Source of the DNA: Physcia stellaris
Lineage: Eukaryota; Ascomycota; Lecanoromycetes; Caliciales; Physciaceae
Length of the DNA stretch: 64,000 nucleotides
Reading direction: 5' to 3'
NCBI GenBank assembly: GCA_018902385.1
Contig: JABSSW010000011.1
Location: forward strand, 1-64,000
Shown here: piece by piece, positions 1 to 64,000 of the stretch
Layout of the letters: each line of letters begins with the position of its first letter
Numbering within the stretch: position 1 is the stretch's first letter
The notes under the pieces: generated by a model
Databases searched by the model: none
Told to the model about the DNA's origin: nothing
Seen by the model: only the letters and a program-made list of their open reading frames with translations
Made by a program: the position numbers and the translations under genes

Positions 1-3000
1 ATGTTGATTGTCGATGAACATATTAATAAATTCGACGAAAAGCAATTTGACGTTTCAAAATTAAATTCCAAAAAATTTCAAATTGATACGTTTAAACAAT
101 TTGCAAAGAATTTAAAAAATCACGAAGCGAATATTCAGCGTTGATGTGTCGCGAAAATCGAAAAGCAAATCGAAAAACAAAAGTTTAAAAAGTTACGAAA
201 ATGTCAGAACAATTAAAGAATTTAAAAGTCAATTTGACGACATCAAAACAAATATTTTATTCGAATTAAATAAAAATGATCATGTTATTGATTTGAAAAA
301 AAACGAAAAATCGTCGTTTATGTCGTTGTATAATTTATCACAAAATGAATTAACGAAATTTCGACGTTACATCGAAAATGTTTTGATCAAAAAATGAATT
401 AAACATTCAATTTTTTTCGTTGACGCGTCGATACTTTTTGTATCAAAAAAAAATGAAAATTTTCGTTTTTGTGTGAATTATCGAAATTTAAATGCGATGA
501 CAATCAAAAATCGTCATTCATTATTTTTAATCACGAAAATTTTGAATCGTTTTAATGATGTTAAAAAATTTATCAAAATCGATTTGAAAAATGTTTATCA
601 TCGAATTCGCATCAAGCAAAACGACGAATAAAAAACGACGTTTCGCACGCGATACGAACATTTCGAATATCAAATCATGTTTTTTGAATTAATCGATGTC
701 TCGACAATTTTTCAAATTTATATCAATAAAATTTTGCGAAAATTTGTCGACGTCATTTGTGTGATTTATTTGAACGATATTTTGATATATAATAACGATT
801 CAGCGCAACATTGACGACATGTGCGTTTTGTGTTTTAGCGATTGAAACAATATGAACTGTATGTCAATTTAAAAAAATGCGAATTTGTCATCGATCAAAT
901 TGAATTTTTAAATTTCATTGTGTTCATTGAAAGTGTACAAATGAATTCAAAAAGAATTCGAATCATTGAAAAATGATCGCGATTTAAAAGTTATCGCGAA
1001 TTACAAATATTTTTAAAATTCGTTAATTATTATCGTCGTTTTATTCATGATTATTCAAAGTTAATTGCATCATTTATTGATTTATTGAAAAACAGTAAAC
1101 AAAACAAAAAATCTGAATTTTTTGTTTGAAAAGAAAATCGAAATTGACGTTTCGTCGATTGCGCGATATTTTACGTCGATTTTCATTTTTAATTATTATG
1201 ATTTTGTCGAAAATCAAAATGAAAATCGATGTTTCGAATTTCGAAATTTCAAATATTTTTAATCAATTTGATGAACAAAATCATTGACGTTCGATCGCGT
1301 TTTGATCGCGAAAAATGATATCGACGAAAATGAATTACGAAATTCATGATCAGAAATTACTAATTATAATTATGATTTTTCAACAATGACGACATTATTT
1401 CGAAAACGTTGCGCACGCGATGAAAATGTGATTTGATCGCAATAATTTAAAAAATTTATGAAACAAAAAAAATTAATTCAAACAAATCAAATGAATTTTT
1501 AAATTAATTGTTTATGATTTCGAAATTTTTCAAACAATGTCGAATTTTTTTCAATTCGACGTTTTGATTATCGAAACGTTCAAATGTCAAAAACGACGAA
1601 CGTTATTCGCAACGCATTTCGAATCGTTATAAACAAAATTGAACGTTATCGTCAAAAAAAAAACATCAAACGAACAAAATTTTGCTTCGAATATCGCAAC
1701 GATATTCAGTTATTCAAAAATTATCATATTCGATGCAAAAACAAACGACGAATTCGTCAAAAAAATTTGATCAAAATCGTCAATGATTGAATACAATCGT
1801 CATTTATCAAAAATTTTCAAAACGTTTTCGATTTTCGAAATTTTCGAAAAATCGCAGAAATCAAAAAATTTTGATCAAAAAATTTCGTAATTATGATAAA
1901 AACGAAAATTTGTTGAAAAAACAAAACGACGTAAATTTCGTCGTCGAAAAAAACAAATTTTATTGAAAAATGAAATTTCGAAAATTTTTTAAATTCAAAA
2001 AAAATCGTTTTTATGTATTTGAAAATCGCAACAATAAAAAAAAAGTTCATAAACAAAATCACGATGATTTTTTGACAAAATTTTTGATGTTGATAAAATT
2101 GTGAATTTAATTGAAAAAATTTATTGATTCGTTTGCGCGAAACAAATTCGTTATTTATGTCAAAATTTCGACATACGACATACGTATCAAATTTATCGAC
2201 ATAAATTTTATGAAAAATTCAAATTTTATTTGTTTAAGAATATTTTTGAAAAAAAAATTATCAAGTTTTTAACATCGATTTGTTTTTAACAAACGTCGCG
2301 ATGTCGTTTATGATTCGATTTTAATGAAAATAAATCGTTGAATCGAAAAAAATCAAATACATTTCGATTACGATCTGAAAATGATGTCGTTGCGCGCGAA
2401 AATTTTTTATAAAAAAATTGTTTTTCGATTTGACGTTTCGAATGATATAATGATGACAAAATTTTGTTTTCACGAATGTTTTTGATTTTCGATGTGTTAT
2501 CACGTTACGCATTAAACGACGATTAAACATTGTTTTTCATTTTCAAACGAACGATTGATCGAGCGTGTCAAAATTAAATTTTTGAAACGTATTTGCGTAC
2601 ATTCGTCGACGCGAAAGCAACGAATTTGAACAAATATATTTTCAATGATTGAATTTGTTTATTTTTAACGTTAGGCAAACTTTGTTAAAATGTTTCGTTT
2701 TTTTCGAATGTATGATTATCATTCAGAAATTTATTATGCGATCGACAAACGATTTCATTCAAAAAAAAAATTTTGATTCATTGCAAAAGAAAAAACGATT
2801 TAAAATGAAATAAAAAAACGTTGATAAAACGTTTAAAATTCGTTGTCGCAAATCAAACGAAATATTACAATCAAAATCACGAATCAAAGAAATTCAATGT
2901 GAATGATTTAGTAATGCTCAATATCAAAAATTTTAAACAACGACGTTTTAACAAAAAAAAATGTCGACAAATTTGTTGAATTTTTTCGTGTGAAAAATAA

Positions 3001-3010
3001 AATCGATACG
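1..3010 (+). mobile_element. Degraded Ty3/gypsy LTR retrotransposon remnant (pol part)
   Basis: Read on the + strand, this AT-rich stretch still shows Ty3/gypsy pol order. Reverse transcriptase blocks lie at about 0.45-0.95 kb (NYRNLN, KIDLKNVYHRIRI, LNDILIY are legible). RNase H-like sequence follows, then integrase, whose C-terminal part (VMLNIKNF..RRFNKK) is legible near 2.91-2.96 kb. The 5' part lies outside the window, and I did not find LTRs. The copy is heavily broken, with dozens of breaks, and looks old; the damage is the C-to-T type seen throughout the AT-rich compartment. Base composition changes abruptly at about 3010, just past the integrase end. Confidence 0.85.
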
Positions 3011-5030
3011 CAAACGTAGAGAATTAGGGCATAGCCGCTGCCCGACCACATACCATACCAACTACCTACCTGCCAGACCTGCCAAGGCATGCTCGTAACA
3101 CTATCCCCCCTCCGCGACGTCGTCCCGTGCTTGGTCCGTTGTTACTCCGAGGTTGGAGGACCTTGTTGAGGACCTTGCTGACTGGTTTGGGTGCCTGCAG
3201 GATCCAAGTTCCACGATCACCATCTTTCACCTCCAGGTGCTCCGTTATTAGCCCAAAGCTCGGTAAGACTCAAGCAGCAGCCTCTGGAGGTGTTTCTGGC
3301 ACAGTTCAGCCCTCCATGCGACGTAAGCCCTGGCTGTAGAAGTAACACCGAGGCGGTAACGGAGACTAGGGGCTGCGGGACGTTGCGGGAGTGGAATCGA
3401 GGTGAGTGCCAACTGAATCCGATTTTTCCAGGTTTTACCGAATTTAAAACGATAATGCCAGCATGGCGGTTCAACATCAACATATAATTACGAACAAAAA
3501 AAATAAACAAACGTCAAACGTCAAACAAAAAAATTATAAACAAAAAGAAATCGGTTCTTTATCTGCATACCGTGGGGTGAGTGCGAAATGGAAGTCGTTC
3601 GAAACCACGTCGCGGGCATTATGAAAACTCTCCGTTGTCTCAAAATACCATGTTCGGTCCATCGGCCAAATTCATTTGGCACGATACTGGAGTCGCAAAA
3701 AATTTTTTCGAAACTCAAGGATATCGTCATCATTTTTGAATGAGGGTTTTTGTATTGACTATGACAGAACGAAAGGTAAAAATGTTTTCCTTTGCTTATC
3801 GGGGTCAATTGCGCAGGAGCCAACAGTGAAAACATCGTAGATTCTGGTTTTTTTTTCAATTTTTTATTTTTTCGCCCATCGTTTTTCGTTTTTTTTTTTC
3901 TCAGTTTCATTCTGCAAATCAAAAATTTGCCTGGCCGTCTTGATGTTTCGTCGGTCGAAATCGAGTCGTCCCTCGGCACGCTCTACGCCTTTCAGTGCTT
4001 GTTGGCTAATCGGGCTGTCATACGCTTCATTGTTTCAAATCAACAATGGTCTTTTTCGTTTTTCGAGCCAACGATTTTGCATTGTGCCGTTAATTCCTCT
4101 GCGCCAGCGGCCAGAAGCCGCTCATTTATTTTCGAAATCGAGGTAGGGTCTGTTAACGTCGTCGCATCGGGTGGAAGCCTTTATTGATGAAGAATGGAAT
4201 CGCGTTGTTGAATGCTGCGTTGTTCGCAAATTGTCTGCAAACTCGCTAACGCACCATGGGCAACCACACGCCATACATGCGAAATTTTCGCAAATTATAA
4301 CATGTTATTTGCCGCAACTGTCTTTCGGCCCTGATTGGCTCTTTCGGTTTACGCCCATTTTTCCACAGGTGGAAAGCGGTGGAAGTAAATAAATTTTCGA
4401 ATTCGGCAGAATACATAAACAAACGATATGCAAACGTTGGGGCCTCGATCTTGCGACGAAAAGAATCGAGAGGTAAAAAATAATGAAAAAAAAAAAAAAA
4501 TGCTAACAAAAAGATTTGGCCATGGAGAACAACTGGTAAATTATCGTCACGTTTGTGGCAATCGACGAAATTTCATGTTTATCAACAAAAAGCCTGTCGA
4601 CGTTTCGATAAAATTGAATTTGACCGTGGGCGTCAGGCAAGCGGTGGTGACAAAATCATTGATATGTCGGTCCAATTGCAAGGATGGCCAGGGGTAAGTA
4701 AGCTGAAAACATGCTTTACGATTGGCATCCATGGCAATTTTCAAAACGTATCTGAACCGCCTTAACGCATGTTTCAACAAACGATCACGACGTATAAGGT
4801 CCTCCATGATATCGTTTGAAAACCTGGATGCCCCGAGGCAGGGGTTCCGTGATTTCCCTGAGGATTTTTTGAAACTTTACGATCAAGACATTTACAAGTC
4901 GGTCTCGCGATACAGGATATTGTTTTTTCAATGCAGCCTCGAAAATCAACTCCATTAAGAAAAAAAGACCTTGCCCGACGGCTTCGCGTTATCGAACAAC
5001 TAAGTCATGCGTTAATTCTGAATACGCGTT
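3011..5030. other. Normal-GC island between AT-rich repeats
   Basis: Base composition returns to ordinary levels here, then falls again after about 5.0 kb. There are short open frames on both strands, none recognisable, and a short A-run near 4.49 kb. The left edge follows the integrase end of the gypsy remnant directly, so part of it may be the 3' end or LTR of that element, or unrelated DNA. No gene is supported. Confidence 0.4.
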
Positions 5031-7260
5031 TGCGTAACGCAAATGTTGATATTAATAAATTTAATGTAATTCAAATGTAATTGGATCTATATCGCTCCGG
5101 GGTAAAAACGTACGAATTGATATCGATAATCAGTGCCGTTAATCAAAGCGTCATAATTATTACGTCAAATACGAATATAAATAGATTGTTCTTTCTTTTT
5201 CTGCCAATTTCCCCGGATTAGTTTTAATTTACAGTACTTGAACTCCGATGTTGGTTTAATAATTGAAATTTATTAAATTTCACGTTTTTTGATACGTCAG
5301 GAAGGTTATCGTAGAATTAATAGTTATAGAAATCTGCTTTACGTCAGCGCGTTTAAGTCCGCCAGTGCTCAATATCGAAATCGAATAATTGTCGAAACGA
5401 TTATTTTATCAACGAGTCTCGTAGTTGCACTCGGCTGCGACAATCAATGTTGCGGCTATACAATCGATTTAAAAACGATTCAATTCAATGTTTTTCGTTT
5501 TGAGATTTCATTTTCAACGCATTCGTAATCAGAATATCAGAATGGCCTGTTTGTTCGAAAATTTGCAACATTTAATCATATCTTCTTGAATTTGCATCAA
5601 TTTTCGGAATCAGTCATTTCATCAAAATGTTCAAATTTTTGGTTTTTTACATTTGAATACATATTCGAATCGACAAAAAAATGCATTTATTCAACGTTTT
5701 TGATTTATCAAAATTGCAAATTCCTTCAACATTAAAGAAATATCTGAATCAACATGATTTTCGAAACAGTCATTTTATCGAAAATCTCGCATTTTTCATT
5801 TAATACATCAGATGACGCCCAGGAATCAAAGTCGGGATTTAAAACTCGTCAATTTAATATTTATTTATTTGTCGAAATCATCATCTTTTCAAACGATCGA
5901 ATCAGAATTTCAAAAAAATTGCTCCTGTTTGAAAATTTTCAGAATTTTGTTCATTTTTTCAATCGATACAGTCAAATCAATATGGAAAACAAAAAAATTC
6001 AATTGTTATTTGTTCGTCTGTTTCGTTTGTTTCGCAAATATCATTTATTTATTTATTTTTTCAATTTTCAAAAGGTTACAAATGTCGAATTAATATTTTG
6101 TCAATTCAAAAACATTATTTCGAATTTCATTCGTTTGATAAAACATTACGTTATCGATTAAAAACAACAATTCGTTTGTCATTATCAACAAAAACAAAAA
6201 TTCAAAACAAATAGAAATTGAAAAATTATTAATCGATCATTTTCATCAATTTGTTTGAATTTTTCGATTGCGATATTCGAAATCAAATCGAAATCAACGA
6301 AAAATCAACAATATGTCGACATTGCAACAAAATATTCAATTTCAATAACAAATTTCACAAGCATATACGCGAACATTATGTTCGAAAATACTCGGTCAAG
6401 AATTTGAATTTTCGAAAATTCACATCAAAATTCACATACAAAATTATTGAAAAATCAACAGACATTTGTTCGTTTGTTTCGTTTATTTCGCAAAAATCAT
6501 TTATTTTTTTTGCAACATTAAAAAATCAAAATTTTGATTTTCAACAATTTTCGAATCAGTCATCGTGATCGACGCGTTCGAATTTCTCGATTGCATCATA
6601 CACAAAATCAATTCAAAATCGATGAAAACGCAATCGTCAATTGTTCATTCATTTTTTCATTTATTTTATCGTATATATCAGTTCGAAAACATCAAAAATT
6701 TCACATTCAAAATTTTTATTTGATCCACCGAATCGATTTGGGTCCAGCATGTTTGTTGAAAAATTTATATCATTTTGTTTGCAATAACATCAAAATCGTT
6801 GTGCGTTTTTCGCAAAATTTTGATTTTTGTCAATGTGATCGAGCCGCTGTGGTTCAATTTTTTTCAAAAAAAATCTTCATTTCATGATCGAAAATTTGTT
6901 CGAAATGCTTCGAGTGAGAAATTCAAAAAAAAATCTGTTTTCAAATTAAAATAACGTTTTTTTTTCGAGGGCGCTCAAAACAGGTTGAAATGACGATTTA
7001 TTTCAAATTTACAATCATTCAAAATCGTCGATTAATCAAAATTCAAAAAAATTCAAAATCGAAAAATTTGAATCAACACATGTTGCTGAACCAATTCGCG
7101 CTGTTTTCAATCAAAATTTGTTTGAAAAACTGATCAATTTATCATACAAAATATCGAATGTTTTTTGCATCAATTTGAAATTTTTTGTCGAAATTTCTTT
7201 TTTATTTTCATATTTTTTTTTTTCGATTTTTTTTTTTCGATTTTTTTCTTGTTTTCGTAT
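5031..7260 (+). mobile_element. Degraded AT-rich repeat with a C2H2-like finger fragment
   Basis: This is AT-rich sequence with the same C-to-T damage as its neighbours. A + strand reading at about 6.25-6.57 kb contains a C2H2-like pattern (CRHCNKIF then HKHIREH), which I recall from repeat-borne proteins in ascomycetes. Two short stretches near 6.01 and 6.46 kb resemble each other. The family cannot be assigned, and the copy is heavily broken and old. A decayed host gene is an alternative. Confidence 0.35.
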
Positions 7261-7420
7261 TCGTTTCGATCGTTTCAATTACAAAAAATGAATTGCATTA
7301 ACGTTTACGAACAAATCGTTTCGATCATTAATCGTGTTATTCAATAAAATAATGAATTTGTCGTTTCGAAACGAAATTGAAAAAAAACGAAAAAAATAAA
7401 ACGTTTACATTAATGCGAAA

Positions 7421-7560
7421 CATTTTCAAAAAGATTTATCGCATACACGTTTTGTTGAATGCAATGTCACATCAATTATCGCATATGCGTAAATATCGAT
7501 GCGTTAATCGTTGTTGCGTTGATTTTATTAACATGACGAAATTGTTCGTTAATCGTATAA
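7421..7560. repeat. Direct repeat copy 1 in the AT-rich block
   Basis: About 140 bp here recurs in the same orientation at 8648-8790. The shared text includes a long common stretch ending in TTGATTTTATTAACATGACG, and most mismatches are transitions. The copies are about 1.2 kb apart. They could be LTR remnants of one element or two copies of a short repeat. Confidence 0.6.
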
Positions 7561-8647
7561 TGATTTGAAATTGCAAAATTCAACGTTTACATTAATGTTT
7601 TCATTACATTCAAAAATTCGAATTTTCAATCTTTTACATTCTAAATTACGTATTAGATTTTGAAAAAGCAAATTCTCGATCGTTTGTTTATTTCATTATT
7701 TACGTTATCGTTTGCATTTTTTATGAATTGATTGTAAATCAGCATTTTTATCAACTGAAACGATTTCGATTTCAAATATTTCGCATAAATTTACATTCGT
7801 CATCAAAATACAAATATTTTTATTCACATCGAAAATTTGATAAAAACGAATCGCTATTTTGATCAGAAATTCAAAACATTGAACAATTTTTTCGTTTCGA
7901 TCAATTTGTTTCTGAAATTTTCGAATGTCAAATATTTTCAAATGATTTATCATGTCATTTAAGGAATATTCTGATTCATGTTTCGTTGTCAAATTTCGAA
8001 CATGAATTCGAAAACGTTTTCATTTTTCTATTTTGTATTTGTATTAATCTTGTTAATGAATCCTCGATGCATGTTTCAATTGTTTAAACGATTTTCGCAC
8101 ATACAAAATCGCATAATTTGCAAAAAAATTTCGTCGTTTTCGTCGTTTTCATTTCAAATTTTTGTACGATTTCATGATTGTCGCGTTCGTTAGGATTTCG
8201 TATATTTACGAACAAATTATCAAGATCACGTATTTTGTCGATCGATGAAAAAAAAAAAAAACAATAAATTAATTTTTTTCGAAACGAAGTTGAAATAATT
8301 TTGATGTTTGTAATCAATCAAAAACATCACGTCAAATCAAACTCGCGATACATTCATTTTTTATGATTTTTCACAATTTTCTGTTTCGACGTTACAATTT
8401 TGTTATTTACAGTCAGAATTTACGACGCATGAAAAACTGAATCGTGTCAAAAACATTTTCAGAAATTGTTGCTTTCGATTTTATTCAATTGCGAAAAAAA
8501 AATAACAAAATATCGAAAAGATTTGAAATTCGAATCCCTTCATACAAACGAATCAATATTCGTGATTTTCGTCAAAATTTTCAACAAAATTTTTAATTGC
8601 TTATTAATGATCGACGAAATTATCTGTTAAATTTTTAGAAACAAATT

Positions 8648-8790
8648 ATTTTTCAAAAAAGTTTATTACATACACATTTTGCTGAATAAAACGTATATAT
8701 CAATTGTCGTATATGCGCAAATATTAACGCGTTAATCGTTGCGACATTGATTTTATTAACATGACGAAATTGTTTGTTTACGACATAATC
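8648..8790. repeat. Direct repeat copy 2 in the AT-rich block
   Basis: This is the partner of the repeat at 7421-7560, in the same orientation and diverged mainly by transitions. A second short shared piece (TCGTTTCGAAACGAAATTG) lies before copy 1 at about 7361 and after copy 2 at about 8953. The two units are therefore not simply collinear. Confidence 0.6.
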
Positions 8791-9269
8791 GATTTGATTT
8801 TTGAACGAATTTTCGACGAATTCATTTCGCAAACGAAATTCACTTCGCAAAATTTTACATTTACATATTTTTTTGTTTCAACGATTATTCAATTAAACGT
8901 CATTTCACAAACGCATTTAAATCGCACAAAATGCTCATCAAAAATTTATTAGTCGTTTCGAAACGAAATTGAAAAAAAAACGAAAAGTAATGTGACGAAC
9001 GTGTATCGAATTCAACATTGACAAAATTAACATTTTTATTTTATCACATCGAATGACAAAATCGAAATTCGTTTATGATCAAATTTTTACATATGTTTTT
9101 GCAAATTTTCATGTATTTGCTTTTCACTTCGATATTTTCGTGCGTAATTATGTATTAATATCATATCAATGCATGACATTTTACAAACGTCGCAAAATTT
9201 CGATTTTTAAATTTGTTTCATTTGATACATATACAACATATCAATATCGTAAAATATTGTTCGAATTTA

Positions 9270-12200
9270 ACGTTCAATTTTTAAATTTTTTGTCGTTTCG
9301 TATGAACGCGCGACGTTTTACGTATTTATTATCGAACATTTGCAATTTTTCAATTTTATTGAAAATTTTTTGAAATGAATTTTCGTACGAATTTTTTTTG
9401 TCACACGTTTTAACAATTTTTTTTCGACGTATTGTTTGCGATATCGCGACAATTTCGTTTTGAAAATTTTTTTTAAAAAATTTTTCGTCAAAATTTTTTT
9501 CGCATTGTTTCGATTTCGTTGAAAACGCGATATTCGCAATTGCGATATTTCGAAATTTGTTTTGCAATATGAATAAACAAATATTATCGTTTTCGTTTTC
9601 GTTTTCGTAATTTGAACGTCGAAATGATTCGTTTGTCGAATTAAAATTTTTATTTTTGTATTTGATTTCGAAATCATATTTATTTAACAATAAAATTCAT
9701 TTGATTTGTCGTTGATTCAAAAACGTGATAAATATAAAATATTTCAAATTATTATGATTCGACATTACGATAATCGTAAATTGATTATTTTTTAAATAAC
9801 GACGTTATTGTTTGAAAAATTTTACGATAATAAACAATTTTTGATCGTGCGTTCAATATTTGATTTCGATAAATATTATTTTTTTGAATAAAAACGACGA
9901 AATGTCATTACGTTTGATTTTCGATATCGAAATTTTTTATCAATTGCAAAATCATTTTGCGATAACGAATTTTAAAACATCGATTTCAATCATTGTTTCG
10001 ATTGTTAAAATCGAAATGTATTAACATAAACGTTTCGATAAACATACAAATGAATTTTTTGAAAATTTTTCATTATTTCGTCGTTTCAAATGAATTCGTC
10101 GATTTGTTTTTCGTTTTTGTTATTTTTTAATAATTCGAAAAATGAACATGACATTTTCGCGTATTTTACGATAATTTTCGATAAAATTTGCGAATTTCAA
10201 AAAAATTTGCAATTTTTTGAAATTGTCAAAAATCGATCATGATTTAATCGAATTTATTTTTTTCATGTTTCATAAATATTTTTTTGTTATTGATAATATA
10301 TTTTAAAAATTCGATAAATTTTTACATAAATCGACATTTGATCAAATTGACGAAAAAATGAATTTTCGAAAACGTTTAAATATCGTTTTTACGTAACGTC
10401 AATTTTTTTTTTTTTGTTCGAAAATAAATCAAAATGTCGTTTAAAAATAATATATACAATTTGTTTATCAATTTTGCAAACATTTTGTTTATAAACGATT
10501 GAAAAATTGTCGACACGTTAATAAAATCGAAAAACATCACGATATATTCGAAAAAATCGTATCGTATTCGAAATACGATTTTTCATTCATTATTCGTTTT
10601 GATTTTTATACGATAATACGCGTTTTTTAAATTTAATTTGATAAAATACACGACGTTCATTAAACGATTCAATATTTCATCAATTAACGATAATAAAATT
10701 TTGTTTTAATCGTAATCGCATTCAAATTTCTGTAATTTACGCAAAATTTTAAATTTTCATTTTTTGAAAATAAACAATATCGACGTATCAATATCGACAA
10801 TCGAATGTTTGATACGATTCAACGCAAAATTTTCGCAAATATATTTTTGAAAAATTTTTAATTTTTTTAAAATATATTGTACAAAAATTCGAAAAACGAA
10901 AATTTGTTCGACATTAAATTAATAACATAATCGTGTTTGTCGTGCGAAAAAACGTGATCGTTAATTTAAAAAAATACATTTTCGAATATTTACAATTCGT
11001 TCGAAATTTCGATCGACGTTTCGTTATTTTTTCGTATAATGTATATCAACGCGTACATTGAAATAATATTATCGTTCAACATTGTCGTGAAATTTTCGAA
11101 AATGTTTAATTTCAATCGATTTTTTTTGATTGTGTAACGTCACGTTATCGTAAATCAATGTACGTGTGAATTGTTTTTCATCATTTATGAAAAATTCATT
11201 ATCAAAAAATATATCAAATTTTGAAACGAATAAAATTTTTGTATTGAAATGAAAAATTTATTTTTGTCATTACGAACATTCATTTTCATTTAATACGTAT
11301 TAATGAAAAATTTGTTTTCGACATCGAAATTATTCATTTTCATGAACGTTTCGTCGATATTTTGCAAATTTTATTTTTTCGTCAACGATTTCGAAATGCA
11401 ATTTATATCAATAATCGAATTCATGAAATTTATTTGCGATTGTTATTTTTCAAAAATATTGACGTTAACGCGAATGAATATATCATTTGATTGAATTTTG
11501 TGTGAATTCGTCACGACAACGACAATTATTGTAATAAATTTTTTCAATCTTTCGAATCGTTTTTGATTTCGATAAATTTTGAAAATATTTTGTTTTTATT
11601 TTTGCGAATCGCATTGACGTCGACGATTGTTTTTTTTTTGAATAAAAACAATATTTTTTTATGTTTCGATTTATCGCAATTGTAACAATTTCGATTTTTT
11701 TTCGTCGACGAATCGACGTCGTTTTTTTGTTTTTGTTAAATTGATTTTTCGTTTTATCAAATTGCGCAAAAAAATCATTTTTGACGAAATTTTTGTTTTT
11801 TTGACGTTCACGATTTTCGAACGAAAAAATTTGCGAAAATCGAAAACGTTTTGAAAATTTTGATAAAATGACGATTGTTTCGCATTAACGATTTTGATCA
11901 AAATTTTTTGACGAATCGTCGACGAAATTGCATCGAATATGATAATTTTTCGTAAAATATCGTTTAAATCGTAAAAAAACTTGTTTCGTTTAATATTTTC
12001 GATGATATTCAATTTTGTTTTTAATAATTCGAAATGCGTTACGAATTCATTTATCATTTTTTTGTTTAATATTATTGTATTTTTGATTCACGTCAAAACG
12101 ACGAATTTCAAAAAATTCGACATTGTTATGAAAAAATTTCGAAAAATACGATCACGTTCTCATCAATTTTTTCGATATTGATTGATTTTTCATGCGATTT

Positions 12201-12610
12201 TCATAATTCGATTGAAATCGTATCAAAAAATTGTTGCGTTCAATCGATTTTGATACGACGTTTGAAAAAATAATTAAAATTTGTATCGAAAAATCACACG
12301 ACGTTTCGAATTCACGATTGAAATTTTTAATATTTTTGACGTTGTAAATGAATAAATTTTTGAATTTGAATTCGATAATTCGTCGAAAACGCGAACGTTT
12401 AAAAACGAATTTATTACGAAATTTTTCGTTGTCGTCATTGTCATCGTCGTTTTCGTTATTGAAAAACGTTTGTGAACGTTTTCGTTTTTTTTCAACAACG
12501 CGAATTGAATTAATTTTTTTTTTCGAAATGAAACGATATCGAAATGTTTGATTTTTTTCAAAAACAATTTATATTCACGTTTATTTTTCGTTTTTTTTTT
12601 CAATTATCGC
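9270..12610 (-). mobile_element. Degraded Ty3/gypsy LTR retrotransposon remnant (gag-pol)
   Basis: On the - strand the usual element order can be traced downwards in coordinate. A basic gag-like region lies at about 12.6-11.65 kb. Reverse transcriptase with a legible FEY..MFF block and LNDILIY is near 10.56-10.42 kb. The RNase H end (LNKYDFEIKY, then SFRRSNYE) is near 9.69-9.60 kb. Integrase probably continues below 9.3 kb but is not clearly legible. No LTR was identified with certainty. The copy is heavily broken, with dozens of breaks, and old; it lies opposite in orientation to the remnant at the start of the window. Confidence 0.75.
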
Positions 12611-12941
12611 TTAAATTGTTCGCAATTGTGCGTAATTAATTTGATTATCGAATTCGAAATCGTCGACGTTCGTTGAAACGACGATAATATGTCGAAACAA
12701 CACGCGAAAAACAACAACAATGCGTTCGTCGTTTGATAAATTTTCATAAATTGAAATCAATTCGTTTCATTGATCGATTTCAAATTAAAACGATTTCACG
12801 ATCGTGTTGTCGAATAATAATTGTTGAAACGAAATGACGATATTGTTTCGAATTACGAACGCAATGACAACAAATATTTTCGAAATTTTAAATGATATCA
12901 TTTGATCGAACAATCATTCACGAAAATTTAAACGATTCAAA

Positions 12942-13165
12942 ATTGTAAAAAAATATACGATTAAATGATCAAATGATTACAAACAAACGTAATGTTTACG
13001 AAACAATAATAAATCATCGTGATGATATTGTAAATAATGATAAAATTAAATCGTGAAAACGAAAAAAAATGAAAATTTTCGAAATGTTATATTTTATCGA
13101 TCAAGACGTTAAATTCGATCAGATTAACGTGCTTGACGATTTTGACATGACATAACAATTACGAT
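12942..13165. repeat. Left arm of a long inverted repeat
   Basis: About 215 bp here matches the reverse complement of about 15168-15385. Both arms contain a conceptual MKIFEMLYFIDQ stretch, on + here and on - in the right arm. Mismatches are mostly transitions. The arms enclose about 2 kb. Confidence 0.6.
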
Positions 13166-15164
13166 TTGTTCGATTTTGATAAAATTAATGTTCAAAAACG
13201 ATTATCACGTTTATTCAACGTTATCGTCGTCGAAATTAATAATTTTAACATCAATCGAAATTTGATTTTCATTTTTTTTTCATTCGAAAAATTCGCGAAA
13301 CGCATAATTGAAAAATTTTCATTGACGCGAAACGAATCGATCATAAAACGTAAAATTTGATTGATATCGACGAATCGAAATTTCAAACGTAACAACAAAT
13401 TTTCAATAAAACGATGTTGATTTGATTTTTTTTTGTTATGTAAAATGTTATTGAATTTTCACAATCGTATTTTTCAAACGCAATTGCAAATTGAATATCA
13501 AATTGTCGCGTTTGTGTTTTATCGCAATTGTCAAAATCGTCAAATATTGTTGAATTCGACGAACATATTTAAAAAAAATTAACGTACAAAATTTGCGAAT
13601 CGACACGCACGTAAAACATTTGTCGTCGTAAAACGATTGAAAACATTGCGCAAATCAACGCGATCAATTGAAAATACAAAATACATATTTCATGTTTAAC
13701 ATCGTTAAATTTGCGTTTGACGCATTTCATACAACATTTTACACGAAACGTGTTCACAACACGTTTAAAAAATTACAAAAATTAATACACAAAATCACGA
13801 AATTAAATCAAATTCACAGTTTTGATTTTGACGTCACACGAAATCATTACGTGTTTCAATAATGACAATAAAAAAAAACAATAAATTTATTGTTGACAAT
13901 TTTGATATTGTACAAATTGTTAACGTCAACAAAACACAATTTAAACGCGAAAAACATTTTTATCAAATTGTTTCAAAATAATATTCAAAAAAAATGAAAA
14001 AATGATCGTAATGAATTTTTGTATACGCGTCAAAACGTTAATCAAATGTTCAACACATTTATCAAAACAAACGACAAACGCGATGAATCGCAAATGAAAC
14101 GAAAAAAAAATCATACAACGAACGCGACAAAACGTTTGTTCAACGACGACAAATTAATGTCGATTCGAACGATTGAAAATTAATTTTTTTCATTTCACAT
14201 TGAAAACGTAATAATGAATAAAATCGTCGTCACGTCATCGATTCATGAATTACAATAAACATTTTATCATTTGAATTACAATGAACATTTGTCATTAATA
14301 ATGAAAATAAATCATGTAAAAATAAAAATGAATGAAAATCAAAACAAATCTATTTATATTTGAAATGACGCAAAAAAATCGTTATCAAAATACAAATCGA
14401 AAAATAAAAAAATAAAAAAACAATGTTCAAACGTCGATTCGAACGACAATTTCAAAAATAAAAAAATGTTCATTTTTGCGTTTTATCATTAAATTATTTG
14501 AACGATAACAAATAAAAATCAAATTGAAATTTATGTTTTATTTTGACACGAATAAATTATCACGCGTAAAATCAAATGACACGAATAAAACGTGAAAAAA
14601 TCGTCATTAAAACAAAAAAAACGAAACAAAAAGCAAAAAAACATTGTTCAAAAATCGATTTGAACGATTATTTTTGAAATCAAAAAATTTTGATTTGACG
14701 TTTTATTGTTAAATTATTTGAATTATACAAAAATTGATTTAAATCGTTTATTTCAATATCAAAAAACAAAACGTGCTCGAAAATCAAAAATTACGTTCAA
14801 AAAAATTGAATTCGCGAAAAACAAACGTCGCAAAAACGTTTGTTTTCGTTTGTTCAACAAAAATAACAATGTATTGATAATTCGAGCAAATATTGATTTG
14901 AACATATTCGTGTCGTATATTATGAATATCGTGATATTGCAAATAATAATATTACGATTAATAAAAAAATTATCGTATGATCGCGAACATCAACATTGAA
15001 TTTACAAATAAATTTTAATTGAAAATCGCGCAAACAAAAATTGACGTCAAATAAAAAATTATTTTCACGAGTTTTTTTAAACGAAAAAATTGAAAAATCG
15101 AATGAATTATACGCAAAAAAAACATCGACGATTCGATTTTGAAAATCAAAAAAAAAAAAAAAAC
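13166..15164. other. AT-rich interior of the inverted repeat
   Basis: This is very AT-rich and has no recognisable coding signal. Short internal repetitions occur: an ATT-GTTAAATTATTTGAA-like phrase is seen near 14.49 and 14.71 kb. It may be the decayed interior of the element that the arms bound, or the junk between two opposed copies. Confidence 0.35.
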
Positions 15165-15385
15165 AATTGTCATGTATGTTATTAAAATCGTCAAACACGT
15201 TAATTTGATCGAATTTAACGTTTTGATCGATAAAATATAACATTTCGAAAATTTTCATTTTTTTTCGTTTTCACGATTCAATTTTATCATTATTCACAAT
15301 GTTATCACGATGATTCATTATCGTTTCGTAAACATGCGTTTGTTTGTAATCATTTGATCACTCAGTCGTATATTTTCTTACAGTG
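15165..15385. repeat. Right arm of a long inverted repeat
   Basis: This is the partner of 12942-13165 in opposite orientation. The outer end, near 15.36-15.38 kb, keeps more C and G than the left arm. It sits at the edge where base composition starts to recover. Confidence 0.6.
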
Positions 15386-17083
15386 AATTATCGTCATTGC
15401 TAATTGAAAAAAATTGCGTTGAAAACGTTATCGTCGCAAATTAATCGATTTTGTTTTTATTCGCAAATCGTTTGCGAATGTGAAATTTTTATCGTTCGTC
15501 ACGATAAAAATCAAATATAATATCAGAAATCGTGTCTGACTAGAAAATAAACAAATAGCAAAACGAGAATATTTGATTTAGAAAGCAAATCTGTACACGA
15601 AAAATCGAAATGTCTGAAATACATTGTGCGTCAAGTCTAGATCACGCTAATTTTTATAAGAATTTTCGCTAATAAGATAAATTTCCAATCAAGATTTCAA
15701 ACATGTTCGTAACACAATTCAAATTTTCAAACATGTTTGTAACATTCATTAACATATTTTGAAAACGTACGAAATAATATAATATAATGATTTCAAGAAT
15801 TGCTTTATAAAATGCTCGTAAAAAATGATAATATATATAAATTGCATATTTTACATAATGTTTTATCAATATTTCTTTGTTATGTTAATAGAATTTAATT
15901 TTGTCGATTTTAGCGTTTCGTTGCTCGATCATTTTCGCACTTCTTTTCGTCAACAAATACATTCAAGTTTTCGCGGAAGTGTTCTATCACTAGTGCTACG
16001 AGCCCCGCCAAAAATTTCAACCAATGGGAGAGCCCCGGCCACACGGATTAGAGGTCGTCCGCTACTCTCGATCGGTAAATAATTGACCTCATGAAACAAC
16101 AGCAGAGAGGCTCAATCACCGAAATCCATACATCACGAAACGGGCAATAATCGGGCGCTCTGTTGACTCTTGCGTCACTTTACCTTGGACTTTGGATACG
16201 CGACGTGATGAGATCAGAAAGTCGCAAGCACGAACAGCAATTGGCTTTCTCATCTTCTTCTTTCCTTCGGCCTTCTTCAAATGACCGATGATTTGTCTCA
16301 GCTGTTTTCTCCATATGACAATTATACAAAGTCTTTCAGCGATATTAGCTTTCCAAGAACTTGAACGAGCCTGAGGACAGTGAATAGCATGATGTTGATT
16401 GCTGAAAAAAGCCGAAGCAAGGCGGTCAAAGCGGAGAAATGCTGTGGGAGTTTTATGCACTCTTGGGCCTCGATATGGAATGAGGAGAGACGAAGAGAGA
16501 AACCGAATGACGTCCAAGGCGTTGAAGAAATTGGAGCTTTCTTGGCCTGTGTGCTAGCTAAGCTGAACCTTCTAAGCTGCTTTGACCTTAGCATTATGAC
16601 TGGTACCTCTAGACTGTTTGAGCACAGCACAGACTAGCGTCGCTTTCTGTATTGTTTACTTACTTACAGCAGCGTCCCATTATTTGGTGCAACAGTGCTC
16701 AGCATGTTCTCCTGAAGTGTTGTATTCGTGGAAGTGTCAGTTTCTATATAGACTCCCATCTTTCCCTCTTCATACATAGGTATCAATTGATCTGACATCG
16801 CGCCGAGATCTCTGGTAAGCAAACAATACCTTCTTTCGAAGATTCAACGGCCATACTGACGTCGACTACGAGTCTAGAGCATGAGAAGGAACTTTTGTTA
16901 AACAGCGCTTAATAGCCTACGCACCATTTTTCAGGTACTCCAAGCGGGCTTAAGAGTCTTGCCATAGCTAACTCTTCACGGCGCAGACTCGGTAAAGGGA
17001 GATCGACTCGATCAACTGGTGTCCTTGGAGGTGCCAGAAATTAGTCAGTTATTATAATTAGAAAAGCCTTGAGGTTATACACT
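15386..17083. other. Transition zone, no gene recognised
   Basis: Composition climbs from AT-rich to normal between about 15.4 and 16.0 kb. Open frames up to about 130 codons exist on - at 16.1-16.6 kb. They have no recognisable motif and no supported ATG. The last few hundred bases are the presumed promoter of the PLP-enzyme gene that starts at 17084. Confidence 0.4.
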
Positions 17084-18563
17084 ATGGATAACATTGCGGA
17101 CACATTTTCGTCGACGCTGACGGCATCATTTCTCTACCCTTCGCCCTCTGATGCCGCGCTCAAGCTTGCGTTCATTAACAAGGATATTAATTCCGTCCAA
17201 GCACCCGCGGCCATTGTCGATTCTGCCGTTATTAAAAGAAATTGCAGGTTGATGCTTGAAGCGGCGCACAAGCTCGGCGTAGACTTTCGTGTTTATGTTA
17301 AGACACACAAGGTAGGCAGCGGCCGATAAAATTCAGATAATGCAACTAATGCCGGCCGCAGACCACCCAAATAACAAAGCTGCAAGTTGGTCAAGACTCC
17401 AAATCCGTTAAACTCACAGCATCAACCATCTCTGAAATTGAGAGTCTCCTACCCTGGCTCTTAGAATGTAAAGCTGAAGGTAAAGAATTAAGAGTCCTTT
17501 ACGGCGTACCCTTCTCGCACTCTTCAATTACACGTTTAGCAGCAGTATCCCGAACACTCGGGCCAGGGACCATAGGCCTTTTTCCCGTCGACCATCCCTT
17601 GCATATCAAAATCCTCGACCAGACGAGCGAACAAATATGGCCAAGCAGGATACCAGTCTTCGTCATTATCGACGTTGGACACCATCGCGAAGGGGTATCT
17701 GCTCACTCGAAGCAGTTGGCAGATATCGCTTACGCCCTCTCTTCTTCCGACAGAACGTACTTGGCAGGCCTTTATACGCATATGGGCCAGTCAAAAGGCG
17801 TGAACAGTCCCGATGAGGCCCTGAAATGTATGTCTACTGAGCTCGAAGGTCTGCAGGAAGGCGCGATCGAATTCTTGAAATGTGCTGGAGCCCAGGAGTC
17901 CAAGGATCCAAAGGTAGCTAAGAAAGTTGTCTTATCACTAGGCGCTACGCCAACCGTCACTGCTGTCCAGAACCTCTTCGACAATACAGAAGGGGCACAG
18001 CGTTATCGTGTCATGATTGACCAAATCAACCAATCCTTCACCGTGGAGCTACATGCGGGCGTGTACATGGTATTGGACATGGAACAACTTGCCACACGAG
18101 CCCGGCCATCTGTATCTCCAACGGACCCAACCAAATCCCTGCTTTCCTTCTCTGATCTGGGCATGCGGATGCTTGTAGAGGTCGTAAGCCTGTATCCAGA
18201 TCGCAGCGAAAGGCCCGAAGCCCTCATTGCAGCTGGTTCAATAGTGCTCGGCCGCGAACCTTGCAAGTCGTACCCAGGCTGGGGTGTTATTTCGCCATGG
18301 CCTGCTGCTCATGGTCCACATTACGACCTGAGAGGAACAGAGCAGGCTGGATCGTTGGACGCCTGAGTCAGGAGCACGGGGTTTTCACTTGGGAGGGATC
18401 CAAGGCTGAAATACGAGAGTTAGAAGTGGGTCAAAAGCTACTCATTTGGCCAAATCACCCTTGCATTGCTGGAGTCAATTTTGGTTGGTATCTGGTTGTT
18501 GATTCGGATACAACGGAGCCAGACAAAATCGTTGATGTTTGGACACGATGGCGCGGTTGGTGA
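17084..18563 (+). CDS. D-threonine aldolase / D-serine dehydratase-like PLP enzyme, frameshifted
   Basis: This is a fold-III PLP enzyme of the alanine racemase N-terminal domain family, which acts on D-hydroxy amino acids such as D-serine or D-threonine. Exon 1 is 17084-17311. A 50-bp intron (17312-17361, with AACTAAT branch-like sequence) follows, then exon 2. YVKTHK near residue 75 carries the expected PLP lysine. The C-terminal PNHPC matches the His-x-Cys metal site of eukaryotic D-serine dehydratase, and GWYLVVDS and DVWVRWRGW-like endings fit the family. The reading frame changes at about 18.33-18.345 kb, between the conserved HYDL and GWIVGRLSQEHG stretches. No plausible intron explains this: the only GT..AG pair is 32 bp and would remove conserved residues. 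As read, the metal-site domain would be lost. The full frame would be about 476 residues. It points towards the S9 pseudogene and is likely decaying. Confidence 0.85.
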
Positions 18564-19373
18564 TGGGCTCTGCGGGTGTCTTGCGTATCGCATCTGAGGA
18601 CTAGATTGGGAAAAAATAATGGATTCTTCAAAAGTCTCACAAGACATGGCTTACGTAGACGGGTGGAGCAACTCTTCCCACCTTCTCCTCCTGCAAAATC
18701 TCCAGAACCTGTTCCTCGATTGCGCGCGGGCGAGCAAAGTACCAGTGATAGATCAAGTTCATCACGGGCTACTATCATCGCCTTTACCTTTTGCTACGCC
18801 TTCTGATACGTCAGGCCTCATGTGCATCTTATATCCGCGTTTGGGAATTTGAGATTGTTGTGCAACACGTGCATAGTGCGCAAACATCGATGCAGATATA
18901 TAGCCGTGATTTATCATTTGCGAAATTCTGAGAATCGGCTTGATTCACATTATTGTGAGGTTTGATTCCTAATGGCGTTTTGTCCCTTGTGGATTATGGG
19001 TTACTCGTACCCGACATGGTCTTGCGATGAGTTGTCTTCTAATCTATGTGGCCCCTTGGGCACCTACAGGAGCCAGCGGAGCATATGCTACCTAGTGCGA
19101 CCGCCTGAGTAAGGCATAGTTCAGCAAGCCTCACTATTCACATACGTGGTAGCTCCCACGCGGCCGGCCACGCGCCATTTATGAATCGGCTAGGACAACC
19201 CCAAGACCTCGACTGTCTTGACTTAGCTTGATAGCCTGACAGTTGCTCGAGATATACATCCCTTGAGAAGGTGGTGTTCAGCGTTGGTCCTAAGATATTC
19301 ACGACACGATCACAGTTGCATTAACACATTAAACAGCTAGAGTTGTCAGTCCCACCTTCACCGCAACGAGATC
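18564..19373. other. Intergenic, nothing recognised
   Basis: About 0.8 kb lies between the PLP enzyme and the peptidase pseudogene. A 77-codon ATG frame at 18619-18852 has no recognisable motif. The last part is presumably the old promoter of the peptidase. Confidence 0.5.
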
Positions 19374-21389
19374 ATGAACAATGGTAGTCCAACGGCTAGA
19401 CCGACAAATAGGGCAGTGCCATTGGGCGTTGATGCCGACAGCCCCGAAGAAGCAGTCAACGCTTTTGAGGAGCGGCCAGCTGTGCTTACTGCGGAAGCCT
19501 TGGCAGATCAGGAGGTCCCGGAAGGCGTCCAAATTTCTCCATCGGGGAAGCAAATTGTCTACTATCTAAAGCCAGCCTCGAGGAGAGGTGATAACGAGAA
19601 AAGTGCTCTGTGGTTAGCTGAAATCGGGAAAGAGTTTTCAGCCATGCGATTAACTTCCGGTCACTTTCATGATGAAATTCCTCAATGGTCTCCTGATGGG
19701 ACCAGCATTGCGTTTGTTTCGGACAGAGCCCATCAAGGACGTTCCTCGGCCATATATCTTCTTCCCTTCTCAAATCCACTACCTTGTCCAATCACTGATC
19801 CTGAGAATCAGAAAAAAATCACGATGTTCAAATGGAGCCCGAACGGGCAGCATATAGCATTCCTTAGCCCAGATGAGGACGCTGCCACAAAGGACTCCAA
19901 ACGTGCGCAGAAGGACGATGCTATTGTCTATGGTGCGCATTGGGATTTTAATCGGTTGCGATGTGCCCATTTGCATACTAGAACAATCATGACACTCTTT
20001 GAGAAAGCCGTTCACGTCAATGAATTCGTATGGAATGCGAAGTCGGATCAGCTCATATACGCTTCTCAGCGAACGCCGGAGTTCAAAGATCCTGCTGTGG
20101 AGCATGGAGTCAGCTTCGGGCGGCTGTTCATAGAATCAAAGATCGAGACACATCGATGGACCTTTCCAGGTCCTGTAAGTCATCTCTCATGGTTAGGGGA
20201 GCACCTGTAATTCCTCGGTGCCGTCGTCCCAGACAAGAACAACTCTGCGAGCATGATATATAGAGTATCACAGGATGGACACGGGTTAGCGCCTTTTGCA
20301 TATGGAGCCGACGATTGCGCTAAACAATTGCGCTATGGAGCCGACTTCCTAGCTGTGCAAGTCCAGAAAGGCCCTACGGACCAGATTCTTTTCATATCCG
20401 ACTCCAAGCCGTCACTCATTTACGGCGACACGTACGCTATTACGACCTGGGATATCCGGGATGCCGGCAATAGTCAGATAGTGCTGTCGATAGGACGAGG
20501 CTCACCAAACAAGCCAACCGACCTTTATTCAATCCAAGACCAGGGTTTGTGTCAGCTCTCGCAACACGGCGATGGTATTGCAAACCTCGATATAGCAGAG
20601 TACGAAATCCTTTATGCCAAAGCAAGGGACAACACTGCGCTTGATGGTCTGCTATTGAAACCAAAGAGGGCGATTGAGCAGCCATGGCCAACTATCGTAT
20701 TGCTCATGGAGGACCACTTGACAGAGTTACCATGGCCTTTGATGTTCCTGTATTTCACTGGGGACCTTGGCTTGCAGCAGCGGGCTATGCGGTGTTGTGT
20801 CCGAATTATCGAGGGAGTAGTTCTCGAGGCGAGAAATTCGCTAGCTACGGCAGAGGGAGCGTCGGCACCAAGGATTACAGCGATATAATTGATATGATCA
20901 AGTTTGGCATCGAGCGCACTTTGTTCGATCCTGAACGTATAGCGATTGGTGGATGGTCTCAAGGAGGGTTCTTGAGCTATCTCTCTGTGACTCGGCAGGA
21001 ATTCCTCTTCAAGGCTGCTGTTTGCGGAGGTGGAATTACGGACTGGGACATGTTGGTCATGTCTTCCGATATCTCGGCGGTTGAAGCAGAAATGGCTGGC
21101 GGTGCCCCGTGGACGATGGACGCCGATGACCTACGGACCCGACATGCCAGTGCTGTCTGGCATGTTGCCTGGTGTGGGTACCAAAACTCCAGTGTTGATC
21201 CTACATTCGGAGCGCGATGAAAGAGTCCCTTTGTCTCAAGCCATTGCTTTCCACCGCGCGTGTCTTCATCAAGACATCCCCTGTCAAATGGTTATCTATC
21301 CGAGAGAGCCGCATATGATGACTGAAAGACTACATCGAATCGACATGTTGAAAAGAATCAAGCAATTCTATGATTTACACTTGCGATGA
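19374..21389 (+). pseudogene. S9 prolyl oligopeptidase-family peptidase, pseudogene
   Basis: The sequence encodes a serine peptidase of the S9 (acylaminoacyl-peptidase/dipeptidyl-peptidase) family. An N-terminal beta-propeller with WSPDG and WSPNG repeats is followed by an alpha/beta-hydrolase domain. The catalytic elements remain legible: GGWSQGGF (Ser), ERDERVP (Asp region) and REPH (His). No introns are needed. The frame is interrupted three times: an in-frame stop at 20208-20210 where the family has Tyr before FLGAVVPDK, a frame change near 20.70 kb just before HGGP, and an opposite change near 21.17 kb before VGTKTPVLIL. The total of 2016 bases equals 672 codons because the two shifts cancel. 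The start ATG at 19374 opens a plausible N terminus. No transmembrane segment or signal peptide is evident. Confidence 0.85.
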
Positions 21390-21927
21390 TGTATTTGTAC
21401 GTTTTGCCGGCGCATCTAAATTTGAAATAATCGATATAGATAATTGTTCTTTCGAGGCGCGAATGTCATGTCTTGAAGACGCGCTTTTTTCAAAGACTCC
21501 TTCGTATCGAAATACAGTGATGTTTTCACAGTGTGATTAATCATGGTTACCAGTACAAAGACCCTTCATTAAATGAACTCCCGTGTTCGATAAATGAACC
21601 CCCTAGTATCTGAAAGAGCCTTCGGGACTGCTCCCAGGATCGCCCTCGCTTCCGGAAAGTCTTCCGTTTCGCTTTCCCGCGTCGCGGTCAAGACTCAAAA
21701 ATAATTCGGGCACTAGTAACCCTCTGTGTTTTCGCAAGCTTGATGAATTCAACAACAATACAAACGAGATTATGATCTCTACATGAAGTGCAGGCCGAAA
21801 CTCGGGCTCCGCCAGAAGTGTCTAGGTAACCACCAGGGTTGGACATCCAGATCTCGGCCGCATATGCGGAGCATATGGGCGTTCCCTCAGGGCAAAAACG
21901 ACGACTCCGTGTCGCCCAGAGATGAGT
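21390..21927. other. Intergenic, flank of the LTR element
   Basis: No gene is recognised. The last 19 bases (21909-21927) form the left arm of a perfect inverted repeat whose right arm is at 25443-25461. The final five bases, TGAGT (21923-21927), are the target-site duplication of the LTR element. Confidence 0.6.
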
Positions 21928-22147
21928 TGTTGCAGGGGAGTAACAAGAAACTGGTAATTGGCCCATAAGCGAGTTGCACGTGACTAGCCTTATATGCTTG
22001 GCATTCGGCCTTCTACAAAACCGCCTGTAGCATCCTCCTAGATAGTCATAATCCACACACCTTACAACCAGGAGCATTGCACTCGATTGTAGACCTATCG
22101 GGCCTCGATTCTGACCTCCTGCCACTGTGCTAATTATCCTCTTTACT
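21928..22147 (+). repeat. 5' LTR of the gag-only element
   Basis: This 220-bp repeat starts TGTTGCAGGGG and ends CCTCTTTACT. It is almost identical to 25124-25343. It contains a CACGTG hexamer. Confidence 0.85.
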
Positions 22148-22842
22148 GGTGCCCATTCTCGGAAGGACGACTGGCAGTAAGGGTCGCCGTTGGCCGCCCA
22201 CTGTTTACCTCCTAGGGACAGCAGAATCGAGCTCCTTTACTACGCAACAACTAGGCTACGGAAGGTCTATCTTTTCGGACGGCGAAGTCCTCTATACTAT
22301 AACTACTGAACTCTGAAGTTTCAACTCCATACGGCTTATAATTGACGGGTAGTCTTAGCCAGCACGTTGTACTCTCTGCTCTCGATTTCGGGCATACGCG
22401 GTTTTGTTAACTCCGCAGTACCTTTCGCAGCAGCATTTCTGCCCTTTCAGGAGCAAAACACCAGGCATACCCCTATACCGATTGCTTGGGCCCTCATTAC
22501 GGATAGTGAGGAAGAGCGGTTACGAACAACTGCTGTTATTGGGCTGGCTAGGCCTCTGAAACGACTCAGTCAAAGCGTACACCTATTAGCGACATCGATA
22601 TCCGTGCGATCGCTTCTATCATTGCTAGATCACGCCAACACTCGGTGCTTGACCGTGGGTACATCATTCATGGTACAATTTTAGCGCGCAGAGCGTGTAC
22701 CTCCGTCAGGAAATCAGTCGGCCTGTAACTCATCTCGTCGCAATGGCTTCGGCATCCTGCTTCAGGATTCGGCTTCGATAGTCTGCTCAATTCATTTGGC
22801 TGGAGTCGTTCCTACATCCACTGTTCCTGCATCAACCGCATC
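22148..22842 (+). other. Leader of the gag-only LTR element
   Basis: About 0.7 kb lies between the 5' LTR and the long frame. It begins with the primer-binding-like site. Near its end a TCATTTGGCTGGAGTCGTT phrase recurs inside the frame at about 24.25 kb. No conserved pol sequence is present. Confidence 0.5.
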
Positions 22843-24597
22843 ATGCGCAGCTCTCGTTTCGATGGCGTCAGCGAGAATGGCCTTCGCTTCCTTGTTCTCT
22901 TTGATATGGAACGACCGAATGTTTCACAGCTTCCTCTTCGCGAATGGTTGAAGGCGGTATGGGCTTGCTTTGAGGGTCAGGCTAAGAAATGGATAGATAG
23001 CGACAAGGAGATCAAGGCGATTTTGCAGAAGGAATTACCTGACGAAGATGACAAGAAGGCATTCAAGAAATTGATTTGCATGAAATATCCAATCGGGAAG
23101 CCTGCTGTCAAGGAGTTTGTTGTCAAGGAACCTGTTGTGGCCGAGCAGCCTGTTGTGACCCATATCGACATGCAACAAGGTCAGGACGAGACCATTAAGC
23201 AGTATTATCAACGCATTCAGGATGTCCTCGTCGAAACCAGTCGCAACGACATTCGAAACTGGATCGACGGCCTCAGCAACAAGAAGCTAGCAAGGCATAT
23301 GGCCAGCAGACCCATGAGGGAGCAGAGTCTATTCGATGTTTGTACTACTGCAGAACGGAAACTTCGGCAGAAAGTGGAGCGAAATCAGAAAAAGCTTCAG
23401 GTGGCCCTGCAACAACAACTTCAGGATATCGTTGATCGTGAGGTTGCTCGGACCCAGAATTCCTACGAGTCTCTGCATTTTCTGGAGCAAATACGGTCTG
23501 AAGTACCGGAGACCTGTACAGCTGTGGATATCACGAATACCGAGATCCCCGCAAGATCTACTGCTTCAGAATATGCCAAATGGATCATCGCCTCTACAAG
23601 CCTGCAGAAGCCATCACCCGAAGCCTGCCTTGATGACGAGTCTCCGCCCATTCTGGAGGAAATGCCATGCAATTTACCGGAGATCAATGCAGCTGCCGTG
23701 GATTCTAGTGATACCGAGGCAACCGATGAGGTTCTTGCTTCTGGGCCTGGCAAATGGATTGCCGCCGCTGCAGGAAAGGAGGTTTTTGATTCTACTAGTA
23801 CACTCGCAGGCCCCTCCAAAAACCCGCCCGGACCGCATATCGAGGAGGATACTGAAGCCGTGGAAGCACCGGATAAAGCATGTGCTGAAAGCGTTGTTGA
23901 TATGGAGGCCCTGAATCAGGAGGTTTTTGCTTTGGCTGCCATGTACGACGCATTTTTGAAAAACCCGCCCGCATTATCCCCCGAGGATCTGGAGATCTCG
24001 GTCGCAATGGATATGCCATCTCTCAAGCATCTCATGGACATGAATGGTCCTGCTATTGAGGCTTTTGATTTTGGTACTGCAATGGGTGCACCTTTGAAAA
24101 ACCCGTCGTCACAGCAAACCGAAGATCCAGAGGCATTGGAGAAGGATTCGGCCCATATCCCCTACGAGCTACCTGCACTTCCTGCTTTCGACCTCAGCAT
24201 CGATATCGACTTCCAGACCTATACAACCGATATCGAAACACCCTCATTTGGCTGGAGTCGTTGCTGTACTAATCCTATTGGCTCGCGCACCTCTTCGATT
24301 GCTACCTGTACCTCTGCTCCGGATGTCGCTACTACCGTGGATACCGAGTTCTATGAGGGGGAGCAGTCTTTCTGCTTCCTTGATTCTTCTGTCTCATCGG
24401 CTGTTGATGATACTGTTGATGCTGTTACTGCTATTGTTGTGGATACCGATGCACTCACCCTGACCGCTGGCCTGACCGCTGGTTTGGTCAATACTACGAA
24501 GAACTCTGCCTGGATGTCACATCTAGGCCCTATTGAGTACCTGGCCCCGAAACCAAAGCATAAGCGGCTACCGAAGGTGAAAATCAAGGATTACTAG
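22843..24597 (+). CDS. Gag-like protein of the non-autonomous LTR element
   Basis: This is a single 584-codon frame inside the LTR element. Residues from about 30 to 200 resemble a retrotransposon Gag: FEGQAKKW, a TIKQYYQRIQDVL segment, then RNWIDGLSNKKL and a charged RQKVERNQKKLQ helix. There is no CCHC zinc knuckle, protease or polymerase. The C-terminal half is acidic and Ala/Pro-rich. It carries about three degenerate units built round a KNP motif followed by an acidic (E/T)ED. The first ATG at 22843 was taken as the start. Gag identity is inferred from pattern and context. Confidence 0.6.
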   Translation: MRSSRFDGVSENGLRFLVLFDMERPNVSQLPLREWLKAVWACFEGQAKKWIDSDKEIKAILQKELPDEDDKKAFKKLICMKYPIGKPAVKEFVVKEPVVAEQPVVTHIDMQQGQDETIKQYYQRIQDVLVETSRNDIRNWIDGLSNKKLARHMASRPMREQSLFDVCTTAERKLRQKVERNQKKLQVALQQQLQDIVDREVARTQNSYESLHFLEQIRSEVPETCTAVDITNTEIPARSTASEYAKWIIASTSLQKPSPEACLDDESPPILEEMPCNLPEINAAAVDSSDTEATDEVLASGPGKWIAAAAGKEVFDSTSTLAGPSKNPPGPHIEEDTEAVEAPDKACAESVVDMEALNQEVFALAAMYDAFLKNPPALSPEDLEISVAMDMPSLKHLMDMNGPAIEAFDFGTAMGAPLKNPSSQQTEDPEALEKDSAHIPYELPALPAFDLSIDIDFQTYTTDIETPSFGWSRCCTNPIGSRTSSIATCTSAPDVATTVDTEFYEGEQSFCFLDSSVSSAVDDTVDAVTAIVVDTDALTLTAGLTAGLVNTTKNSAWMSHLGPIEYLAPKPKHKRLPKVKIKDY

Positions 24598-25123
24598 AGA
24601 TGGAGCATATCGAATCAAGGAGTATTAACCGTTGCCGGGATATTTGCACGATACGCATACAAAATTGCCCTGTTCTCTGGCATTCAACAATGGCTAGGAT
24701 CTTGGGATAATTGCAGGATGTGCATACAGGATGGCCACTTTCTCGGACGCATCAACAAGGGTCAATACACCTGGGATATCAGCTGTTTTCGCATACAAAA
24801 TGGCCCCGTTCTCCGGCAATGCGCAAGGCTTCGAAACGTGCAAATCCGAGGTCTTCGAACCAGCATACGATTTCGGCATTTCGGGCCTGCAAACAGCCAT
24901 ACCTGGTATCATGCAATTGCGGCGAGGGTAAAGCCCTACTTCTATGAATTCTCGGCATTCTCCGATATATGTTTCACGATTCTCCTTTGTTTCGGCGTAC
25001 AACGTGGTCTATTCGGCCTGGTTTTCGGTATCAATATTGCTATGCATTAGGGGATCTATGCTGCCTGGTTGGAGATGGTTAGTGAGATGACGCTGGGGGC
25101 AGCGTCTTGCTATGAGAGGGAGC
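24598..25123 (+). other. 3' untranslated part of the gag-only LTR element
   Basis: This is about 0.5 kb without a convincing frame. It contains loosely repeated phrases (GCATACAAAATGGCC-like near 24.66 and 24.79 kb). It ends in the purine-rich tract before the 3' LTR. Confidence 0.45.
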
Positions 25124-25343
25124 TGTTATAGGGGAGTAGCAGGAAACTGGTAATTGGCCCATAAGCGAGTTGCACGTGACTAGCCTTATATGCTTGGCAT
25201 TCGGCCTTCTACAAAACCGCCTGTAGCATCCTCCTAGATAGTCATAATCCACACACCTTACAACCAGGAGCATTGCACTCGATTGTAGACCTATCGGGCC
25301 TCGATTCTGACCTCCTGCCACTGTGCTAATTATCCTCTTTACT
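25124..25343 (+). repeat. 3' LTR of the gag-only element
   Basis: This is the 220-bp partner of 21928-22147. It is followed directly by the TGAGT target duplication at 25344-25348. Confidence 0.85.
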
Positions 25344-25442
25344 TGAGTTCTTCTCCTAATCGGTTTAGCCTCCGGCTCGCTTGTGGCCAATCAAATCAAG
25401 CCCAAGCGATCTATGGCTGATAGGGTTAGGTCTCGCACCCGA

Positions 25443-25461
25443 ACTCATCTCTGGGCGACAC
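25443..25461. repeat. Right arm of an inverted repeat split by the LTR element
   Basis: ACTCATCTCTGGGCGACAC is the exact reverse complement of 21909-21927. Without the insertion the arms would extend to 21 bp and lie about 90 bp apart. This may be the remains of a small inverted-repeat (MITE-like) element or a hairpin. It lies 117 bp upstream of the spermidine synthase start. Confidence 0.6.
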
Positions 25462-25577
25462 ACGAGTACATTTAGGCAGCGTAGCAGGCATTTTTCTTTC
25501 GACTGACATCATTAGCGTTTCCGTAAACGCTCGTTCCTCACTACGCCTACAAACTGATCTGACAAAGCTGATCTGAC

Positions 25578-26683
25578 ATGACGGAAATCACGCACCCTAC
25601 TATAAAAGGTCAGTCGTCCACGCTACCACATCGGCGAGAGTCTTGTGTCATGGTGTCCTGGAAGCGAAGTTTTCTCTCGATGCCTTGCTGACGTCTCGTT
25701 CAGATGGCTGGTTTCGAGAGATTGGTGATCTGTGGCCAGGCCAAGCGATGACCCTCAAAGTCAACAGCGTGCTGCATCACGAAAAGTCCAAATTTCAGGA
25801 CGTTCTCATCTTCGAGTCCACTGATCATGGGACCGTGCTTGTTCTTGACGATGCCATTCAGTGTACGGAGAACGATGAATTCGCGTGAGTATTTGGACCT
25901 GGGCATATCCATCAAGATTCTTTGCTGATCATATCATCAGGTACCACGAGATGATCACTCACCTGGCTATGAATTCTCACCCAAATCCGAAGAAGGTTCT
26001 CGTAATTGGGGGAGGGGATGGGGGTGTTTTGCGCGAGGTCATGAAGCATTCGACAGTGGAAAGCGCTGTCCTTTGCGACATTGATGAAGCAGTCATCCGT
26101 CTTTCTAAGAAATACCTCCCGGCCATGAGCATTGGGCTGCGACACCCAGATACAAGCGTGTTTATTGAAGATGGATTTGAGTTCCTACGCAATCGCAAGA
26201 ATGAATTCGACGTCATCATCACTGATAGCTCAGATCCTAATGGGCCAGCGAAGACTCTGTTTGAGAAGAATTATTTTGAGCTGATGAATGAGGCTTTGAG
26301 AGAGGGAGGCATAGTTATTACACAAGGTATGCATCATCCCACAGCATAGCAGCCTCCACAATCTGCTATCTGGGTTTTATTGAGTACTGACGCATCGACC
26401 GTCAGCTGAGAACCAATACCTCCACCTACCGCTTATCGTGCGGTTACGTAAATCGTGCCTTGAGATTTTTCCTCGGGTTGAGTACTGCTACACTACCATC
26501 CCCACCTATCCTTCAGGTCAAATTGGCTTCCTGGTCTGTTGCAAAGACAAAGATCGCAACGTAAAGGAACCATTGCGCTCCTGGGACGTAGAAGAGGAGG
26601 AGAAGCTGTGCAGGTACTACAACAAAGAAATCCATAGCGCGTCATTCGTGCTGCCCGTATTTGCTAGAAAAGCTTTGCGATGA
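25578..26683 (+). CDS. Spermidine synthase (putrescine aminopropyltransferase)
   Basis: The enzyme transfers an aminopropyl group from decarboxylated S-adenosylmethionine to putrescine in the cytosol. The four-exon model closes exactly: 25578-25608, 25704-25884, 25941-26326 and 26406-26683, giving 291 residues, the normal family length. The start [31 protein letters not shown], the catalytic DSSDP and [11 protein letters not shown] are all present. ENQYLHL replaces the usual ENQWLHL. The gene sits 235 bp after the gag-only LTR element and upstream of the hydrolase and PKS. It could be the housekeeping copy or a cluster paralogue; the window cannot decide. The promoter has a GCGTTT/AAACGC hairpin (25515-25530) and a repeated CTGATCTGACA near 25555-25577. 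Confidence 0.93.
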
Positions 26684-27866
26684 AAGATAGAAAATGATGG
26701 TAGAAACATTCACCTCGATGCTTGCTAGAAAGAAAAGCTTGTGTCCACTTGTTGATCGAAAGTCCAAGTTGAGCGAACGTGCTCTTGCGACTTTGACCAT
26801 GCGAATCACGGAGAGTCGAGTACCACTTCTATCTGTCAAAAGTATCAAGACGCCTTGCCAACATGTCTTCGATATGCTTCAGACCAGAGACAGTCGCTTC
26901 AGCCTTCAGGATACGCCTGTCTACTTAATGCCATCCCTAGGTTGATCACTTGATCGTATGATGCAGTTTCTTGCATTTGGACGGTCCTAATGGCGCAGAG
27001 TAATGTTACGGAGTAGACTCGAACCTAGATTGTCAACGCAGAAGCACGATAAAGGCGCCAAAAGATCAGATTCTTAGATACCAGTCGCCCCCGACAGAAT
27101 TGAGTGCAGATTTTCTCATGAAGGCTTGACCAAAGAACATGGATCGCGCTCCGCATTCCATTCTCAGGGGCGAGTGAGTGTAGGCATAATCGTCATTGCG
27201 CTTGACGAAGTGATCAGCCATTTGAAAAGAGAGAGTTCTGGGGCTTGGAAACGGGATGATCATGGTGAAGTATCTGTGCAGACTTCGTGAGCTTCCTCCA
27301 CCCTTGCTATTCTCATGACTGGGCCTAGATAGTGTTATTCGATGTGATCTTGATGTTGAGATATCAGGGAAGTCACCCCAATCTCTCAGGATCCGAGTGT
27401 TGAACTGGAATTGCTATGAATAGAATTGGACCTTCTCCGACAAGCATACAGTACATGTTGTAACTACTCCACACCATGTACCGATGCGTATGTAGTACGT
27501 ACTGCCCCAGCATATGCATATGCACATGGACATGCACAGGGTACTGTATATGCAGGGTTTCAACATTTCCGCCCCTTGTCGTTCCTGATAAATTAATGTA
27601 GGCTTGGACCCTTAAGCCTACTTTTTGGTAGTGACTCTGGAGTCTGGACCATATGATTTATTTTGGCGACACGGATCAGCACTGCATCTCACCTTACAAT
27701 ATGCAAGCACGTCTGAGCGTTCTTGATGATGCTTCTATCGTCATCACCACATGCATGATCAAGTGTTGCTCCAAATGGAAGAGCTATAAGTCTCAGCACC
27801 CGCCCCAATACTTCCAGAGTGCGATGGTAATCTTCGACAGCACCATTCACTCAATCTACGCGGGAC
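26684..27866. other. Intergenic, promoter of the serine hydrolase
   Basis: About 1.2 kb with only short, unrecognisable frames. The part near 27.5 kb is rich in ATATGCATAT and CACATG hexamers, which recur upstream of the PKS. Confidence 0.5.
27512..27528. promoter_or_regulatory. ATATGCATAT/ATATGCACATG motif pair upstream of the hydrolase
   Basis: The palindrome ATATGCATAT (27512-27521) overlaps ATATGCACATG (27518-27528), about 340 bp before the hydrolase start. Both motifs recur about 385-415 bp before the PKS start. This suggests a shared regulator; it is inferred only from sequence. Confidence 0.4.
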
Positions 27867-28786
27867 ATGCCTCTCAAATTCCTATGTCTTCCCGGCGCAT
27901 ACACCAATGCTGATGTGAGTTATATCGCAGCTATGTGCACGTACATCCAATTGACTGTGACTGTCCAGACTCTTCGTGTGCAGCTTGGTGGGTTTGACAC
28001 TGGGCCACGGCACTCTACTGATGAATGCAATCAGGTCCAATAGTCAAGGCCCTTGAGTCTGAGGGCTTATTATCCTTTCGTTTCACTCAAGGCGCATATG
28101 AGGCTGACCCACCTCCGGGCTTCGAAACATGGTTTGGTAACCCTCCGCATCTCCGTTTCCTCGAGGAGCTGTAAGTATATTCCGATGCCACTCGCAAAGG
28201 TCCCAAGTCTCGCTAATGAGTTCTCGATAGCAAGTTCTCGGAGTTCGATGTCGATCTCCAGAGACTCCGGTTTTTTGAGCCATTGGACAACAGTGAGGAC
28301 TCAATGCGTGAGCTCTTCCGAGGAGGGGAGGTTCCTTCCACGGAAACTATACACAATATGCTGGATCCATTATATCGAGTCTTAGAGGAAGAGGGGCCAT
28401 TCCATGGTGTTCTCGGATACTCGGAGGGCGCAGGTGTAGCCGCCACGCTACTCGTCAGCAATCAACGAAGATGTGAAGCACAAGGTATCGAGAATACGCT
28501 CACAAATGCAATATTCTTTTCGGGTGCGCCACCCCTTGATCCTGACGGTGAGGCCCTCCTACTAGCCGATCAATGTGGTCAGATCATTACCGCTCGTACT
28601 ATCCACGTACTCAGTGCTTCGGATCCATTTCTTCATGGCTGCCTAGCATTGTACAACTTATGCGATGAAGAAGAGGCGAGGATCTTTGATCATGGAAAAG
28701 GTCATTTGGTGCCCCGGGAGGCCAGAGTAGTCAAGGATTTCTCCGCTTTCGTCCATAGATATTTTGTGACAGCAAGGCATAGTTAA
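27867..28786 (+). CDS. FSH1/LovG-like serine hydrolase
   Basis: This is an alpha/beta-hydrolase of the fungal FSH1 family. Members such as LovG release the chain from highly reducing PKSs that lack a thioesterase. Four exons (27867-27914, 27969-27987, 28035-28170, 28231-28786) give exactly 252 residues. The start MPLKFLCLPGAYTNAD fits the family. GYSEG holds the nucleophile Ser, SASDP the Asp and GKGHLVPR the His. The gene is on the same strand as the PKS and ends about 550 bp before it. The PKS ends in an ACP with no thioesterase, so an off-loading role is a reasonable inference. No signal peptide or membrane segment is evident, so a cytosolic location is likely. An alternative is a general FSH-type esterase. 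Confidence 0.88.
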
Positions 28787-29339
28787 TGTTAATTGAGATC
28801 ATCTCGCTGGTAGATTGCTGGTTGCAACGATGTGCTATCTGTGAATCATGCAGGTTCGTGGTCCATGAACCACCATCCAATATGGTCTAGAGCGATATAA
28901 GCTTGTTCTCTCTAAAAACAGTAGAATATGCACATGCATCTGTCGATATGCATATCAAGACACCCTAAATTTTGAAGACAAGCCACTTGACCATCTGACC
29001 GGGTCCAAGTACGAGTAAGACCGACGCCCCCTCGGGGTTCCCAAGGCCCGAGCTCTTATCACACTGATTTCGGAGCCCAAGCTCTCACCATAAGCTTCCT
29101 GAAATACTGATGATCTAATACATCCTGCTCCATGCAGCTTGCGAAGATAGGTGGTGCCGAATCGGGAAATTGGAGCTTCTGGAATACGGCAGACGCCATG
29201 TTACTTATTCCACATTCGACCTTCCGTTGCATACTAAAAAACCATATGAGAGGGGCAAACTATGATAGCGATTCCGTACAAGAAGCGTCTCAGACCCTGA
29301 AACTCCCTGGAGTCCTACACCACCATCAAGCCGACCAAG
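28787..29339. other. Intergenic, promoter of the PKS
   Basis: About 550 bp, with one unrecognisable short frame at 29132-29353. It holds the ATATGCACATG/ATATGCATAT pair at 28926-28955. Confidence 0.5.
28926..28955. promoter_or_regulatory. ATATGCACATG and ATATGCATAT motifs upstream of the PKS
   Basis: ATATGCACATG (28926-28936) and the palindrome ATATGCATAT (28946-28955) match those upstream of the hydrolase. They lie at a similar distance from the start codon. Function is inferred. Confidence 0.4.
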
Positions 29340-32300
29340 ATGACACACGTTAATAATAAATCGACCACGGTGAATGGGACTGGCAATGACGACTCATCTA
29401 AGAAGAACCTGAATGCTGGAGGCGTAGTGGAGCGAAAGGAACGTGTTGGGGATGCAGAGGTTAACTCCCGACGAGAAGCGGCTGTTATGCCTCTGGCTAT
29501 CGTAGGCATGGCATGCCGCCTCCCGGGCGGCGTCCATAGCACTGATGATTTTTGGCAAATGTGTGCATTAGGCCGGAGTGGATGGTCGGAAATGCCTGCG
29601 GATCGATTCACGCACGAAAGCTATTATCATCCAGATGCAGGAAGACTTGGTACTTACAATGCTAAAGGAGGCCACTTCCTCGAGGACGATGTCGGACTTT
29701 TCGACGCCGCCTTCTTCAACATCACTGCTCAAGAGGCAGTTGCTTTAGACCCACAACAGCGTCTGCTTCTTGAATGTACATACGAAGCCTTGGAGAGCGG
29801 CGGCATCACCAAGCAATCTGTTGCAGGTACCAATACTGGCGTCTATGTTGGAGGATCAACGGCAGATTACGAACATCATTGCTTCAGAGACATTCGGACT
29901 AGCCCAATGTACGCCTCGACAGGTTGCCAGCCTTCGATTTTGTCAAACCGTCTCTCATACTGTTTTGACTTGAGGGGCCCAAGTTTGACGGTTGATACCG
30001 CGTGCTCGTCTAGCCTAGTTGCTTTACATATGGCTTGCCAAAGCCTGAGAAGTGGCGAGGTATCTCAAGCTATCGTGGGAGGCGTCCATTTGAACTTATC
30101 ACCTGACAATTTTGTATCGATGTCTAATCAAAGGTAAGCAGTCAGTGAGCAATGATGTCTGGACAGATACTCAACACCATTAGGCTTTTTGGTCCAGAAG
30201 GTAGATGCTTTTCGTTTGATCACCGAGCGACGTCCGGCTACGGCCGGGGAAGGTGTAGGATGCATTGTGGTCAAGCCCTTGGATGAAGCCCTTGCAGCTC
30301 GCAATTCCATTCGAGCCGTTATACTGAACAGTGGCACCAACCAAGATGGCCGCACGGAAGGCATCACTGCCCCTAATCAGCAAGCCCAGGAAAGTTTGAT
30401 ACGGTCTGTATACCGTACAGCTGGCCTGGACACGAAAGACACTGGCTATGTAGAAGCTCATGGAACTGGTACAAAGGTAAAATACTTCTCGCAGGCAGTG
30501 ATAATTGGCTAATTCGTGTGTTAGGTCGGTGATCCCATCGAAGCTGCTGCCTTGCATACGGTATTTGGCAATGAGCGGTCACCCCAGCATCCTCTTTTGA
30601 TAGGCTCAGTGAAGTCAAATATTGGCCACCTTGAAGGAGCCAGTGGCATAATCTCAATTATCAAAGCTGCCCTTATTTTGGAAAAAGGTTTCGTACTCCC
30701 AAATTGCGACTTTCAGCTCCCGAACCCATCGATACCGTTGCGCCAATGGAATCTTAAGGTAAGGTGTCTGGATTCACTATAGTAAAACCTTACTCCTTGT
30801 CACTTGACCCCAGGGAAAAGTTGATGATCGAATAGACAGGGTTTCATATATCCGTGAGAGATACAAAGATTGACTGGATCTAGGTGAATGCTGATCAGAG
30901 GCCATGGCCTCGCTCCAAACGGTTCGTGAGTGTCAACAATTTTGGGTTTGGTGGTGCAAATTGTGTACGTACGAATCCTGCTCATGACCGCTCACCAGTT
31001 AATTTGCCTTAGCACGTTGTACTAGAAAAGGCGCCTCGAGTCCCCAGAGCCGTTTCTGCAAGACAGGTCTATAAGAGCATCATAACGGAGAAAGGTACAG
31101 TTGAGACAATAGTTGCCCCCAATATCGCTCAACCTTGGATGCAGCATCTATATGTTTTCACTGCAAACGACAGGAAATCTCTAGAAGACCAAATCAAGGT
31201 TTTGGAGATCTACTTAGAGCAACGACCAGAAGTCTTTGAAGGCTCGTTGATGAGAAGGCTTGCATATACCTTGTGTGAGCGACGCTCTTCCTTTCCATGG
31301 AGGATCGCTGCTTCTGCTTGTACAGCGGCAGATCTGATACGTAACTTGACAAGTTACAATCAAATCCCAAGGCGGGCTTCGAAACAACCTAAGGTGGCCT
31401 TTGTTTTTACCGGTCAGGGTGCACAGTGGCATGCCATGGGTCGTGAATTGATGGCTGCATATCCTGTCTTCGCGTCAACAATATGCGGAGCAGCAAATCT
31501 ATTGACCAGTCTTGGGGCAGAATGGTCACTTGTCGGCAAGTACCTTGTAACTCCCACCCCTGGAAGACGACAATCTGACCATACCAGATGAATTATCGAA
31601 GGACGCGGACGCCTCGCTCCTGGATCTGGCTTATATCAGCCAGCCCGCTTGCACTGCACTCCAATTAGCCTTGGTAGACCTACTTAAGTCTTGGGGCATA
31701 CGGCCTGCGGCAGTGGTCGGACACTCTAGCGGCGAGATCGCTGGATCGTATGCCGCTGGAGCACTATCCTTGGAGTCTTGTATGAAGATTGCTTTCTTCA
31801 GAGGCCAAGTCACGAAGGCGTTCAAGTCAAAGTGTCCCAAGCTCCACGGTGCAATGCTCGCCGTTGGATGTGACGAGATTGAGATCAAACCGTATCTGGA
31901 GTCCCTGAAAACAGGCAAGGTTGTAGTGGCGGCGATCAATAGCCCAGCGAGCCTTACTGTTTCTGGCGACAAAGACGGAATCTTAGAGCTACAGGGTATT
32001 CTTGAGGCAAAAAACGTCTTCAACAGGAAGCTTCGCGTCAACATGGCGTATCATTCTCATCACATGGAGCTTATCGCGCAAGACTATCTGGATCTCTTGG
32101 CTGATATTACACCGCTTGACGTTTCCGAGGTCGATTTTTACTCCACAGTCACGGGTACAACAGTTGAGAGCCTGCTCCTACAGCCGCTGTACTGGGTTGC
32201 CAATCTTATCTCAACGGTGAGGTTTTCGGAGGCGACGGCCAATCTATGCGGCAAAGCTTCCGGAGACGCAAGAAACGTACCGATTGACTTTCTGATTGAG

Positions 32301-35300
32301 ATTGGTCCCCATTCTGCACTCGAGGGCCCAGTAAAGCAAACCATAAAAAGCAAGCTTGACGATCGATCATTAATCGACTATGCATCATGCCTCATCAGGA
32401 ATAAAAACGCAGTGGAGACAAGCCTCCAGTTGGCCGCGAAGTTGTGCGCGAGCGGCTGCCCTTTGAATTATAAAGCTGTGAATTTTCCATTTGGGGATGC
32501 AGGCATTGAGGTATTGACAGATATGGACCCATATTCGTGGCAACATAGCACGAGGTACTGGCACGAGTCTCGCATAACTCAGAATTATCGACTACCTAGA
32601 TGGCCCCGTCACGACCTTCTGGGTACGCTTGTCGACGAGACTATGAATACCGAGTCTGAATGGAGGAATGTCCTCCGGTTGTGCGAGCTGCCATGGCTGG
32701 AGCACCATTCAGTGCAATCCAACTGTGTTTTTCCCTTGGCTGGCTATGTCGCCCTAGGTTTGGAAGCCGTAAAACAGCGTGCATCAATGCGCAATCTTAA
32801 GTATGATACTTTCGTTCTGCAAGATTTCTCCATCAGTCACCCTCTAGTCCTCTATCCGACAACAGACGTGGAGATAAGAACGACAATCAGACCTCACAAG
32901 GAAGGTGTCAAAACCTCTTCTGCACTTTGGGAGGATTTTCAAGTCTCCTCCTGGACGAGCCGCACCGGCTGGCTCGAGCATTGTCAGGCTTTGATCGCCG
33001 TTCGACCATCTTCCCACGATAATCCGGTCGAGGGGAGCCTGGCCACGCAACATGACACCGCCACCTTGGTAATTAGCCGAGAACGTTATTCGCAAGCTTG
33101 TAAGACCCATGTAGATATCACGGAGCTGTATAGAACACTAGCCGCCACCGGCTTTGCTGCTGGGGACACTTTTCAAGGAATGAGAAGTTGTCAAGCTTCA
33201 GGCAAGTATGCCGTCACAGAGGTCGAGGTCACGGACACCAGGTCCTTGATGCCAGAAGAATACGAATCTGACTACGTCGTCCATCCGTCAACGCTGGATT
33301 CGATAACGCAAGCTGTCTGGCCGATCATTGGCGCTGGCCGAATCGCGCTGCGCAATCTGTTTCTGCCATCATCTTTCAAAAGCATGAGTATCTCGAACAA
33401 CATGAGTAAAGCACCTGGGGCATCTCTCCATGTCTATTGCAGTGGTGCGGAAGGTAAATCTGACAAAGTTCCAATCGATTTCTCGTTTTTTGCAACACAA
33501 TCAACAAACGCTACGCGACCTCTTATAAAAATCGACGGTTATACGATGACCCCCGTTCAAGGAGAGGTTATGCAGAATCTTGCAACATACAACAAAGGCC
33601 TCTGCTATAAGCTCGATTGGGAGCCTGTGGGTGCTGCAAGCTCAGAGACACCAGAGCTCGTTCCACTTGACCAACCTAACGGAACTCTACAAAGAGCTTT
33701 TCCAGACATCTCGATAGTAACACTTGACGGTCGAGACACAGTGCGAGACGTCCACCTGACGACTCTCATTGAAGCAGTGGAAACTTACACAACAAAGAAG
33801 CCCACGCTGAGTTGCCTTGGCGACGGAGACATTAAGGGTAAGATACTCGTCGTCCTGATAGAGATGGAGCGCCCTTGCCTTGCTGCAATGACGCCCACGA
33901 TGTTCCAGAGTTTGCAAGACATCGTCGCGAAAGCGAGCGGTATCCTCTGGCCCATTCAACGCGGCTATCAAGGCTCTGCATCCCCAGACTCAAACATGAT
34001 CAGCGGCTTTGCCAGGGCTGTAAGATCCGAGTCTGCACTCAAGTTTGTGACATTCGACCTTGACTTACATCAGTCTGACCCAACTAATACTGCGAAAGCC
34101 ATTGCTGAGGTTTTTCGTAGATCGTTCGTAGGCAATTCCGTTGAAATGGAGTACATGGAGCGCCAGGGAAGCCTTTACGTACCTCGCCTGATACCCGATT
34201 TGTCACTTAGTGATTTTGTTCGTTGGAACACCGGTGTGATTCCTGTGCAAGCACACAGCCAGAAATTCTTCCAAAGTGGCAGGAATCTCAAGCTTTCGAT
34301 CGCTCACCCCGGCTCACTCGAGACCTTGCAATTCATCGATACCGGGGCCCTGCGCAATCCAATTGGTGCATGTGATATCGAAATCGAAGTAAAAGCAATC
34401 GGCCTCAATTTTAAGGATGTCGTTATTGCCATGGGCCAACTGCCGGGAGGATTGTTAGGTCAGGAGTGTAGTGGCATTGTGACAGCAGTGGGTAGTCAAA
34501 CAACAAGATTTAACGTTGGAGACCGAGTTTGTGCTATTTCTCCAGGTTGTCTTGCCAATTTGATTCACTGCAAAGCCACTAGCGCCGTGTGCGTTCCAGA
34601 TAATATGTCTTTTGATGTGGCGGCCACTTTACCGCTCATATACTGTACAGCTTACTACTCCTTGCTCGACATCGGCCGGCTTGTTCATGATGAAAAAGTA
34701 TTGATCCATGCGGCAGCCGGCGGCGTTGGCCAAGCAGCTGTTGGACTTGCACAGATGGTTGGCGCCGAGGTCTTTGCGACTGTTGGGAGCGCATCTAAGA
34801 AGTCATTCCTCATGGAGAAATTCGGCATTCGGGAGGATCACATTTTCTATAGCCGTGATACGTCCTTCAAGGCTGGCATTATGCGAATGACCAACAACAA
34901 AGGTGTCGACGTAGTTCTCAATTCTTTGGCTGGCAACGCACTTCACACAACTCTTGAATGTCTTACGGCGTTCGGCCGCTTCATCGAGATCGGAAAACGA
35001 GACATAGTTGACAACTCAAGGCTCATGATGGCGCCGTTCGCTCGAAACATTGTGTTCGCCTCTGTAGATCTCGCAGTCGTGGCGACGGAGCGCCCTCAGC
35101 TAATGCAAGCATTGTTCAATAATGTGCTCGACTTGTACCGTAATGGGCGTTTGCGGTTGGTTTCGCCACTTACTACGTTCTCGATGTCAGAAGTAGAGTC
35201 TGCCATTCGTACGCTGCAGGGTGGTAAGAGCATAGGGAAAATTGTTGTTGTGCCAGAAATCGATGATAAGGTGAAGGTAAGCTAGGCTCCTGGCAGCGTC

Positions 35301-36552
35301 CTCATCTAATCCTGGAATGTGGTCCTGACGAAACCAGGCTTCTCCACCTAAACTGCCTTCCAGCCTCCTACATGCTGAGGCCACATATATAATCATCGGC
35401 GGAACAGGTGGTATTGGCCGCAGCCTAGCCGAATGGATGGTTGGTAAGGGTGCTCGACACGTTGTCTTAGTATCTCGCAGCGGCACGAATGGGAAGGTGG
35501 AGAAACTCATGAAGGACATGGAAGCTTCCAATGCGAGGCTCGTAGTTCACAGATGTGATGTCGGCGACAAAGAAGAAGTCGCAGCCCTGATCGAGCTCAT
35601 TAAATCCGAGATGCCACCCATCCGGGGACTCATACATAGTGCCATGGTTCTCCACGTAGGTTGCTCACTTTAGATACGAAGTACGTGCTGATCGTCATAG
35701 GATACTCTCTTCGAAAACCTCGCCTACGAACAGTATCAGTCGGTAATTCGTTCAAAGGTAGCTGGTGCATGGAATTTGCATCATGGCCTTTCAAATACGG
35801 CTCTGGAGTTTTTCATCATCTTCTCGTCCGCGTCCGGCATTGTGGGAAACAGGGGTCAGGTAGCCTATGCCGCAGCGAACACGTTCCTCGACGCATTTGC
35901 GCAATACCGTCGTTCGCAAGGGCTGCCCGCGACTGCCATAGATTTGGCGGCTGTCAAGAATATCGGGTACCTCGCCGAGAATGAAGAGAAAGCTGCTCTC
36001 GTTCGTGAGACATTCGGCGACATCGCCGTGGGCAAAGAAGAGCTGCATATGCTGGTTGCTGCAGCTATAATGGGCCAGACCCATGACTCCTGCAATGATC
36101 ATTGTATTACGGGGCTCGGTATTAGCCAGGACTCGACCATGCCCGTCTGGATGTCCGACTCGAAATTCGAGCGTATCCGTCCAGCCGATCTTGATCTAGA
36201 AAACGTATCGCAGCCCACGGCAATACCGGTCAGGCAAGCTGTCTCGCAAGCGACAAGTCTTGAGGAGGTACAGCAACTGATACAGGACGCACTTGTTGCG
36301 AAAGTAGCTGCAGTTGTTTTGACTCCCGCCGATGAAATTGACCCTACGAGGTCGATCACCATCTATGGCCTTGATTCCTTGGTCGCGATTGAAATCCGCA
36401 ATTGGATCACCCGAGAGCTCAAAGCAAACCTGCAGGTCCTCGAGTTGCTGTCAAGTGGCAGTCTCTTGTCGTTGAGTACGTTGATCATGAAGAGGTCAAA
36501 GCTCGTTGAAGAAGTCCCCAAACTAAAAGAGCTGGTCGAAAAGCTCGACTAG
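29340..36552 (+). CDS. Highly reducing type I polyketide synthase (KS-AT-DH-ER-KR-ACP), frame-disrupted
   Basis: This iterative synthase would make a reduced polyketide from acyl and malonyl-CoA. Exons are 29340-30133, 30184-30476, 30525-30758, 30884-30964, 31013-31535, 31588-35276, 35338-35655 and 35701-36552, about 2260 residues. KS (about 45-465) has VDTACSSSL, EAHGTGT and KSNIGHLEG. AT (about 595-900) has GHSSGE. DH (about 985-1300) has HSVQSNCVFP and HPSTLDSITQ. ER (about 1530-1870) has HAAAGGVGQ. KR (from about 1885) has GGTGGIGR and VAYAAAN. ACP (about 2165-2240) has GLDSL. The about 215 residues between DH and ER are too short for a methyltransferase, and no thioesterase is present. 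The intron at 31536-31587 has a GC..AG boundary. The frame changes at about 30.24 kb in KS, between GYGRG and EGVGC, with no intron to explain it. The gene therefore looks non-functional unless this is a base-call error. The 125-bp intron at 30759-30883 is the least certain. Confidence 0.92.
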
Positions 36553-37479
36553 TTGACATGCTTGAAGTAGCATCTATTGGAACGCTAGCCGAGCAATGGT
36601 TAGTACTCGCATAGGCATACCTTAAGCCACATCAATTCAGCGGTGACGTGAGTCCAAGATTGTTTCGACACAAGGCTATCAGTTGGTATGTCTTTGGCAT
36701 CCAAGGCATTATGCCAATAGTATAACGTACAGTACCTGGACAGACGGCGCTCACGGAGCGAAATGATAAGAGTCTGCTTCAGCCACTTCCTTTCGTGATA
36801 GGAATTCATCATCACTTGTGTCGCATCTTATAGAGTATAGCCAGACAAGGATCCCCTAGGTAGCTGTACATGACTTCGAGATTTTCCCTCCAGCTAGCCG
36901 TGATAAGCTGGTAACAGGCACAAGGCTCGGTGGGTGCTCAATTAAGGATCTGGTACCAGGATCGAGCCAAGGTAAAAGTAGCCCTTGACTGAACCGAGCT
37001 AAGAAACTTGTCACGAGCATCCATCGGAACCTGATAAAGTCATTATTACATGTACTCCGAGACGCAATAGAAAAGCGGGAGGCCAGAGCCCGTTTGGTGG
37101 CCATGGTCGTCTTCCTCTGCTGTACGTAGTCATCACTTTCCCCCGAGTCGTACCTTGAAATCGACATCAGTCTTTTTGACAGAGCCGGTAACGGACGACC
37201 ACTATTATCTATCTTTAATAATGTCGACGTCCATATTATGAGGTACGCGTACACCGTACCGGAATCATACCTTACCGCACTATCATGATTCGCGCTAGAT
37301 GAGAGCCTCTTGCAAACGCGTCTTATCTACCCTTATCGGTTGTCTTATCGTAAACACAAACCCCTTTCGCGTTGAGCTTGAGCTTGGCCATATAGTTTTG
37401 ATATTAATAGAACACTATTGGGGCCCAGTGAGCACAACCATAAAGTATCTCGAACAGCAATGTGGTAGAAGTCGCCTCA
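36553..37479. other. Intergenic between PKS and telomerase gene
   Basis: About 0.9 kb. A 132-codon frame on - (36856-37254) has no recognisable motif. This is the likely boundary between the accessory region and conserved genes. Confidence 0.5.
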
Positions 37480-40400
37480 ATGGGTAACAAACGAAAGCGT
37501 CATCACGATGAAGACTTGAAGGCTCGCAAAGTTTCCAAGAAGGGCAACAGCGAGCATCCTTCTTCTACCACGGCGGGACACGCAAAGCATCCGACTCTGC
37601 GTTGCTACTATTCTCATGTATCTTCCTTACAAGAATACTTGCAGTTGAGACTTCAAACGTCGGCCTCTAAAGCAAGGTTGCGACGGCTAGGTGCTCTTGC
37701 CAATCATTCAGCCGATTCTTCTGGACTCGTTGGTACACGCAGAATAACACAACAGGATACTCAACCCAACCGCGATCGTTTGCTAGGCTCTCTTCTAAGC
37801 AGTACGCTCGTCTGTCATGAGCAGGCTTCTGTACCCACCAAACATAGAGCATTGGACGATGATTACTTCGCCTTCTCCCTACAATCTCTTTCGACAAGTG
37901 AGAGTAGCATCAAGGAAGGTACGGCGTCTCAAAATGAGGTAAGCGCAGACGTCTAATTATTCCATCGACATGGTCCATTTAAAGATGTGGTTCCGCTTGT
38001 GCAAAAATTCATAGAGTCCACTCACCTAGCCAGAGGCTTGAGAGTTCCGCAAGCATTGAGCTCACGCGTCTGCAGATTATAGATTTTGCTATCTGGCGAT
38101 TGTTCCATAAAACATACCCAAATCTCCCTAAGCCGCCCCATCTTCTTTGTTATGGCTATCAACGAGCGAGACCGCCAAGGAATGCTGGTGAAGAACATTG
38201 CCTACAGACGAGTATTCCTGGGATAACGTCACATTATCCAAACACATATGTCAATGAACTCAAACGACCGGCCTGGAAGGAGCTCCTCAGGTTTCTTGGC
38301 AAGGAAGGCGACTGCATCATGCTCGACCTCATCCTGGAGTGTGGCCTGTTCACTCAGATTGATGCTGACAACGAAAACTACTTTCAGCTAAGTGGTGAAT
38401 CGGACCCTTCAATCGCTTTTATGGGCTTTCTATACCACAATGTCGCTTACAACCATTGTAGGAACGCCCTTGACAGATTTAAAACCCAACAAAAGACCGG
38501 GTATCGTAGACTTGGATTCAGATCAGAAGCTAGCAAAGAACGCCCAGCCGAGCCGCATAGAGAGGCCTGTATTCAAGGCGACGCGCAAGCCCGCAGCTAT
38601 ATACTTCGTGCGTAACCGTATGTTCTTCGCACGCGCTGCATTTAATGCTAAAGGCGGAATGAGTTTTGGTCTTCGTCACATCCGTAAGTCCGATGTGGAG
38701 AAGCTATCCGTGATATACTATTGAGATATGTGTTAGACGTTCTGAATCGGTACAGAGACCATTTTGCTAGCGATGACCTTGTGCATTTAATGAAGTATAT
38801 ATTTCCACGACAATTTGGACTTCACAACGTCTTCACGTCCGATGTCTATGCTCACGAAACAAGCCAGCCGTTCAAGGATTATACACTACGCGAACAGGAA
38901 ATAAAAGAAGCTGAACGTCAAGCCATGAACTACAGCAACGGAATTAATCGTGTCGCGACAAAGCGCCAAACTCATATTCCTAGAAGGCTTCGAGGACACC
39001 TAATGGTCTTGTTGAGAAAGCTACAGATACGTCATTCTCGCTGTTCGTATGACACAATGCTAAGATTTTACTGCCCTATCGAAGTAAGTCTTTGCCCCGG
39101 TGGGGCAAGCGAGGGTGAACCTTTTTGACCTTGCAGGATAAATTTGTTAAGAAAACCCGGGGCTTTTAGGGAGCTCAATGACGTGTCTTTGCAGATCGGC
39201 ACACAGTCACAAGTATTGAGGAAGGAGGATGTTCCAGCCTCAACGAAGGAGGATGATACAGTGAGATTTCCGGAAACAGACTTTACACGCCTTGCAACCG
39301 CTCATGCGAACGTCTCATCTTTCTGCCGCGCTGCACTCTCAAAACTTATACCAGAGGACTTCTGGGGGGTTTCAACTCATGGGTTGAATAACAAGAACAT
39401 CGTGATGAAGAGTGTCGACAAATTTGTGCGACTGAGGAAATATGAAACACTTTCATTACATAATGTTTTCCAGGGGATCAAGGTAAAGTAGTAAGCGTAT
39501 TCAGGAACGTAGCTTACATCTATCAGCTAAAGCCGATTACATGGTTGGAACCTCCGGGCTCAGATAGAGTAGGTCATACTGCTGCTTCTGATGTGCAGAA
39601 GCGCAAAGAGATCTATCTTGAGTTTCTATATTACGTCTTCGATTCCCTTCTGATACCATTGATCCGCTCCAACTTTCACGTCACGGAGTCCAGTACTCAT
39701 CGTAATAGGTTGTTTTACTTCCGCCATGATGCCTGGCGGATGTTAGCAGAGCCTGCTTTAACCAGGATTAAATTGTCTATGTTGGAAGAAATACCAACCG
39801 CGAACGCGTTGGAAACCCTTGGTGCACGTACTTTGGGGTTTAGCCATATAAGGCTTCTCCCTAAGGCGAAAGGAATGCGACCTATTGTTAACCTCCGACG
39901 GCGTGTCAATAAGTTTAAAGATGGGAAGTCTACTTTGGGTAGAAGCATCAATTCCGTCATACAGCCCATCTTCAGTGTTCTTAATTACAGTAAGAAGCTG
40001 AAACCCAAAAGCATTGGCTCGGCGCTGCTTTCAATTGGAGACATGTACACCAAAATGAAGGGGTTTCGGCATCAATTCACGGGGAAGGGGCAGCCAGCCC
40101 GATTTTACTTTGCGAAGTGTGATGTTCAAGCCTGTTTTGATACACTTCCCCAGCGGTTCAGTGTTATAATCGCAAAGCAGTTGATGGAAGAGGATGAATA
40201 CCATGTATGTCGTCACGCTGAAATTAGAGCCGTCAATGCCCAAAAAGACAACGCATCTCCGTATTCTCGGGCAAGATGCACAAGGAGATATGTGTCTAGA
40301 GCACAAGCCGTCGCCGACTTCCTGCCTTTTCGTCAATTTCTCAAAGAAAACATCGCGAATGGCAAAAGAAACACAATCTTCGTTGACAGTGTGGGACATT

Positions 40401-41721
40401 CAAGCTATTGGAAAGATACGCTTTTAAAGTTGCTGGAAGAGCATGCCCAACAGAATATGCTCAAAATTGGCAAAAAGTTCTACAGACAGAAAGCAGGCAT
40501 ACCCCAAGGATCAGTCCTCTCCAATTTGTTATGCAACTTCGTCTACGCTAGCTTCGAGACAGATTATTTAAGTTTTCTTCGAAGCGACCAGAGCATACTA
40601 TTCAGACTCGTTGACGACTTCCTACTGATTACTACGAACGAAAAGCATGCGAAAAGATTCCTGGGGATCATGCATGCGGGCGTCAAGGAATACGGCGTGC
40701 AAGTCAATCCAAGCAAAAGCGTCGCGAATTTTGAAAATTCCATCAATGGTTGTCAAATACCCATGGAGAAAAACGCATTCCCTTATTGTGGAAATCTGAT
40801 CAACCCCAAAACACTAGAAATCACAAAGGACCGGCAACGGAGGAAACAGACCGGTAATGCGATTTGTCTGCAGACTGCCAGTTCACGCTAAATCGTTATA
40901 CAGTCATCGCCGATTCACTGACTGTGGAACTGTGTAAGATGCCTGGGAGGAAGTTCCACGCCAAGGCCCTTAAGTATACGGTTTCTCTAGCTGTTGCTAT
41001 TGTGCGTGGCTGACCATAGTAACTACCAGTGCTTTCAAAATTCAGACACATAAATTATTCCTCGACACTACTTTCAACTCCATGCACACCGTCCTTTCAA
41101 CGATTTACCAGAACTTCCTCGAAGCTGCTATGAAATACTACAGATATGGAAGGTGCATGGCTAAAGATAGCAATCCTTCTGCAACTCTTCTAATTCGTAA
41201 GTTGAACCCTGATTACCTGAGCCACCCAGCGATGGCTACCAAAGCGCATCGTGCACCCCCGATGTGCACCGCATTATTCCTTAAGCAATGAACAAACTGA
41301 TCAAGCCTCTTCCCCTTGTCACGCTAGGTACCATTGACGATCTCATCAATATGGCATACCTGCTGGTTAAAGCCGAACACAAGCATAATCAGCGTGACGA
41401 CTACCAATGCGCGATTGACAGATGCCAAATACGCTGGTAAGCATTTCTAACATGTCTCCTTCTGGCTTGACTGTACTGGGTTTCCTCGATAGTTCACCTT
41501 AATTGCACCAATTCTCGAGCTGACCAGGGCGCGGAAACGGTAGGTTAGCATCGAGAGCATTTCATTGTGTTCTTGGCCAGAAGCAGTCGCGGTATGTTCG
41601 CGTGATTGAATGGCTTGAGGGAGAAAGCAAGAGATGCGCACCGAATGGACGAAGAGCAGCGTTGAGACTTAGTCAAGCAGAAGACCGTGGGAATAGGGAG
41701 TTCCGAAAGTATCGATACTAA
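37480..41721 (+). CDS. TERT: Telomerase reverse transcriptase catalytic subunit
   Basis: The protein copies the telomerase RNA template onto chromosome ends in the nucleus. Ten exons (37480-37938, 38034-38394, 38462-38683, 38737-39083, 39195-39482, 39527-40853, 40904-40973, 41030-41196, 41328-41436, 41544-41721) total 3528 bases, exactly 1175 residues plus stop, the usual fungal length. The start MGNKRKRH precedes an N-terminal domain with LRCYYSHV. The RNA-binding region has PGITSHYPNTYV, FVRNRMFFARAAFNAKGG and KYIFPRQFGLHNVFTS. RT motifs are 1-2 (RLLPKAKGMRPIVNL, about 665), A (KCDVQACFDTLP, about 757), B' (AGIPQGSVLS, about 882), C (RLVDDFLL, about 919) and E (FPYCGNLINP, about 978). The long A-to-B' gap is the telomerase-specific insertion. 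The C-terminal domain ends near KQSRYVRVIEWLE. All catalytic Asp residues are present, and no lesion was seen. The intron 9 acceptor (41543) was chosen because it restores the conserved RWLA..AF..VL frame. Confidence 0.96.
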
Positions 41722-42425
41722 AGCCCACGATCAACACGGACAACGTTGGGATCCACAGCGGATCATACTGATCACCGCCAACGAAGGCGAAGCATTGGGT
41801 CCCTGAATTTCATGCGAAGTGGCCATGTGTCCTTGAATGGAGTCCGAAACCGACACCAGATAGGTATCTGAAACTGCTAGAACAAAGCGAGCATGCGCTT
41901 TCGCTCCCGCACTTTCGAGAGGAAGCCTTTGTCATGCGCACTGAAGGAAAATAAGCCATCGGTTCTGCGCCGGCGAGAAGGTTTCGTCGCAACGAGGTTT
42001 GTCTACAAGGTAGAAGGTTTAGTCTGTCTCTTCAGTCTACGTGCTCGCTCTGTTTTCAGAGTTGAGAGGAGCAAGACTTATCACGTGCTCGTTTCCCACT
42101 GCTGCACGTGCTGCACGTGCTAAACCCAAACAAGCCGTAGCCGAACTTAAAAGTCTTGGCGCAGTCGTTCACCTCATCCGTCCAAGACATCAGCAACACT
42201 GATTGTCCGTCTGTACATATTTGGAACGACTCTGTACATTTTGGAGAGGCTTTTTCGTTGCATACACACAATTTCTTTGGTCACGTTACACATTCTCTTG
42301 GGACAGTCTTCCCTTGTGCCTCAGATCAATCTACCTTGGAAGCCTCTTTTGCTGAAGCTTCACCTGCCACTTCTCCTCGTTCGGCTCCCCGCCCGTTGAT
42401 AGATCCAGCCGCACTCAGCAATGAA
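41722..42425. other. Intergenic or upstream part of the TBC gene
   Basis: About 0.7 kb. From 42156 to 42425 the TBC frame is open but has no ATG. Its last part reads like protein (ASPATSPRSAPRPLIDPAAL), so an upstream exon joined near the CAG at 42322-42324 is possible. Three CACGTG hexamers occur at 42082-42119. Confidence 0.4.
42082..42119. promoter_or_regulatory. Cluster of three CACGTG E-boxes
   Basis: The palindrome CACGTG occurs at 42082-42087, 42105-42110 and 42114-42119. The last two lie in a GCTGCACGT tandem. CACGTG is the classical bHLH (Cbf1/SREBP-like) site. It lies between the telomerase 3' end and the TBC gene, so it most likely serves the TBC gene. Confidence 0.45.
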
Positions 42426-45030
42426 ATGACCATATCGAACCCACTGGTCCCTGTATCTTCCCTGGGTCTGACCCATTCGAGGTCCTCTTCCTTCCGTGCG
42501 TCCTCGTGTTCTGGCGCCGACGCGGATCTGATAGATTCCAATCATTTCGAAGACATCAGTCTTACGAAAGAGGTTCAGCTCGACCACCGCGGTAGGCCTC
42601 GCGATGACGCTGCCAAATCCGTGCCTCCAATAATGAAAGGCGACGTCCTGACAACTCCTCTACGAGATCTCACGGTCGGCGATAGGAGAAGATATATCGC
42701 TCAAGATCGCCATGCCCAGGGGAAAAAGGGCTTGGGTCTTGGGCCAGCGAACGCGCTGGTCATGCCTGCTGGAACTATCACCACGCGGAAATTCTCGACC
42801 TCTTCAGGACTGGCTAGGAGAGCTATGAGTAATCATAGTCGGTCGCGTTCGCCCTCTCCATCAGCTGCTCCATCCTCTTCCGTCTTGCCGCAGTCAGCTC
42901 CTCTCGCTCATTCACGTCAGCTCGTATCTCCACCAATGATCGCGAGTATAAGTAGGAGAGGTTCATGGCAGCCAAATCGCAAAACAGCTAAGGAACTGGA
43001 AGAGGAGTACGATGACACGGACGAGGATCTTCCGGATGATGCGAGTCTATGGAATGTTCCACTTTCACCACGTCCCTCTATCGCAGAGATCCCAATTGTT
43101 GAAAGCACTAGCACCACGAATGCGCCCTTAAGTCCTAAGTTAGAAAGAACGCGTGCGGAAAGTCCGGCATCACGGAGACGGGAAACGCATCCTTCTTTAC
43201 AGACGCCCTTTGCTAGTATCCCAGCTCCGTCAAAGTCAAGTGCGGCTAACGCCATGCCTGAGTCTCCGCAAAGTTATTCCCACCGTGTTCGCAGCGATAC
43301 TCCCAGTAGCCATAGCTTGCCGCCCAAAAGTCGTGCGAAGTCCTGGACCATTGCCATGTCGGAGCTCTCCGAGGATGCACAACAGTTGACCGAAGCACTT
43401 GAGGTCTTTGCCGATTCTACGATGGCCAACCACAAAACATCCAAGCTGGAACCTTTCTCCATCGACCTCCAGCGACCAAAGACAAGCATCGATTTGCCGC
43501 CCCTCAGAACAAATAATCTGATGATCGATCCTCTGCCGATCAGCATTGAAAAGGAGCGCGTCTTAAGTAGGACTAGACCGAGCTGGCTACCACCGAAAAA
43601 CCAGAAGGAAGAGAGGAGACACTTGAAAGAATATCAACGCATGATGGAATTGAGCCTACAAGCTGGTATGATTGTACAGATATTGCGATGACTCGGTCAA
43701 CGGACTCACATCAATTTGCTGTCCAGAGAAACGAAAGGCGGCGACGGTCGCGAACGCACAGTGTGCCAAGGATGACACCAAGAATGCCCTTCAGCGAATC
43801 TGGGAAGAACAGTAAGCGGCTCAAACACTAAAATGCCCTTAAATTTGCATGAATCTCGTCTTACCTTAATCAAAACTTCATTGTTTTAAGACTGTACTCT
43901 CACCTTTGGATTTGCTATCATGGTACCATGATGCTGCGTGATGCTGATTGTCTTACGATAGCGTGCTGCCGAACTGGACTCATGTGATCCACGAGGTTCG
44001 TCAAGACCCCTGAAGAGAGTCAAAGCTTCTGGCATTCACTCTTCTTCCTACCTGTCAGAGAATGGTACTGACATGACCTTTGAACCACAGCCCCGAACAC
44101 GGGAACTATGGTGGCGGGGAATTGCACCAAGGTCACGAGCTGAGGTCTGGGAGAAGGCTATAGGAAATGACCTTGCGCTCACGATTGCCACATTTTCGAG
44201 GGCTTTGCAAAAGTCTCAGGACGTCGAGGCGCAAATAGCGAAGGGAGGCAAGTACGAGCAGTGTAAGGAACGTGCATGGTTTGGTGCTATACGGCGGGAC
44301 GTCAACGCAACGCTACCACAGCTTCAGATGTTCCAAGTAGGAAACCCATTGCATGACGATCTGACCAAAGTTCTGATGGCATATTCCATGTATCGCTCCG
44401 ATGTTGGCTACAGTCACGGAACCCATGTAAGTTCAATGTCGTCTTGATCCTTACACTCACCATGATTTCTGCTATCCAGTCCAGCGCGTACTACTAATCA
44501 GTCCTCAGCTACTCGCAGCCACGCTGCTACTCAGCTACACCTCGCCTTCTCGAGTCTTTCTATCCCTGTGCAATCTACTCAATCGTCCACTGCCTCTAGC
44601 TTTCCTAATCGGTGATCCAGCGGCAACTGGGAAAGCGTACTCGCTCACCCTGGCACTGCTATCGAGTAAGTTTCCGCGCTTACACGATCGTTTGTTCGAG
44701 CCCGCACCTTCCGGCCTCGGTCTGGCACCTTGTGAAATCTTAGAGCCAATGATGCGCACACTGTTCTTAGGTCCCGGGGAAGGCTTAGGAGTAGAGATCG
44801 TCACACGGGTCTGGGATGTTATGGTTTTCGACGGTGATGGCGTGATTATCAGAACGGCAGTAGCGTTGCTTGGCGCCCTGGAAGGTAGTCTTTATGGCGA
44901 TAGGCAAGAGGTCTTGGGCAAGCTGGGATGGAGAGGCGGTACAGGGCTAGGGGCGTGGCGCGTTGGTGGAGCAGAAGAGTTCATGGTAAAGGTTCGTAGC
45001 GCAGGTAAGGAAGGCAAGGGCAAATCTTAA
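42426..45030 (+). CDS. TBC (Rab-GAP-like) domain protein
   Basis: Exons are 42426-43665, 43727-43811, 43962-43995, 44091-44426 and 44509-45030, which give 738 residues exactly in frame. The N-terminal 400 residues are Ser/Pro-rich and low complexity. The C-terminal half is a TBC domain, beginning near EEHVLPNW with TRELWWRGIAPRSRAEVW, then YSMYRSDVGYSHGTHLLAATLLL, then IGDP and ILEPMMRTLF. TBC proteins usually activate GTP hydrolysis by Rab GTPases with an Arg finger (IxxDxxR) and a Gln finger (YxQ). Here the matching places read IRRDVNA and YSH, so both catalytic residues are absent. A non-catalytic or divergent role is possible. The start is uncertain: the frame is open back to 42156 without an ATG, so an upstream exon may exist. 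Confidence 0.85.
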
Positions 45031-45882
45031 CCGATCGATCAATAATATACGGTTCGACGGTGAGACCAGTTTAGAGATAAGTTCGCTCCAAGGTGATATC
45101 CTGCTACTTACTTACGCCAACAGATGGCAAGATTGATTTTTAAAAAGCAAGATGGAAAGTTTCGCACACCAAACCTGTCCGATCCAATACCTGCTTCGTG
45201 CTCACATGGAAATTACGTGAGACCTGGGACCAATGAGAGGTATCGCATGAAGCAACGTGCTTTGTACGTGGGGGTTGGATGCCGATATGTCGATTTGATC
45301 ACACGGCGGGCTCACCAGAGTGCATTTCACCTTGCCAGCCGAAGAAGGGCTGAAGCTCGGGTTGTGGGCAATTCGGGGGATGAGTTTTTTGATCAGGATC
45401 CGGTTGGTGATTTCCAACGTCTCGGAGCAAAGACCCATATCTTGCCAGTCTTCCCCTCGTCGGTTATCTCTCCCCTCGAAAGCTTCGCTGGAGAAACCGG
45501 GATACTCGGAGGGGGTAGGCCATCATTAACCGCTAATATGAAATATATGATGATGATATTCCTATACAATTTAGATAGAACATTATAGGGACCCTAAAGT
45601 TTCAATGTATCAATGAGCATGGACGCTCAGAGACGCGGCAGTCAATTGCTTAGAGGCTGAAAAGTGTTGGAAGCCAAGTAGGCTTGTATTGGTACTTGGT
45701 CGTCAAGAGCGCTCCATGATTTCGGCATGACTGGGCTGAGACTAAAAGCGACGTTTCCAGGCCGGCCAAAGCTTTTGTCGGGCCAAAGGAATGAGGTACA
45801 AAGGGGAGCAGTGAGATATGTCTCGTAATAGTGCATTCACTGCATGGAAACCACCATTTCGTCCAAAGAAACCCCCTTCACT
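45031..45882. other. Intergenic between convergent TBC and GMC genes
   Basis: About 0.85 kb. A 154-codon ATG frame at 45124-45588 on + has no recognisable motif. It lies directly downstream of the TBC stop, probably in its 3' UTR. Confidence 0.45.
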
Positions 45883-48486
45883 TCACTGATCAGACTTAAT
45901 AAAGTCCGATGCTCTCTCGGCCACCGCATACACCTATTGGAGATCGTGAATCAGCATTGCCAGACTAATTCAAGGCCTAGACTGCATTCCTAGAGCAAAT
46001 CCAGGGAAGGAAGAGAAAAGGCTCCAAAAAGACGTACCAGGCTCGCCAGATTTCCTCTGACCTGCAGCGGAAAGATACTAGCATCCACAACACGAAGATT
46101 TTTCGTCCCGTGCACCTTGAGCTTCTCATCCACCACGCCTCCTTTTTTCTGTGGGCCCATAGCGCAGGTTCCTATGGGATGATACTCGCTCGAAAAGCTA
46201 TTCTTCACGAAAGCTTCGACATTTTCCTCGTTGAGCTCGTAATATCCAGACTGAAACACCTGCCCGTTATCCCTCAAGTGGGTGGAAAGGGGAGGGGTGC
46301 GCGCTACCTGCTGCAGATGGAGGGTAGCCTGTGATACGACGTAAAGATCTAGTGGATGGGAGAGATAATTGGGGTCGATGGCTGGGTATACGGTGGGATC
46401 GGACGAGGTAATATGCACGCTACCTCGGGAAAGAGGATGTTCCAGGACGGTCAGAAGAGAGAAGTAGTTGTTTGGGTAGTCCGTTGGAGATGGTGTGAAA
46501 AGGGCGCTGGCATTTGCCGCAAGAGCTGGTACAACCGCACCAGGGAGGTAGACTTCTTGACTGGCGGCTTCGTGGGGATCTAGTAATTTCCGGAGCGTGA
46601 GCTCGTAGGCCTTGTCGTGGTGCTTCTGAGCTTTCTTTGGAACTTGAGCATTGTCAGTCTCGGGTAAAATAGTTCCTGTATTCGCGTCAGTATCTGCATT
46701 GTGGGAATCACAAGACACCATTAACAGGCTTTTCTCAAATATACTGAGTTGGTCGAGGTCATGCTTGATCCTAAGAGAGCTGACAATGCTAGCTCTTGAG
46801 TGATGTTGACCGCTGTTCTTGATACTTTCTACTCAGTAGTAAATAGCTTTGAAATAAATAGATGGTAGTGCCATAGGCCTGTCTTGCAACGCTTCTATTC
46901 AATTCGACATTAGACTTGCAAACCAAGCTGATGCTTTCTTCCGTGGACTACTGATTGTTGATGTGACATTTTCGCGTAAGTAGTAGGCTGGTAAATGATT
47001 GCAATTACAAATAAGCAAACAAATCCGAAAAGCTGCGAACCTTTCTTCAAAGCAGTCAAGATCTGACTGAACGATACATAAGCGTTGCAAGTTCCGGAAG
47101 CAAGCGGGCCAGTGTGCCTTGCTGTGTAATCGCTCAAAGCCTGAGCAAAGTAAGACGCGTTGCGCAGTGACTCAAAGGTTTCTTCTCCGGTCGCAGCTTC
47201 GAATCCAAGGTACACTAATAAATGGTCCTGAAGGTTCTCACCAACGTGATGATTCGCATAGAGCAAGTCAACGCCCAAAGATCGCAACAATCCCGGATCT
47301 CCCACCCCGGAAAGCTCTAAGAGCTGAGGTGACTGGAACGAACCAGCGCTGAGTATGATCTCAAGCTTAGAGAAAGCAGTATATGTATGCTCCTCAAATG
47401 CAAATTCAACGCCGATTGCCACAAGAGGCTTTTTAGAATTGGCGAAAACGACTTTTGTTACAAGGGCGCCTGTCAAAACGAGGAGGTTGGGTCGTGCTGC
47501 ATTCGGCTTATAATAAGCATTCCCGGCGTAGCTTCTGGATGCATTCTTGGGCTCTATCGTTAGCAACGTTGTGTAGGCTCCAATCGCAGTCCCAGCCTTC
47601 GGATCTCCAGTCGGGCCTAAGCCAAGGGCTTTGTAGGTTGGTTCCCAAGACCTGTAAAAATTATCATCTAAACGTGGTTTCCGCGTCAGCATTTCCATTC
47701 TCGGATATCCTCCAAGTTGCAGGACCTTTCTGCTATAACATCTCATCATGACAGCCTTACAGCCATAAGGTAGATTCGCAAATCGAACGAAACGCCCTGG
47801 AAGGACCTACAGAAAGGGGGGAAAGAATTTTGGACGGGACCCTCAAGGCCGTGAACGGAAGGCTCAATGAAGGTTGTATCGACCTGTTCAGTGACGTTTT
47901 TTGGTGGTGGATTGTACTTCTCAGACATGAGAAAATAAGGCAATAGAGCTTCCCAGGACCATCCTGAATTGCCAAGCTCGCCCCTTGGCCCGTTAGTATG
48001 TCCTTAAGTGGAGCAGAGAGACGACTATTCGGATCCTTTGGACGGTTGTCCTAGGAGCTAGGATCCCGACACTTCTATCCAGTCTCCATGAACGAGCAGC
48101 GTACCGTTTATGAAGCTGAAGGGGGCTCACCAATGATCAATATCTTGCTTAGAGGCATGGGTCCAGTAGTCGAAATTGATGGCACTGGATCCACCAAGCT
48201 GCTTTCCACGGGGGTGACCGACAATTCTATTATTGCCATGCTTCTGGGGTACGGTCTTAAAGATCCAATCATAGTCGGGGTTCTCCCACATGACTGGTGC
48301 AAAGCCCGGAGTCAGGACGTTTGGATCCCCGGTTCGGTCAAGTCCGGCTTCGATGACACCAACCGTAGTCTGTGGATTTTCGGACAATCTCGCAGCCAGC
48401 GTGAGGCCGGCAGTGCCACCACCAGCAATCAAGTAATCGAAAGCTGTCGCTGCGAAAGACACTGGGGTTATTGTAGGGGCCATCAT
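45883..48486 (-). CDS. GMC-family FAD oxidoreductase
   Basis: This is a flavoprotein of the glucose-methanol-choline family, which oxidises alcohols; the substrate is unknown. Reading on -, exon 1 is 48486-48131 with the FAD motif DYLIAGGGTAGLTLAARLSE and HPRGKQLGGSSAINF. Exon 2 is 47983-47807 (GNSGWSWEALLPYF). Exon 3 starts near 47651 (ALGLGPTGDPKAGTAIGAY, then ILSAGSFQSPQLLELSGVG). Exon 4 ends at 46038 (EYHPIGTCAMGP with the active-site His, then RVVDASIFPLQVRGN). The last exon is 45933-45883 (VYAVAERASDFIK). The last intron (46037-45934) and the first (48130-47984) are firm. The exon 2/3 junction is less sure, and the exon 3/4 junction (roughly 47041 to 46830) is unresolved. The length is about 660 residues. 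There is no clear signal peptide. It is divergent from the alcohol dehydrogenase gene. Confidence 0.88.
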
Positions 48487-49460
48487 TACCTCAGTCAACG
48501 AAGCTGGATTGGGACTGTGGGATCTTTTTTACGAAAGGAAATTTGTTGGCTTTTATGGATATGAAGATAGGGAAGGAGAGGCAAGGGGAAAAGAGGCAGG
48601 GCAATGGACCTGGCTCGATCTTGACCATCCATCCGAATAGAAAATGAAGGAGATGTAGACACGAGCCCCAAACGAGAAATATTGAGCGAGCAGATGTCTG
48701 GTTGGCCGAAGCTGAGATGGAAAAGCATGTTAGTCATCGGACGTCGATATATTAGACAGACGGTTGCAGCAATCAGCGCGGCTGACAAAGCAGTGACACG
48801 GCACAACAACTGCTACGGTAGTAATCATAAAGCGCACTTAGCGACGGCGAATTATCTAACACTTGTGTCGTTCAGATGTCCCAGAGACCAATCTTTGTAA
48901 ACAATCGCCATTAGGTATTATTGACAGGAACAGTACGGGTTCAGGTGAGCCAAGAACCGAGGCCGCTCCCCTGACGCGCTCCGAGAGACCGGGAACCTTT
49001 TGGCGTCTTCCCGGGCGCTTGTACGAGTGCTGGATGATGAAAAGAGTGCCAGGCTGCCAGCTCGCACAGGATGAAGTTCCAATACGTGAGTCAACGCAAG
49101 TATCAAACATTGTTATAACTATGCATACCTTCTCTATCACAACTTGTTATAAGTTTCTCGCGGCCTATCCAGAAATCGCTTATTCAAGAACCCCCTCGTC
49201 CGTAACCCCGCACGTACAAGGCAAAGGCATTTATTGCCAATCACATTGTTATTGCCGCCAGCTTGTGCTCTTCTAGTTACCCTCTGAAGGTACGAGTACG
49301 AGTACCCCAGTAGCTAGGCAATCGCCTTCCCCGCATGTGCTTGAAGAAGATTCGTCTGCATGCTGATCGACTTCCTTCCTCCACCCTTTGCTTGTAGAGC
49401 AGCTACATTTCCCATTCTATAGAGACTGATTCCAATCTTTCAAGTCGACTTTTCGAAGCC
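48487..49460. promoter_or_regulatory. Shared divergent promoter region of GMC oxidoreductase and alcohol dehydrogenase
   Basis: The 974 bp between two head-to-head oxidoreductase genes contain no recognisable gene. A repeated GTACGAGTAC lies near 49.29 kb. Co-regulation is plausible but inferred. Confidence 0.4.
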
Positions 49461-51455
49461 ATGGCCGAGGTTGAGCTTCCCAAACAATACAAAGCTTGCG
49501 TCTACGATGCGCCGGGCAAAGTGTCTACCAAGGTCGAAATGCTTGACATGCCTGAGCCGGGGCCAGGCGAGCTGTTGATAAATCTGTAAGACTGCCATAT
49601 GCTTCACAATACTCGATGCAACACCTGCCCGAACCGAGATGCCCGTCAAGCCTACTGCACGTTGGCTGACTAGGAGCATGCCAGCACGCATTCGGGCGTC
49701 TGCCACTCGGACTTGGGAATCATGGAAAATTCTGTATTGCTGCCAATCACCCTTACTGCCTCCTCGTTGATGACATACTCTCTTTCCTTCCGCGACCTCT
49801 AGGTTAGCATGGAGGAGAAGCTTGGCTGATCTACTGCTGCCTTAGTGGAAAACTCTCCCGGAACCTACACAGCCGGGCCAAGTAAGCAACTGTGAAAGCC
49901 TTCACGTCTCTTCCTAGCCCTTCACCTTGATTGCTGTTTCTGGCGTAACCCAACAAGTCAGCCTTTTGAGACATCCCTCGAATAGACGATCATCGTCCTT
50001 AATTAGGCATATAGCTGAGTCTGTAATGTACGTAGGTAGGGGGCCATGAAGGAGTTGGTAAAGTTGTAAAGTTGGGGCCTGGTGCGGAAAACTCATCAAT
50101 CAAAATCGGCGACCGTGTCGGTATCAAGTGGTAATGCGTACCCCAGGGATATCAGAGATTGCAATACTAATGAGGAAACAAAGGGTGTCAGGCACCTGCG
50201 GGAGTTGTCGTAAGTTGATTATCCTTCGTCGAATCGAGCAAGGAAATCGTGGCGTGTTTTGAACCATTGCCTTGATGGGATTGGTCTATAGCAAGGCTAA
50301 CCCGGATCACTCCGTCAGCTCCTTGTCTCGAAGAAGCCGATGCTTTATGCCACAAATGCAAGATTAGCGGTTATGGCACTCCAGGTACCTTCCAGCAATA
50401 TTGCATCGGCCCAGCGAAGTGAGTCCGCATGTTTTATGTGATTCTTTGGGCACAATCTAGAAATCAAAAGGCGGCTAAATGGTCACTAGCTATGTGACGC
50501 CGATTCCGGACGAGCTTGAATCTGCGGACGCAGCACCAATGCTCTGTGCTGGCATAACTACCTATGCCGCCCTGCGGCGTTCAGGCGCTAAGTCAGGTCA
50601 ATGGGTAGTCATCGCTGGTGCTGGCGGAGGATTGGGCCATATCGCATGTCAATTAGCCAGCCGAGGCATGGCTCTTCGTGTCATTGGTATCGATGATGGC
50701 TCCAAGGAACAGCTCGCGAAAGACTGTGGTGCCGAGCACTTCATCGACATTACCAAACACGATGACCAGTCAATCGCCGAAGAAGTGTTGAAGTTGACCG
50801 GCGGTCTAGGTGCAAGTGCCGTTCTTGTTTGTACCGCGAGCAACAAGGCCTACTCTCAAGCGCTGGATTTCTTGAGGTTTGGCGGTACTGTGTACGTTAG
50901 TTTGGCAGCCTTCTTCCCCTGCTCTTCATATGGCAACGTGTCTCAAGCCATCAGACCTCTCTAGAAGGCAATGCTGACTCCGACAATCACTCAGGGTCTG
51001 TGTCGGTTTGCCTGAAGGAGAGCCGCAGCCGATCGGCAAGGGCTACCCTGCGACATTAATCTTCAAGCAAGCTACAAGTACGTCTTTTCGCAGCTTTGCC
51101 TTCCATTTGCTCATCTCCCGCACAGCATTAGACCTGTCATATGAGCAGTCTGCCCGAGAAACATGTCTTTGTAGCCCAACGCTTGATCCCCAGTGGAAAG
51201 GCTGACTGAAATCAACGATTAGTTACTGCCGTTGCGGTAGGGAATCGTCGAGATGCAATAGAGTGCATGGATTTTGCCGCTCGAGGGATCGTAAAGACAC
51301 ACGTCCGGGTTGAGAAGATGGAAAAACTGACGGATGTAAGCATTCCGAAACTAGATTGTAAAGGTGGCTGTATGACTGACCCAATCTGGACTCAGGTGTT
51401 CCAAGAGCTGAAGGAGGCAAAGTTGAAGGGCCGTGTCGTGATTGATCTTCAATAG
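49461..51455 (+). CDS. Zinc-dependent alcohol dehydrogenase (MDR family)
   Basis: This is an NAD(P)-dependent alcohol dehydrogenase that interconverts primary alcohols and aldehydes, probably in the cytosol. Ten exons (49461-49585, 49685-49733, 49846-49881, 50036-50130, 50184-50209, 50319-50418, 50490-50891, 50995-51077, 51223-51335, 51396-51455) total 1089 bases, exactly 362 residues, the normal size. HSGVCHSD and GGHEGVGK provide catalytic zinc ligands. CGSCPPCLEEADALC holds the four structural-zinc cysteines. GAGGGLGHIACQLA is the nucleotide-binding turn, and the end EAKLKGRVVIDLQ is typical. The intron density is high for this family: exons as short as 26 and 36 bases are needed and each restores conserved residues. 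It is divergent from the GMC oxidoreductase gene. Confidence 0.94.
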
Positions 51456-52076
51456 GGTGATCGATGCAAGGGTTACCTTATGACTTGCGAAACCATTACT
51501 CACATACTAGCGAAATTGATCAAAATGAGCAATCATGACTTCGACAGGGTGAGGTAAGCTACACGTATCAATCATATCCGGGTACGAGTAAATGCTGTGA
51601 AATATGAAGCCACTTCAGTCTGGAAAGCGAGCTTTCTCTGTCAGTGGTTCTTGCTGCTATTGCTTCGTCTTGCGACACAAGGGAGTCCAGGATAAAGATT
51701 TGACCGTCCTTTCGGCTTAATCCTTGGTTGTTTCTCCGTCTAGGCCACTGAGAGACTGGTTTTGATAAAATTCAGAGAATGCTGAAAAACGAGTCTATGA
51801 TGTTGAGGATGAAGCGAATGGCAGAGGAAATGGGACCAGCCCGTTGTTCTCCATTAACTACACTGGGAAAAAAGACTATCTAAAGAGCCTTGGCAATGCC
51901 ACACCAGCAGCATGATATCGAGTGTATCAAAACAGACCGCCCTAAGGAATCTGAAATAGGGAACAACAGACTGTAAAAAATCTCTGCATCCCTCAAGCAA
52001 ATGGACGATTCGGGGACCCAGTGAACAACCAGTAAAGCAACCTGCTCAACGCTCTCTGATTCAGGGGCAAGTATGT
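51456..52076. other. Intergenic, nothing recognised
   Basis: About 0.6 kb between two convergent genes, with no frame or RNA gene recognised. It presumably holds both 3' UTRs. Confidence 0.5.
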
Positions 52077-53591
52077 TCAGTGATATCGACGCCGTTGGCT
52101 TTCACGATTATAATCAGACGTTGGTCGTCGGTGCGACGAAGAGCTTGGCTCAAAAGCCGAGCTAGTGTAGTCGTTCATCATGCCCTCGATCTTTTCGGCG
52201 TATCTGACCGAGCGGTATCGTCCCTCTGACGCACTGTTGCGAACGTGTTCAGCGATATTCGACAGGGACTCTAGCAGATGCCTCCACTCATTCTGCGGGA
52301 ATTTGCGAAGCTGATCGATAACGAAGTCACCCTCCTCGGACGGAGAAGGCTCGCCAATCAAGCAGGTGTACAGGTTCGCATCAGGCCCTGGAGACGGATT
52401 GATGTTTTTATCATGGTCGCATACGTCGACGAGGATGTTCACCAAGAGTTCCGCAGCATTGGTCAGAGTTTGCAAACCTAGTGGTCTTTTCAAAGTTCTA
52501 GCTTCTCGGTCTAAGCACACCTCTCGCACGATCTGTCGCAGGGTTTCGCCGCATTCGTAGACCTTGATTGGGGGATCATCCAATGGCTGATCTAGCTTCC
52601 ATATCGCCCATTCAGCCCTTCGGCGCTGTTTACGCAGGTAATGGTCGGCGCAAACATCTGCATTTATTAATTTGCGAAGATGCATGTAGAACGCTTCTTC
52701 GCGAACAGCGAGTCCATAGATGGTTGCCGCAAGATTCCCAGGAATTAGAACATCCTCAAAAGCCGCATTCACAAATACCTCTGGCAATTCACTTGCGTAT
52801 TCGTCTGGAAGCTTCTCGCTATCGAAGATCGAGAGCATGTCAATTGACAGAGACGCTCGTACTTCTGCTTCAGGAGACACGGAAGCGTCTTCTTCTTCTT
52901 CTACATCCTCTTCTTCTTCTTCCTCTTCTTCTACGTCTTCATCAGTATCGGAGGATGATTCCGATCCACGAGTGGTATTGAGTTTTTTCGGTAAATTGAC
53001 CATGTTCTCCCCTATGAGATTGTACAGCTCGCTAATCTCGTCAGTGATCATGGCACCATCGGATATGTCGCGCGGCCCGGCTGTTGTCTGATCCCTGAAC
53101 ACTGCTCTTAAGCCGTCAAAAAGCCACTGTAGATCATCAGTAAAGCATTGACTACGTGAAAAAAGACGTACATAAAGATGGACACAAGGGGTCTGCTCGC
53201 CACATGTACACTCTACCCTGTTGATACTATTTGCTGGATCATGAATTCGTACGCTGACAGGTTTTTTCAATTGAAAAGCGTAATACATCCTATCGACGGT
53301 TTCATGACGACGCAATCGGTCCACAAAAAAGTCCGATCCAAGACCTTCATTGGCTCGTCGGGACGAATCTGGCGACAACCTGTGGGTATAGTATTGCATG
53401 CCAGAATGACCGAGGGTAGGTGAGATAACGCGTGGAGGTTGTGAGCTAACGCCAGCTCTCGCCCGTCCTCTCCCTCGGCTCCTGGCAGTTGCATCTGCTC
53501 GCTGCTGCTGACGTTGCCTCTGAGAACGTGTCTCCGCCATATCACCAATCTGAAGGCGTTGAAATTTCGACAATGGATTCGACATGGACAT
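52077..53591 (-). CDS. SWIM-type zinc finger protein of unknown function
   Basis: This is a single frame of 504 residues from the first ATG (53591). A SWIM motif lies near residues 125-140 (CTCGEQTPCVHLY, fitting CxCx(n)CxH). Such fingers bind DNA or protein partners. The N terminus is Arg/Gln-rich (RSQRQRQQQR, RGRGRARAG). An acidic run of mostly Glu lies near residues 220-235. The rest is helical and ends in a Ser/Arg-rich tail. The frame is open 5' of the ATG and the upstream codons look coding (RTPQDVKEIIAQGSRVL), with a CTAG acceptor just before them near 53.67 kb. An upstream first exon is therefore likely, and the true start may be further left on this strand. Confidence 0.75.
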   Translation of the reverse strand: MSMSNPLSKFQRLQIGDMAETRSQRQRQQQRADATARSRGRGRARAGVSSQPPRVISPTLGHSGMQYYTHRLSPDSSRRANEGLGSDFFVDRLRRHETVDRMYYAFQLKKPVSVRIHDPANSINRVECTCGEQTPCVHLYVRLFSRSQCFTDDLQWLFDGLRAVFRDQTTAGPRDISDGAMITDEISELYNLIGENMVNLPKKLNTTRGSESSSDTDEDVEEEEEEEEDVEEEEDASVSPEAEVRASLSIDMLSIFDSEKLPDEYASELPEVFVNAAFEDVLIPGNLAATIYGLAVREEAFYMHLRKLINADVCADHYLRKQRRRAEWAIWKLDQPLDDPPIKVYECGETLRQIVREVCLDREARTLKRPLGLQTLTNAAELLVNILVDVCDHDKNINPSPGPDANLYTCLIGEPSPSEEGDFVIDQLRKFPQNEWRHLLESLSNIAEHVRNSASEGRYRSVRYAEKIEGMMNDYTSSAFEPSSSSHRRPTSDYNRESQRRRYH

Positions 53592-55542
53592 TGGTTGTTG
53601 GTACAGGACTCGAGAACCTTGAGCTATGATCTCTTTCACGTCTTGCGGGGTCCTTCTTGTATGATTCCTAGTAATAAAGACATCAGGCAGAAAGCCTGAC
53701 CTGGACTAAAAGACAGCAATACCAACTACATCTCAGCCCCACGGCGCTTCTAGGACAGACGCCGGGCAATGTACGGGAAATGCGTGAGTCGGCAATGCTA
53801 ATCCTGTATACGGACAGTCTCCGAAGCTCTATGGGCCAGTGTGATGGCATGATTGGAGAGCGACAATGCTATCTACGTATTCTGAGAGGCAAAGGAAGGG
53901 TTAGAGCAGAGCCAGAAGTGGCCTTTATCCCGCTGCGAAAGGGCCGTTGTTCTTCAGGAGCCAGTAAAACGTCGGACCCATCCGGTTACTAACTGTTAGA
54001 CTCTATGAATCACTCGCACAAGCGCGATGGTGGCTTCGAGCAGGTTGTCAAGTTGAAACAGTGATTGGGCTTGGGGCTCACGATGGGATTGTTCTAGGCG
54101 GCGGAGCGGCTAGTGTTCTCCAGCGCCAGTCGCGGAGGGATCACATGACGGGAAGTAGCAGCGAGCGTGCAGACGAGCTGAAGATCGATATGACTGAAAG
54201 GAGACAATTGGAGGTTTGGATGTGGAGGTGCGGTCGTCATTGACCGGGTACAAAGAAGATGAGCGATGAGCGACAGGGTTCAGCTAAGCGAAAAGCGCTA
54301 ACGCCGCACCGTGCCGCATTCCGGCACCTGCGCTGCTATTGGACGGAATGGCCCAAGCGTTCGGGCCATCGTCTCCTAAAGTCTCCTACACAGCAAGGCA
54401 TTCATCTCACCCCTTCGACCACTTCAACTCCTGCAATCCCCCTCTTTTCCAACCCTCATCGGCACAGTCATACAAATCCCATGTTGCATCCTGCTACTTG
54501 CTGTGGACTACACCTCTCACTTTCCCAGCAGCAACGGTCTATAGCTCCGCCAAAGAGTCATCCGCATGCATGCCTGTCATGACTTGACCTTTGGCCAAGC
54601 TCAACTCAGCTGCATGTCTGGTCAACCGAGCAAAGCTGTGGCGATGGCATAGGAGTATAGTCTGAGGTGCCTCTCGCATCTTAACTGTATCCAGCTGGGC
54701 ATGTGAACCCAGCTCTACTATTGCGCTTTTCCGTCCTTGGTCAATCATGGTGTACAATAAGCCGCCATTTTGGTCCCAGGCGTGGTGTCAAACAGCCCGT
54801 GTGCGGCCACGTCTCGTGACATGGAGGACACTGGATCGTTTTTGATCCGAATCGCAATAACTTCACCTGGATTATGCATTCTGAACGACCTGTTTCCCTA
54901 GTGTTGCTTCCTCATGGAAAAGTAGCAGCAGAAGTTTAAAAACAGGATCACTGGGGAGTCTTCGCGTGGAACATTTTCAACAGCAGGCCACAATTGACCA
55001 CGGTCGTCAGAGCTGTTCGCTGCCTTTTGTCATCCGTAGACCCAATTGCATGTGTGGGAAATAGCCATCCATGATTTGATATCCCCAAGTGTCTTGTCTT
55101 CAAAGAAAATGACATGATTTGGCCAAGAAAATACTACATATTGTACATGTCTTCGATCTCAATAGCGGATATCCTGCGACCAAGATCCAAGACTATAGCC
55201 CTCATGCACCACGAGTAGCATCGTAGCGACAAATCTTATCGCCAAAGACAAACTCATTCAGGGGGTGCCATTGAGACCGACCACCACCGTACGGGAAGCC
55301 ACGTGAGTGAAACAAAAACTGGCGAAACGCCGTACATGCTGAGAAATGATTCGACGCCGGCTCATGCAGGTCATCACCAAGCCGCCCCGAATACCTCCAA
55401 CCTTTTCACATCATAATCAACCAGCTTGTTCCTTCCGCTGGGGGAAGCCCCTATCGTGTACTGGGCTTCGCATTACTAACAGACTCCCGCTGTCATGCCG
55501 CTAATATGAACATGACGAAACTGAGATATGCTGGGTGTTTCT
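53592..55542. other. Long intergenic region, nothing firmly recognised
   Basis: Nearly 2 kb lies between the SWIM gene 5' end and the transcription-factor 3' end. The first 80 bp probably hold an unassigned 5' exon part of the SWIM gene. Short frames (for example 54259-54582) have no recognisable motif. No tRNA or repeat was identified. Confidence 0.45.
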
Positions 55543-57555
55543 TTACTGATTGGCCTTATCGAGCCGTCCCTTCAACGTTCCGACCTCCTCTTGCAGTCGG
55601 TCAATCTTCATCTCTAGTTCGCGAACACAGGCCCATAATCGGTCCGCGCTGTGGGTGTAGGCATTGGAGCCTCCGTCACCGCTATTGGCGTGCGGGCCTG
55701 TGCCGTGGCTGGAAAGGCTGTTATTTTGCGACAGGGGTTGCGAGTGAAAGCCTGGAGAGACCTGACCGCTAGCGTGATTTGCACCAGCAGTTTGGCTGGG
55801 TAATGTGTAACGCGCATCTGGCGGCGTTAGGCCGGGCAACGATGGCAGTTGAGGTGCAGAGGGGTGATTGGAGCCGGAAAGCGGGGATGGTAAACCGAGT
55901 TGCGGAGAACTGTTCATGGTACTAGCCCGCCGACCGAATTGTTGTTGCTGGAATTGTTGCGTCAAGCTCGGTGATCTGGCACGGCGTATGCCAGAATCAT
56001 GATGACCAAGTTGATGAGATGCTGTCCCGCCAGGTGACAGAGGCTTCGGGCTTTCTGTCATGCCACCCTGAGAAAACACCTGAGGACCTGCAGTTGGGAA
56101 GTTTGAGATGCTGGCTCCACCGCGTGCTTGATAGTGTCCAGGTGAAGTTTGGATCCCCGAAGAAGATGAAGAATTTGGACCGCTTGCACCACCGCCACCG
56201 CCGCCGCCGCCAGCAGCAGAGCCAGGGGGGTACAAACCACCAGATCCGGGTTGTCGAACCGCGACCGGAGGATATGTACTTGATGGGCGGGCTTGATATA
56301 TACTACTACTTTCAGAGCCAGTGTGGCGAGCGGTGTCAGCGGACGCTTCGGGTCGCCGTATACTGGGCAAACTTCGGCCGGCAATCTCATTGCCGGATAT
56401 ATCGTCGTCCATGAGCTCAGGTTCATGTGATGCTTGACCGGTGTACAACAGGCCATGCATATTGTCATCTTGGCCATGCGAGTCTCGTCTGTCACTGTGG
56501 CTGCCATCATCGCCAAAGCCTCCCATACTCGATCTTCTGCCAGCACATCCTCCCTGTCCTTTGGCATGTCTCGCAAGGGCATCCCCCCGAGCAAAGCTTC
56601 GATCGCATTTCGGACAGACGTGAGGCCGCTCACCTGTATGCAATTTCGTATGCCGTTTGAGGTCATGCAGTCGACGGAAGCGGGCTTCGCAAGTTTCGCA
56701 GAAATACGGTTTCTCGTGGCTGTGTGTCAGAAGATGACTTTTTAAATTGTGGTGGCGAGTAAAATCAGTGGAACAATACGGGCATTTATGCTTTTTGGTG
56801 GACGGGGATCTCGAATTGTCTCTCTTCAACCCCGAACCTGGCAGGCTCATTCCCCGCCTCACGTCGCTGGTGGGTGCGCTAAGCAGGGGGCCTGGGAATG
56901 TCATTGCTTTATTGGAGTAACCTTCTTTGCCTTCATTTTCTTGTGTTTCGGTCTCTTTGCTATTGTCGCTGCGATCATCGTTGATTGTTCCTTGGCTCAT
57001 CTGGCCTGGACTTGCAACGGATATACCATTTGTGCCGGCTGGTGCCATGGCAAAGTTGTCTGAAGCCCCCACGCTCATCGTACTCGTAGGGCTTCTTCGC
57101 ATCACTCTCTCATCTTGCGGTGGGTCTGATACCATGGTGACGACAGCTGCAGCGACAGGTCCGCTAATGCTAGTTGTAGGATGGGGCGCATCTTGCACCC
57201 TGCTCATCATGTGATCGTTAGTGCCGCGCAGATTCTCGATGGCTTGTATTGCGGGGTTAGGACTTATTTGACGACCAAATGTCTTGTCTGGTTCAGCTTG
57301 TTGCCGTCTTTCGGCGGCAGATGCCGCAAACCTAGTGAAGGGCTTCACCGAATGTTCCGAAGGAAAGGTGGTCTTGGGCGACAATGGTACTGGAGATATC
57401 TTCGGTGTTTGGTGAGGCGGAGTTTCGTGTGAGTCTTCTCTTGATCGTCTGCGTTTGCGAGGACTTTGCGGTTTGAGGAAGATATCGGCTTTGGGTGATG
57501 ACGAGCTTTGAGTTGGTGCGCCGGGCGATGAGTAAGACGTTGAAGTGGCAGCCAT
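55543..57555 (-). CDS. C2H2 zinc-finger transcription factor
   Basis: This is an intronless 670-codon frame with ATG at 57555. Three adjacent fingers lie at about residues 256-345: HKCPYCSTDFTRHHNLKSH, then YFCETCEARFRRLHDLKRH, then HVCPKCDRSFARGDALARH. The last ends in Cys (GQGGC), giving a C2HC finger. TGERP-type linkers are present. The N terminus has a basic PRKRRRSRED patch, a likely nuclear signal. Long Ser/Pro/Gly/Gln-rich regions follow the fingers, including a Gly run from a CCG-type repeat near 56.2 kb. The extreme C terminus (ELEMKIDRLQEEVGTLKGRL) is a coiled coil, probably for dimerisation. The target genes are unknown. I do not assign a named orthologue. Confidence 0.9.
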   Translation of the reverse strand: MAATSTSYSSPGAPTQSSSSPKADIFLKPQSPRKRRRSREDSHETPPHQTPKISPVPLSPKTTFPSEHSVKPFTRFAASAAERRQQAEPDKTFGRQISPNPAIQAIENLRGTNDHMMSRVQDAPHPTTSISGPVAAAVVTMVSDPPQDERVMRRSPTSTMSVGASDNFAMAPAGTNGISVASPGQMSQGTINDDRSDNSKETETQENEGKEGYSNKAMTFPGPLLSAPTSDVRRGMSLPGSGLKRDNSRSPSTKKHKCPYCSTDFTRHHNLKSHLLTHSHEKPYFCETCEARFRRLHDLKRHTKLHTGERPHVCPKCDRSFARGDALARHAKGQGGCAGRRSSMGGFGDDGSHSDRRDSHGQDDNMHGLLYTGQASHEPELMDDDISGNEIAGRSLPSIRRPEASADTARHTGSESSSIYQARPSSTYPPVAVRQPGSGGLYPPGSAAGGGGGGGGASGPNSSSSSGIQTSPGHYQARGGASISNFPTAGPQVFSQGGMTESPKPLSPGGTASHQLGHHDSGIRRARSPSLTQQFQQQQFGRRASTMNSSPQLGLPSPLSGSNHPSAPQLPSLPGLTPPDARYTLPSQTAGANHASGQVSPGFHSQPLSQNNSLSSHGTGPHANSGDGGSNAYTHSADRLWACVRELEMKIDRLQEEVGTLKGRLDKANQ

Positions 57556-58858
57556 CTACATAGCTTTTCGAATGCGATTTGTACGTCGTGGGGCTCGAAA
57601 CCACGGGATCTGGCTTTGGGTCACTATGCAGCAATGTTAGCCTCGTGATTCGGAGATGTTTTGTGTTCTATCGCTTATGTTAGAGCAGGTATTGACGCTC
57701 CGCTACACGGATATGGGAATTTCCGTATACGACAGCTCTGCACGTTTGTCCGAAACGTTGCGCCGCCCCAAGCCAAGCGCGCGGCATTCGGTGCTCGAAT
57801 ACAAGAAAGATGGAAAGTTGTCAAGTCAGACATTTTGTCAAGCTATGCGCTGATGTTGTTCGAGAGTGGACTGACCTCAATGCGACAAACTTCGAGATTG
57901 CCGGCCTTTGGAAGACGGATCGAAGGTAATTGTTTTCAATAGGAGTGAAGCCTGATGTCCAACGATCCGCAATAGCAGCAGTTCAAACGCAATCTGTCTC
58001 GTGGAGCATGATGGAGTGATCAAGATGTCCGAGCCCATCCAAGCAAAAGTAAATGGCAATCCTCTTTAGCCTCGGAAGCGTTGTTGCTGTTGAGATCTGG
58101 ATGGGGAAAGACGTGGTGGTGAGCAAGTCCGACTGGGTAGGTTGATGATCAGCCTCGGGGCGCGACTCCGACCAATGGGCGATAGGCTTGGTGAGCGCTT
58201 TGGCCAAACTGGACTGGGTGACGATTTCGAGAAGGGGCGAAGGGGCGGGGTGAAAGGGTAGAGGTATGGGTGTACTCGGTAGGATAGCGGATCAGGGTGG
58301 TTGGTGAGTGAGAGGTAGAGTGGTAGTGCTCCCAAGTTAGTGGTGTTCACAGCTTTGGGAACTTGGGAAGCAGGCGCAGGGACTACCACCTTACTCCTGT
58401 CAGTACTAAGGTACGAGGGTACGTACTACCTAGACCTCGTACAAGGTCAGATCGAAAGGCTGAGAGGCTACTCCGGTTGCGGTTAGGCGAGTGGCTGAGC
58501 AGCTGACCAAGCCACCCTTGGCCCCGCCTCTCATCTCCGAGCCAACCACGGCATCTTCTTCTATGACTACTAAGGTACCTTACCAAGTTAATGTACCTAC
58601 ATTGTACTTCCAGGATACCGAGGTACCTTCCCACAGCCAAGTACATTATGATCGCGGAACATGATCGATATCCAACAGCATTACTAATCACTTACATTGT
58701 CGTCTATCTATACACTCTCGAGACACTCTACAGGCAAAATTCATCACAGTCATATCCGGGTAGTGCTTTGGCCTCCGGACTGCTATCCCCGGCCGTCGTC
58801 AATTAGAGTAGATGTACGTATGGTGGGTAAATCACCCTTCTCATCAAGGACACCTTCG
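57556..58858. other. Intergenic, promoter of the transcription factor
   Basis: About 1.3 kb. It is rich in GGTACC/AAGGTAC-type words at 58.40-58.64 kb, including AAGGTACCTT near 58.57 kb. Short frames are unrecognisable. Confidence 0.45.
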
Positions 58859-61800
58859 TTACAGAACTGTCCCTGTCCCGGACTCTTTCAGTGCATTTCT
58901 CCTTTTCGCGTCGGCCAAGGCCCGGTGTAGGCGCTCCTCGTGCCCCAAGTCGGCTTCCTGCGAAACGGCTGAAGAGGCCCCGGCGTGTCCACTTTGGACG
59001 CCAAGGAATAAGAGCAGTTTGACAATCTCGTCGTTGGTCCTTCTCGAGTCTTCTCGGATCAGGGCTAAACGATGCTCTAAATCTCTCATGAGCTTCTGAT
59101 CTTCTTTTGCTCGCTCTTCCTTCAAAGTCTGGAATGTGATTGGATCCGCACCCGAGAGCTTGGCTTTCGCGACCGAAAGCTCATAATCCGCGGCGTTCAA
59201 CAGCATGTCCGCGACATGGAAGGTTTGAACTATCTGTTCCGAGGATGTAGCAAGAGCTTTGGTCACCGATTTCGCTTTCGTAACCTCTTCCAGCCCAACT
59301 CCAGGTTCACCACCATCCGATTGGGAGGCAAAAGCTCTTCCCGAGGCAATGCGTCGGACCGCTTTCATGACCATTTCCATGTAGTCTTGATTGGCCCCGA
59401 CTCCTCGAAGCGTGTTCTGATCGAGGACGTCCATGAGGTCGTTGGCTCGAATATCCCGTTGTCGACAATACTCCACAATAGCTTTCTTTTCAGCGTCTTC
59501 GAATTGTCTTTCCAACTGTTTTACTTTCGTAACATTGCCGAGACTGTACCAAGGAGAAAGCTCAGTCTTCTTGAGCCGCCGGTCCCTTTCCAAAACCGCC
59601 TCGAAAGCCTTTTGATGTCGGATTTCCAGCTTTTGATGTAATGTAAGTAGAGCATCCATTGTTGGTGCGAGAGCAAACTGCTTTCCACAAGGATCGAACA
59701 TGTCTTTGCCGGCGGTGGAGTCATTTAGCATCTTCGTATGTTCATTATAATGCGGATTCAACTGGTCAATTTCATAATGCAAACGGGCCCAGACAACGTT
59801 GAAAACCTCAGCCACGAATGTCTTATATTCGGAACGGTCCTCGTCGGCTTTTCTCGCAGCTTCGGATCTCTTGAAGCCCGACTCAAGCTCAGAGATATCA
59901 CCATATCCAATTTCATGGTCATCGAATAGCGCGTCTATCTTCTGCTCTGACTCCATCTGCCTGGCATGTCTTTCGCGCTCGTTTACCTCTCGCTGTCTCC
60001 GAGCTTTCCCGTCCCAGGCCACAACGCTTTGATGGATGAAACTAAAATCATCCGGCACCGCATCTGCTACTTGTCTTAGGTTGAAGAATTGACTGGCATC
60101 CGTATGTATCTCGCCCGATTCTGGTAAGACGGATAGTAGAGGGTCGAAATCGGCACGTACAAACCGCCGTAGATCTGGATTGGCAGTTTCCGCGGCATTG
60201 ATCTCGGCTTGTGGGGCATTCTCAGCGGCTGTGACCCCATCCTTTAGGCCAAGGTTGGCCCTATCAGCCAGGAACATGTCTCGATACTCATCAGAATCCA
60301 TTGTCTTTGCCGCATAAGGCCGAAATTGTGACTGGCGCTTAGATTGTCGGTTTGCAGCATAATTACGAGCCTCTGAACGACCCTCGTTGTATTTGAAAGG
60401 CTTGTACGCAGAGGCATCGTCAGTCGCAATTTGGCCTTGTTGGGCCTGTGTCGCAGATGAAGGCCCTGGCAGGTCTTTCGGACCCACGATGGTGGATTTC
60501 CTGTCCCCTTTCAACATCGCTAAAGTCTCCTGCTCAGACGAGTAGCTCATCCTATCTACATTGACTGCACGCGAGACTATTGGCCTGCCCCCGGGGCTGA
60601 ACCTAACATCCGCGGGTGAGTTCGATGGGCTTTCAGCCGTCTCAGAGACAGACGAATTTGTTGTGTCAAGCGCCGGAAGAGCAATTGCCTTCGGCTTGGG
60701 AGCACCTAGAATGGTGGCAGCAGATAATTTTAAAGAGGATTTTCTTACATGGCCATTTGCTTGGAGTGGAACTGGACGACTGTCTTCTCCTGGAAGTGCT
60801 GGCAATGCTTTGGAAGCACGCTTGAAAGCCGTAGTACTTGCGCGCTTGATCGATCCCGTTTGCGCTGGAGTGGCCTGATTAGCAAGTGGCTCACTCTCTG
60901 CGCCATAAAGGACGGCACGAAGGCGTGTCTCTCGACTCGTGAAAACGGTGAAAATATTAAGCTTTTCTCTATCAGTTAGAGCTTCAGATTCTTCGCGGAG
61001 CATCGCAATGTAACGATTCAAGGAGGCCTTGCCCCATGCATCCAAGCCTGCATAAGGGTCGTCGTTCTCCTTGTCGTTCTCCTTGGGCCTTGCAGATGAC
61101 CCAGAGCTTGCGATAACGGCTGGCTGAGCATGCGACAAGTCTTGGATTCCGTCTGATACTTCTTGAGATGTTGATGCCGGTTTACTATCAATGAGCTGCT
61201 CCACTTCAGATATCGTGGGTTGAACCGTCGAATGCAGGTTCAATGACTCTTGTTGTAGGAGAGCATCATTATCCTGGATCCCAGCGATATCATGCTGTTG
61301 TCCTGATATGTCATCCGATGGTTTCTGTGCGTCTGAAGTGGCTCCAGAGTCTAAATCAGCGGGCGTGCTATCAATCTGAGCAGCAGTATCTGGGTCAAGG
61401 GCATATACGCTCGGTTTTTGACTAGGGGCTAGGTTTTTGGGATGCGCGATTGCTGGTTCGGCAGATTTGGTGATATTTACGTTCTCCGTTGAGCTTGCTC
61501 GGGACCAAGCTTGAATTGTCTCGTGCAGGCTAGTTGCAAACGTATCGTCCTCAAGGACATCTGATGTAGGTATTGTCAATCTAATCTCAGTTGAGAGCGC
61601 ATCATTTTCAGCTGCTGTGCCGCCATTGAAATCAGAATCCTGATTCTGCTCATGCTCCATGGGATCTGCGACTTCTCCCACTTCCGGCTTTGTCTCGATG
61701 GGGCTTTCCTTTTGGTCGTTATTTACCGAACCTTTGGCAAATACTGGCGAAGATGAATCTGATTGACTTTTTGCTTGGGGGCTTTTGCAATGAAGGTCAA

Positions 61801-63206
61801 CATCAGACAGGGAAGCAGGCAGCTCCGCAGACTCAGTTTTGGCAATTTGATAGACGGATGGCTTTGGACGTGTATACAGTTCAGTATCATCGATCTCTTC
61901 TGCTTCGTAGTCTCCAAAATGCTCCCAATCAGATGGCCCTCCAAAGCCTAGTGCTGAAGCGCCATAGGTCCCTAAAGTCGAGTGAGACAAGAGGCTTGAC
62001 GTTACTATTGTGTCGCTGGTTTTGCGTTGACCGTCTGATTCGGAAGCTGACAGTCGATGGACATTAGCATTCTTGGCCGCAGTTGCCGTATCCATATGAT
62101 CGGATTCATCCTTTATGCTGTGAACTGACGAATGAGGGGATTGCCAATAGAACGAGTCACTTCGTTGAGGCTCATTGTGCTGGTTTGGTTGGCTTGGAGC
62201 TGGCTCCGTGCAGTGGGGCGCTTGGTCTTGGCGCCATATCGATGATGGAATTGAATACGTTATGTGGTCTTTTACTGGATCGTACCGTCGCAAGTGTTGA
62301 GTTTGCTCTTGAGTCGAAAGAGATAGAGGTTGATGCGTTTGAAATGTAAATAACTGTTGTTTCATCTCGTCTGGAGCTTGACCTCCCCCGCTCTCGTCAT
62401 CGGGAGGTAGCTTTGGAGGTGGTGCTGGAGGGAGTCTATGAGGCGGGAGCGGTGAAGTTCCAACATTTGAGCTGCCGTGAAGAGTTGCAGGGTTGTGATC
62501 AAATGTCGATTGTGCAACACTGGGATCGTAACTTAGAGGTGGGAGATATTCATTACTAGGATTGTTCTCCGAGAAGCTTTGTTGCGCCGATGCTTCAGGG
62601 GCCACGGCAGATGGTCTAGGCTGGGGTGGACAGGTAGCATTTAGCACAAAGTCATTCGTTCGCAACACAGATGTTTTGAGGATCACCTACTGGCAGAGGT
62701 GGTTTTGGTATCTGCTCAGGCCCTCCACCCTGGCGCTTGCCGTGGTCTTCTCCCCAATGGGATCTGTCCGGTTGATGTCCAGTGGGTCCTGCAGCTCTGG
62801 GTTGCGGGCGATATCCTGGCATTGGACCATAGGTGCTTGGGTTATACGCAGCACTCATCTGACTCAGGGACGAATTCGGTTTGGGAGGTCCAGGTAACTG
62901 CCATAATTGTTCCGTGCTAGCGAAGTGATTCATCCACTGCGACGCGGAAAAAGGTTCTGTGCTGGCAGGATGTCGAGGTGGTAGCGGAGGGGCTGCAGCC
63001 GCAGGACTCGTACTTTCCCGCCCTGATCCTATACACTCTTAGCTTCGCAAGGATCCGGTGGTAGAGAACCTGAACGGACCATCTTCATGGGAGATTCGTT
63101 GAGGGGATGCTCTCCCCTGTGCCGGACCATAGTAGTATTTGCTCAGCGGCGGCAGCACAGACCTTGGGGATTCTGGGGATTGCGAGTCGTGGTTATGGTT
63201 CTGCAT
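58859..63206 (-). CDS. Large fungal protein of unknown function with C-terminal helical region
   Basis: I do not recognise this protein. The three-exon model on - is 63206-63080, 63028-62691 and 62620-58859, which total 4227 bases and 1408 residues exactly. The second intron (62690-62621) has a GTAGGT donor and a CCCCAG acceptor. The first (63079-63029, 51 bp, GTCCGT..TATAG) is inferred: without it, an in-frame TAA at 63041-63039 interrupts otherwise coding-like sequence on both sides. The N-terminal half is Pro/Ser/Gln-rich with PPLPP and PKPPLPP tracts, possible SH3 ligands. A conserved-looking block, DPYAGLDAWGKASLNRYIAML, lies at mid-protein. The C-terminal 500 residues are charged and mostly helical (EDRSEYKTFVAEVFNVVWARL, then KQLERQFEDAEKKAIVEYCRQ). 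No membrane segment or signal peptide is evident. A cytoskeletal or trafficking scaffold is possible but unsupported. Confidence 0.8.
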
Positions 63207-64000
63207 TCTCGATCATGTTGCGATCGTCCAGACTCGAAATATATAGGAGGACGTCAACGAATCGCATCGTCGGGTTTTGCTGTGTAACTGTGCAGCGACA
63301 GCAGACTGCACATAAAACGTAGTGACAAATAGTAAGAGGAGAGAAGAGGGGTTAAGGATGGGTATGATGAATGAGGAAGAGATGGAGTCGAACGGTGGAT
63401 TACAGCATTATTAATATTGTGTGGTAGTTGGTCAAGGTGCGACGGGGAGATCATCTCGGTGCCTGCTTGGTACTACGACCTGCAGGACAATCGAAACTTG
63501 GGTTTGTGAGGCTGAACAGTAGCGCAGCTACTTTTCTACCTTAATGAGGGCACTAAGGTAAGTAGATTAAACGAAGCTGTGAGCCTGTGACGCAAGCCGA
63601 AACTAAAATAGAATTACCATGCCAGCCTTGAGTAAAGTGATAACAACATGCAGGACATTCGGGCCAATACGACGAGATTCAGGTACATCGCAATCACAGA
63701 AGGTTACCGGTTGAAAGCTCTGCACTTTCTGTCAATCTGTATGTATATTGGAATGGAAGGGGTATCGCTATCAGCTCTTGGAACGGGCCACCGTATATAT
63801 AGATCAGCTTCATGAAGTGCATGTCGTAATCTGCATGTCTATCGTAACGCTCAAATCTCAATGGTTGCGGTGATGATGCTGCGCCTAACCTGGACTCCTT
63901 CCCTTAAAGGATAACAGATGCAAAGGATCATGGGTATACGGCCGGGTCCAACTCTCATCGATAAGATCATCCCTCAGCATGCTATTTGCTCTCCGGCGCA
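63207..64000. other. Upstream flank of the 1408-residue gene, nothing recognised
   Basis: About 0.8 kb to the window end with no recognisable frame or RNA gene. It is presumably the promoter of the large gene on -. Confidence 0.5.

Follow-up and report, generated by a model that had tools for sequence, protein, structure and literature searches.

Repeated DNA in the genome of Physcia stellaris has undergone C>T and G>A decay that follows the base 3' of the cytosine and hardly follows the 5' base. Both strands are affected, one tract of ~1 kb is changed strand-wise, the youngest comparisons hold very few other substitutions, the decayed stretches tested are multi-copy, and single-copy genes are intact. 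We regard it as nearly certain that a CpY-specific mutator of repeats acts in this genome. As a full account we propose, with a probability of roughly 0.72, a repeat mutator of the RIP kind with the order CpC > CpT >> CpA/CpG, in which premeiotic pairing and a RID-type enzyme of shifted specificity would be the working parts.

Composition and segments of the window

The window is the whole stretch analysed, 64,000 nucleotides of contig 11 (C11) of a 44-Mb assembly, with 37480-63206 as internal control. From the letters of 1-15360, the initial annotation had described a decay that removes CpC and CpT and spares CpA and CpG. Counts of all 16 dinucleotides confirm this and make the case stronger than claimed. 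In 1-15360 we count CA 939 (observed/expected 1.19), CG 980 (3.23), CC 121 (0.38) and CT 163 (0.21), against control ratios of 1.11, 0.90, 0.91 and 1.07, respectively; CpC and CpT are thus depleted with CpA kept in the former range only, and CpA is nowhere near as depleted as CpT. The opposite-strand contexts mirror this, as had been noted, ApG and GpG being rare (TG 823, GG 137, AG 177), and two counts by eye prove exact: CpA 7, CpG 3, CpC 0 and CpT 0 in 13921-13980, and 4, 3, 0 and 0 in 10021-10080. The surviving CC and CT lie mostly within a GC-richer island at ~3000-6000. Outside it, 1-3000 and 6000-15360 hold CpA 739 and CpG 797 against CpC 9 and CpT 52, and 1-15360 without 3001-5999 holds TG 652, GG 11 and AG 68. 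The proposed range stands for the decayed compartment as such, with ~3000-6000 as an exception and a true end at ~15990, not 15360. The segments, none assigned to a strand, are as follows.

1..2999: CpY-decayed AT-rich DNA, first part of the compartment (GC 0.25-0.27; per kb, CpC 0-1 and CpT 3)
3013..3469: undecayed Ty3/gypsy fragment within the decayed compartment (90% identity to the GC-rich element located at C12:57.5 kb)
3552..4990: probable assembly blend, nearly every compared base shared with the GC-rich gypsy copy or else with a decayed repeat
5000..5999: transition zone, partly decayed (GC 0.30; + strand CpC 14, CpT 25)
6000..15382: main CpY-decayed compartment, the remaining C nearly always preceding A or G
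14500..15382: decayed interspersed repeat (at least 21 other places at full or nearly full length, 81-96% identity, the C37 overlap included)
15380..15729: short second repeat, CpC gone and CpT partly kept (at least 8 other places, 79-83%)
15730..15990: decayed edge, with no copy besides the C37 overlap among the matches listed
15991..64000: DNA with genes and an ordinary composition, used as internal control (measured over 37480-63206)

The fragment at 3013..3469 shows C>T at 0 of 77 CpC. In the probable blend, 1099 of 1126 compared bases equal one source or the other and 27 neither, a match that separately optimised alignments inflate. Decay at 15730-15990 is possibly spill-over from the repeat. 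Positions 1-3018 align with C37:476299-479307 at 89.6% identity, and the 29-kb overlap of C11 and C37 is without CpY bias; we read the overlap as alleles or redundant contigs and not as duplicates.

Classic RIP indices are negative in the decayed compartment (TpA/ApT 0.48; (CpA+TpG)/(ApC+GpT) 1.25), and by the published RIP thresholds not one of 30 windows is flagged there, although nearly all CpC has been lost. The ratio (CpC+GpG+CpT+ApG)/(TpC+GpA+TpT+ApA) separates the two ranges, at 0.080 for 1-15360 versus 0.898 for 37480-63206.

Substitution spectrum in aligned repeat copies

Because base composition by itself can be deceptive, repeat copies were also aligned, and the aligned spectrum agrees with the composition. 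Eighteen decayed Ty3/gypsy copies were compared with a GC-rich reference copy (L014). Per copy, C>T affects 75-98% of CpC, 40-93% of CpT, 2-15% of CpA and 2-10% of CpG, and CpC > CpT > CpA and CpG in 18 of 18. Pooled counts, which are not independent given the common ancestry of the copies, are 6542/7080 for CpC, 3940/5280 for CpT, 384/5730 for CpA and 273/6093 for CpG. CpA is thus far from being the main mutated context, and the CpY claim gains a refinement, in that CpC changed faster than CpT. The 5' base has a small effect (NCC 0.91-0.94, NCT 0.68-0.78), and TpC before a purine is spared (TCA 99/1298, TCG 69/1741).

Other substitutions are scarce: C>T or G>A accounts for 234 of the 241 differences between L014 and L034, and for 437 of 468 in L038. 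In L038, the least decayed copy, changes fall on 300/398 CpC, 119/298 CpT, 7/322 CpA and 11/344 CpG, the last two not differing from those of a GC-rich control copy (6/278 and 11/283; p = 1 and 0.67). CpA is not fully immune, since it stands above CpG in some heavily decayed copies, such as L053 (30/317 against 11/337, p = 0.001). Strand-wise change was found in one of the four copies profiled by strand: over ~1 kb of L038, CpY is changed at 14/123 sites on the + strand and at 112/143 on the - strand. Its near-twin L039 is changed on the + strand of the same region (CpC 49/61, CpT 22/57, CpA 0/55, CpG 0/73), and the two copies differ by 107 C>T changes and 0 transversions. The tract is not purely one-stranded, as 27 of 323 - strand C sites differ too.

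The same order appears in a second retroelement family (RVT_1), where L086 has changed at CpC 63/93, CpT 39/170, CpA 4/188 and CpG 10/200, and L085 at 77/93, 48/170, 4/189 and 10/199. Four further members (L081-L084) have diverged too far for a clean reading (CpA 0.22-0.28, CpG 0.21-0.24, 126-135 transversions). At conserved Rfam columns of a decayed, dead rDNA copy, 17 of 19 CpC, 12 of 27 CpU, 0 of 18 CpA and 0 of 24 CpG are changed. The spectrum occurs on many contigs and is absent in single-copy DNA. Among 20 random 1.5-kb stretches of the genome, three are decayed (both strands: CpA 565, CpC 0, CpG 530, CpT 79), each matching ~40 places over part or full length. In this small sample, all three decayed stretches occur in multiple copies, while the one GC-rich control occurs once, the pattern of mutated repeats and spared single-copy DNA that is looked for in RIP. 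Separately, the only 5.8S match among those listed is a decayed copy.

Two GC-rich gypsy copies, on C12 and C5, are unmutated (95.8% identity over ~2.1 kb, at insertion sites with different flanks), and the process may therefore be inactive or rare today.

Candidate enzymes and competing explanations

The initial annotation had suggested looking for RID- and DIM-2-type methyltransferases, and both are present: the genome encodes two of the former (RID-A and RID-B) and one of the latter. RID-A and RID-B look intact, with a PF00145 domain, a PCQ motif, E(Q/E)T replacing ENV and QIGNAVPP near the C terminus; RID-B has EET where RID-A has EQT and is missing most of the N-terminal region. We assign both to the RID type by motif, taking ENV and EQT to be the family marks of RID/Masc1; a PDB sequence search found no RID. 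The DIM-2-type gene matches 9bap_A, which we take to be DIM-2, at 608.6 bits, and has the make-up of a large DNMT1-superfamily enzyme with C5-methyltransferase (PF00145, 125.4 bits) and BAH domains (19 bits, under the cut-off of 30.8). A MAT1-1 alpha-box gene is the only hint of a sexual cycle that was found. The RID/Masc1 motifs are described in an excerpt of PMC2432034.

We propose that the mutator would act through pairing of repeats before meiosis, turning C into T fastest at CpC and next at CpT, with CpA and CpG near background. The chemistry would fall to a RID/Masc1-type methyltransferase-like enzyme, RID-A and/or RID-B, whose target-recognition part may have shifted from CpA to CpY. 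A RID-type enzyme is the probable executor of the CpY mutation. We also lean towards a RID-family enzyme, or RID-A and RID-B sharing the work, whose 3' reading changed from purine (CpA) to pyrimidine (CpC > CpT), leaving CpA and CpG effectively as non-substrates. The earlier suggestion of repeat-directed deamination with a CpY preference, or of a RIP enzyme of different specificity, thus gains support from the aligned copies, the multi-copy stretches and the RID- and DIM-2-type genes, the enzyme itself being a matter of inference.

An enzyme of the DIM-2 type in place of RID, methylating or deaminating heterochromatin with a CpT-like preference and spreading over repeats, is an unlikely source of the decay. 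The gene is present, decay reaches ~260 bp beyond the last repeat among the matches listed, and excerpts report a CpT preference in methylation by Neurospora DIM-2 (PMC13297926, a review) and a part for this enzyme in the RIP of old repeats (PMC11969663). However, a CpT preference does not predict that CpC is favoured with CpA at background, and young Neurospora repeats depend on RID in excerpts of both papers (PMC13297926, PMC11969663). Ordinary 5-methylcytosine at CpY, lost through slow spontaneous deamination with no dedicated mutator at work, would also yield C>T only, in a 3' context set by the methyltransferase. It would affect both strands while other substitutions build up, and is very improbable given the largely one-stranded tract of L038 and the lack of transversions between L038 and L039.

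Strand-wise bursts of C>T are typical of APOBEC-like deaminases, but these enzymes read 5' bases. Here the 3' base decides and the 5' base hardly matters, and we give free cytidine deaminases, APOBEC-like or other, very little credence; a PF08210 search returned no match in this genome, nor in any control genome, and is therefore no sign of absence. An assembly or base-calling artefact, for which the blend-like 3552-4990 might speak, is scarcely credible: the same spectrum recurs across many contigs and is shared by both retroelement families and rDNA but not by single-copy DNA, and it keeps CpG and CpA intact, unlike any error model known to us. CpC and CpT are dipyrimidines, and UV-type damage could in principle select them. 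This explanation can be practically discounted, as it is contradicted by the sparing of TpC before purines, and UV damage would not stay confined to repeats.

Relation to known repeat-mutation systems

In an excerpt of a kingdom-wide survey, CpA preference is common to RIP-like defences (PMC12543289), a conclusion to which this genome is a counter-example as far as that excerpt goes. Many fungi mutate their repeats from C to T, but the 3' preference here is nearly inverted relative to usual RIP, and surveys that rely on CpA/TpA indices overlook genomes of this kind, as the lack of flagged windows illustrates. If RID has indeed shifted to CpY, fungi with such systems would score RIP-negative on every CpA-based index. 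Purified RID is without methyltransferase activity in vitro (excerpt of PMC13297926). The nearly inverted preference and the two RID paralogues offer a direct route to mapping RID target-base choice, through enzyme or segment swaps in a Neurospora tester.

A literature search confined to CC-licensed PMC papers found no CpC-dominant RIP; one lead, PMC9073689, was rejected, CPC there denoting a culture collection. Strong CpT>TpT is reported in excerpts of alignment-based studies (PMC7882544, PMC2621366). Excerpts of PMC4352252 and PMC2432034 describe a CpT-type RIP signature in transposons of Botrytis cinerea, Sclerotinia sclerotiorum and Magnaporthe oryzae, and two RID/Masc1 genes each in Botrytis and Sclerotinia. 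The present genome resembles Botrytis and Sclerotinia in having CpT in the signature and two RID-type genes. It differs from all three in that, within those excerpts, CpT accompanies CpA, CpA is not spared and no CpC signature is named. Hypermutation in the basidiomycetes Microbotryum and Rhizoctonia likewise changes C to T in repeats under a 3' rule, but it targets CpG, which is spared in the present genome (excerpts of PMC4352252, PMC4014442).

The closest likeness in kind is to RIP of Neurospora crassa and Trichoderma reesei, with repeat-confined C:G to T:A transitions on both strands, a 3' context, a RID-type gene and mutated rDNA pseudocopies. Of the features by which RIP is recognised, we find C>T/G>A dominance, repeat confinement, a strand-wise tract and a RID homologue; the preference for CpA that most described cases show, though not all, is not seen. 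According to an excerpt of PMC5496416, N. crassa follows the order CpA > CpT > CpG > CpC, while in T. reesei both CpA and CpG precede CpT and CpC. CpC thus comes last in those fungi, whereas here it leads, in the order CpC > CpT >> CpA, CpG.

Composition and extent of the decayed compartment

The initial annotation described, from C contexts counted by eye, a decay in window positions 1-15360 that removes CpC and CpT and keeps CpA. Those counts were exact on recount, and the pattern extends across the whole compartment: observed/expected values are 0.38 for CC, 0.21 for CT, 1.19 for CA and 3.23 for CG, versus 0.91, 1.07, 1.11 and 0.90 in the normal-composition stretch 37480-63206. With the island at 3001-5999 left out, the + strand retains 9 CpC and 52 CpT versus 739 CpA and 797 CpG. 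The decay boundary lies at ~15990, and its edge holds the following features.

Edge of the decayed compartment (window position; feature)
14500-15382; interspersed repeat, with 21 other places among the matches listed
15380-15729; second repeat
15730-15990; decayed edge, with no copy among the matches listed

Window 3552-4990 looks like a base-by-base mix of two sources, a decayed repeat and a gypsy copy that is GC-rich: of 1126 bases compared, 1099 agree with at least one of them. The mix is probably an artefact of assembly close to the contig start. By our reading, open frames in the window encode putative proteins resembling a highly reducing polyketide synthase, a telomerase reverse transcriptase and a Crz1-like zinc-finger protein; from these and a MAT1-1 alpha-box gene in the genome, the host is taken for a filamentous ascomycete. 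A 584-aa open frame at 22843-24597, amid normal-composition DNA, looks like a gag-type protein.

The start of this contig, C11 (window 1-29302), overlaps the end of contig C37: two C11 segments compared, 1-3018 and 14205-29302, align collinearly to C37:476299-505557 at 90-95% identity. Gene-bearing 15991-24128 differs at 301 of 8068 sites, with no CpY (CpC or CpT) bias, as C/T differences precede C, T, A and G 43, 45, 40 and 46 times. Because that bias is lacking, alleles or redundant contigs would fit the overlap, as would a second strain.

The assembly comprises 43,974,083 bases in 147 contigs. One repeat search yielded 27 loci (L008-L034), besides the window and first pieces of two GC-rich copies; 23 hold at most four CpC on both strands, the other four being L014, a GC-rich gypsy copy, and three loci that are GC-rich in part. 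Among 20 random 1.5-kb stretches from 13 contigs, three showed decay, which covered 9 of the 60 half-kb pieces; these together contain 565 CpA, 0 CpC, 530 CpG and 79 CpT on both strands; none of the nine decayed pieces showed CpA loss. Each of these three stretches has at least ~40 places among the matches listed, with matched lengths of 960/1500 bases (L058), ~700/1500 (L070) and full length (L072), and one GC-rich control stretch, L060, matched only itself.

Target context in aligned copies

Alignment of repeat copies bore out the proposed context. The Ty3/gypsy element (RVT_1, RNase H and integrase domains) occurs in at least 38 more places outside the window besides L014.

Ty3/gypsy copies (location; description)
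C12:57396-59870; L014, GC-rich copy, alignment reference
C95; L038, gypsy copy, least decayed
C51; L039, gypsy copy, near-twin of L038

With the second GC-rich copy, L007, set aside, 18 of 37 listed places were compared with L014. C>T fractions were 0.75-0.98 at CpC, 0.40-0.93 at CpT, 0.02-0.15 at CpA and 0.02-0.10 at CpG, with CpC above CpT in 18/18. The 5' base had a small effect (ACC 0.944, CCC 0.916, GCC 0.910, TCC 0.933; ACT 0.780, CCT 0.781, GCT 0.684, TCT 0.726). The control L007 changed at 5/341 CpC, 7/243 CpT, 6/278 CpA and 11/283 CpG; L038 differs from it at CpC (p = 5e-111) and CpT (p = 7e-28) and not at CpA (p = 1) or CpG (p = 0.67), and within L038 CpC exceeds CpT (p = 4e-21). CpA is slightly mutated in heavily decayed copies and, because it is hit above CpG in L053 (30/317 vs 11/337, p = 0.001), is a strongly disfavoured target rather than a forbidden one.

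A second family, LINE-like by our reading, carries a reverse transcriptase (RVT_1, 36.3 bits). Its early copies changed at CpC 63/93, CpT 39/170, CpA 4/188 and CpG 10/200 (L086) and 77/93, 48/170, 4/189 and 10/199 (L085); L072 and L087 show the same pattern further advanced, and L081-L084 are too diverged for a clean spectrum. An rDNA copy, L037 (C41:45.9 kb), has decayed by the same process: in its aligned LSU and 5.8S blocks, counted where the Rfam columns are conserved, changes fall at CpC 17/19, CpU 12/27, CpA 0/18 and CpG 0/24. Since L037 is the sole 5.8S match among the matches listed, a working rDNA array may be absent from the assembly. Contig 1 opens (1-300) with CCCTAA telomere repeats, CpC/CpT-rich yet intact, and a CpC-poor patch lies <1 kb after them.

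Strand bias, methyltransferase genes and comparison with known RIP

Collectively, these counts show a mutational rule, CpC > CpT >> CpA, CpG. Slow decay could be proposed as the source of the C>T changes, yet L038 and L039 differ over ~2.47 kb by 107 C>T changes and 0 transversions, and a ~1 kb tract is largely one-stranded. There, L038 is hit at 112/143 CpY on the - strand and 14/123 on the + strand; L039 is changed on the + strand at CpC 49/61, CpT 22/57, CpA 0/55 and CpG 0/73, and on the - strand the two differ at 27/323 C sites, all CpY. This pattern, found in one of four copies profiled by strand, looks like one or a few fast strand-wise bursts and speaks against slow decay. A mechanism like repeat-induced point mutation (RIP) is the best reading of the decay. 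L014 (C12:57.4 kb) and L007 (C5:1163.6 kb), 95.8% identical in their aligned part, are unmutated, a warning that at present such mutation may be infrequent or switched off; L014 preserves a long open frame, and the decayed flanks of the two are unlike each other.

The initial annotation suggested looking for RID- and DIM-2-type methyltransferases, and two RID-type genes and one DIM-2-like gene were found (PF00145 profile, four matches at three loci). L002, a 1118-aa open frame, is DIM-2-like as judged by sequence; its top PDB sequence match is 9bap_A (608.6 bits), which we take to be DIM-2. Gene models give 934 aa for RID-A (L003/L004) and 508 aa for RID-B (L001), with splice sites and starts predicted without transcripts and an AAG acceptor required by the first RID-A intron. 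Across 174 aa of their catalytic regions the two are 40% identical; they have an intron at the same place and the motifs PCQ, E(Q/E)T and QIGNAVPP in common, with EET in one and EQT in the other.

A literature search of openly licensed PMC papers turned up no account of a system in which CpC dominates and CpA is spared. CpT signatures are already known in fungi and can dominate in alignments (PMC7882544, PMC2621366, PMC4352252). In both N. crassa and T. reesei the published context order names CpC last (PMC5496416), whereas here CpC comes first.
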